From positions 1 through 38,347 of IMG/VR virus record IMGVR_UViG_3300043544_000428: DNA of 38,347 bases; one strand, written 5' to 3'. This document shows positions 1-38,347 of the stretch, one piece after another; within the stretch, counting starts at the first letter, position 1; each line of letters begins with the position of its first letter. Below the pieces are notes generated by a model. It was given only the letters and a program-made list of their open reading frames with translations, was not told the DNA's origin and searched no databases. The position numbers were made by a program, and so were the translations under genes. The stretch comes from a virus.

Positions 1-96
1 ATTATAGTACATGCCAGCGCAAATTGCTTTCGCCTTTTTCTCTGGGGTACCTTTCTTTATATAAGATTCTTTGCATTTTTCGTATTCCTTGGGCAT
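1..96 (-). CDS. Small Cys-motif phage protein, 3' end cut by window edge
   Basis: The minus-strand frame opens with ATG at 96 and stays open for 32 codons to the window edge. The visible peptide begins MPKEYEKC and has two cysteines 18 residues apart in the pattern Y-E-K-C ... G-T-P-x-K-x-A-K-A-I-C-A. Similar short C-x(n)-A-x-x-I-C-A peptides occur in large phages without an agreed function; that recollection is general. It lies 15 nt beyond the stop of the 509-aa gene and probably belongs to the same transcript. The upstream sequence has only a weak ribosome site. The gene is incomplete and no function is proposed. Confidence 0.45.
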   Translation of the reverse strand, partial: MPKEYEKCKESYIKKGTPEKKAKAICAGMYYN

Positions 97-111
97 AGTT
101 CTATTTTAGCT

Positions 112-1641
112 CTAGTTGCTTGAATATATCCATTCGCCATATGGCAAAATGTTAGTTACCAAAGGTAATGTTCCTTTCCCATACAAGCCTAAATATTCTC
201 TTTGAAGTAGCCAATTAATAAACCTTCTCTTTTCTGCTGGCCTTTGAGCAACCGGAACAGAACTAAAATCAACAAACAGAATTGTGTTTGCACTATTATT
301 GTTTATTATGTCATCTATAGTTTTAGGTTCTACAGAAAAGGCAGATTGATTGTCATAGTAAACTCTTTCTATAAGTTTTTCCTCAAACTTATTATAAGCA
401 TACCAATCTCTTAAGTAGGGCTGTATGTCTTTATATGGAGTTTTTATAGTTGGTTCAGCAATTTTGTATTGATAATGATCTGCGTCCCATACTTCTACGT
501 GTTGAGGTTGGTGAGCAACCCACTTATATTTAATAACCCTACCAGTAAATAAGCTATTAGCAAGCTGATTCTCAAGTTCAGCTAACTGATTCTGGAATGT
601 TGTGTAAGCCTGAAGAGGTTGACCAGAAGTTTCATCAAATCCAAATGGGTAGTAAATATTTACTATAGGTGCGTAAGAAAGAAGTTTCGCTAGTGTTCCG
701 TGGAATTTCACTTCAACATTTCCAGAGGTTACTTCTAGATAATCTATTTCAACTAAGTGATAGTATTGTTCCTGACCTGCAGGGATAGTATCAGAAACAA
801 CTACAGTTCCAGAGGGTCCTCCAATCTTCGTAGTGAAAGAAGCGCTAGAGGATGAAGAAAGGTTCTTTACGGTAAATCCTAGGATTGGGAACGGTAGATA
901 AAGTTTATCTCCAGAAGCAAGCTCGTAAGAAAGAAGGGACAGTTTTCTATCAAAGTATTTTAATTTTGCCCAACCGCCAAAAAATTCGTCATTTAATGGA
1001 GCGTCTAGAGAGGCGAATAGGTTCTTAACTTTGGCGATAATTTCACTTTCCTGGCCTCCAGGAAGAATGCTCAAAACTTCATTGACTGTGCTGTAAGGAT
1101 AAGTCGTAGTTATAAGATTAGTAACAAGAGCGTTAAAAATAGTTTCTTTAAAGTTTAAGGATGTTACAGGAATTTTTTGGCCCATTACCCAATAATCAAC
1201 TTCTACAATAGACTCAGAATTGTAGGGCAAAGATCCTTCTCCAAAATTCCAAGTTTCAGTCATGAAGCCATCTTGATTAAGTGGGTTGTAAAGGTAGTAT
1301 TGGCTAGGGTTATTGGGATCGGCTATATAGAGGTTGGGAAATCTAGGTACTAGAAAATCAGCAGAAGAAATCGTAAAGACTGTAACCTCTAAGTTATAAG
1401 AGGGTAGGCTGTCAAGAAACTCATATCTAAACCAATTTCCTACAAAGTCTAATTCCTCATAATGATTTGCGTCTACAATTACAAAAGAATTTGGATTATA
1501 ATCATCAAAGTATACTTTGACACGACTAGAGGTTGTATTTTTTATTCCTACACCATAGAAAATAAAGTTAAATCTCTTTTGATCTCTTTGTGCAGTAAAA
1601 ACGTGTGTATAGGCTTGCCCTACAAATCTACCGCCTTGCAT
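112..1641 (-). CDS. Beta-rich phage structural protein, 509 aa, function unknown
   Basis: The family is not recognised. The protein is rich in Tyr, Phe, Asn and Ser with alternating hydrophobic strands, typical of virion or baseplate surface proteins. Two stretches look alike: about residues 28-70 (V-x-I-K-N-T-T-S-S-R-V-K-V, then Y-E-E-L-D-F-V) and about 253-312 (F-T-V-K-N-L-S-S-S-S, then Y-L-E-V-T-S-G-N-V-E-V-K). Each reads as a beta-sandwich of strands ending in a hydrophobic pair, suggesting an internal duplication. The start ATG at 1641 follows a clear Shine-Dalgarno (GGGAGGT, about 8 nt upstream). It is the last complete gene of the run that begins with the helicase, next to two other beta-sandwich proteins, so a tail or adsorption role is inferred from context only. 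Confidence 0.7.
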   Translation of the reverse strand: MQGGRFVGQAYTHVFTAQRDQKRFNFIFYGVGIKNTTSSRVKVYFDDYNPNSFVIVDANHYEELDFVGNWFRYEFLDSLPSYNLEVTVFTISSADFLVPRFPNLYIADPNNPSQYYLYNPLNQDGFMTETWNFGEGSLPYNSESIVEVDYWVMGQKIPVTSLNFKETIFNALVTNLITTTYPYSTVNEVLSILPGGQESEIIAKVKNLFASLDAPLNDEFFGGWAKLKYFDRKLSLLSYELASGDKLYLPFPILGFTVKNLSSSSSASFTTKIGGPSGTVVVSDTIPAGQEQYYHLVEIDYLEVTSGNVEVKFHGTLAKLLSYAPIVNIYYPFGFDETSGQPLQAYTTFQNQLAELENQLANSLFTGRVIKYKWVAHQPQHVEVWDADHYQYKIAEPTIKTPYKDIQPYLRDWYAYNKFEEKLIERVYYDNQSAFSVEPKTIDDIINNNSANTILFVDFSSVPVAQRPAEKRRFINWLLQREYLGLYGKGTLPLVTNILPYGEWIYSSN

Positions 1642-1661
1642 ATTATTTACCTCCCAAAAAT

Positions 1662-2054
1662 TTAAACATATATATCTCCTAGCTCTATTTTAAATGATTT
1701 AGCTTCACAAATCTTTTGTCTTGAAGGTATAGTTTTTACAATTACATCTTTTAAGTCAACTAAGTCTGGATGGGTAGTTTTAACATTAATAACGAAGTAG
1801 TAATATTTCCCATTGTACATAATTCTAACTACATAAAAATTCGGCTTTGGCTCTATTAGGTCATTAGGCGTTACCTGAAATTCCCCATAACCAAACTCGT
1901 TCAAATAAAATTCAGCAATAACAGAAGGTAAATAAACAGACATTGAATCCTGAACATAATAGATATCTGTTGGATATGGAAATACAACAACTCTAGCAAA
2001 AGGAGTTGTTTTTGGAAATAAGTTTCTTGAATTTATTTTGACAACCTTGACCAA
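1662..2054 (-). CDS. Beta-sandwich tail/baseplate-like protein, 130 aa, TTG start
   Basis: The translation starts VKVVKINSRN and shows a strand pattern common in small phage fibre and baseplate domains: a V-V-V-F-P-Y-P strand, then a F-x-V-T-P-N-D-L segment, then Y-V-V-R and F-V-I-N-V strands, closing with D-L-V-D-L-K-D-V-I-V. The start codon is TTG at 2054. It is favoured because GAGGAGG lies about 7 nt upstream on the minus strand, inside the last codons of the preceding 41-aa ORF. It sits between the 41-aa basic protein and the 509-aa structural-type protein. A tail-fibre or baseplate component is plausible but not shown; no catalytic motif is visible. Confidence 0.65.
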   Translation of the reverse strand: MVKVVKINSRNLFPKTTPFARVVVFPYPTDIYYVQDSMSVYLPSVIAEFYLNEFGYGEFQVTPNDLIEPKPNFYVVRIMYNGKYYYFVINVKTTHPDLVDLKDVIVKTIPSRQKICEAKSFKIELGDIYV

Positions 2055-2057
2055 GGT

Positions 2058-2183
2058 CTAATCCTCCTCAAAAATTTTCTTTTTGTGTTTTTCTTTTTTC
2101 TTTCTTTTATTTTCATGAGCACCAGCCTTTCTAGTTTTAAAGGATGTGAACTCTCTTTGGTCATACATCTTTAACTTCTTCAT
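2058..2183 (-). CDS. Small basic protein, 41 aa
   Basis: An ORF from ATG at 2183 to TAG at 2058-2060 encodes a peptide starting MKKLKMYDQREFTS, with a very Lys-rich C-terminal half (N-K-R-K-K-K-E-K-H-K-K-K) ending F-E-E-D. A weak site (AAGG) lies about 8 nt upstream, overlapping the stop of the 216-aa gene, and its final GAG GAG GAT codons form the ribosome site of the next gene. It fills the only gap between the 216-aa and 130-aa genes. The charge suggests nucleic-acid or capsid-surface contact, but no family is recognised. It may equally serve as a translational coupler. Confidence 0.5.
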   Translation of the reverse strand: MKKLKMYDQREFTSFKTRKAGAHENKRKKKEKHKKKIFEED

Positions 2184-2193
2184 ACGATTTACC

Positions 2194-2844
2194 TTAGCAG
2201 GCCGCCGGCTCAAAAGAAACTTCCACCGCACTAACGCTTAAGGGAACATCTTTTATCTTTAGAAGCTTTGAATATGCAAGTCTTGGAAGTGTCAAAACAT
2301 AATTGTATCTTCTATTCAAATAAATAGAAAATCTTCCGTTTGCGTCTGTAGAGGTAAAGGCGTTCATAGAAGAATACAGAGAGTTGTCATAATATGTCGT
2401 TTCGTTTACAACCGAAAATACTACACTCTCCCCCACAAGGGGATTGCCGTAAGCGTCAAACAATTGACCATAAACATTTATCCTTTCTGCCTCCAGAGGC
2501 AAAGCTTCTCCATAAGCTACGATCTTTTCTTGAAAATCAGTAGAATCAGAGGAATTTTCTACTCTGATTTTCACAAAATCTGGTTTAGAAAAGAAGGTCT
2601 TAGGTACACGAATCACCAAAAATCTTTCCGTACCCTCATCTCTGTAAGACGATGTATTGGAATATGTAGTAAAGGAAGGAGGGGTGCTTTCTGTCCAGAC
2701 GCTATTAACGAAATCATACACTACATATTTATCTCTGTTAATTGAGTAAATTAAAACATTTAAAGTAATATTAGTGTCTGTTTTTGCAACAAAAAACAGA
2801 TCTTCTCCATTTAGAAAAGATTCTTTTGAATAAAGGCTTATCAC
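2194..2844 (-). CDS. Tail/baseplate-like protein with carboxypeptidase-regulatory (Ig-like) domain, 216 aa
   Basis: The C-terminal half, about residues 122-210, has the signature of a CarboxypepD-reg/Ig-like fold: V-Y-G-Q-L-F-D-A-Y-G-N-P-L-V-G-E-S-V-V-F, then T-S-T-D-A-N-G-R-F-S-I-Y-L, then Y-V-L-T-L-P. Such domains are frequent in phage fibres and baseplate decorations, where they space or anchor receptor-binding parts. The N-terminal half is another all-beta region without a recognised family. The start is GTG at 2844, with a weak GAGG 13 nt upstream, and the protein ends P-A-A-C. It follows the helicase by about 40 nt and precedes two further beta proteins. The Ig-like assignment is strong; a tail location is inferred. 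Confidence 0.72.
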   Translation of the reverse strand: MISLYSKESFLNGEDLFFVAKTDTNITLNVLIYSINRDKYVVYDFVNSVWTESTPPSFTTYSNTSSYRDEGTERFLVIRVPKTFFSKPDFVKIRVENSSDSTDFQEKIVAYGEALPLEAERINVYGQLFDAYGNPLVGESVVFSVVNETTYYDNSLYSSMNAFTSTDANGRFSIYLNRRYNYVLTLPRLAYSKLLKIKDVPLSVSAVEVSFEPAAC

Positions 2845-2883
2845 AAGTTTTATTGTACCTCAATCTGCCGGAAAAGCCTTCCC

Positions 2884-4188
2884 TCACTCAAGAATTCTGT
2901 TAATTTGATTTTTTATATCCTCATCAATAAAGTACATTTCTGGATGCTCTTTGACTGCTTTATCATAGATAAACAAAGCTAAAGGATTTTTCTTTCCTTC
3001 TTTTTGCCTTAAGATTCTTCCTATTAGCTGAACAAACGAAACGTTTCCTCTAACCAAAGATAAAGACACAAGGGTATCTATGTGGGGTATGTCTAATCCT
3101 TTAGATGCGATGTTGTATGTTGCGGCAACTATGTTATCGCTTTCTGTTATTTCATCTTTGCGTTTTGATGTTAAAATTTTTGCCTCAGGAATTTCTTTTT
3201 CTATGTAATCGGCTGTGAATAACCTGTTAACAACTAGCAACACAGATCTTCCTTGATTGGCAAATTCTTTTACTTTTTCCACAACAAACTTCATGAAGTC
3301 TTCATTTTTTTCTGCACTTGTGTAATAGTTTGCTAAAAATGTCATCCAGTCAATATTTGTCCACTTTCTGATTTTAACCTTAAAATCGGTTTCAATCGTT
3401 TCTACATATAAGTTCTTTTTGTAAGAATTTCTAAATCCAACCGAACTAGGCGTAATTATAACATCACCCAAAAAGTCTTCAAACCCAGATCTTCTTGGAG
3501 TTGCGGTTAATCCAAAGATATAATCAAACCCAAGAAACAAGCCTAAAGATTTAGCGTAAAGATTAGCCGTAGCGGTTGTATGAGCTTCGTCATAAATAAC
3601 AGCATTAAAGTTGGAATAGAAGAATTTTTTAAATGTTTCAAGGTAGTTGTCTTTTAGTAGCGAGAGAAGAAATTGCACGGTAGTAAACGCAATGTCGTAT
3701 TCTCCTTTTAAAACTTCCTCAAAGTTATCTCTATTAAGTTGTGCAAATTTTACGCCGAACAAGGTTTCATTAGCTGAGTTTATCCATTGCTCCATTAGCA
3801 CATGCTTATCAACAACAACTATTGTTGGAGATTTAATGTATCTGTTAAAAAGGAATAGAGAAAAAACAGTTTTTCCAGCGCCTGTTTCCATCTTAATAAT
3901 TCCTTTTTCAAACTTTTGTCTTTCAAACACCTTAAGAGCTTTTTCTTGCCATTCTCTTGGAGTTTTTAATTCCTTAAAAGTTTCTAGTCTCAAAGTTCTT
4001 TTTTTTGGTTTGACGTATTCAATGGTTGGGTCTAAAGACATTAAAAAGTCAAAAACCTCGTTAGATACTATGATATAATCGTCTTCAGAGTGAAGAACGG
4101 GATAATCATAAAGTCCAAGTTCCCTGTACTTTTTGAGTACAGGAGTTTCAAAAACTATTGCTCCGTGTTTTAAAGCCACGCTCTTCAT
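2884..4188 (-). CDS. SF2 DNA/RNA helicase, UvsW-like
   Basis: This is an ATP-dependent superfamily 2 helicase of the UvsW/RadD-like type, which in T4-like phages remodels replication and recombination intermediates. Visible motifs, numbered from the longer ATG at 4206: Q-E-K-A-L about 86-90, Walker A M-E-T-G-A-G-K-T about 105-112, Walker B/DEAH in V-I-Y-D-E-A-H-T about 204, motif III L-T-A-T-P-R-R about 234, and motif VI Q-L-I-G-R-I-L-R-Q near 393-401. Length (about 435 aa) is normal. The start is ambiguous: ATG 4206 gives six extra residues, but a promoter (-10 at 4197-4202) overlaps that codon, so ATG 4188, 8 nt after the -10, is preferred as a leaderless start. It heads the leftward tail-accessory run. 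Confidence 0.9.
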   Translation of the reverse strand: MKSVALKHGAIVFETPVLKKYRELGLYDYPVLHSEDDYIIVSNEVFDFLMSLDPTIEYVKPKKRTLRLETFKELKTPREWQEKALKVFERQKFEKGIIKMETGAGKTVFSLFLFNRYIKSPTIVVVDKHVLMEQWINSANETLFGVKFAQLNRDNFEEVLKGEYDIAFTTVQFLLSLLKDNYLETFKKFFYSNFNAVIYDEAHTTATANLYAKSLGLFLGFDYIFGLTATPRRSGFEDFLGDVIITPSSVGFRNSYKKNLYVETIETDFKVKIRKWTNIDWMTFLANYYTSAEKNEDFMKFVVEKVKEFANQGRSVLLVVNRLFTADYIEKEIPEAKILTSKRKDEITESDNIVAATYNIASKGLDIPHIDTLVSLSLVRGNVSFVQLIGRILRQKEGKKNPLALFIYDKAVKEHPEMYFIDEDIKNQINRILE

Positions 4189-4196
4189 CACCCAGG

Positions 4197-4225
4197 ATGA
4201 TACCATGCCGAAAGCATCTAGTCAA
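4197..4225 (-). promoter_or_regulatory. Promoter for helicase operon, apparently leaderless
   Basis: On the minus strand TTGACT (plus 4220-4225) is followed after 17 nt by TATCAT (plus 4197-4202). The next in-frame ATG of the helicase (4188) begins 8 nt past the -10, where transcription should start. No Shine-Dalgarno precedes it. The -10 overlaps the first ATG of the longer helicase frame and sits next to the start of the divergent plus-strand gene. Confidence 0.6.
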
Positions 4226-4765
4226 GAGAGGCCCTTTACTAAGCTTTATCCTCACATAAACAACTTTGAATCTGCTTATCTCAAAGCGCTATACAAAAAG
4301 TATAAAAACATTACATTAGAAAATTTGTTCAAAGAAAAAATTTACACAGAAAAAGAAAAGTACTTAATGATTGAAATATTGGAGCTAAGATTATTTTCTG
4401 AAAACCTTTATTATGTAGTTCTTCTAAATATTGAGACTCAAGAAGACTTTTTTAACGCCTTTTCAGAACTTAGAAAAACTCACTTATACCTTAGGCTTTT
4501 TAGTTTAGAGAGTTATGAAGATTTTACATTTAAGTTTCTTTATAGCTTTAAAAATCTTCTTTTAGTAAAAAATGAGGTTGCGAAAGGAGTGTTACTTTAC
4601 GACTTCATAATTGCTTCTGAAATAAAAAATGGAGAATATATACCAAGATATTTTGACGCTATTGACAAAAGGCTTGTTATAAACAAAAGGATTGTTGATG
4701 TTAAAAGATTAAACGATCTTAAATCTATAGGGACAAGAAAAATCTCTTTCATTAACATTCAATGA
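4205..4765 (+). CDS. Unknown helical protein, 186 aa, divergent from helicase
   Basis: The family is not recognised. The frame is open from a TTG at 4133, but ATG 4205 is preferred because AGGA lies 7 nt upstream and the longer form would sit antisense inside the helicase. The product starts MPKASSQERPFTKLYPHINN and is mostly amphipathic helix rich in Leu, Tyr, Phe and Lys (A-Y-L-K-A-L-Y-K-K-Y near 30, then repeated L-x-L-R-L-F-S patterns). No membrane segment or catalytic motif is seen. Its ATG overlaps the outer helicase ATG (CATG at 4204-4207). It is a lone rightward gene between two leftward operons, closed by a hairpin terminator. Position hints at a regulatory or assembly role, nothing firmer. 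Confidence 0.7.
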   Translation: MPKASSQERPFTKLYPHINNFESAYLKALYKKYKNITLENLFKEKIYTEKEKYLMIEILELRLFSENLYYVVLLNIETQEDFFNAFSELRKTHLYLRLFSLESYEDFTFKFLYSFKNLLLVKNEVAKGVLLYDFIIASEIKNGEYIPRYFDAIDKRLVINKRIVDVKRLNDLKSIGTRKISFINIQ

Positions 4766-4771
4766 AAAAAG

Positions 4772-4797
4772 AAAAGCAACCCAATCGGGTTGCTTTT
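4772..4797. terminator. Bidirectional intrinsic terminator between convergent genes
   Basis: A perfect 11-bp stem (AAAAGCAACCC / GGGTTGCTTTT) with a 4-nt loop AATC lies 6 nt after the plus-strand stop and 20 nt beyond the capsid stop. On the minus strand the stem is followed by a T-rich tract; on plus it ends in TTTT. It should end transcription of the capsid operon and of the 186-aa gene. Confidence 0.85.
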
Positions 4798-4817
4798 CAT
4801 GATTCTATTTATTTATG

Positions 4818-6212
4818 TCATATAAGAGGCTCTTGAGAAACGTTTACGATAAGCCAGTTGAATTCCGGGGCTCTAGAGAAGGGAGAAGCCACTTTCCAAA
4901 TTACCCAGTCGTGAGTCAAAGCAGGAGGCAATCTGTAAAGCTCCATACCAATCCAAGTAGCCATAGTAGTAACATTTGGATCTATTCCGAATACTACACC
5001 AGTACCAGGAATCTTCTTCCACCTGTAAACGCCAGAGGGAGTTACTACGGTTTCGTAACCGTCATCTACAAACTCAAAATCGCCGTTAACCGTTCTTACA
5101 GGAACTCGCCTATAGAACTTAAATTCCTGAGAGCTAGGATCTTTTCTGTAAATATCAAGCCACTTGACATTAACAAGTCCACGAAGAGCAAGCTTTAGGC
5201 CTCTACCATCGGCAGTTAGAGTACGTCCAACAAATTTAGCGGCACTTTCGCCATAGAAGTTGCAGGCCTTTACAGCGTACTCATAAGTATCGCCACTCCT
5301 GAAGGGAGAAGTGGGGGTAACGGCAACTTCAGTAATAGGATCTATAGTCCAGGAGTTGGAGGGAGCGGCAAAATCACCAACTTCAGAACCAAATCTAGCG
5401 GGATTGAATTTGTGGAAATCTCCAAGGAATTGAGAGGGATAAAGCTGATGCTCACCACGAACACCAATGTAGCTTTGAGCATCAGCGCCAAGGAGGCCAG
5501 CCCTACGATCGGCAGTATTTATTATTCTAGCAAGCTGGTAGAAAGAGTGTTGCAAGTTAATCTTGTCAATGTAGGAAAGGAAAACAGCGCTGGGTTTGGC
5601 AAGCGCCTGAGTGGCTACTACTCTAGATTCGGCCTCCCAGAGGAGGTCAATGGTAAGAGGTTGGCCACCAGCATCTAATACGTTTTGAGGAGCGCCGCGC
5701 TTGATGATGTTTACAATGCCGTCCTGTTGAAGATTATTTGGGGAGCCGGGGACCTCGTCTCCTAAGGTGTTATCACCATAAATAGCAAAGTATTCCCATT
5801 CGTTGGCTACAGCAATCATCTTTTCACGCTTCGCCACTTCGTCAATTCTCATAACACCGTTTTCGGTGGTCTTTGTAGCAAGTTCAGTAACGGTGATTCT
5901 GTGGCCAACGAGCATTGGACGAATACGTCTCCTGGCAACATTAATCTCTACAGTTCTAGGAAGGCCACCATCTCTGAAAGCACCGTAACCAATCTTATCA
6001 TGACGGGCAGTTACAACATTGTACTCGTGCTCATACGCACGAGCCTTTACTTCGCCCTTCTTGAGTACATCAGTAAGGGGAGTATCAAGTACGTTGAGTT
6101 GGGTAAGTTCGGCTTCTAGGTCCTCTCTTTCTAAGCTTTCGGCTACGTTACCGGCGGCATTAAGTGCCTTTAGGGTTGCAAAATCAAGGTGCTTTAAATG
6201 TTCTGGAATCAT
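4818..6212 (-). CDS. Major capsid protein with FN3-like insertion, 464 aa
   Basis: This is the HK97-fold capsid subunit, by inference from order and motifs. It directly follows the prohead protease-scaffold gene, has a strong Shine-Dalgarno (AGGAGG about 10 nt before ATG), and its G+C is visibly higher than most neighbours, as expected for a very highly expressed gene. N-terminal features resemble capsid proteins of the HK97/SU10 kind: T-P-L-T-D-V-L-K-K-G at 44-53, R-T-V-E-I-N-V at 86-92, and N-E-W-E-Y-F-A-I-Y-G-D at 137-147. Residues about 293-386 look like a fibronectin type III domain: Y-E-Y-A-V-K-A-C-N-F-Y-G-E-S, then W-L-D-I-Y-R-K, then F-E-F-V-D-D-G-Y. That domain is probably a surface insertion. 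The coat fold resumes to the C-terminus. Confidence 0.85.
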   Translation of the reverse strand: MIPEHLKHLDFATLKALNAAGNVAESLEREDLEAELTQLNVLDTPLTDVLKKGEVKARAYEHEYNVVTARHDKIGYGAFRDGGLPRTVEINVARRRIRPMLVGHRITVTELATKTTENGVMRIDEVAKREKMIAVANEWEYFAIYGDNTLGDEVPGSPNNLQQDGIVNIIKRGAPQNVLDAGGQPLTIDLLWEAESRVVATQALAKPSAVFLSYIDKINLQHSFYQLARIINTADRRAGLLGADAQSYIGVRGEHQLYPSQFLGDFHKFNPARFGSEVGDFAAPSNSWTIDPITEVAVTPTSPFRSGDTYEYAVKACNFYGESAAKFVGRTLTADGRGLKLALRGLVNVKWLDIYRKDPSSQEFKFYRRVPVRTVNGDFEFVDDGYETVVTPSGVYRWKKIPGTGVVFGIDPNVTTMATWIGMELYRLPPALTHDWVIWKVASPFSRAPEFNWLIVNVSQEPLI

Positions 6213-6247
6213 ACTCTTTTTTTCCTCCTATTTAAAAGTTTATATTA
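6213..6247 (-). promoter_or_regulatory. Capsid gene leader with strong RBS and possible extended -10
   Basis: The 35-nt gap on the minus strand holds TGATAATAT, which fits an extended -10, followed by AGGAGG about 10 nt before the capsid ATG. A -35 is weak (TTTAAG, 18 nt upstream). The ribosome site is clear; a separate capsid promoter is only possible. Confidence 0.4.
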
Positions 6248-7210
6248 TCACGATGAAAAATTTTTCTTAAATTCTCTAAAAATTACATCTACTTCATAAT
6301 CTTCTAAACCTAAAGTTGTTCTAGCCTTGTCATAAATCTCGTCCTTTTTCCTCTGAATTTCTACTGGGCTACCACGGAAAGTAATATATTCTTCGTAGAA
6401 AGACTTAAGCTTCTTTACTTTATCCTTTGAAGCAAGAATGCTTTTTACCTTTTCCTCTAGTTTTTCAGATGTTGCAATTCCCATATGGGGATGCACATCT
6501 TTCGTTACTCCAACTTTGGCTTTAGAAACAATCTTCTCTTCTTCCTTTGAAGTATTAAAACTCTTTGTAACTGTAAGCATTTCGGATAAAGATTTTTCTA
6601 CTTTCTTTTCTATGTTATCTATGTTCTTGTGAAGCTCTTCAACATACTTCAAGGTCTTTTGCGTAGTTTCTGTAAGAATTTCCACAAGGTCATTTATAGA
6701 CTTTAAAGTTTCTCCCAGTCTTAAAGAATTTTCTGTTTCTTTCTGCTCCTCTTCAAGTTTTCCTTGATCAATGTCCATGTCGTGTTCTTCTTCTTCAATC
6801 ATATTAAGTTTAGATAAAACTTCTTCCAACTTGGAAAGTTTTTGCTCAAGAAGATCTAGCTTATCTAATACCAAATCAGGAAAAGCGTCTTCTCCTTGAG
6901 TTTCAGGAGCAAGGTCAGCTAAAACTGCAGGCTCTTCTCCAGGCATTCCTCCTTGAGGCATTCCTGGCATTTCTCCACCAGGCATTCCTTGGCCCATTAA
7001 GGCATCTGCAAGTGATGCTCCACTATTGCCACCTGCCAGTCCTTCACCCTCACCCTTATCCTCTTCTCCGTCACCCAAGAGAGAAGTCAAAGCATCTCCC
7101 TCGTCCTTAGCTCTTTCGTCCTTATTTCCCTTTTCTTCAGTACCTTCTTTTTCTTCTTCCTTTTCCTTCTCTTCCGCTTCCTTTGCTTTAATAACTTCCT
7201 TCTTTGGCAT
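6248..7210 (-). CDS. Putative nested scaffold protein (in-frame internal start), 320 aa
   Basis: Inside the protease-scaffold gene, AAGGAGGAT immediately precedes two ATG codons (7213 and 7210) in frame. The second has about 5-nt spacing from AGGAGG. This is one of the best ribosome sites in the window and falls exactly at the junction between protease and scaffold regions. The product would start MPKKEVIKAKE and contain only the acidic, Gly/Met/Pro-rich and coiled-coil parts. Lambda makes Nu3 from within gene C the same way; the parallel is established knowledge, and its use here is inferred. Confidence 0.55.
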   Translation of the reverse strand: MPKKEVIKAKEAEEKEKEEEKEGTEEKGNKDERAKDEGDALTSLLGDGEEDKGEGEGLAGGNSGASLADALMGQGMPGGEMPGMPQGGMPGEEPAVLADLAPETQGEDAFPDLVLDKLDLLEQKLSKLEEVLSKLNMIEEEEHDMDIDQGKLEEEQKETENSLRLGETLKSINDLVEILTETTQKTLKYVEELHKNIDNIEKKVEKSLSEMLTVTKSFNTSKEEEKIVSKAKVGVTKDVHPHMGIATSEKLEEKVKSILASKDKVKKLKSFYEEYITFRGSPVEIQRKKDEIYDKARTTLGLEDYEVDVIFREFKKNFSS

Positions 7211-7921
7211 CATATCCTCCTTAAGTGTATTTACTTCTTCTACATTATACATTGAAAAAACAGAACTTTTCACTATTTGCGCCCATGTTGCTATATTAAC
7301 CGGCTGGCCAGTAAAAGATACTTCGTACAAACGCATTTTGGGCGGTATGTTAACAACTTTTCCATCTATGTACTTTTGAGTACTTTTACCTATAGGTATA
7401 GCGCCGATAGAAAGTCCAAGTTTTTGCGATACTCTTTCATCTCCAGAAAGAGCATTGTAAACTTTTTGCGCTAAAGGATGATTCTTATCTAACAAAGACC
7501 AAACATAAAGAAAATTTTTACCTATTTGTATGGCTATTGGTATTCCTATTGGTATGTCGTACATGTAAGATGGATCTGTTTTTCCGGCTAACTTGTACCC
7601 GTGTTCGTAAAATATCCTTCCATTTTTAAGAAAATCTTCTATAGAATCTCCAAAGGTTTCTTCAACATCTAATATTGCATCGTCAACTAAATCTATGTCT
7701 GGAGATGATGCGAGTCCAACTACTAACCAATCACCCGGTTTTAGTTTTATGTCTTCCCTTTTATAGAACTTACCCTCTTTCTCTGCTATGGGCTTTATTT
7801 CGGGAATCCTGTCAACGACAGTTTCTGTATCTGAGTAACCAACCCTTTCTAAAGAATAGGACTTTATGACCTTAAAGTCAGAAAATATAGGAATTTCTAA
7901 AATTTCTACTTGCTGGTTCAT
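6248..7921 (-). CDS. Prohead maturation protease fused to scaffold domain, 557 aa
   Basis: The N-terminal domain matches the caudovirus prohead serine protease (S78/U35-like), which cleaves scaffold and capsid delta domains during head maturation. Evidence: G-L-A-S-S-P-D-I-D at 69-77, catalytic His in Y-E-H-G (H107), P-I-G-I-P-I-A, catalytic Ser in L-G-L-S-I-G-A (S171), and the closing R-L-Y-E-V-S-F-T-G-Q-P-V-N at 197-209. From about 230 it becomes scaffold-like: acidic/Lys low-complexity at 240-290, Gly-Met-Pro-rich at about 305-345, coiled coil at about 345-460, and a charged helical tail. An internal Shine-Dalgarno before M237/M238 suggests a nested scaffold product. The start ATG 7921 lacks a Shine-Dalgarno but lies 8 nt after a TAAAAT box. 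The capsid gene follows. Confidence 0.85.
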   Translation of the reverse strand: MNQQVEILEIPIFSDFKVIKSYSLERVGYSDTETVVDRIPEIKPIAEKEGKFYKREDIKLKPGDWLVVGLASSPDIDLVDDAILDVEETFGDSIEDFLKNGRIFYEHGYKLAGKTDPSYMYDIPIGIPIAIQIGKNFLYVWSLLDKNHPLAQKVYNALSGDERVSQKLGLSIGAIPIGKSTQKYIDGKVVNIPPKMRLYEVSFTGQPVNIATWAQIVKSSVFSMYNVEEVNTLKEDMMPKKEVIKAKEAEEKEKEEEKEGTEEKGNKDERAKDEGDALTSLLGDGEEDKGEGEGLAGGNSGASLADALMGQGMPGGEMPGMPQGGMPGEEPAVLADLAPETQGEDAFPDLVLDKLDLLEQKLSKLEEVLSKLNMIEEEEHDMDIDQGKLEEEQKETENSLRLGETLKSINDLVEILTETTQKTLKYVEELHKNIDNIEKKVEKSLSEMLTVTKSFNTSKEEEKIVSKAKVGVTKDVHPHMGIATSEKLEEKVKSILASKDKVKKLKSFYEEYITFRGSPVEIQRKKDEIYDKARTTLGLEDYEVDVIFREFKKNFSS

Positions 7922-7929
7922 ACAAAATT

Positions 7930-7957
7930 ATTTTACTTTCACTTTAGGAAAATCCAA
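7930..7957 (-). promoter_or_regulatory. Possible promoter for protease-scaffold gene
   Basis: On the minus strand TTGGAT (plus 7952-7957), a 16-nt spacer and TAAAAT (plus 7930-7935) precede the ATG at 7921 by 8 nt. There is no ribosome site, so a leaderless message is possible. It lies in the end of the 69-aa gene, so translational coupling is the alternative. Confidence 0.35.
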
Positions 7958-8148
7958 TTTGCATCTATCTCATCGTCCTCAAAACCTGCTCTTTTTAACA
8001 TATCTGTATAGAGTTGTACGGCTCTAATTTTTTCCGATTCTGTCAAATCGCCGTTCGCAACCTTTAACTCGTCTAACGCTCTATTAATGATGTCTGAAAC
8101 AACTTTTAAAAAAAGTATCTTTTGCGGCAAAGAACTAGCTACATCCAT
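7939..8148 (-). CDS. Small helical protein at head of capsid operon, 69 aa
   Basis: The family is not recognised. The 69-residue product (MDVASSLPQKILF...) is predicted largely helical by its heptad-like hydrophobics: I-L-F-L-K-V-V-S-D-I-I-N-R-A-L-D-E-L, then L-T-E-S-E-K-I-R-A-V-Q-L-Y-T-D-M-L. It ends with an acidic patch and W-I-F-L-K. It has the clearest promoter of this region, placed so that the ATG is 7 nt after TATAAT, and no Shine-Dalgarno. It is the first gene of the protease-scaffold-capsid group, so a head-assembly accessory such as a decoration or connector-type protein is possible. That is inference from position only. Confidence 0.7.
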   Translation of the reverse strand: MDVASSLPQKILFLKVVSDIINRALDELKVANGDLTESEKIRAVQLYTDMLKRAGFEDDEIDANWIFLK

Positions 8149-8155
8149 GTATGGT

Positions 8156-8184
8156 ATTATACTAAACTTGCTTCAACATTTCAA
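8156..8184 (-). promoter_or_regulatory. Strong promoter of capsid operon, leaderless
   Basis: On the minus strand TTGAAA (plus 8179-8184), exactly 17 nt, then TATAAT (plus 8156-8161), then 7 nt, then ATG at 8148. It lies across the 3' end of the 1393-aa gene, uncoupling head genes from the giant-protein genes. There is no ribosome site between start point and ATG. Confidence 0.7.
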
Positions 8185-11100
8185 GAAGTCTTAATGGCAT
8201 TTCAACAAAAACCTGATAACTTAAAGGATATAAATCTTTAAACTTTTTGTCTATTATGTAGTTTTCAAGAGCCGTAGATGGAATTTCTGTTCCGTCAGGT
8301 ACAAATATTCCATACTCGTCCAAATGAATACCTTCTTCATAAACCTTATGTATTAGTGCTTCAAGTTCCCTCATTAAATCCTTATTGTCTCGAGAAAATT
8401 TCTGTAAATCCATAAGTAAGGAATTGTATATAGGATACGATTCTCTTCTGGTGTCTGAGTAATCTACTACCTCGCCCTTGATAAATCTTTTTATTAAACT
8501 TTCTACTTTCTTATACATCTCTTCTATTCTTGTTTTTAGTTTAAGATTCGGGCTATTATCAAATGCAGAAGCAATTCGTTTGTACAAATCCAAAAATTTT
8601 TCTGCATATTCAACAGAAACTTCTCTAACAGAATCCTTTATTTTTGAAATTTCTTCTTCGCTTTTTTTATTTTTATAAGCTTTTTCAAGAAATTTATTCA
8701 TTAAGTTATTTTCATTAAGTAACAGGGCGTGAATTGAGTGCCCAAATTCATGTGCAATTAGGGCTTGCAAATAATTGGCACCATTAGTGTTTTCAGGAAT
8801 ACGCCCATCCTTAGGAAAATTTCTTTTTAGCATGGATATATTAGGATCACCTTCAAAATTCTTTTTTATCTCTTTATAATCTCCAGTTGGACTTAATTCG
8901 TAACTATCAGATATTAAAATAACAATCTTACCGGAGGGCCTTTCCGAAAGCACACCATCAGACGAATTATAATATCCAGAAAATGTTTTTGTATCTTTAC
9001 CTCTTAATGTAAAGACTATCTGGGGCGAAAAGCTTTTAAACATTTCATAAAAATTTTCATCCTTTTCTTGATAGAAATCTACCAACTTAGAAAATACTTC
9101 TCTCACAACTGAAAATGGTTTGCGCCTCAAAAATGGGTTTGAAAACATATTAAGACTTCCGTGCCCATTGTTATAATCATTATCTTTATCAAATAAAAGT
9201 GGAATGCCAGTTTTTTCATCACTTGTATAAAACCCGCTTACTGGAAGCAAAGTTTTTCTAAAAACTTCTTTAAAAAGCTTTTTTACATCTTCATCGTGCT
9301 CATATTCCTCTAAAACCCTGACGGCATTTTTTACGTCATAAAACGTAAAGCCTTCCCTATCTATGCTTCTGCCATACTTTTTCTTTATAAGATTTTTTGC
9401 TCTAGTAACGAATTCATTGGCAAAAGCCTTAGAAAGCTCATAAACATAAACAGTTCCTGCATTATATAAATCTTTAACAAAATTTACTGCCATGTGAGGA
9501 TCTAAAACAAAACTTATCCCATTTTGAACTAGAAGAAATTTAACAAATCCATTTTTATCGTAAAATGGTTTTACAGAGAAATCTTCATCTTCAAGCAATG
9601 AATTATCGGATTCTAAAAGTAAACCTTCAATATCATAGATATTACCGTAATCTCTAGAGCGAATGCCAGAAAAATCGTGGAAGAAAAGTGGTATTAAAGA
9701 GGCAAGGAAAGCACTTGTTTCTTTTTCATCCTTCCACACGCCTTCTGTGGGCAATGTTTGTCCATAGTATTCTATGTGGGCGGAAGGTAGTAAAAAACTA
9801 GAAACGTGGAACGGACTTTGGGGATTTAAAAATAGTTCAGGTATTGCCTTTAACTTATATTCCTCGGCTCCAGTTGAGTATCGCAATCTTTCTAAGAACT
9901 TACCAATCAGACCTTTCAAAACCTGTGAATGCGAATAAATAACTCTAGAAGAGTAATTCATATGATCAAAGGACGAGCTAAGGGTTTTGGAAGTGTAGGC
10001 TTTGGACCCGCTAACAAGCGAAAAATAGTAATAAAGAAGTGCGTCATACCTTTTGATAAAGGGTGTAAGGAAAATCTTCAATGAATTTTTGCTTGGATCA
10101 TTTAAGTGATATTTTATGTTTTCGCCCTTTATTAGAAACCTAGAAATTAATACTCTAAGCTGATCTAATAAGTCTTGTATGTAAAAGGGATTTTCCAATT
10201 GCCCTTCGTTTTTAAATACCATAGCCTTTATCAAGCCCAGATTATCTACCATTGCTGTTAGTTCTGGCTCCAAAGTCGAAACTGCACTAACCTCCTTTTT
10301 TAAAGACTCAATAATAGAAAAAAGATTCTTCTGAAAATCTTCGTTCACTTCTTCAAATTGTTCAATTAGTCTTCTTTTTGCCTCAGAAAACCGGTCAACT
10401 AATTTTGATGTTCCTCCTTCATATTCTAAGTATTTTCCATAGTGCGAGGAAGAGGCTGAAGAAAGCAAATAAGCTTTAAAGGCTTCTCGTCTTTTCTTTA
10501 TGATTTCTCTATCTAAATTCACCCAAATGTTTGTCATTTCACGATATATCATTTGATCAAGAAAGTAATTCCCAAGTTTTTTAACCACAGATGTTATTAT
10601 GTCTTCTAGTCTACTTTCAAGATAAAATTTCCAGTTTTCCATCGGTATTTCCTCATCGTTAACACCTAACTTCCCTTGACGATAAATAAAAGAAGATAAA
10701 AAGGCCGATTTGAAAGCTCCAATAGCCTGTAAAACCTCTGCAGATGTTTTTGAATTTCGAAGAAGTTCTGTTAATCTATGGGCCGTTGTCTCATAAGCAT
10801 CTTGATCATTGAGAAAAATCTTATGCCCAGCATATAACCCAAGTTTTACAAAATTCGAGTATTTTTCATATAACTTATCACGCTTTTTTTCTTTCTCTAC
10901 TTCCATGAAAAATTGTTTAACTGGTTCTTCATAAGAAAAAGAACTGCTAGGAATAAGTTCTCTTAATAAGCCAGGATATAACATTAAAGTATGTAAAACT
11001 GAAGATATATCTAGAGAAATTTCTTCACCTTCTACTGCTAAATAAAAACTCCCATCGTGGACAAAATCTTCTAGAAAATAAACAAGGTCTTCTATAGAAT

Positions 11101-12343
11101 TTGGACCTTTATTATCTTCCTCATCTTTACTTTCTTTTGAGACTCTTTTAAATATATCTACTGCTCTTAAAATAATTCGACTTTGAGGAGATTCAGCAAT
11201 AACGTTATCTTTTTCAGTATCACCAATATCTCTTTTATCTTTTTCAGCACTAAAGTATTTTAATTGGGAAAAGTATTCGTAAGCGAAATTTGCTCTACTT
11301 AGTAAATCTCCTTCTGATTGATTTCTACTTAGTGAAAGCAAAAATCCTTTGACTAAGAACTCTACAAAATCCTTTTTGTCTGCAACAGCATCTTCTTTTA
11401 ACAGATACTTGTAAAGTTCCTCAATAAATTCTGGATCAATGGCCGCCAATATGTCATTTTTCTTTAGCATGCGCTCAAACGTGCCTACAACTCTCTCTAT
11501 ATCTAGGCCCTCTTCTTCCTCTTCATAGTATTGCCGATCCTCTAAGCCGGAAGAAATTTCTTCAACTATTTCTGATATAAAGCTTAGCGGATCAGGGTAT
11601 TTTCCAGTTTTGTACGCATTTCTTAATGCGAAAAAAACTGGCGATAGTACGTTAAAAACTTGATCAGGAATTTCTAGCTTTTTAAAAAGTTTCAGATTTT
11701 TTTTGCTCAGTATTAATGTATTTTCTAGATCATAAAGTATTTCTTCTTCTATTTCTCCAAATGGAATATTTTTCACACCATAAAACTCAAAAAACTTTTT
11801 TATATCTTTAGCAAATGGTTCTAAAATTTCTAAGAATTCCAAATCTTCTGAGGTAATGTTGACTTCGTAAAAAAAATCATCGTCTATAGGATTGATGTGA
11901 TCCAATATATTATAGATGTTTACGAAACTGTAGTTGGAAATTTTACCCAAAATAAAGTATGCGGAATAAAATATTAAGTCCTTATAATCCCTCAAAGTTG
12001 GAGTGTAGTCAAATCTTTTCAGTACCCTCTTTGCACCCTCAATAAAGTCCTCATGAGTCAAAGTATTACCCTCCCCTTCGTCTTGGTTAGATTCGGCTAA
12101 TATGGGCTGTTCCGTCTTTCCTCCATAAATTTTCATTGCATAATCAAAAACGCTTTCCAAAACCCATTTACTGTCGGGGCTGTTAACTTTTATTCCGTTT
12201 CTTACACCAACAAACTGTCCGGGGTAATAGACAGAACTAGGGCTATCCAAACGATACAGAACAAATCCCTCAGGAACATATTTAACAATGTCATAATCTC
12301 TTTCTGTTGGGATTATGTTGTTTTTTTCATATATTACACCCAT
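8162..12343 (-). CDS. Giant protein 1: zincin-type metallopeptidase polyprotein, 1393 aa
   Basis: This is a multidomain giant. Residues 23-46 carry the module shared with the other giants (V-P-E-G-F-V-L-Y, then V-Y-Y-P-G-Q-F-V-G), followed by W-V-L at 60-62 and a helix L-T-H-E-D-F-I-E-G-A-K-R. The middle is long, charged and helical without a recognised family. Near the C-terminus, A-L-I-A-H-E-F-G-H-S-I-H holds a zinc site HExxH (H1198, E1199, H1202), typical of gluzincin or related peptidases; a downstream third ligand was not assigned. No signal peptide or membrane segment is seen. GAGGG lies 7 nt before ATG. Zincin domains occur in ejected phage polyvalent proteins; that role is inferred. 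It could also be a structural protease. Confidence 0.8.
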   Translation of the reverse strand: MGVIYEKNNIIPTERDYDIVKYVPEGFVLYRLDSPSSVYYPGQFVGVRNGIKVNSPDSKWVLESVFDYAMKIYGGKTEQPILAESNQDEGEGNTLTHEDFIEGAKRVLKRFDYTPTLRDYKDLIFYSAYFILGKISNYSFVNIYNILDHINPIDDDFFYEVNITSEDLEFLEILEPFAKDIKKFFEFYGVKNIPFGEIEEEILYDLENTLILSKKNLKLFKKLEIPDQVFNVLSPVFFALRNAYKTGKYPDPLSFISEIVEEISSGLEDRQYYEEEEEGLDIERVVGTFERMLKKNDILAAIDPEFIEELYKYLLKEDAVADKKDFVEFLVKGFLLSLSRNQSEGDLLSRANFAYEYFSQLKYFSAEKDKRDIGDTEKDNVIAESPQSRIILRAVDIFKRVSKESKDEEDNKGPNSIEDLVYFLEDFVHDGSFYLAVEGEEISLDISSVLHTLMLYPGLLRELIPSSSFSYEEPVKQFFMEVEKEKKRDKLYEKYSNFVKLGLYAGHKIFLNDQDAYETTAHRLTELLRNSKTSAEVLQAIGAFKSAFLSSFIYRQGKLGVNDEEIPMENWKFYLESRLEDIITSVVKKLGNYFLDQMIYREMTNIWVNLDREIIKKRREAFKAYLLSSASSSHYGKYLEYEGGTSKLVDRFSEAKRRLIEQFEEVNEDFQKNLFSIIESLKKEVSAVSTLEPELTAMVDNLGLIKAMVFKNEGQLENPFYIQDLLDQLRVLISRFLIKGENIKYHLNDPSKNSLKIFLTPFIKRYDALLYYYFSLVSGSKAYTSKTLSSSFDHMNYSSRVIYSHSQVLKGLIGKFLERLRYSTGAEEYKLKAIPELFLNPQSPFHVSSFLLPSAHIEYYGQTLPTEGVWKDEKETSAFLASLIPLFFHDFSGIRSRDYGNIYDIEGLLLESDNSLLEDEDFSVKPFYDKNGFVKFLLVQNGISFVLDPHMAVNFVKDLYNAGTVYVYELSKAFANEFVTRAKNLIKKKYGRSIDREGFTFYDVKNAVRVLEEYEHDEDVKKLFKEVFRKTLLPVSGFYTSDEKTGIPLLFDKDNDYNNGHGSLNMFSNPFLRRKPFSVVREVFSKLVDFYQEKDENFYEMFKSFSPQIVFTLRGKDTKTFSGYYNSSDGVLSERPSGKIVILISDSYELSPTGDYKEIKKNFEGDPNISMLKRNFPKDGRIPENTNGANYLQALIAHEFGHSIHALLLNENNLMNKFLEKAYKNKKSEEEISKIKDSVREVSVEYAEKFLDLYKRIASAFDNSPNLKLKTRIEEMYKKVESLIKRFIKGEVVDYSDTRRESYPIYNSLLMDLQKFSRDNKDLMRELEALIHKVYEEGIHLDEYGIFVPDGTEIPSTALENYIIDKKFKDLYPLSYQVFVEMPLRLLEMLKQV

Positions 12344-12352
12344 AACTAGCCC

Positions 12353-12829
12353 TCATTTTCCTCCTTTCTTTTTGTAAACTTGTGAGTATATCGCCCTTTT
12401 AATTAAGGAAAAATCCTCATTAATATCAAAAGAGAATTCTCTTACATACCTTGGAACTCTCTCTTTTTTATAGAGAATGCAATTTATCTTATCCAACTTC
12501 ATTCTGGCAATAAAAAAGTAATCGCCGTCTAAATCTACTGAAATGTAATCTTTTTCTCCCGACAAAAGGGTGGAAAATAGATCATTGTGATTGCTATTAA
12601 TATTCTTTGCTAAGCTTATGGCTTTTTCTGCTATTTCTTCTGCATTAGAAAATTCTAGGTCCATACACTCACCGTAATAACATATACTAGCACTAATTTC
12701 ACCTAAAATTTTTTGCAAGTAAAACGCCAATGAATCTGCTTCAAAAGATAAATATGACTCATCTGGAGATTCCAAGAATCTAGATATTTTCTCTATGATG
12801 TCTTCTTTTGTTTTTTCCCTGTTGTTCAT
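12353..12829 (-). CDS. Acidic protein between giants, 158 aa
   Basis: The family is not recognised. The product (MNNREKTKEDIIEKISRFLE...) is acidic, with an N-terminal helical half including F-L-E-S-P-D-E-S, a central helix S-N-A-E-E-I-A-E-K-A-I-S-L-A-K, and a C-terminal beta part (D-Y-I-S-V-D-L-D-G-D-Y-F-F-I-A-R-M) ending in K-K-K-G-G-K. The shape recalls small dedicated chaperones that sit before a large secreted or packaged partner; nothing in the sequence proves this. Its stop TGA at 12353 overlaps the ribosome site region of the 1393-aa gene, so the two are probably coupled. AAGG sits only 2 nt before ATG 12829, a poor site. Confidence 0.7.
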   Translation of the reverse strand: MNNREKTKEDIIEKISRFLESPDESYLSFEADSLAFYLQKILGEISASICYYGECMDLEFSNAEEIAEKAISLAKNINSNHNDLFSTLLSGEKDYISVDLDGDYFFIARMKLDKINCILYKKERVPRYVREFSFDINEDFSLIKRAIYSQVYKKKGGK

Positions 12830-12858
12830 GGCCTTAATATTCTTGCGAAATCTTTTCC

Positions 12859-12864
12859 ATTATA
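12859..12864 (-). promoter_or_regulatory. Possible extended -10 promoter at end of the 1798-aa gene
   Basis: On the minus strand TGCTATAAT overlaps the stop codon of the 1798-aa gene, an extended -10. A poor -35 (TTACTT) lies 17 nt upstream. It would start a message about 25-30 nt ahead of the 158-aa gene ATG. As at 8156-8161, a -10 box sits at the 3' end of a giant gene. Confidence 0.4.
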
Positions 12865-15800
12865 GCATTAGAAATGCACTCAAGTAATCCTTGCAGTACT
12901 CTTTTACATTAAGTGTTATACGTTTTGACTCTCCCCCCTCATCTTTTGGAGGAAGAACAATTGTCCAAATGTTATCCCCATTAAAGCTTAGCGCAATAGA
13001 TATTGGCTTTCCTCCATAAAGCGCTTGTAAAGTTGTAGAAGAGCTTGCAAGCACTTCATCTACAGCGCTTTTAAGGGCCTCTTTGTCAATAGAAACTTTC
13101 TCTTCTTCATTTCTTTCTTCTTTTGCGCTAGATTCTTTTTCCAGATTTTCCTCTTTGTTTGCACTCTCTTTTCTTTCTTCTACGCCAACATCTTCTACTT
13201 GCCCTTCTTTACTAGTTTGATCGGTAACTTCTCTTATTGGTTTGTAATTTACAAAAGACACAAACTTACCAGAATCGCCTACTCCCATTGGTTTGGATAA
13301 CACTTTAAATGCACGAGCCAAGGTAGCTAGTCCCCCAGACAACAAAGATTTTTTATCCTGAGATATAGACTTGATAAATCTACCGCTTGGATCATAAAGT
13401 TCAAAAGACACTTCATCTTTTCCTTTTTCTTTTAACTTCATAACAAAACCACGTTCCGTTTTTATTTTTAAGTCATTAATTTTCCCGCTAAACAAATCTT
13501 CCAGGGCAAATTTAAAGTCTTCTTCTTCTATTGAAGAGGATTGTTCTAGTTGTTTTTGCTCTTCTTCTATTTTTCTTTTCGCTAGTTCTTTGAAGATTTC
13601 TTCAAAATTTTCTGCTTCTTGGAGAACGCCCAATGGAACGGTTACAGAATATCTTTTACCGCTTTTTTCAAAGTAGTAATGAACTTTATCGCCGCTCACC
13701 TCATAGCTTCCTTTTACTCCAAGTCCAGAAAAAGATAAATCTCTCGTTTCGCTATTTAAAAACTCTTTTAATCTTCTCTTTCTCTCTTCCTCTTTTTCTC
13801 TTTTCTTTTTCTCTCTATAGTGCTCAGTAACTTCTCTTTGTATGGACTCGGTATCAAAGATGTCTTTTATTTTTAGTTTCCTTAAATTTTCAAAGTCTTT
13901 GCCCAAAAATATTCTTTCGTAAACAACATTTCCTGAGCTATCTCTCAAAACCAACCTAGCATTATTTTTATCAACATACAAACTGTAATCAAAAATATCC
14001 TCTCCAGTTTCCTCATCCAACGCAAAGCTAAACCTTGTACCTATTTGTGTGTTTTCTTCCCCCGCTAAAACATTCCCCAAAGTCATTGTTTCAATATCTC
14101 TTTGAGTTCTAGCTAATAATGGTAGGTCTTCAAATCCACCTTCTCCTTCAAAAACTGGCTTATCTAGAACCTTACCAGTCTTTAAAAGTTCACTCATTAC
14201 ACTATGTATATTTGCCCCCTTTAGGGCCTCCAAATCTTTTGAAGAAAGTGTTATAGCCGCAATTTTTTCAATCTTTTTCCCAGTTTTTGGCCTGTCTTTA
14301 TTACCAAAAACTGCGTTAGCAAAATCCATAGACGGAGCAAGAGTAATTCTATAATTTTTATTATTGACCCTTTCAACAATAACTGCCCCGTCAAAATTGT
14401 CTTCCCTTTCTCCATACACTAGTAAAGATTGAATATTTTTGTGATTAAGTACCTCCATTACATCAGCAAAAGTTGTTTTTTCAAAATCAGATGATGTAGA
14501 GTAATAAGCTCCATCAGGGGTAACATGTTTTCTAAAATTGGACGCTACTCCTGTTTTTATTTTTTGCTCTACCTCATGAAGTTTAGATACTGTCTTAGCT
14601 TTCTTAGCTTTGGAGGGCCTACTTTTAACAGCTTTTTCAACTACATCTTTAATGCTTTCCTCTGTTATAGTTTCTAGTTCTTCATTTACTTTTTCATCTT
14701 TTGAAACCTTCTTTTTTTCCTTTTGGAGTTTAGTTATTTTAGTTGATTTTCCTCTGTCCTCTGGAGGTTTTTGCGGCTCTTCTTGTTCAATATTTTTTAT
14801 TTCTTCTTCCTCGCCTTCCATTTTAGATTCTTCCAAATTTTCCACAGACTCTCCTTCGGGGGTAGATTCTGGCTCTAATTTTTGTTCTTCTGGTTCTTGG
14901 GCAGTTTCTTGTAATGTATCAGTTTCTTCTTCTAATTCTAGTTTTTGCGGCTCCCCTTCAGCTTCACTTATATTCTCTAGAACTGGAACATTAGAAATCT
15001 TTTCCTTTATATTTTCTTTTTCTAAATAGCCCAATACGCCTCTCAATAATGTCTTCAGCGCTTTTGATGCTTCATTACCGGATAAACTTGGGGCACGGTT
15101 AATGATGTTAAATTCGTCATTAGTAAGTTGTCTAGAAACAACTATATCGTCTCCCTTAGTAACTTCTACTTTCCACCCCTTTACTAATTTGACGCTTCTT
15201 CCATCAATTACTGCCGAATCTTCTTCACCTTCCTCTCCCACAGTCCTTGTAATAATCAATTCATATTGATCGCCAGCATAATTAAATTTAATAGAGCTAT
15301 AATCAGCAATTTCTTCATCTTCTGTTTCATATATTTCTTTTGTAGATAAAGAAACTACATTTTTAAAAAACTCCTCAGGATCCCCAGAAACGCTTACATT
15401 TTTTGTTGTTTTAAATCTAAAGTTTTTTCCATCAACTTCTACAGACTCTAAAATCTCTCTAATTTTAGAGAAATTTCTAGGCTCTGCAGAAAATTTTACA
15501 GGAAACTCTTCCGTACCAGCTCTTCTCACATTATTAAGGTTTAGAGGTATATAAGCTTTTAAAAGCGGATCCCTTACAAAAGAGGCTATAGTTCTGCTAT
15601 CTTTAAACTCCTCTAAGCTTTCTGCCAAAAGTTCACCTGGTTGATTTCCAGTACCAAATACTCTATCTAAAACTTCTTTCACATAATCTCTTAAACCAAC
15701 ACTCATGCTTAAAATGTCCCCATTATTCTGTATATAAGAAGAAGATACTGACGAAAGAACTATAGTATTTTTTAAAGCATCAATAATAAATTTACTATTA

Positions 15801-18256
15801 TCCTTTATGCTGTCCTTATTCTCTCTAACTTGCCGAGAAGCGTAATACATGCTTTCTATCAAATTATTAAGAGTTTCTGCATTTTTTCTAACAAGAATGT
15901 TTACTTCATCCTCTTCCCCACTACTGAGGGTCGCAGTTAAATCTAAAACTGCTTTATCCACGCCGCTTCTGACATCATTACCAATTTGATCAAGAAGTTC
16001 TCCACTTTTGTCAAGCAACGAAATCAGCCGTAAAAAAAGTTTTAAGACTCTATTCTCATTTTTAAGCATTAAAGATCTTGTATCCAGAGAGTCTAAAAGT
16101 GCCGAAAAAGTAATAGACTCATCTAATGGGTTCTTATCCAGTAGTTTGGTTATAGCGTCATCTAAGTTCTTTGCTTTTATTCCATAGGTTTCTTCTAAGT
16201 CATCCAAAATTTCTGAAGTTACTTCCTCTAGTCCTTTTGTAACCTCCACATAAGTTTTTCCTTCGTCTTCCTCATATATTGGTTGGCCTTCGACTTTTGG
16301 AGTTTCTTCTAAAACACCCCCTGTATCAACTTCTTCATAGGATTCTTCTTCATCTTCAAAAGAGTGGATTTTACCTACATCTTCCTTGAACTCATCTTCA
16401 AGCTTTTCCTTTAATCTAGCTTCCCAAGATCTAATTGAATTTTTAACAAGATCAAGGTCTAACGAATTATCTTTAGACAAAAATGCTTCGCTAACTTGCT
16501 TAGTCATTTTGACCGCATAAGCGTCTCTCAGCGCATCTATAATTGAATCTTTTTTGCTAATAGAAAGGTCAAGAATTCCTCCCGGTCTAAATGTTTCAGA
16601 CATTATAAAACTTGCATCATTTTTATTAAAACCTAGGCTTCTAAGTAAAAACTCAAATAAAGAAACTTCTTCTTGATACTCAACTTTACCTTCATAGTTA
16701 AAAGTAGAATAAGAAACACTAGAATCTGCAGAAAGTCTTGCCAACATTTCAAACAAAAGCTTACCGTCTATACTCTTATCTTGAACAGAAAAAGCTTTAA
16801 TCAGGGTTAAAAATTTTGAAGCCAAAGGAGAAAAGCGGTAAGTTATTTCTTCTGTGTCGTCAGAAATAGTTAGCTCAAGGCTTCCATCTGAAGAATGCTT
16901 TAAATTAAAATTTCTCAACAAATATAGCAAAAAGTTTCCCGCCAAATATGGAATATCTTGTGCCGCAGACCATGCGATTGAAGTTTTTTTATTCGTAACC
17001 TTCACAACAGAAGCAACATCTACAAAAAAGTTATAACGTGATGGTGATTTTAAAAATTTTCCTTTGATAAACTTCAGTTCAGAATCTTCTTCTATGGATT
17101 TAAAGATTTCTTCTCTACACTTATCCGCCCCATTGGAATACCTTTCTATACACAACTTAAATTTCTTTGAAGCGTCTGCTAGATTTTCAAATCTGCCTTT
17201 CAAAAATTCTGTTATTGGAGAAAATAAATATCTGCCAAAACCAATTGTATGAGATTTTGTCCATTCGTTCATCATCCAATGAGCATCCTCAAAAACAGTC
17301 AAGGACTTTTCAAGGAAAGAACTGACATCTTCTACTTGGCGGAAAAGCTGTCTAAGCACATCTTCATTTAGGTCTTCCTCAAAATAATATTCGTCCAATT
17401 TTTTATATAACTCTTCTGCCGCCCTTACCCAACTTAAAATTTCTTCTAATTGGTCTTGTTCTATAAGCTTATCTAGCGATACAAAATAATCTTTTTTAAG
17501 CGCCTCATCAAAACGCTTAAGAATTTTTCCTATGGTGGCTCTGGAGTCCTCCAAAAGTTTGAGAGTAGCTAATCTTTCTCTTTCCTCTTCATCTATTTGG
17601 AAAATGTCTTCTGGAAATTCTTCTTCAAAGCCCTCCTTTGACTCTTCTAAAAGATCTTCGTCATCTTCAAAAGAAATATCTATATTAATCCAATCTTCAT
17701 CTTCCTCCTCTTTTTTTTCTTCTAAAATATCATCAACACCAAAAGATTCTAAAAAATCGTTAAGACTTTCTGCAAACTCATCTAAAGGGCTTAAGTTTTC
17801 TTCTTCTTCTTGTTTCTCTTGCTCTTCTTCCTCTTCTTTTTCTTCTAACTTGTCTGGTTCTTCTTCTGATTCTTCCATTTGTTGCTCTTCCTCATCTTCA
17901 AAACTAATTTCAATATCACTTTCTTGTTCTTCTTTTCTTTCCTCTTGTTCTAAAAGTTGGTTAAGCTTTCTTTTGGCCTCTTCAATTCGTTTTTCTTCCT
18001 CTTGTTCGGTAAGTTCTTCTCCAGGTTTTCTAATAGCTAGTTCTCCATAAGTTGCATACCAAGAATCATAATCTTGCAAAACCCACTCAACGTCATCAAT
18101 TAAAATGCCATTACCTGGTAGTTTTTCTCCAGAAAAATAGGGATTTAAGGGTCCATGTTTTTTTTCTCCAGAGGGGTTATAAATTACATACCCATCTGGT
18201 ACATACGTATATATCGGACCTTCTTCTGTATATCTTACTTCACTATTATTTTTCAT
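12860..18256 (-). CDS. Giant protein 2: acidic multidomain virion-type protein, 1798 aa
   Basis: No enzymatic motif is recognised. Residues 19-43 carry the giants' N-terminal module in a degenerate form (V-P-D-G-Y-V-I-Y, then P-Y-F-S-G-E-K-L-P-G-N-G), followed by W-V-L at 58-60 and L-T-E-Q-E-E-E-K-R-I-E-E-A-K-R. Residues about 80-225 are extremely Glu-rich and contain two copies of a short motif (D/N-I-E/D-I-S-F-E-D, then acidic, then E-E-S); a third S-F-E-D-E-E-E lies near 630. A second low-complexity Glu/Pro/Lys linker lies about 1085-1210. The C-terminal third has several short beta modules, two with D-x-S-G-x-x. The ATG is 3 nt after the previous stop, so it is translationally coupled. 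Role inferred: packaged or ejected protein. Confidence 0.75.
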   Translation of the reverse strand: MKNNSEVRYTEEGPIYTYVPDGYVIYNPSGEKKHGPLNPYFSGEKLPGNGILIDDVEWVLQDYDSWYATYGELAIRKPGEELTEQEEEKRIEEAKRKLNQLLEQEERKEEQESDIEISFEDEEEQQMEESEEEPDKLEEKEEEEEQEKQEEEENLSPLDEFAESLNDFLESFGVDDILEEKKEEEDEDWINIDISFEDDEDLLEESKEGFEEEFPEDIFQIDEEERERLATLKLLEDSRATIGKILKRFDEALKKDYFVSLDKLIEQDQLEEILSWVRAAEELYKKLDEYYFEEDLNEDVLRQLFRQVEDVSSFLEKSLTVFEDAHWMMNEWTKSHTIGFGRYLFSPITEFLKGRFENLADASKKFKLCIERYSNGADKCREEIFKSIEEDSELKFIKGKFLKSPSRYNFFVDVASVVKVTNKKTSIAWSAAQDIPYLAGNFLLYLLRNFNLKHSSDGSLELTISDDTEEITYRFSPLASKFLTLIKAFSVQDKSIDGKLLFEMLARLSADSSVSYSTFNYEGKVEYQEEVSLFEFLLRSLGFNKNDASFIMSETFRPGGILDLSISKKDSIIDALRDAYAVKMTKQVSEAFLSKDNSLDLDLVKNSIRSWEARLKEKLEDEFKEDVGKIHSFEDEEESYEEVDTGGVLEETPKVEGQPIYEEDEGKTYVEVTKGLEEVTSEILDDLEETYGIKAKNLDDAITKLLDKNPLDESITFSALLDSLDTRSLMLKNENRVLKLFLRLISLLDKSGELLDQIGNDVRSGVDKAVLDLTATLSSGEEDEVNILVRKNAETLNNLIESMYYASRQVRENKDSIKDNSKFIIDALKNTIVLSSVSSSYIQNNGDILSMSVGLRDYVKEVLDRVFGTGNQPGELLAESLEEFKDSRTIASFVRDPLLKAYIPLNLNNVRRAGTEEFPVKFSAEPRNFSKIREILESVEVDGKNFRFKTTKNVSVSGDPEEFFKNVVSLSTKEIYETEDEEIADYSSIKFNYAGDQYELIITRTVGEEGEEDSAVIDGRSVKLVKGWKVEVTKGDDIVVSRQLTNDEFNIINRAPSLSGNEASKALKTLLRGVLGYLEKENIKEKISNVPVLENISEAEGEPQKLELEEETDTLQETAQEPEEQKLEPESTPEGESVENLEESKMEGEEEEIKNIEQEEPQKPPEDRGKSTKITKLQKEKKKVSKDEKVNEELETITEESIKDVVEKAVKSRPSKAKKAKTVSKLHEVEQKIKTGVASNFRKHVTPDGAYYSTSSDFEKTTFADVMEVLNHKNIQSLLVYGEREDNFDGAVIVERVNNKNYRITLAPSMDFANAVFGNKDRPKTGKKIEKIAAITLSSKDLEALKGANIHSVMSELLKTGKVLDKPVFEGEGGFEDLPLLARTQRDIETMTLGNVLAGEENTQIGTRFSFALDEETGEDIFDYSLYVDKNNARLVLRDSSGNVVYERIFLGKDFENLRKLKIKDIFDTESIQREVTEHYREKKKREKEEERKRRLKEFLNSETRDLSFSGLGVKGSYEVSGDKVHYYFEKSGKRYSVTVPLGVLQEAENFEEIFKELAKRKIEEEQKQLEQSSSIEEEDFKFALEDLFSGKINDLKIKTERGFVMKLKEKGKDEVSFELYDPSGRFIKSISQDKKSLLSGGLATLARAFKVLSKPMGVGDSGKFVSFVNYKPIREVTDQTSKEGQVEDVGVEERKESANKEENLEKESSAKEERNEEEKVSIDKEALKSAVDEVLASSSTTLQALYGGKPISIALSFNGDNIWTIVLPPKDEGGESKRITLNVKEYCKDYLSAFLML

Positions 18257-18259
18257 AGC

Positions 18260-18562
18260 TTATGTGCATTTTTGCTTATAGACCCTATATAACCCATCTC
18301 CAAATAAATTATCAATTACAGGATTATCAGATATATGATCTATCATGGCGCAAATTGTTTCGTCATCCAAATCGTCCTCAGAGAAAAGATAAGACAACAT
18401 TTGAATATCTCTAATATATTTTTCAAACTCTTCTCCATCTTCATCTTCAAATACACGTGGATAAGAATGTATGATTTTATCTTTTTCCCAGGGTTGTAGG
18501 TTGTTCAAAAACATCAAAACAAACTCTTTGACAATGCTTTCTCTTTCAGAATCTAAATACAT
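18260..18562 (-). CDS. Small acidic protein between giants, 100 aa
   Basis: The family is not recognised. The product (MYLDSERESIVKEFVLMFLN...) is strongly acidic and helical, with F-V-L-M-F-L-N-N-L near the N-terminus and S-E-D-D-L-D-D-E-T-I-C-A-M-I-D near 75. GGGGGT about 8 nt before ATG 18562 serves as its ribosome site, and its stop is 3 nt before the ATG of the 1798-aa gene. The arrangement of a small acidic protein followed by a giant is repeated by the 158-aa/1393-aa pair, which makes a chaperone-client relation attractive but unproven. Cys residues near the C-terminus show no metal-binding pattern. Confidence 0.7.
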   Translation of the reverse strand: MYLDSERESIVKEFVLMFLNNLQPWEKDKIIHSYPRVFEDEDGEEFEKYIRDIQMLSYLFSEDDLDDETICAMIDHISDNPVIDNLFGDGLYRVYKQKCT

Positions 18563-18576
18563 ATATCTATACCCCC

Positions 18577-21500
18577 TTAAATAAATATACCGTGAACAAG
18601 CTTCTCTATTTCTTTATCAGTTAAGTTAGAAGATTTTGCACGTTTTTGTATAATGTCTCTAAACATTTCAACTATTTTTTCTCTTTGCACCGCCAACTCA
18701 TCAGAGATGGTGCTATAGTTCTCAAAACTTCCAAGCCATCCTTCTAATGCATCTAAAATTCTTCCTTGTTGTCCTCTATTAACCCTTGAAAGGAGAGTCC
18801 TATATCTACGTAAGTATCCTTCTGTTCTTTCTAGTCCAAGCCAGGTATTGATTTGTTCTGCAAGTAGGTGCAATTCGGATCTTTCTCTTTCGTCCAATTC
18901 TGTTGCGGGTCTTTTTCCTTGAATCTCTTTGGCCGATGGCAACTTAGGTTTACTAGCCACATCCTGTAGGGTTGCCAAAACTGTTCTTTGCAGTACTGGA
19001 AATACTGTTGCAGCATCTAGTACTGTTCTTTGCTTGACACTTAAGGACTCTAGATACTTTTCTTTTTCTCTTATTTCTTCTTCGAGTTTTTTAATGTCTT
19101 CTGGTTTCGCTTTGCTTCGTTTTAGTTTTGCCAAAAGGTTCTTTTTAGCTTCTATATCTTCTCTTTCTTTGGAAATATCTGTAAAAAGTTGGGCACTACG
19201 CACACCTCTGGCTGAGGCCTGACGCAATTCTTCATAAGAATAAGGCGAGAAAACTAAGGTTTTTGAAGAAGGCAAGTTTAGACCACGACCAGCGGCTCTC
19301 GTAGTTAGAACAGTAATTGTTTTTAAACCGTGTCTATTTGTGTATTGTTTAATGATCCTTTCTTGTTTTTCCACAGGAGTTCCACCTATAATTGCACCAA
19401 CTGCAGTATCATTTGGATCATGTAAATTCTTGGCTAATCTATAAATAGACGATGCGTGCTTTCTAGAGGGAGAAAGAATAATAGCTTTGTGCTCAAATCC
19501 AAGAACGGGCTTATCAGATAAAGAAAACGCATCATTAAGCTTATCTTTATTATTTTCGTAAACATTCACATCTTGATAAAGGTTAACAAATAGGCTAAGT
19601 AAAGTATAAGGATCTAGCTTAATTGTTTCTCCTTCAAGATCATACTCGGTGTTGGGATCAGAAAGGGACTCTAATAGTAGCTTAATTTCTCCTTTTTGGG
19701 ATAAATTAAAAGGAGATTGAAATTTAGCTGGATCATACTCAACTTCCTTTCTTTCTCCTTCTTCTTTCACGTAATAATTTATGCGGAAATATACCTCATC
19801 TCCGTTGCGTTTTAGTTCTATTTCAAAGGGCGGTTCATTAGAATCTAAATCAAGCTCAATAAGTTTCTGTGCGTGCCTCATAGCGATATTGAAGACTGCA
19901 GACATTGCCATATTTCTAGCACGAATAAAGTTCTTGCGCAAGTTAAACTCTTCATCTCTTTGTCCAACGCCAAGCATTGACACGCCTTGATCTTCTTGTG
20001 ATTCTTGGCGCTGTATATCGTCAATATCTTCTACATCAGCCGATAAATCATCCCCTCTCCCTACAACCCCCGCATAGTTAGGGAAATAAATCATGTCTTT
20101 GTTTGTAAGCCCGTAAATTCTGCCATCACTAGTTTTGGTAGAAAATGGGCTAAACTCAATGCCAGCAACATTATTAAGAGTGCGAGATAAATCTTCTATA
20201 GTTATTCCGGCAGAACCAAGTGATACTCTTAAGCCTTCTAACAATTTATCAAGGGCCGTTTCAAAATTTTGCCTAAATTCTTGCTCATTCGCTACTCCGT
20301 ACAAATGAGTGGCCATACTAGAAGCTATATCAAGATATAACTCACGAATAGTTTTTGTACTGCTTTCAGTTTGGCCTTCCGCAACTTTTCTATAAAGTTC
20401 CCTGATTTTATCTTTTTTGTTTTCCGATTCTGTACTACCAAAAATCTCTTTGACTATGTCAATATTTGGAACTTTTACGTTCATTGTCTTATCAAATCCA
20501 TATTCAAAAGCACGATCCCTAGGGAAAATTCCTAACAATGCTTCTCTTTGCATTTGTAGAAAAGCTGGTCTGTAGCTTTCTGATAGATAGGTAAGATCAA
20601 TCTCGCTATTGCTTTTATAACCCGATTTAGAGCCCTTACCCTTTCCTTTAGGAGAATATAAAATTCCGGGCGCTGTTATAGCAACATCTCTTTCATCAGA
20701 TAATGCCTTAGCCCTAGTAACTTGATCAAGAGCTGTATACAAAACCAAAGGCTTTAACATAACATCTTCTGAGTGGGGCAGTACTCTTATCTCTTCATTG
20801 TTAAAGTTATCACTCACTAGAGGAATATCAAACTCCAATAAAGCATTTTTTTCTCCAATTACCGCACTAACTTTTTTAGAAGAAACACCATCAGCTTCTG
20901 ATTTTATATAACCCTTAATTTTTTGTCCATATATAGTATCATTTGTTAATTTTGAAGAAAAGGCTCTTAAAACCCTAAGAGATCCAGATTTCCACAGATA
21001 AATATTTCTTCCACCAACCTTATATAGATAAACAGACTTTGGATCCAAAATGTTTCCGTAATAGTGTGTTAAGTTTAATAATGCGGCGGTGTTTAAAGGA
21101 GAAGTAGACACTTCTTCAGCGTTTAACAACCATACAAGACCTTTGTTTGTGTCTGATGTAATACCGGATTTAATAGCCGCCATAGTTCTATGCCGTAAGG
21201 TTGCCGGGTTCATTACCATACCAGCTTCGTCAATTACCATACCTCCAAAAACGCTATCATTTAAAGTAATGTTCACATCAACAATTTTTCTAACATTCGG
21301 AGAAAAATATCCTTTCCCTTGATTCACATAAGGAATAGCTAATGACTTTATTCTGATGGGCTTACTCATTGTAATCAGCGCTCTTGAGTCGTTGCTAAAA
21401 AGCCTATCAGCATTAGTTTCTTTTGACGCTCTTTGGGTCTTGTAAGTTCCAACAATAACCATATCTGGTAATTTTTGGGGAACGCCAGTTTCGGTCAATT

Positions 21501-24465
21501 CTTTGTACGCTGACTCTAACTCATTTTTTTTCTTTACTAACTCTAGGTACTCTTTGCCCTTTGGAGAATTTTTATCTAGTTTTGCCCCTTGCCCTTGAAG
21601 TTCATTTATCCTACGTTCAATCTGCTTTAAAGAGTAAAGTAAGGTAAGAAGTTTGTAAGAAGCTTCCCTTTTGTTAACGTCAACATCTCTAACTACCAAA
21701 ACATCAGCATTGGGAACAATAAATCCCCCAGAAAGTCCAAAAACATTTTGCGCATCCCTTACCCAGTTTCCAATAACGTTTTCTGGAGCAAAGACTAAGA
21801 CTGGTTTATCTGGATGTATAATTCCAAGGTCCTTTCCTAAAAGAATCGTTCCTATCTGAGTAACAGTCTTTCCAAGTCCGCCCTCCCAAAATAGAATGGA
21901 GCCAACCTTTTCAGAAAACCCTCCTTGGTGTCTATTAAGCGCCTTATTTAAGGAGAATACCGTGCCGTATAACTGATAGAGGTAAATACTATTTTTTTGC
22001 TTTTCCAAATTATTTAAAAATCTTCCGTGCAAAATTTTGTTTGCATCTTCCTCTATAAGTTTGTCCAAAGTTTCTTTTGATGGTCTTGATGGGTTATTCA
22101 GCCTTTCAAATTCATCTTTAAGGGGATTTTGAATTAAAAGGGATATAACTCTAGAAAAAGCTCTTTTGTTTTCTTCAAGGCTTTGGCCAGTTAGTCCCAG
22201 GAAGGTAATTCTTGAACTTCTTACTATTCCGTTCTGTCCAAAAATTAAATCTACATCATTCTTTAGCTGTGATGCCGTTCTTTCGGATATTATTCCTCTT
22301 TCACGGAATAGATAGTCAATATAATCTTTTATATTATCCCTTATTTCTGAATCAGAATATATATTTCGTCCATCAAAGAATATCCCGTAAACTTTTGCTT
22401 CTACTTGATCTGCAAATTCTTCTTGTTTTTGTACAAATTCTCTTGTTATAGTTTTTGTATCTTCATCGCCAAAGCTGTGTAAAACACGAACATATTCTCC
22501 ACTAGCCACTAGCTTTTTAAATTCATTTATACCCTTTAAGAAGTCCTCAAGTTTACTTGTGCTTACGGCCCCCCGAGAAAGGACTGAACGAATCAAGGAT
22601 ACATCTCTAATAATCTTGTCTAGTGATTGAGCCCTTTCGGACGGATTCACAGGCCCCCTATTCACTTGCTCAAGGTCTTTTTCAAGACCCTTAAGTTTTT
22701 CTGAAAGATTTCTAAAAAACTCCCTAATCTCAGATTCGTTGGTTGTTAATATGCCTTCTTTAATAAGTCTATCTATTAAAGACCCGCTTTTGATTCTTAG
22801 TTCTTCCCCCGAAGAAAAACCGAGCATTATGGAAATTGGTATACCTTTAACTCCTGCTTCTTTGAGGTTGTCAAACAATAAATTTAGGGTATCACCAGAA
22901 AACTCTGCTAACCTTCTTCCGTGATATTGCTCACTAATTCCCTCTGAAAGATTTGGGTTAGTTGCAAATACTGACGATGTTTCACGCAAATAATCTCTCA
23001 CATTTCTAGATGTGGCGGCATCTATATTTCTTAAAAGAACATTAAATAGGAAGTTCAGATATGGTTTTGTGGTATCCCAGTTATCTACACTCAATCTTCC
23101 TTTTTCGCTTACAATTGGTACTTTATCTGTAAAAAGGAAAAGATAATCTTTTAAAAGTACATCTACTAAACTTGGATCTTTTGTAAATGGATCTTCAAAT
23201 ACTTTGGTATTCCCCGCCGCTACAAGATTACTTTCAAGCTCTTCATCTTGAAGAACGTCTGTTAGTTTAACTAATACTATATCTCCAGATTTATTATCTC
23301 TAGCAATAACTCCAAACTTTTGCGCCTTTTCGGCTACAGATATTTTATCAAATAACTCAGTTACATTTTCCTTAGGAACGCTTTTCTCTTTTAATGCGTA
23401 TCTTAACAATTCTCTCAAAATTGTTTCGTAAGGCACATATTTTGTAGATACCTTTGTTCTTTTCTCTTTTGAAATATTTAACTCTGTGGCTAATCTACCA
23501 ACTATATCCTCATAACTTATAGCGTCCTGTTTCTGCTCTTCCTCACTAGCGCCTTCAATCTCCTCAAGAATTGAAGAAACAATATTTGGAAGATTCTCTC
23601 CAACAATACTTTCTAGTTTTGTTAGATTATCTAAAAATACTCTCTTCTCATCCTTGTTTAGACGATCAACAATCTCCTTTAAAAGTTCTGCACTAAATCC
23701 ACTTTTTGAAAATTCTTTCTCTAATTGAGGGTCTTGTTTAAATAGATCATTTAACTTTTTAACCAAAAAAGTTTTTAAATTATTAAAAGCGGTTTCTGCT
23801 ACTTTCTTTTCATCTTCAGAAAGTTCTCTGCCTTCTTGTTGTATAGGAATGACTAAATACTTCTGGCCTAGAGATTCTATAGGTATTTGTCCAACAAATT
23901 GTCCGGGCAAATATACCTTTCCAGTTTCAACGTTTTCCAGCATGAAGCCTGGCGGAACTCTAATCAAGTATTGCTTGCCGCCAATGGTCTTCATGTACTC
24001 TTTTTCGCCAGAAGAAAACGAAAAAGATTTTAGTACTTCCCCATAGCTTTCTTGACTCTTCTTGCCTTTTAAGTAATAGGACAATATAGGTAGAACTGGA
24101 TAAGTTCTCTCAACTAGGTTTGTATGATCATCTTGATCTTCATCTAGGCCGAGCGCCGATTTTTCAACTGTCTTATCTGAAATTTGCTTTACGACATAAC
24201 CATTCCAAGACAAAAGATCTATCAAGTTTATTAAGTGTTCTTTTGTATCTGGAATGCTTATTTTTGCTTTATAAATAAGCTTTTTGCTTATATTGGCAGG
24301 AGAAAGATTGAAAATAAAGCTTTTTAACAAGGACCTTAGATCTTGTCTAACATTCTCGTTTTCTGAAAGAACGTTGTATTCAACAGAATCCTTGTCAACC
24401 GTTGCAACTACTACAGCTTCCGCACCTGTATCAACTCTACGAAGTTGTATTACTTTTCTAATCAT
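18577..24465 (-). CDS. Giant protein 3: SNF2-type helicase multidomain protein (DarB-like role possible), 1962 aa
   Basis: This is a superfamily 2 helicase embedded in a giant protein. Walker A F-W-E-G-G-L-G-K-T ends at residue 867; motif Ia V-L-V-F-A-P-E-N-V-I-G-N-W follows within about 50 residues. Walker B is M-V-I-D-E-A-G (D1079, E1080). The second lobe lies at about 1640-1760 with T-R-A-A-G-R-G-L-N-L and motif VI R-Q-A-S-A-R-G-V-R. Between lobes are about 550 residues of insertion. The giants' module is at 170-192 (V-P-P-G-F-M-L-E, then V-Y-L-P-G-Q-F-V-G), preceded here by an extra 165-residue domain. P1 DarB is a known large virion-borne helicase protein that protects DNA from restriction; the same role here is inference. 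No Shine-Dalgarno precedes ATG 24465; a TGCTAAAAT box lies 11 nt upstream. Confidence 0.85.
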   Translation of the reverse strand: MIRKVIQLRRVDTGAEAVVVATVDKDSVEYNVLSENENVRQDLRSLLKSFIFNLSPANISKKLIYKAKISIPDTKEHLINLIDLLSWNGYVVKQISDKTVEKSALGLDEDQDDHTNLVERTYPVLPILSYYLKGKKSQESYGEVLKSFSFSSGEKEYMKTIGGKQYLIRVPPGFMLENVETGKVYLPGQFVGQIPIESLGQKYLVIPIQQEGRELSEDEKKVAETAFNNLKTFLVKKLNDLFKQDPQLEKEFSKSGFSAELLKEIVDRLNKDEKRVFLDNLTKLESIVGENLPNIVSSILEEIEGASEEEQKQDAISYEDIVGRLATELNISKEKRTKVSTKYVPYETILRELLRYALKEKSVPKENVTELFDKISVAEKAQKFGVIARDNKSGDIVLVKLTDVLQDEELESNLVAAGNTKVFEDPFTKDPSLVDVLLKDYLFLFTDKVPIVSEKGRLSVDNWDTTKPYLNFLFNVLLRNIDAATSRNVRDYLRETSSVFATNPNLSEGISEQYHGRRLAEFSGDTLNLLFDNLKEAGVKGIPISIMLGFSSGEELRIKSGSLIDRLIKEGILTTNESEIREFFRNLSEKLKGLEKDLEQVNRGPVNPSERAQSLDKIIRDVSLIRSVLSRGAVSTSKLEDFLKGINEFKKLVASGEYVRVLHSFGDEDTKTITREFVQKQEEFADQVEAKVYGIFFDGRNIYSDSEIRDNIKDYIDYLFRERGIISERTASQLKNDVDLIFGQNGIVRSSRITFLGLTGQSLEENKRAFSRVISLLIQNPLKDEFERLNNPSRPSKETLDKLIEEDANKILHGRFLNNLEKQKNSIYLYQLYGTVFSLNKALNRHQGGFSEKVGSILFWEGGLGKTVTQIGTILLGKDLGIIHPDKPVLVFAPENVIGNWVRDAQNVFGLSGGFIVPNADVLVVRDVDVNKREASYKLLTLLYSLKQIERRINELQGQGAKLDKNSPKGKEYLELVKKKNELESAYKELTETGVPQKLPDMVIVGTYKTQRASKETNADRLFSNDSRALITMSKPIRIKSLAIPYVNQGKGYFSPNVRKIVDVNITLNDSVFGGMVIDEAGMVMNPATLRHRTMAAIKSGITSDTNKGLVWLLNAEEVSTSPLNTAALLNLTHYYGNILDPKSVYLYKVGGRNIYLWKSGSLRVLRAFSSKLTNDTIYGQKIKGYIKSEADGVSSKKVSAVIGEKNALLEFDIPLVSDNFNNEEIRVLPHSEDVMLKPLVLYTALDQVTRAKALSDERDVAITAPGILYSPKGKGKGSKSGYKSNSEIDLTYLSESYRPAFLQMQREALLGIFPRDRAFEYGFDKTMNVKVPNIDIVKEIFGSTESENKKDKIRELYRKVAEGQTESSTKTIRELYLDIASSMATHLYGVANEQEFRQNFETALDKLLEGLRVSLGSAGITIEDLSRTLNNVAGIEFSPFSTKTSDGRIYGLTNKDMIYFPNYAGVVGRGDDLSADVEDIDDIQRQESQEDQGVSMLGVGQRDEEFNLRKNFIRARNMAMSAVFNIAMRHAQKLIELDLDSNEPPFEIELKRNGDEVYFRINYYVKEEGERKEVEYDPAKFQSPFNLSQKGEIKLLLESLSDPNTEYDLEGETIKLDPYTLLSLFVNLYQDVNVYENNKDKLNDAFSLSDKPVLGFEHKAIILSPSRKHASSIYRLAKNLHDPNDTAVGAIIGGTPVEKQERIIKQYTNRHGLKTITVLTTRAAGRGLNLPSSKTLVFSPYSYEELRQASARGVRSAQLFTDISKEREDIEAKKNLLAKLKRSKAKPEDIKKLEEEIREKEKYLESLSVKQRTVLDAATVFPVLQRTVLATLQDVASKPKLPSAKEIQGKRPATELDERERSELHLLAEQINTWLGLERTEGYLRRYRTLLSRVNRGQQGRILDALEGWLGSFENYSTISDELAVQREKIVEMFRDIIQKRAKSSNLTDKEIEKLVHGIFI

Positions 24466-24476
24466 AGTCTATAAAT

Positions 24477-24482
24477 ATTTTA
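24477..24482 (-). promoter_or_regulatory. Weak candidate -10 before the 1962-aa gene
   Basis: The 31-nt gap upstream of the 1962-aa gene contains TGCTAAAAT on the minus strand, an extended -10-like element 11 nt from the ATG, adjoining the palindrome TAGCATGCTA (24481-24490). No -35 is seen, so this is tentative. Confidence 0.25.
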
Positions 24483-24496
24483 GCATGCTATACAAA

Positions 24497-25387
24497 TTAC
24501 AAAGATTTGTTAGTTAACTCGTCTAGTTCCGCACAAACTTTAAATCTTTCAGGAAAGGCCTCTTTTAAGTAGAGCCTATGCATGTAGTAATAAGTCATTG
24601 TTTCAACAAAATCTTCTTCTGGAGAATAGGCTGATAAGACAGACATTCTTGGTATATCTTTTCTATAAAACCAGGAAGAACCGGAAGATGCCCTAGCGTA
24701 ATCTTCAAGCTCTTCATCTTTTATAGCTTCCCTTCTTTTCCAACCAGCAACGTTTAAAAATTTGACTATTTGTTCTTGGAAAACAATAGCGCTTCTTCTA
24801 TAAAATGCCTTTATTGCTGTCTTTGCGGTAGATAAGGAAGCCAAAGAAAGACCGTAATCTGTACCTGCTACATGTTTTACTATTGGAGCGATCATGTAGT
24901 TATGATAAGGTTGATAAATAATAAACTCAAAGTTTTTTCCGTCTTCTGTATAAATGCCAGTAATAGCAACTCTTTTTAGGGCTTCATCCATGTCAAAATG
25001 GTTAACAAATCTTATTTTCTTTATTCTTGAGAAAATAACTAAATTTTTAATAATCTCAAAAACCGCAAACACATCTATTAAAGCAAACTTAGGCACATTT
25101 CCAATAACTTCTATATCAAAATGTTGTCTAAACTCTTTTGCCATATCAAGGTTTTTAATTTTTTCTTCAGAAAGAAAACCTCCTTCGTCATAAATGTCAA
25201 GCGTTCTAGAAAAGAATAACTTTGCAGAATCAACTTCCAAAAGCCTCAAAACTGTAAAAACTTCGTCAGAAGGAACAATTTTTCCAAACTCATAAGTTTC
25301 TCCAAAAGTTAACGGAACTATATCGCCTTCATTTATATAGGAGTTTGGATATCCTGCTTTTAAGATTACATTATTATTAGGAAGCAT
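24497..25387 (-). CDS. Unknown protein with zincin-like C-terminus lacking HExxH, 296 aa
   Basis: The family is not recognised. The C-terminal segment (S-P-E-E-D-F-V-E-T-M-T-Y-Y-Y-M-H, then A-F-P-E-R-F-K-V-C) resembles the third-ligand helix region seen in phage zincin-like domains (E-D-F-x-E-x-x-x-Y-Y), but no HExxH is present upstream, so any such domain would be inactive. N-terminal part: Y-I-N-E-G-D-I-V-P-L-T-F-G-E-T-Y-E-F-G-K, probably beta. The start overlaps the preceding gene by 11 nt and has GAGGAAG a few nt upstream, so it is translated as a pair with it. It precedes the 1962-aa giant. A structural or assembly role near tail or head is possible; confidence in function is low. Confidence 0.75.
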   Translation of the reverse strand: MLPNNNVILKAGYPNSYINEGDIVPLTFGETYEFGKIVPSDEVFTVLRLLEVDSAKLFFSRTLDIYDEGGFLSEEKIKNLDMAKEFRQHFDIEVIGNVPKFALIDVFAVFEIIKNLVIFSRIKKIRFVNHFDMDEALKRVAITGIYTEDGKNFEFIIYQPYHNYMIAPIVKHVAGTDYGLSLASLSTAKTAIKAFYRRSAIVFQEQIVKFLNVAGWKRREAIKDEELEDYARASSGSSWFYRKDIPRMSVLSAYSPEEDFVETMTYYYMHRLYLKEAFPERFKVCAELDELTNKSL

Positions 25388-25679
25388 ATTCCACTTCCTC
25401 TAGATTTTCAATGAAAGATTTTTCAGGGAAAAGGGAAGTATATGAAAGATATTTATTTCTAAATTCTAAAAGAAGAGATTTGTCTTCCAAAGCGGAAGTT
25501 ACAAAAATACTTTTTTCCTCTAAAATATCATTAAAATAATCTAAAACTTTACTTACATTTTTCTTACAGGTTTTTAAATCAAACCCACTCGGTCTATCTA
25601 AACAAAATTCTCCAAGAACGATAGATAATACATAATAATTTTCCCCAACTTTTATATAAATAATTTTTATTTCTTTCAC
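25377..25679 (-). CDS. Unknown small protein, 100 aa, GTG start
   Basis: The family is not recognised. The product (KEIKIIYIKVGENYYVLSIV after the start) has an N-terminal beta hairpin, two Cys (F-C-L-D-R-P and L-K-T-C-K-K), and a helical C-terminal half with many acidic residues. The start is GTG 25679, located 6 nt after a TGATAAAAT extended -10 box with no ribosome site, matching the leaderless pattern seen elsewhere. It opens the leftward run that leads into the giant-protein genes, just past the tail terminator, and overlaps the 296-aa gene by 11 nt. Confidence 0.65.
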   Translation of the reverse strand: MKEIKIIYIKVGENYYVLSIVLGEFCLDRPSGFDLKTCKKNVSKVLDYFNDILEEKSIFVTSALEDKSLLLEFRNKYLSYTSLFPEKSFIENLEEVEYAS

Positions 25680-25685
25680 GAATTT

Positions 25686-25694
25686 ATTTTATCA
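25686..25694 (-). promoter_or_regulatory. Extended -10 promoter for the giant-protein run
   Basis: On the minus strand TGATAAAAT (TG-n-TAAAAT) ends 6 nt before the GTG start at 25679. No convincing -35. It is the first promoter-like element after the tail operon terminator and so likely feeds the 100-aa, 296-aa and 1962-aa genes. Confidence 0.45.
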
Positions 25695-25725
25695 TAACAG
25701 CACAAAAAGGCCGCCAATTTCACTC

Positions 25726-25760
25726 AAAACAAAAACCTCCCCATAAATTTGGGGAGGTTT
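25726..25760 (-). terminator. Intrinsic terminator of tail operon
   Basis: A perfect 10-bp stem AAACCTCCCC / GGGGAGGTTT with an 8-nt AT loop lies 13 nt past the stop of the 251-aa gene. On the minus strand it is followed by a T-rich tract (TTTTTGTTTTG). It separates tail genes from the giant-protein run. Confidence 0.85.
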
Positions 25761-25773
25761 ATATATATTTCTA

Positions 25774-26529
25774 TCACTTTTGAGGAGGAGCGTAAGTGTA
25801 ACCAAAGGCTGGAGAAGTTCTGAAGTAGTCTCCAAGAACCTGGAACCACCCACTATTACCAATTGGCCTAGCTAAAGCAGTAACATTCTCTGCAATAATG
25901 GCATTTTCACTGGCTAGAGTTATCGAAAAATCTCTTAGCATTGCAACAAAAACTCCAGTATTGACGCTGGCCTCTCCTTTAAGTATTTTGTCCTTAAGGG
26001 CAATCAGAAAAACAAAAGGAGGAAGATAGGCATCGTCTATAAGAAATGCCCTACCCGAAATCGAGTAAAGCTCTAAATTTCCTGGATTACCCAAAATTGT
26101 GTTAATTTTAGGAATTTCTGCATCGAGCCCATTTAGGTCAACATATGCTAAATATGACGCATCGTTGTTAGTTTTATAAATATTTGGATTAAAAGCTATT
26201 AGAGGGTTCATTCCAACTGTACTCTTAAACGAATGTAAGTCGAGGGTAACCTTTTCCATAGTAATTGTGCCCTCATAATACCCTGGAAGCATAAGCGGCA
26301 CAGGAGTTCCAATAACCGTCCTGGTCCTGGAACCTAGGTTTTCATTAATTCTCAAGTTTGTAGCTAACCCAACTTTATACACTTCATACTGATAGGTATC
26401 TCCTTCGGGAATTGGTACTTTAGTTGGGTTGTTGTCCAACAAATCATTGTTATTAACTGTTGAATTTTCCATTTTTAAACCGACAACATATATTTCGGCA
26501 AATTGTGAGGTTTTAAGCGGTACTGCCAT
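25774..26529 (-). CDS. Tail tube-like protein B, 251 aa
   Basis: This is a second tube-type protein, by homology to its neighbour. Residues about 52-105 read Y-K-V-G-L-A-T-N-L-R-I-N-E-N, then S-R-T-R-T-V-I-G-T-P-V-P, then T-L-D-L-H-S-F-K; these match the corresponding stretch of the 225-aa protein almost segment for segment. Myophage tube proteins polymerise inside the sheath and often occupy this position after the sheath gene. The C-terminal part includes F-V-A-M-L-R-D-F-S-I-T-L-A-S. A strong Shine-Dalgarno (AGGAGG, about 9 nt) precedes ATG 26529. It is the last gene before the terminator. Alternatives are a tail-tip or baseplate hub tube-fold protein. Confidence 0.7.
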   Translation of the reverse strand: MAVPLKTSQFAEIYVVGLKMENSTVNNNDLLDNNPTKVPIPEGDTYQYEVYKVGLATNLRINENLGSRTRTVIGTPVPLMLPGYYEGTITMEKVTLDLHSFKSTVGMNPLIAFNPNIYKTNNDASYLAYVDLNGLDAEIPKINTILGNPGNLELYSISGRAFLIDDAYLPPFVFLIALKDKILKGEASVNTGVFVAMLRDFSITLASENAIIAENVTALARPIGNSGWFQVLGDYFRTSPAFGYTYAPPQK

Positions 26530-26550
26530 AATTAATATCCTCCTATTATT

Positions 26551-27228
26551 TTAGGATACGGCTCTTGAAATTTCCTCTATCAATTCACGAAGGCTAAGTA
26601 GTTTTCCCGTTCCTCTAACATCCGTAATGATGATAGAGTCTCCTGAAGTAATTCTTTGAGAATACTCTGAGGGCATAAAAGCATAAAAATTTCTATTAAA
26701 CAGTGCATTTAATGCACTTATTGGAGAAGATGCGTATTTTGTTCTCTCTTCTATAGATGAAACAAATAAAAATGTATAGAATGGATATTCTAAAATATCT
26801 CTACTGTTGGGAACGGTGCTAAAAAACGATTCTATTCTAGCCTGTATTCTGGGAGCATACCAAAAATCAGGAAGAGTAGTAAATTCTTTGATGCTTAGAG
26901 TATCTAAAGTAAGCCTAGATATAGAAATTGAAGCTGAATAGTTATTAGGAATAACAATTGGGTTTGCTGGTTCTCCGATACCCCAAACTGGACGAGAATT
27001 GTAAGTTTCATCTATTGACACGTTCTCTGCTAATCCAATAGATTTAAATACCGTTTCGTTCCAAATATCACCTCCAGTATTTATATTTGGAAAAATGCCC
27101 GTTGGGTTATCTAAAAAAGACAGTATTCTACTTATTGCATCAGAAAGACTGCCTGCATCAAGTGCACTTAAAAGGCCGCTAAAAGACAATGTTTTTAAAA
27201 CCGCATATGGAGAAAATCTTATCGCCAT
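26551..27228 (-). CDS. Tail tube-like protein A, 225 aa
   Basis: This is probably a tail tube protein: it follows the sheath gene by 12 nt, has a strong AGGAGG site, and shares a block with the 251-aa neighbour (K-S-I-G-L-A-E-N-V-S-I-D-E-T, then S-R-P-V-W-G-I-G-E-P, then L-T-L-D-T-L-S-I-K-E). The N-terminal 50 residues (L-S-F-S-G-L-L-S-A-L-D-A-G-S-L-S-D-A-I) form a hydrophobic helix pair not present in the neighbour. Near the C-terminus, I-I-I-T-D-V-R-G-T-G-K resembles the strand-turn seen in tube proteins. Which of the two paralogues forms the main tube cannot be told; one may be a tail-end or initiator form. Confidence 0.7.
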   Translation of the reverse strand: MAIRFSPYAVLKTLSFSGLLSALDAGSLSDAISRILSFLDNPTGIFPNINTGGDIWNETVFKSIGLAENVSIDETYNSRPVWGIGEPANPIVIPNNYSASISISRLTLDTLSIKEFTTLPDFWYAPRIQARIESFFSTVPNSRDILEYPFYTFLFVSSIEERTKYASSPISALNALFNRNFYAFMPSEYSQRITSGDSIIITDVRGTGKLLSLRELIEEISRAVS

Positions 27229-27240
27229 ATTTTATCCTCC

Positions 27241-29211
27241 TTAAGCAAGATCAAATGCCACCTTCATAGTAACCAAAATAAATTTAACTTCGTTAAGGGG
27301 CTGGAAGAAAAACTCTACATAGTATGCTGTTTTATCTTCATTAGCTGTAACCCTAACATCCTTAAAGGCGGCAATTTGTCTATCTACCAACCTAGAAAGA
27401 AGGCTTTCTGTATAAGACTTTATATCTTTCTCAGTTCGTTGCCCATAAGAAGTTCTACCTATAAATTGGCTTTCTAGATTTTTATAGAGATACATGTTAA
27501 TAAAATCGTCTATCCTTCTAAGTATCATCTCTTGGTACCCAGCAGTAACGGCACCGGTCCAAGAGGTTGGGTTATGATGTATTCTATAAACTGTAGCCCC
27601 AAAGGCATTTTTAACCTTTTCTATAAACGCCAATCTATTAGAAATAAGATCATCTTTTTGTGCGTACTTCCATTCATATAAAGGTTCATATCCCATTCCC
27701 ACTACTGGCAGGAAGGTCAAAGAAACTTGTGGTTCTCTATTTGCATGCATTCCGGCAGCAAAAGAGGCCAAAAACTCTCCACCCAGAAGTTCCTTTTTCC
27801 CAGAAGGCGAAAATACTGGGGAATAGAAAGGCCCTACCCAAACTTGTACTCTATCAGTACCGCCAAACATTCTTGCTGCAACATTAATGATTCTATCATT
27901 CAAATATTCAGATGAGGTAAAAGATTCGGCTGGTGCTGGTGCTGGAAAGCCAAAAATAGCAACTCTTCTTTTCTTAATATGAACCTGTGATTGCACGTTT
28001 ACATGTGCGTAAATAAGCGAAGCAACTGTTTTAAAGAAGTTCAGTCTAGTATCGAGTGTGGTATTTTTATCAAAACGATATGCCGGCACGACAAAATTAA
28101 CCTCTTCATTTTCCAGCGAAGACAGGCCGGTAATCCAAAATTGCTGATAAGTTGGGTTGGCGGTTCCATAAAATCCCGTTCCGTCATCACCATTGGTACC
28201 ACCATTTAAGGAAAATATTCCACTAGCAAGTATGTGGCCATTCATTGTAGAATTGAGCAACAGGTCAACTGTGAAGTTATTAATAGCAACGTAGTTGTTG
28301 GTAAGGGCTGTAAATATAGTGTTTGCGTCTTCAGATGTAGTTACTACGGTATTAAAATTATTTATGGCTGATAACTGAGAAAATAAAAGTGTATTAGAAA
28401 GTAGATCTTCCACAGCATTAAAAGTTGTTTTAACCAGTCTTGATTTGTTAAATCCCCAAAGCCCGCCATAAACAAGTTCATATAAAACTAGACCCAAAGG
28501 AACGTTTACCGGGCTTGAATCACTAGCGTCAAATATTTGCACATAGTCATCATTATTCAAATTAGCCCTCAACAGGCTAACTAAAGATTGCTTCCAGTTT
28601 GTTCCAGAAGCCAACGCCGCATTGATGATGGTGTCATCTACAAAGAATAAACGATCCCCTCGTCTTACAAGAACTACGGGTTTTCTAAATTTTCTTGGAA
28701 AGATGTAAGTTTCTTTAGTTACACTACAATCTGGATGTTTCTGAGAAATTGTTAGGATTAAATAATCATCTGATGTATTAGAAGTAGTAAAAGCATCGTC
28801 CACCTCAAAAGATACGTAAATAGAATTAGATCTAGAAGACCTTTCAATAGATGTAAAAGTCCAGTTTACGTATTGATCATCGTCTGGGTCCTCACCACGT
28901 ACTGTATATACTTTTATATTTGTTGAGGCCGCTGTTGGAGCACCAATACGAACCGCAACAACTTCCCCAGCGCCACCCAAAAAGGCGGCCTTCACATGAT
29001 CTACTAGAGGACCACCCCTAAAAATCTCAACTGCTTCCGCATACGAAAAAATTCTATATGGGGTATTTACTTCCCCTCCTTCGGCAAGACCTAAAATAGA
29101 AACAACGCCAGTTGAAGCACCATTAATTTGCCTTACAGCGGAAAGATCTGTTTTTACATATGCGCCTAGTTGCTTAATTAATCGGCCATCAAAATTTACA
29201 CTAATAGCCAT
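27241..29211 (-). CDS. Contractile tail sheath protein, 656 aa
   Basis: This is the sheath subunit that surrounds the tube and contracts to drive DNA delivery. The N-terminus has the family signature: G-A-Y-V-K-T-D-L-S, G-V-V-S-I-L-G-L-A-E-G-G, then P-Y-R-I-F-S-Y-A-E-A-V-E-I-F-R-G-G-P-L-V-D-H-V-K-A-A-F, then G-G-A-G-E-V-V-A-V-R-I-G (residues about 16-92). The C-terminus has the conserved assembly region: V-N-V-A-A-R-M-F-type motif near 430, R-I-D-D-F-I-N-M-Y near 570, S-L-L-S-R-L-V-D-R-Q near 608, and final strands V-E-F-F-F-Q-P-L-N-E-V-K-F-I-L-V-T. Length fits. AAGGAGG 8 nt before ATG. This gene sets the phage as a myovirus type. Confidence 0.95.
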   Translation of the reverse strand: MAISVNFDGRLIKQLGAYVKTDLSAVRQINGASTGVVSILGLAEGGEVNTPYRIFSYAEAVEIFRGGPLVDHVKAAFLGGAGEVVAVRIGAPTAASTNIKVYTVRGEDPDDDQYVNWTFTSIERSSRSNSIYVSFEVDDAFTTSNTSDDYLILTISQKHPDCSVTKETYIFPRKFRKPVVLVRRGDRLFFVDDTIINAALASGTNWKQSLVSLLRANLNNDDYVQIFDASDSSPVNVPLGLVLYELVYGGLWGFNKSRLVKTTFNAVEDLLSNTLLFSQLSAINNFNTVVTTSEDANTIFTALTNNYVAINNFTVDLLLNSTMNGHILASGIFSLNGGTNGDDGTGFYGTANPTYQQFWITGLSSLENEEVNFVVPAYRFDKNTTLDTRLNFFKTVASLIYAHVNVQSQVHIKKRRVAIFGFPAPAPAESFTSSEYLNDRIINVAARMFGGTDRVQVWVGPFYSPVFSPSGKKELLGGEFLASFAAGMHANREPQVSLTFLPVVGMGYEPLYEWKYAQKDDLISNRLAFIEKVKNAFGATVYRIHHNPTSWTGAVTAGYQEMILRRIDDFINMYLYKNLESQFIGRTSYGQRTEKDIKSYTESLLSRLVDRQIAAFKDVRVTANEDKTAYYVEFFFQPLNEVKFILVTMKVAFDLA

Positions 29212-29257
29212 ACTTATTCCTCCTTAAACTATTCTAAGCTATAGAACTTCAAAATTC

Positions 29258-30076
29258 TTATACCAAGCATATACCCATAGAATCCATTGTTCTATTAAGT
29301 ATTTCATCTTCTATATATTGAAAAGGCGGAGCCTCCATATCTAAAATAAAGTTATTATTAGCTTGTGAATCTAGTATCAAATTAAAGTCGCTAGTGAAAT
29401 ATTCCACATGACTTTGCGGAATAGAAATAAGGAATCCATCAACATATATCTGTCTAATGATTGCTGAATCTTCTTTATTCTTCCTTCTTCCCCAAATAAA
29501 CCTATAAGTTGAGGTAGAAATAATATGCTTATAAAGCATAGAAGTTGGAACAACTATCTTTTCCGGCTCATCTTCATCCCTTGAAGAATCTATATAGAAA
29601 ATAAACATTCCCTTTACTAAAAAGTATTTGGAGTATAGTCCCTCTAAAAGTAACCTTTTTACTAAATCTGCTCCTTTATCCCGATCTAATGGATCAATAC
29701 TCCAATACACCACATCTATAGTTTGCCTCTCAAGCATTACCTGCATATCTTCCTCTTGATATTGACTTATTGTAGAACCTATGTATCTTTGAATATTAGC
29801 TGATTTTAAAATTATAGAAATTCCCCTGTTATAAGTGGTACTAACTTTTCCATCTATTGTTTGTCCTTGCGAAAAAAATGATTCTGAAGGATATGCGGTA
29901 CTTATAAAAATAGGATTTTTTAAGTTTAGAGATTTAAAGATAGATTCCAAGTATTCTTTAATAACAATCTTTGGAATAGTATAAGAAGGATCTGGTAACG
30001 AGCCCGGTGTATTATTATTTCCCTGTGCCCGCAACAAAAACTTTAAATCATTAAGTAAGTCTTCATCTTTAAACAT
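29258..30076 (-). CDS. Neck/tail-completion type protein, 272 aa
   Basis: The family is not recognised. It lies between a zinc-finger neck-type gene and the sheath gene, where myophages place tail terminator or sheath-stabilising neck proteins. The product (MFKDEDLLNDLKFLLRAQGN...) has T-Y-N-R-G-I-S-I-I-L-K near 87, then E-R-Q-T-I-D-V-V-Y-W-S-I-D-P-L-D-R-D-K-G-A-D-L-V-K-R-L near 120-150. A strand followed by a helix of this kind recalls terminator folds that cap the tube. A basic patch W-G-R-R-K-N-K lies near 196. GAGGAA about 11 nt upstream. It overlaps nothing and has a 4-nt gap from the previous stop. Confidence 0.7.
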   Translation of the reverse strand: MFKDEDLLNDLKFLLRAQGNNNTPGSLPDPSYTIPKIVIKEYLESIFKSLNLKNPIFISTAYPSESFFSQGQTIDGKVSTTYNRGISIILKSANIQRYIGSTISQYQEEDMQVMLERQTIDVVYWSIDPLDRDKGADLVKRLLLEGLYSKYFLVKGMFIFYIDSSRDEDEPEKIVVPTSMLYKHIISTSTYRFIWGRRKNKEDSAIIRQIYVDGFLISIPQSHVEYFTSDFNLILDSQANNNFILDMEAPPFQYIEDEILNRTMDSMGICLV

Positions 30077-30080
30077 ACAA

Positions 30081-30731
30081 TTAGAATTCCTCTACTATTG
30101 AATTTACTATTTGCCTTAAAATTTCAGATTCATCTTGTTGAACAATAGTTTGCGGCGAAGTCATGACCTCTTCAACTGGAGAAAGTTGAACATCTTTGTT
30201 GCCTTCAGCTACACGGGTAGAAACAACGTGAGATTTAGCTTCAAAGGATTTATAAAGTACCCCAGCCAACCAAACATCCTTGGGTTCTGAATCAACATAA
30301 ACCGTATGCCAAACATTGTTTGAAGAATTATAAATCTGAAATTTATCTCTTATAAAAAAAGATCTCCCATTTGTATTTTCAAACTTTACTATTTTAACTG
30401 GTATGTTTGCTTTAACTACTAATTTTATCGAGTCAATATACAATACGCCCAAAGATTCTCTTCTTGGTTTATTGGGCCTGTCTATAGCAATAGCCAAGGT
30501 ATCTATTGGCGGTTTATAGACAACTCCAGTTCCATTACAAACAGGACAATCAACGCTTGGAGAAAGCGTGTTCTCATCGAAGCATTTTTTACCATTGGGG
30601 AATACGAAATTACACCTTTCGGCCTCAAAATACTTTACTTTATATCCTCCCATAAGAAAAGCTCGTTCAACTATGCGAGAGGATATTTTATAGAGCCTTT
30701 CGCTAAACTGTGGGTTAAAGTTAAAGTTCAT
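30081..30731 (-). CDS. Head-tail connector type protein with Cys4 zinc motif, 216 aa
   Basis: Residues about 41-64 hold four cysteines: C-N-F near 41, K-K-C-F near 50, then C-P-V-C-N-G-T-G, like the C-x-x-C-x-G-T-G zinc knuckle seen in small neck or head-closure proteins of several phages. After it, V-Y-K-P-P-I-D-T-L-A-I-A and L-Y-I-D-S-I-K-L-V-V-K form beta strands; W-H-T-V-Y-V-D-S-E near 148 is also beta. The C-terminal 40 residues are polar and Glu-rich. It is first in the leftward tail operon and directly faces a divergent promoter palindrome. ATG 30731 lies 12 nt from a TATAAT box without a ribosome site. Function by context: head-tail joining. Confidence 0.75.
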   Translation of the reverse strand: MNFNFNPQFSERLYKISSRIVERAFLMGGYKVKYFEAERCNFVFPNGKKCFDENTLSPSVDCPVCNGTGVVYKPPIDTLAIAIDRPNKPRRESLGVLYIDSIKLVVKANIPVKIVKFENTNGRSFFIRDKFQIYNSSNNVWHTVYVDSEPKDVWLAGVLYKSFEAKSHVVSTRVAEGNKDVQLSPVEEVMTSPQTIVQQDESEILRQIVNSIVEEF

Positions 30732-30739
30732 CGTTCTGT

Positions 30740-30768
30740 TTTTATTATAGGCTTAAGCTATAATAAAA
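30740..30768. promoter_or_regulatory. Palindromic divergent promoter region
   Basis: A perfect 11-bp inverted repeat (TTTTATTATAG, 7-nt spacer GCTTAAG, CTATAATAAAA) places one TATAAT on each strand, pointing outward: plus 30759-30764, 6 nt before ATG 30771; minus 30744-30749, 12 nt before ATG 30731. No good -35 on either side. It may be a paired promoter, an operator, or both. Confidence 0.55.
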
Positions 30769-30770
30769 TC

Positions 30771-31340
30771 ATGAAGAAGTTTTTTGCCTATATAGTAAAA
30801 TTTTTTAAATATTTACCACCAATCCTCGCTATTCTTAAGGGACTAAATTCTTTATTGTCTATGTTAAAAAATGAAGAAAAACAGAACGGCGAACAGCAAA
30901 AGCCCACAAATAGTAATCAAATAGCTGAAACCGAACAAGAAAAACCAAAGTCTAACGAGATTCCTACAAAACCGATGTTTGATGAAAAAAAACTTAACTA
31001 CTTAGAAAATAAATCATACTTTCTCGCAAATGTCGGTAAACTGGATGAATTTGAATCTCTTTCCGAAGAAATTAAAACTTTGGCCCCCGATCTTTTTAAA
31101 AAACAATTCCCAAAAGTTGTTAGAGAAAAAGGAGAAAAAGTCGTTTCTGAAGATTATGAAGGAAAAACAACAAAAGTTATAGATGAAAAGCATCAGCAAA
31201 GAAAAAACGAACTTATAAATAAAGTAACCTTTATTGTCAATAGGTGCGGAACATCTTCTGATTTTGAAAAACTTCCAGATGAAGTAAAAAAGATGGATCC
31301 CGCTCTCTTCAAAGAAAAAAGTGAAAACTGCAAATTTTAG
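30771..31340 (+). CDS. Membrane-anchored protein with duplicated C-terminal repeat, 189 aa
   Basis: The family is not recognised. The N-terminus (M-K-K-F-F-A-Y-I-V-K-F-F-K-Y-L-P-P-I-L-A, then hydrophobic to about residue 32) is a basic membrane segment or amphipathic helix. A Gln/Asn/Pro/Lys-rich linker (34-70) follows, then two copies of a 36-residue unit: about 78-113 (L-E-N-K-S-Y-F-L-A-N, then F-E-S-L-S-E-E-I-K, then P-D-L-F-K-K) and about 148-184 (L-I-N-K-V-T-F-I-V-N, then F-E-K-L-P-D-E-V-K, then P-A-L-F-K-E). The start lies 6 nt after TATAAT with no ribosome site. The stop overlaps the stop of the opposite M23 gene. Host-envelope or lysis-related function is possible. Confidence 0.7.
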   Translation: MKKFFAYIVKFFKYLPPILAILKGLNSLLSMLKNEEKQNGEQQKPTNSNQIAETEQEKPKSNEIPTKPMFDEKKLNYLENKSYFLANVGKLDEFESLSEEIKTLAPDLFKKQFPKVVREKGEKVVSEDYEGKTTKVIDEKHQQRKNELINKVTFIVNRCGTSSDFEKLPDEVKKMDPALFKEKSENCKF

Positions 31341-31975
31341 ATTTTTTGAACCCTTACCCAGACAAAATCTAAATCGTTTTGATTGACAATAGCGCCGTTT
31401 AAGGACTTATCTTCTATTACTCTATAAGAAGTATATTTAAACCTTCTTTCATAAGAAGCGTTTTTATTTAAAAATTCTACTGGATCTATATACCTTCCTA
31501 AAATGTTCTGTTTGGTTTTAGGCCAATAATCTGGCGGCAAGTTTTGAACCCTCATTTCTAAATGTAAGTGTGCTAAAAACGGTCTTGTTGGATCCCCTTT
31601 TCCTATAGTTCCAATAACTTCTCCGGGATAAACTACATCTCCCTCTTTTACTAGCATATCGTTTAAATGCGCATATTGAACATGAAGAAGAGGAAAACCA
31701 AATTCTTTAGCAAGAGTATTTGAAGCTTCTCCTAAAACAATGTTTCCCCAAACTCTGTGAAACTTGGCATGAATAATTTTCATTGGCATTATCGCAACTA
31801 CTGGATATCTTAAATCACCATCGCCACTAGTTCCTGATACATTAAAATCAACTCCAGGATGTTCGTCTGGCGTTAATCCGGCATTTTTTCTCCAAATAGG
31901 ATAATTTGGATCTAAAAATCCTGCATCTACTCTATTTGCGCTTTTATTTGGTGGTAAGGGATAAACTATTCTCAT
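31337..31975 (-). CDS. M23-family (LytM) zinc endopeptidase, 212 aa
   Basis: Peptidoglycan-cutting M23/LytM fold. Zinc ligands are visible: H39 and D43 in H-P-G-V-D-F, and H138 in H-L-H-L-E; catalytic H103 (Y-A-H-L) and H136 complete the site. Typical G-x-V and P-G-E-V-I-G-T-I-G near 117-125 fit the family. No signal peptide is seen, so it acts after holin-like release or from the virion. Length is short, essentially a single catalytic domain with about 35 extra residues at each end. It is convergent with the repeat protein gene, their stop codons overlapping, and lies downstream of the C1A gene. It may be the endolysin or a tail-borne lysin; the two cannot be separated here. Confidence 0.9.
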   Translation of the reverse strand: MRIVYPLPPNKSANRVDAGFLDPNYPIWRKNAGLTPDEHPGVDFNVSGTSGDGDLRYPVVAIMPMKIIHAKFHRVWGNIVLGEASNTLAKEFGFPLLHVQYAHLNDMLVKEGDVVYPGEVIGTIGKGDPTRPFLAHLHLEMRVQNLPPDYWPKTKQNILGRYIDPVEFLNKNASYERRFKYTSYRVIEDKSLNGAIVNQNDLDFVWVRVQKI

Positions 31976-31990
31976 TATAGGTAAGAATAT

Positions 31991-32020
31991 TTTATACTTT
32001 TTAAGAAAAATTTTTGTTAA
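31991..32020 (-). promoter_or_regulatory. Promoter for the M23 peptidase gene
   Basis: On the minus strand TTAACA (plus 32015-32020), 18 nt, then TATAAA (plus 31991-31996), 15 nt before ATG 31975. The leader would be about 8 nt with no ribosome site. It fills the 55-nt gap between the C1A and M23 genes. Confidence 0.4.
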
Positions 32021-32030
32021 AGATGGAAAA

Positions 32031-32843
32031 TCACATGTATCTGTATACTTTAGTTATAGCCCACAGATCGCTATCTCCCATGAACTTCTTGTTAACATAC
32101 CCATAAGGAAGGTAGCCGTACCCCTTGTCTCCCCACCTGGATCCATAAGAGTTTCTGATGATGAAGTGCCCCAAATCATCAGAATAACCTACAATGACTA
32201 CAGCGTGCCCCCCACGCCACCTTTCCCCTTCTTTGGGAAGGGGAATAAAGCCTTTAATATAAGTGTAGTAGGAATAATAAGAGGAATAAACCTTAAACCC
32301 TGCAATAACCGGAATATCATTCTGAAGAGCATATTTTATAGCTTCTACAGAAACGGGAAGTCTTTCGTATCTGGCTATGAGAGTGGCGGCAGCGTTAGAG
32401 TAGGCAGTTATGTGGGGTTCAACATTAACCTTGCTTTCATCCCAAGGCCAGCGTTCTTCCTTGGGAACTCCTCTTTTGACCACGCCTTTCATTCCCCCAC
32501 GAATGGTCATGCCAATATCTTTACTTGTTGAAATTCCAGACTCTTGGCGGCCAACCCAATAGATGAAGAGTCTGGAAGGAGTGAAGTGCGTATTGACCAT
32601 ACCCCTTAACATGAAATATTCAATAGCCCCAGCCAAGGACTGAGCTACACAGGTGTTAGTCCTACCTTGGTTATAGGGGGGAGGAAAAAATTTTCTTAAG
32701 TCTACGTTGGATTTGGGGTCAGGACTTCCATAAACATAGTTGTAATCCCTGGGATCTGGGCTATCCTTTATCCACCCAGTTCCCAGTATTTCATACAGCT
32801 CCTCAGAAAAATTAGTAGATTCTATATTTGACATATATAACAT
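32031..32843 (-). CDS. Papain-like (C1A) cysteine protease, 270 aa
   Basis: C1A papain fold: oxyanion Gln and catalytic Cys in N-Q-G-R-T-N-T-C-V-A (C about 67), catalytic His in G-G-H-A-V-V-I-V-G-Y (about 213), and Asn in R-N-S-Y-G-S-R-W-G-D-K-G-Y-G-Y (about 230). The N-terminal part contains D-S-P-D-P-R-D-Y, common in bacterial C1A members that lack a long inhibitory propeptide. No signal peptide. G+C is visibly higher (near 45-48% by eye) than in flanking genes. ATG 32843 overlaps a TATAAT; ATG 32834 (M4) lies 7 nt after it and may be the true start. Papain-like enzymes are uncommon in phages; the target is unknown. Confidence 0.85.
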   Translation of the reverse strand: MLYMSNIESTNFSEELYEILGTGWIKDSPDPRDYNYVYGSPDPKSNVDLRKFFPPPYNQGRTNTCVAQSLAGAIEYFMLRGMVNTHFTPSRLFIYWVGRQESGISTSKDIGMTIRGGMKGVVKRGVPKEERWPWDESKVNVEPHITAYSNAAATLIARYERLPVSVEAIKYALQNDIPVIAGFKVYSSYYSYYTYIKGFIPLPKEGERWRGGHAVVIVGYSDDLGHFIIRNSYGSRWGDKGYGYLPYGYVNKKFMGDSDLWAITKVYRYM

Positions 32844-32849
32844 TATAAC

Positions 32850-33296
32850 TTAATATGGAAACAAAGGAATAGATATAGTTATTAAGGAAAAGTTCATAAC
32901 CTTCCTATGGTAGGGAATCTCGTATGAAGAGCGTGGAGGGGGAGGTTCAAAGGAATCGTTAAACGCCACGTAGACAATAGGAAAAAGAAGCCCATAAGTC
33001 CTTCCTTGCCAGATGTGGGCCATCTCATGCTCAAAGGTATTCTTACACCCAAGCTCTCCGGCTTTTGGACTGATAAAAATGGCGTTGTTTATCGCCATCC
33101 CACAAAAATTGTTGGAAAGTTCACGGTTATAAACGAAAACCGGGTCATATTTAAGCTGGACGTACATAGCCGGCTCTGATCCACCGCCAAAAGAAAGGGA
33201 AAATCCAAGAGAAAAGTCGTCTATCCGGTGGTCTGGTGAACCGTACATCAAGTAGACGAAAAGAAGAGAGAGAAACTTGGTGAGAGATATATCCAT
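32850..33296 (-). CDS. HExxH metallopeptidase-like protein, 148 aa, N-terminal hydrophobic
   Basis: Zinc site H-E-M-A-H-I-W-Q-G in the context C-K-N-T-F-E-H-E-M-A-H-I-W-Q-G-R-T-Y-G near residue 90, of the kind found in minimal zincin-like proteins. The N-terminus (L-T-K-F-L-S-L-L-F-V-Y-L-M-Y-G) could be a short signal or membrane anchor. A Pro-rich segment (E-P-P-P-P-R-S-S) follows the site; a third ligand is not evident. Excellent ribosome site (AAAGGAGG) before ATG 33296. It is transcribed from a consensus promoter 123 nt upstream and is followed by the C1A gene. G+C is higher than neighbours, like the C1A gene. Confidence 0.75.
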   Translation of the reverse strand: MDISLTKFLSLLFVYLMYGSPDHRIDDFSLGFSLSFGGGSEPAMYVQLKYDPVFVYNRELSNNFCGMAINNAIFISPKAGELGCKNTFEHEMAHIWQGRTYGLLFPIVYVAFNDSFEPPPPRSSYEIPYHRKVMNFSLITISIPLFPY

Positions 33297-33418
33297 TGAT
33301 CTCCTCCTTTCCCCCTTTAAAGAGAGTGGCTTCCTCCTTCATTGAAGATGGGCCTATTTCTTAGCCTATCTTTCAGCATACTTACCGTTGTGAAGATTGG
33401 TCTACTGGCCATGTACTA
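33297..33418 (-). other. Long 5' leader of the peptidase cassette
   Basis: About 110 nt of leader lie between the promoter at 33419-33448 and the HExxH gene. It carries two purine-rich tracts (AAGGAGGAAGCC and GGGGGAAAGGAGG), the second being the ribosome site. An ATG at 33342 opens an overlapping out-of-frame ORF without its own ribosome site. No riboswitch fold is recognised. Confidence 0.4.
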
Positions 33419-33448
33419 ACTATAGCACATCTTGGTCTGACTTGTCAA
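33419..33448 (-). promoter_or_regulatory. Consensus sigma-70 promoter of peptidase cassette
   Basis: On the minus strand TTGACA (plus 33443-33448), 18 nt, then TATAGT (plus 33419-33424) preceded by TG-C, giving also an extended -10. One of the best promoters in the window and, unlike most, followed by a long leader with a strong ribosome site. Confidence 0.75.
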
Positions 33449-33505
33449 GCTTGGGCAAACATAGGGGGCCTTTCATTTAAATAAATAATGTCTTTTATAC
33501 TTTTT

Positions 33506-33535
33506 TTGTAAAATATAAGACTCTCTTGTGATAAT
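33506..33535 (+). promoter_or_regulatory. Promoter of DNA-packaging operon
   Basis: TTGTAA (33506-33511), 18 nt, then GATAAT (33530-33535) with upstream TG-T, an extended -10; an overlapping TATAAT is at 33535-33540. The GTG start of the HTH gene follows 9 nt after GATAAT with no ribosome site, so the message is probably leaderless. It is divergent from the peptidase promoter in the same 248-nt gap. Confidence 0.5.
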
Positions 33536-33544
33536 ATAATAATA

Positions 33545-33919
33545 GTGCAAAGAAAAAAATCTAAAATAGATCATGAAAAATTTGAAACCTCGTTAAGAGA
33601 GTATCTTAACGGGGAACCTATTTTAAAAATAGCAAAAAAATACAACCTTCCATACTCAACATTAAGAAGGTATATTTTAAACTATATAAAAGAAAACAAT
33701 ATAGAAGACCCAAACGACTATGAAACCTTCCCATATGAAGGATTTGAGTGTTTAGAGCCTGGAGATACGTTCTCTTGGTTTCCCGGAGGTGCTATTTTTT
33801 TATTTAAGAGAGTTGAAAGCGCTCCTTATGGAGAAAAGATATGGGTGGTTTATAAAACTAAACAAAAAGGAAAAAATCATTTCTATCCAGAGGATCTAGA
33901 TCTATGCGCAAAAAGATAA
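33545..33919 (+). CDS. HTH DNA-binding protein heading packaging operon, 124 aa
   Basis: Residues about 14-46 form a helix-turn-helix: L-R-E-Y-L-N-G-E-P-I-L-K-I-A-K-K-Y-N-L-P-Y-S-T-L-R-R-Y-I. The same pattern (Y-L-N-G, I-A, Y-x-T) recurs in the next gene, the TerS-like protein. The second half is beta-rich (F-S-W-F-P-G-G-A-I-F-L-F-K-R-V, W-V-V-Y-K-T-K) and not recognised. The start is GTG 33545 with no ribosome site, just after the promoter. It overlaps the next gene by 16 nt. It could be an autoregulator of the operon or a packaging-initiation partner that reads the pac/cos site; both are inference. Confidence 0.7.
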   Translation: MQRKKSKIDHEKFETSLREYLNGEPILKIAKKYNLPYSTLRRYILNYIKENNIEDPNDYETFPYEGFECLEPGDTFSWFPGGAIFLFKRVESAPYGEKIWVVYKTKQKGKNHFYPEDLDLCAKR

Positions 33920-34785
33920 AAAAACAACAACCAGAATCTTTAGAAAATACAACTATTTTAGAAGAAATAGGGGAGCAGGAACAACAAGAAGAAAAAATAA
34001 GTAAAAGTGAATGGAGAAAGCTTTTAAAAGAAGAGGTAGACCTTCAATTAAAATTTGAAAAGTTTATAAAAGACCCAGAAGTTGCGGCCCGACACAGAAA
34101 AATAATTTCATCTGGTAAAGCAAAAAATATGTTTTGGGATTATTTAAACGGCTACAACTTAAAACAGATCGCTGAACGACATGGTATAAGCTACCCAACG
34201 GTACACAAGTTCTTTACAGATTTTTATTTAGCAACATTTGATGAATTGGAAATAAAACGGGTTGTATATGACGACTTAAGTAAGCACGCTAATATACTTG
34301 CATCTTTCTTTGCAAGCGTTGCAATGCTAAGTCAAGATATTGCGTTCAATGCGATTCTATCTAAACGAATAAGAGAAGAACTTGCGGAAATTTTGGCAAG
34401 GGGGGGAATAGGAGAGGTATTAGAAGAAAAGAAAACCTTATCAGCCTGGAGAAGCGCATTGAGAACAAGCGAAATGTTACTAAAACTAGTTAATGAACAA
34501 ACAAATATTTACTTAAACCTCTTAGAGAGGGTACTAGACAAACAGAGGGAGGCGGCTTTTATTAGCGCCCTTTATAGAGTCATGTCTGAGCTTGACCCTG
34601 AAGCCGCCTATAAGCTCCAAGAAGCCCTTTATCGTGATGAATACGCAAGAGCGCTACTAGAAGCTTCAAGTACTGAAGAGCTAATAGCAATTTTATCAGA
34701 AATTTTCCAAAATAAAACAAAAATTGCAAAAACATTTGAAGATGTCAAAACGATAGACAAAAATATTTTTGAGCTTCCTGAATGA
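33904..34785 (+). CDS. Terminase small subunit-like protein, 293 aa
   Basis: Immediately upstream of and 4-nt overlapping (ATGA) the large terminase gene, as small terminases usually are. Residues about 80-112 hold an HTH: F-W-D-Y-L-N-G-Y-N-L-K-Q-I-A-E-R-H-G-I-S-Y-P-T-V-H-K. Then comes a long helical region (about 115-270) suited to oligomerisation, including L-S-A-W-R-S-A-L-R-T-S-E-M-L-L-K-L-V-N-E-Q. The N-terminus is Gln/Glu-rich and disordered. It is longer than the usual 150-200 aa. GAGGATC lies about 9 nt before ATG 33904. The role would be to recognise the viral packaging site and load TerL. Confidence 0.75.
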   Translation: MRKKIKKQQPESLENTTILEEIGEQEQQEEKISKSEWRKLLKEEVDLQLKFEKFIKDPEVAARHRKIISSGKAKNMFWDYLNGYNLKQIAERHGISYPTVHKFFTDFYLATFDELEIKRVVYDDLSKHANILASFFASVAMLSQDIAFNAILSKRIREELAEILARGGIGEVLEEKKTLSAWRSALRTSEMLLKLVNEQTNIYLNLLERVLDKQREAAFISALYRVMSELDPEAAYKLQEALYRDEYARALLEASSTEELIAILSEIFQNKTKIAKTFEDVKTIDKNIFELPE

Positions 34786-36614
34786 AAAAGAAAACGACTA
34801 ACGAAAATTTAATCTCTGAAATAAAGGGCCTTTTAAATCAAAAGGCTTATGTTGGTAAAATTTCTACAGCCAATGAGAAGGAATTAAAAAGTCTTCTCTA
34901 TGAAGAAGAGCCAGTAGATATAGATACTTTTGTAACCAGCAAGCAGTACCTAGGGCAAAGTTTATATGGACTTTCAGAGGCCCAAAGGAAAGTTTTAGAG
35001 GTGGCAGACGATTTTGAGAATGGAATAAACTACCTTATACTTTGGGTTGGTAAGGGCGGCGGAAAAGACTTTATAACAAGAATTATTTTCTTAAGACTAG
35101 TTTATAAACTATTATGCATGCGCTCTCCTCACGCTTATTTGGGAATTCCGTCAACTGAAATAATAACTTTCTTAAACGTAGCCGCATCTGCAGACCAGGC
35201 TCAAAACGTATTTTTTGAGCCACTTAAAAACATGTTAAAAAGCGCTGGAGAGAACGCATTCGTAAAGTTTGGATTTAATCCAGAAACCGATATAAAAGAA
35301 AGAATGATAGTTTTTCCCAAAAACATTATCCTTCTATCTGGGCACTCAGAGGCTGACACGCTCGAAGGAAAAAACGTATTAGTTGCTGTAGCAGACGAAA
35401 TAGATGCCAAAACTTTCAGAAACCCAGAAAAAATGTGGACAATGTTGAGGTCTTCCTCAAGATCAAGATTTTTTGGAAAAGAAAAAATAATGGCTATTTC
35501 TTATATGAGATTTTCTGAATCGAACGGAATGATCAAAAAACTTTATGAAGAACACATGTTCAAAAAAGATTCTTTTGTAGCTAAATATCCAACTTGGATA
35601 TTTAATCCAAATCCAAATATTACAAAAGAAACCTTTGCATCCGAATATGAACTGAATCCCGAAGAGGCAAGAACTATTTATGAATGTGAGCCTCCAGAGT
35701 ACAGCGTAGACTCTTTTTTTAAGGACATTGAGAAGTTAAGAAAAGCAATGAAACCTCCAGAAGATAGGTGGCCGCTAAAATTTCCTTTGCCCCCAGAAGA
35801 TTTCTATAGAAGACCCCTATCTGAAGTAATAAGAGAAGTTGATGGCAGTTTAGTTGAGCTTGATCCTTATAATCTGGAATTTCATGGGTGGTTTACTGGA
35901 AAACCTGGAGTAGACTATTTTTTTATAGGAGACCCCGGACTTGGTAAAGTTTCTGACTCAAAAACTGGAGACTCTTTTGGTTTAACTATTGGGCACAGAG
36001 AATATATACTTTCCAACAGCGGAAAAATACTTGTAAGGCCTATCGTAGATTTTGTCTTTCGGTTCACTGGACACATGTTCAAAGAAAAAGAAATACAAAT
36101 AGAGGCCATAAAAAGACTAATAGAGAATCTTTTAAAGCGTGGGTTTAACTTGAGATATTTCTATTTTGACCAATGGAACTCTGCTTATTTGGGTCAGTGG
36201 ATTAAAGACAGAGTTATTGGCGCTCAAGTTACATACTCAAAATATGTTGAGTATAAGCACTATAAACTCCTTAAGGAAAAAATATATTCTGAGGGCAGTG
36301 AACAACCTCCAGAAGTCTTAGAAAATGCAGGAATAGACTTTTTTTATCACCCAATACTGTTTTGGGAATTGTCAAACCTAATAGAAGACAAGGTAAAGGG
36401 AAAAGTAGACCACAAGCCAGATACATCAAAAGACATATCTGACACACTTGCTATGTTTGTTTGGATGGCAGAACATTATCCAAAAAACGACTTTTTCAGG
36501 GACGAAGGGGACCAAAGAGATACAAAACTATCAGAAAACGAGATTTTAAAAAATCTACATGAACACTTCAAAAAAACCTTAGTAGAGGGAAGAAGGAAAA
36601 TTCGCACTTCATGA
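34782..36614 (+). CDS. Terminase large subunit (TerL), 610 aa
   Basis: The ATPase-nuclease motor that packages DNA into proheads and cuts concatemers. ATPase: Walker A-like G-K-G-G-G-K-D-F (residues 90-97, with Asp in place of the usual Ser/Thr after Lys, a variant found in some phage terminases) and Walker B V-A-V-A-D-E-I-D near 202-209. RNase H-like nuclease with metal aspartates: D in F-I-G-D-P-G-L-G-K near 384, D in Y-F-Y-F-D-Q-W-N near 463, and D in S-K-D-I-S-D-T-L-A near 551-555. Length is normal; no intein or frameshift is evident. It overlaps the TerS gene by ATGA, showing translational coupling. Confidence 0.95.
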   Translation: MKKKTTNENLISEIKGLLNQKAYVGKISTANEKELKSLLYEEEPVDIDTFVTSKQYLGQSLYGLSEAQRKVLEVADDFENGINYLILWVGKGGGKDFITRIIFLRLVYKLLCMRSPHAYLGIPSTEIITFLNVAASADQAQNVFFEPLKNMLKSAGENAFVKFGFNPETDIKERMIVFPKNIILLSGHSEADTLEGKNVLVAVADEIDAKTFRNPEKMWTMLRSSSRSRFFGKEKIMAISYMRFSESNGMIKKLYEEHMFKKDSFVAKYPTWIFNPNPNITKETFASEYELNPEEARTIYECEPPEYSVDSFFKDIEKLRKAMKPPEDRWPLKFPLPPEDFYRRPLSEVIREVDGSLVELDPYNLEFHGWFTGKPGVDYFFIGDPGLGKVSDSKTGDSFGLTIGHREYILSNSGKILVRPIVDFVFRFTGHMFKEKEIQIEAIKRLIENLLKRGFNLRYFYFDQWNSAYLGQWIKDRVIGAQVTYSKYVEYKHYKLLKEKIYSEGSEQPPEVLENAGIDFFYHPILFWELSNLIEDKVKGKVDHKPDTSKDISDTLAMFVWMAEHYPKNDFFRDEGDQRDTKLSENEILKNLHEHFKKTLVEGRRKIRTS

Positions 36615-36633
36615 GTTATTATGATTGGTGAAA

Positions 36634-37752
36634 ATGTGTATAGATATTTTTTCAATAACAAAAAATATTTGTCAGGAAGCCAAAAATCTAAAAAACTTAA
36701 AAGTAAGAAAAACAGATCTAGAAAGCGCATTAAGAGATAAAGTATACGAAAAAGTTTTAAATTGCTTGGACTATGACAATATAGAAATTGTTTCTTCTTG
36801 TGAAAAATTTGTAACCTTTAGTAAAGCGAAAGCTAAATTATTCCCAGATAAATACGAATATTTATCGCAGTTAGAAAACAAAAGAAGACAAGGATACTTT
36901 GGATATAAAGAAATTTATCTTAGTGAATACCCAGAAAATGTAAGCGAGTCATTGTTAAGCGAAATTTATACTCAGTCTAACAATAGAGAAAAGTTAAATC
37001 TAAATAAGCAGGTTGTAAAAGATCTTTTTGGTATAGAGTTAGTTCATAATGAATACTTAATTATTTGGGTAGACGAAGACAATTCTATTGTTTACAAAAA
37101 TACTTCAGGGAATCAATATCGCCTTGTAGAGCATACTTCAATACCTTACTCTTTTAAGGTAAAAGATGTTTATCAAAAAATCGCCTATGATTCCTGCATC
37201 AATCCCGATGTTGCTACTATCATAGATGGTCCTGTAGGTAGCGGAAAAACATTAATAGCCCTTCTTTCTGCATTAAAAAACATGAACTCTTATAAACAAA
37301 TTTTTGTAATTCGCCCAAACATTGGCATTGACCCAAGGTTTGACATTGGGTTTTTGCCTGGAGACTTAGATGATAAACTACACCCCTGGATTGGAGGTGT
37401 AATAACAAACTTAAGCTATATACTAGGAGATGAGAAAAAGGCAGAAACTATAATGAACTCATACATAAGACACATTCCTTTAAACATGGTTCAAGGATAT
37501 TCTATTCATAACTCTATCGTTATAGTAGATGAGTCTCAGTTTCTTTCTCTTGACTTAATAAAACAGATTATCTCTAGAATATCTGAAGGATCAAAACTCA
37601 TCATGCTTTATGACGAAAAACAAAGCTATGGTATTGCAGATTATATAGGCTTAAAAAAGGTTCTCGAAAATCTTCCAAATCCTTTATTTAGCTATGTTAG
37701 ACTGAAGAATATATACAGGTCAAAGTATGCCGACTTTGCGGAAAAATTATGA
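36634..37752 (+). CDS. PhoH-like ATPase, about 372 aa
   Basis: The C-terminal half is a PhoH-type P-loop ATPase: Walker A G-P-V-G-S-G-K-T near residue 200, L-P-G-D-L-D-D-K near 243, and Walker B V-I-V-D-E-S-Q-F near 307. PhoH-like proteins are widespread in phages, with RNA- or phosphate-related roles suggested but unsettled. About 175 residues precede the core and are not recognised. Start codon uncertain: TTG 36625 and GTG 36628 extend the frame; ATG 36634 with GGTGA 3 nt upstream is used here. It follows TerL by about 19 nt in the same rightward run. Confidence 0.85.
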   Translation: MCIDIFSITKNICQEAKNLKNLKVRKTDLESALRDKVYEKVLNCLDYDNIEIVSSCEKFVTFSKAKAKLFPDKYEYLSQLENKRRQGYFGYKEIYLSEYPENVSESLLSEIYTQSNNREKLNLNKQVVKDLFGIELVHNEYLIIWVDEDNSIVYKNTSGNQYRLVEHTSIPYSFKVKDVYQKIAYDSCINPDVATIIDGPVGSGKTLIALLSALKNMNSYKQIFVIRPNIGIDPRFDIGFLPGDLDDKLHPWIGGVITNLSYILGDEKKAETIMNSYIRHIPLNMVQGYSIHNSIVIVDESQFLSLDLIKQIISRISEGSKLIMLYDEKQSYGIADYIGLKKVLENLPNPLFSYVRLKNIYRSKYADFAEKL

Positions 37753-37770
37753 GAAACGCTCTCCAGGTAC

Positions 37771-37799
37771 TTGACATCCAAGCTACTGCATGCTATCAT
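37771..37799 (+). promoter_or_regulatory. Consensus sigma-70 promoter
   Basis: TTGACA (37771-37776), 17 nt, then TATCAT (37794-37799) preceded by TG-C, an extended -10. ATG 37807 begins 7 nt after the -10, at the expected start point. It lies just past the PhoH-like gene and should drive the following partial gene separately from the packaging operon. Confidence 0.75.
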
Positions 37800-37806
37800 G
37801 TAGCCC

Positions 37807-38347
37807 ATGAGCACTCCCACGAGAGGTGAAACAGATATGCTTTCCAAATTTTTCGGCATCTTTAGGGTCAAAGGGAAAGGTAGCACTAAGAATTCTACAA
37901 TCCCCGTTCCCAAAAAGGTTACGTCCGTTTCGGCAGAAGTTTTCTCTCAGGTTATCGCTGATCTAATTGAGGGCTATGAAAAGTACAAAGACCTCTTTGA
38001 AAGCTCAGAACATGCTTTAGAACAAGTTTATAACGACTTTTATAGTTCTATCGTCCATCACACGCTTCATCAAATTTACAGCAAGGAGGAGCTAAACGAC
38101 TTGTACTTTTTAGCAAATACCTTTAATGAAAAATCTGAAACTTTTAGAGGTTTAGGACTTGAAAACGTTGCAAACATTTTGTCAATGAATTTCGCAACTC
38201 TAGTCAACCTCATTTCGTTCTTAGATTGGGCATATCTTAATAAAGATAATCCTGAAATAAACATTCGTGAACTTAAAGAAGAGATAGAAGGATTTAAACA
38301 AGACCTTGAGGAAGTAAAGAATGAGCTTCTACAAAACTACGGTGAAT
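37807..38347 (+). CDS. Unknown helical protein, 3' end cut by window edge
   Basis: The frame is open from ATG 37807 to the window end, at least 180 residues. Two starts are in frame: 37807 (leaderless after the promoter) and 37837, preceded by GAGAGGTGAAA about 8 nt upstream. From the second the protein begins MLSKFFGIFRVKGKGST. The body is helical: S-A-E-V-F-S-Q-V-I-A-D-L-I-E-G-Y-E-K-Y, then E-H-A-L-E-Q-V-Y-N-D-F-Y, and near the end L-K-E-E-I-E-G-F-K-Q-D-L-E-E-V-K-N-E-L-L, a coiled-coil heptad run. G+C is slightly higher than in the PhoH-like gene. No family is recognised. A portal protein would be expected near TerL, but nothing here shows it is one. Confidence 0.6.
   Translation, partial: MSTPTRGETDMLSKFFGIFRVKGKGSTKNSTIPVPKKVTSVSAEVFSQVIADLIEGYEKYKDLFESSEHALEQVYNDFYSSIVHHTLHQIYSKEELNDLYFLANTFNEKSETFRGLGLENVANILSMNFATLVNLISFLDWAYLNKDNPEINIRELKEEIEGFKQDLEEVKNELLQNYGE

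What the first reader, a model, noticed from the sequence alone, without database searches (positions are those of the whole stretch)
8162..24465. Three giant proteins share an N-terminal sorting-tag-like module
The 1393-, 1798- and 1962-aa proteins carry the same short pattern: V-P-x-G-F/Y-V/M-L/I, about 12-18 residues, then a P-G-Q-F-V-G block (exact in two, degenerate P-Y-F-S-G / L-P-G-N-G in the third). A W-V-L element follows in two of them, and about 30-50 residues later a helix L-S/T-x-x-E-x-x-x-x-x-A. Positions are 23-46, 19-43 and 170-192. The rest of the three proteins looks unrelated, and one has an extra domain before the tag. A common tag on otherwise different cargo, encoded next to scaffold and capsid, suggests a capsid-targeting or ejection signal. 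To my knowledge this has not been described.
Basis: partly seen in the sequence, partly recalled or inferred. Interest (0 to 1): 0.85.

Follow-up and report, generated by a model that had tools for sequence, protein, structure and literature searches.

The report
Shared N-terminal domain on phage giants
Three very large, otherwise unrelated proteins of a hot-spring phage share the same small folded domain, which recurs on a fourth protein beside the DNA portal in related Thermus phages; it probably addresses these proteins to the virus head so that they are injected with the DNA, but that function is still untested.

Summary
The core observation holds; one detail fails. The window is a fragment of a phiYS40-like Thermus myovirus (capsid protein 80% identical to phiYS40). 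Its 1393-, 1798- and 1962-aa proteins sit at the positions of phiYS40 gp76, gp77 and gp79 (helicase), and each carries a homologous 60-75-residue module: K-x-V-P-x-G-(F/Y)...G-Q/K...G-I/V...W-x-L. Profile searches put it at the matching place in every phiYS40-like genome that holds these genes. They also find a fourth carrier, YS40_002, encoded beside the portal gene. With the module removed, no pair of the four families shows detectable similarity. Between close relatives the module stays 93-97% identical while the rest of each protein is 79-90%. AlphaFold models it as a confident small beta domain plus helix (pLDDT about 95). No solved structure or Pfam family matches, and phage hits lie only in this group. 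The proposed extra helix is not conserved. In one relative the domain before the helicase's tag is a separate gene. The best explanation is a head-entry (capsid-targeting) domain for packaged, ejected proteins: a DarB-like SNF2 helicase, a zincin-like protease and two unknowns. This works like the T4 capsid-targeting sequence or the P1 DarB signal, but no homology was found. Packaging is inferred; no virion mass-spectrometry data could be read here.

The parts
8162..12343 (-). P0001, 1393 aa: N-terminal module plus long, fast-diverging helical body plus C-terminal HExxH (zincin-like) region; positional ortholog of phiYS40 gp76
12116..12343 (-). module copy 1, residues 1-76 of P0001
   Evidence: 47.5% identity to gp76 1-80, E 4e-18; HMM; AlphaFold pLDDT about 95 over residues 1-70
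8738..8752 (-). HExxH (HEFGH, residues 1198-1202 of P0001), conserved as HEIGH/HEVGH in three orthologs
   Evidence: no Pfam family match
12353..12829 (-). 158-aa ORF between giants 1 and 2; no family
12860..18256 (-). P0002, 1798 aa: N-terminal module plus strongly acidic body; positional ortholog of phiYS40 gp77
   Evidence: profile E 1.7e-4
18041..18256 (-). module copy 2, residues 1-72 of P0002
   Evidence: leave-one-out HMM E 1.7e-4 to 1.1e-6
18260..18562 (-). 100-aa ORF between giants 2 and 3; at the position of phiYS40 gp78 (121 aa)
18577..24465 (-). P0003, 1962 aa: accessory domain, module, SNF2-like helicase; positional ortholog of phiYS40 gp79
23818..24015 (-). module copy 3, residues 151-216 of P0003 (internal)
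   Evidence: BLAST E 0.016 with P0001; profile-profile hit E 1e-4 at this site
24121..24465 (-). accessory N-terminal domain of P0003 (about 1-115); a separate ORF in relative G004
21748..21936 (-). SNF2-related domain match, residues 844-906 of P0003
   Evidence: Pfam PF00176 E 5.3e-6
19198..19494 (-). Helicase_C match, residues 1658-1756 of P0003
   Evidence: Pfam PF00271 E 5.5e-8
6248..7921 (-). head maturation protease with acidic coiled C-terminal half (possible scaffold)
   Evidence: phrog_32465 E 3e-104; 44% identity to gp74
4818..6212 (-). major capsid protein
   Evidence: phrog_752 E 2e-75; 80% identity to gp73

Best explanation
The shared element is a small folded domain that works as a common head-entry (capsid-targeting) address. 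During prohead assembly each copy would dock on one shared receptor (most likely the protease/scaffold core, capsid inner face or portal vertex), pulling its fused giant into the prohead before DNA is packaged. The giants would then leave with the DNA at infection and act early in the host: the SNF2-like helicase as an anti-restriction or DNA-remodelling factor like P1 DarB, the HExxH protein as a protease, the others unknown. Shown: homology of the module, its recurrence on four unrelated cargo families, its unusual conservation, its predicted fold, and the genes' place beside protease, capsid and portal genes. Inferred: presence in the virion, the receptor, the docking role, ejection, and any cleavage of the tag.
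For: Module found in four protein families in phiYS40 (complete genome) and in the 157-kb relative G002, all in head clusters: three directly upstream of protease and capsid genes, one directly downstream of the portal gene. It is the only detectable similarity between the four families: best non-module hit P 0.095, against 2e-14 to 7e-3 for the module. It is the most conserved 75-residue window of gp76 and gp77 (97% against 79-84% for the rest) and is about 95% against 81% in YS40_002. Across to the window phage it is 47.5% identical where the rest of gp76 is barely alignable. Confident small beta domain. A more distant relative lacking the giants in its covered capsid region (G005) has no module and a different portal neighbour. 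Precedents: the first 30 residues of P1 DarB, also a giant helicase, suffice to package a reporter (PMC9024508); T4 internal proteins share a targeting sequence on unrelated bodies (PMC9026906); giant-phage head proteins carry long N-terminal propeptides with a proposed targeting role (PMC5694885).
Against: No virion proteomics could be read: the phiYS40 and TMA papers are not held, and the annotations of these proteins in phiYS40, TMA and YS40_Isch carry no virion note. The module of the helicase is internal (residue ~151), unlike the T4 and P1 signals. No similarity to P1 Dar N-termini. No conserved protease cleavage site after the module was recognised. A binding domain could serve another end, such as DNA, portal or host-factor binding.
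Confidence: 0.6

Rival explanations
1. The module is a shared interaction domain with a post-ejection or structural role: it ties the giants together, to the portal, to DNA, or to a host factor, and packaging is directed by something else.
For: It is a folded domain rather than a short peptide; it sits internally in P0003; one carrier is encoded beside the portal.
Against: N-terminal placement in three of four families, and near-N-terminal (residue ~43) in the G004 helicase whose accessory domain is a separate gene, fits an address better.
Confidence: 0.22
2. The four families are full-length paralogs whose bodies diverged beyond recognition; the module is just the slowest-evolving part and no independent tag was spread.
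For: Bodies evolve fast (79-84% where the module is 97%); the three giants lie in tandem.
Against: Recognisably different enzymatic cores (SNF2 helicase, HExxH) with none in common; no residual similarity in profile-profile alignment without the module; the module sits at different depths in the chain.
Confidence: 0.1
3. The giants are not head cargo but are made late or early as cytoplasmic or tail proteins; the module is, for example, a translation, stability or complex-assembly element.
For: No direct evidence for virion presence was obtainable.
Against: Conserved operon-like position between gp80 and protease/capsid in the window, phiYS40, YS40_Isch and TMA, and the same order in the G004 fragment; DarB-like helicase giants and MPTase proteins of this kind are typical packaged polyvalent proteins (PMC5512222).
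Confidence: 0.06
4. Chance similarity of short glycine/proline motifs.
For: Direct pairwise scores inside the window are marginal: 0.016-0.024 for P0001/P0003 and 0.91 for a P0001-only profile against P0002.
Against: Recurrence at orthologous sites in independent genomes, leave-out profiles, reversed controls.
Confidence: 0.02

Closest known systems
T4 capsid-targeting sequences (CTS) of IPI, IPII, IPIII
   Same: One N-terminal address shared by otherwise divergent proteins that are loaded into the prohead and ejected (PMC9026906).
   Different: The T4 CTS is a 10-19-residue propeptide cleaved by gp21; this is a ~60-75-residue folded domain with no recognised cleavage site, it can be internal, and most of its cargo exceeds 1000 aa. 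Packaging is unproven here.
Phage P1 DarB N-terminal packaging signal and Dar system
   Same: Giant SNF2-type helicase plus a metallopeptidase-type protein (DdrB) among the packaged set; N-terminal signal (PMC9024508).
   Different: The P1 authors found no consensus among Dar N-termini; here the same domain is on four proteins. No sequence similarity between the module or giants and P1 Dar proteins. P0003 has no methylase match.
Polyvalent proteins of phages and conjugative elements (Iyer et al. 2017)
   Same: Very large phage proteins near packaging genes with SWI2/SNF2 or MPTase-like parts (PMC5512222).
   Different: No convincing Pfam domain for P0001 or P0002 and no LPD-type Pfam hit; the shared module is not in Pfam.
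Long N-terminal propeptides of SPN3US/phiKZ-type head proteins
   Same: Long N-terminal regions, proposed to target proteins into the prohead (PMC5694885; PMC10052503).
   Different: Those are cleaved; cleavage here is unknown. No sequence comparison with them was made.

Membership tests
Capsid-targeting sequence (T4-type) | Shared N-terminal sequence on otherwise unrelated proteins | tested here: met
   (N-terminal in gp76, gp77 and gp2 types; internal in gp79 type)
Capsid-targeting sequence (T4-type) | Short (10-19 residue) propeptide | tested here: not met
   Conserved unit is about 60-75 residues and folds as a domain
Capsid-targeting sequence (T4-type) | Removed by the prohead protease | not testable with these tools
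   Needs N-terminal sequencing or mass spectrometry of virions
Capsid-targeting sequence (T4-type) | Sufficient to package a heterologous protein | not testable with these tools
   Bench experiment
P1 Dar / DarB family | Sequence homology to DarB, DdrB or DarA | tested here: not met
   No BLASTP hit better than E 0.14; module HMM negative
P1 Dar / DarB family | SNF2-type helicase core | tested here: met
   P0003 and gp79: Pfam PF00176 and PF00271
P1 Dar / DarB family | N6-adenine methylase domain coupled to the helicase | tested here: not met
   No methylase Pfam hit in P0003 or gp79
Polyvalent proteins | MPTase (zincin) domain | tested here: inconclusive
   HExxH conserved in four gp76-type proteins, but no Pfam match
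Polyvalent proteins | Encoded near phage packaging/head genes | tested here: met
phiYS40-like Thermus phages | Conserved capsid protein and syntenic head cluster | tested here: met
   MCP 80% identity, protease 44%, same order of giants

The most novel reading that the evidence does not exclude
A dedicated, folded cargo-loading domain acts as a common ticket into the phage head for a whole set of unrelated giant proteins, one of them encoded at the portal. This would be a modular head-entry system of a kind not described so far (T4 and P1 signals are short and, in P1, not shared), and it works even when placed internally.
Probability: 0.45. Interest if true: 0.8.

Novelty: new variant of a known kind. 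Interest (0 to 1): 0.62.

Why it matters
How large phages choose which proteins to pack in their heads is known in detail only for T4 and, partly, P1, where a shared signal was looked for and not found. A domain that occurs on four unrelated proteins of one phage gives a direct, testable candidate for a general loading signal, from a thermophile whose proteins should be stable and easy to study. It would let a profile search predict the ejected set of these phages from sequence alone, and could serve to load foreign proteins into heat-stable phage heads.

Tried and rejected
(1) Helix L-S/T-x-x-E-x5-A: strict pattern absent from all three proteins, loose form not conserved in orthologs. (2) A T4-like [LI]-x-E cleavage site at the W-x-L-E end of the module: the E is not conserved (Q, V or P-type residues in gp77, P0002 and gp79 types), rejected by eye. 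(3) Homology to P1 Dar N-termini: none. (4) Known fold: no Foldseek match in PDB (best E 2.4); in the viral library only two hits, both unnamed large proteins (E 5e-10 and 3e-7; from length and identity probably the TMA and YS40_Isch orthologs), the rest above E 1. (5) Relatives of P0001 in viral contigs by its own peptides: none. (6) Capsid relatives in bacterial/archaeal genome contigs: none. (7) Structure of P0003 1-240: low confidence (pLDDT 48); strand order at 158-207 resembles the module but proves nothing. (8) Papers on phiYS40/TMA virion proteomics: not held. (9) Tsukamurella phage hit to the module (E 2) and phrog_16224 (E 0.24): chance level. (10) A DNA pattern for the core motif found only one site in phiYS40, too strict to be useful. 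(11) Part printed the wrong strand for six loci and was not used.
Full report
WHAT THE WINDOW IS. The 38,347-base record is a fragment of a phiYS40-like Thermus myovirus (one search gives it as a virus record). Its capsid protein (4818-6212) is 80% identical to phiYS40 gp73 and its protease (6248-7921) 44% to gp74. Upstream of these on the minus strand lie three giants in the same order and at the same places as phiYS40 YS40_076 (1525 aa), YS40_077 (1744 aa) and YS40_079 (1524 aa, annotated helicase). The cluster also has the same order in Thermus phages TMA and YS40_Isch and in metagenomic contig 3300022541_000003 (G004); contig 3300005274_000001 (G002, 157 kb) also encodes all of these proteins.

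THE OBSERVATION. Within the window alone the case is weak: P0001 23-46 against P0003 170-192 is 54% identical at E 0.016-0.024, and a P0001-only profile finds P0002 at E 0.91. Relatives turn it into a firm result. P0001 1-79 matches gp76 1-80 at 47.5% (E 4e-18) and gp77 1-67 at 39% (E 7e-8); gp76 and gp77 match each other there (E 3e-8). Profiles trained without P0002 find it at E 1.7e-4 and 1.1e-6. A profile of P0001 and P0003 finds gp79 at the orthologous site, E 5e-5. Profile-profile comparison of the gp76-type N-terminus with full-length helicase alignments returns the module as best hit (E 1e-4), while reversed and unrelated templates give 0.16 or worse. The link of the helicase copies to the rest is the weakest: gp76/gp77-type sequence profiles alone do not find P0003. 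It rests on the profile-profile hits, on BLAST, and on the matching sequence V-E-K-V-P-A-G-Y-I-A-Y...G-G-K-F-L-G...W-M-L in gp79.

A FOURTH CARRIER. A search of the whole phiYS40 record with the six-row module alignment gives exactly four places: gp76, gp77, gp79 and, unexpectedly, YS40_002 (881 aa, E 4.6e-7). The same four were found in G002. YS40_002 is encoded immediately downstream of the portal gene YS40_003, and the module is at its N-terminus. Profiles without any YS40_002 sequence find it at E 5e-4 to 5e-3; profile-profile E is 2e-5.

SAME TAG, DIFFERENT CARGO. With the module cut away, no pair among the four families shows similarity (best P 0.095); with it, the module is the top hit in every pair tested. 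The bodies differ: SNF2-type helicase in P0003/gp79, a conserved HExxH near the C-terminus of P0001/gp76 and two further orthologs, an acidic body in P0002/gp77, and nothing recognised in YS40_002. Between phiYS40 and its close relatives, residues 1-75 are the most conserved 75-residue window of gp76 and gp77 (97% against 79-84% for the rest); in YS40_002 the module is 95% against 81%; in gp79 93-97% against 89-90%.

STRUCTURE AND EXTENT. AlphaFold with eight homologs models P0001 1-77 as strands plus a C-terminal helix, with block mean pLDDT 92-97 over residues 1-70. It is therefore predicted to be a small folded domain, not a linear peptide. No PDB match; in the viral structure library only two hits, probably the TMA and YS40_Isch orthologs. 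No Pfam match. The phage collection shows hits above chance only in phiYS40, TMA and YS40_Isch. A more distant relative, 3300045107_000421 (G005, 62 kb), has no module, no giants upstream of its protease, and a portal neighbour unlike YS40_002; it is a fragment, so this is only suggestive.

THE EXTRA DOMAIN BEFORE THE TAG. In G004 the accessory domain is a separate 123-aa ORF (34.9% identical to gp79's N-terminus, E 2e-15) overlapping the helicase ORF by 11 nt, so the helicase there has its module near its own N-terminus. At the corresponding place phiYS40, TMA, YS40_Isch and G002 all keep an in-frame ATG (codon 122) after a purine-rich stretch, which may allow a shorter product starting near the tag (inference). 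P0003 itself has no such ATG. A sequencing frameshift in G004 cannot be excluded.

MECHANISM. The best explanation is that the module is a head-entry domain: it docks on a common receptor in the assembling prohead and carries its giant inside; the giants leave with the DNA. Shown here: homology, recurrence, conservation, predicted fold, and position next to protease, capsid and portal genes. Inferred: virion presence, receptor, docking, ejection, cleavage. Precedents are P1 DarB, whose first 30 residues package a reporter (PMC9024508), T4 CTS sequences shared by divergent internal proteins (PMC9026906), and long propeptides of giant-phage head proteins (PMC5694885). From memory, the phiYS40 and TMA papers report virion mass spectrometry and, for TMA, maturation cleavages; they are not held here, so I do not rely on them.

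NOVELTY. A shared targeting tag on unrelated cargo is known in T4; in P1 it was sought and not found. What appears new is the tag being a folded domain without known relatives, on four unrelated large proteins including a portal neighbour, and sometimes internal. Hence a new variant of a known kind, pending proof of function.

Noticed in passing
L033:17361-17734 (-), relative G004; phiYS40 gp79 codon 122: The accessory domain fused before the tag in P0003/gp79 is a separate ORF in G004, overlapping the helicase ORF by 11 nt; phiYS40, TMA, YS40_Isch and G002 keep a conserved in-frame ATG at the joint, hinting at a second, shorter product.
   Followed up: partly
window 31337-33296 (-): Adjacent M23 peptidase, papain-family (C1) cysteine protease and a small HExxH protein (F-E-H-E-M-A-H); a papain-like protease in a phage structural region is unusual.
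   Followed up: no
window 2884-4206 (-): ResIII/SNF2-like helicase lies next to the capsid gene in the window, whereas in phiYS40 an annotated DEAD-domain helicase (YS40_027) lies about 40 kb from the capsid gene: possible local rearrangement.
   Followed up: no
L005 and L007 (IMG/VR 3300020567_000089, 3300045107_000421): A related lineage with a 75-78% identical capsid protein has tail-type genes directly upstream of the protease and no giants there.
   Followed up: partly
window 6248-7921 (-): The protease carries a long acidic coiled C-terminal half, so scaffold may be fused to the protease; no separate scaffold gene was recognised in this cluster.
   Followed up: no
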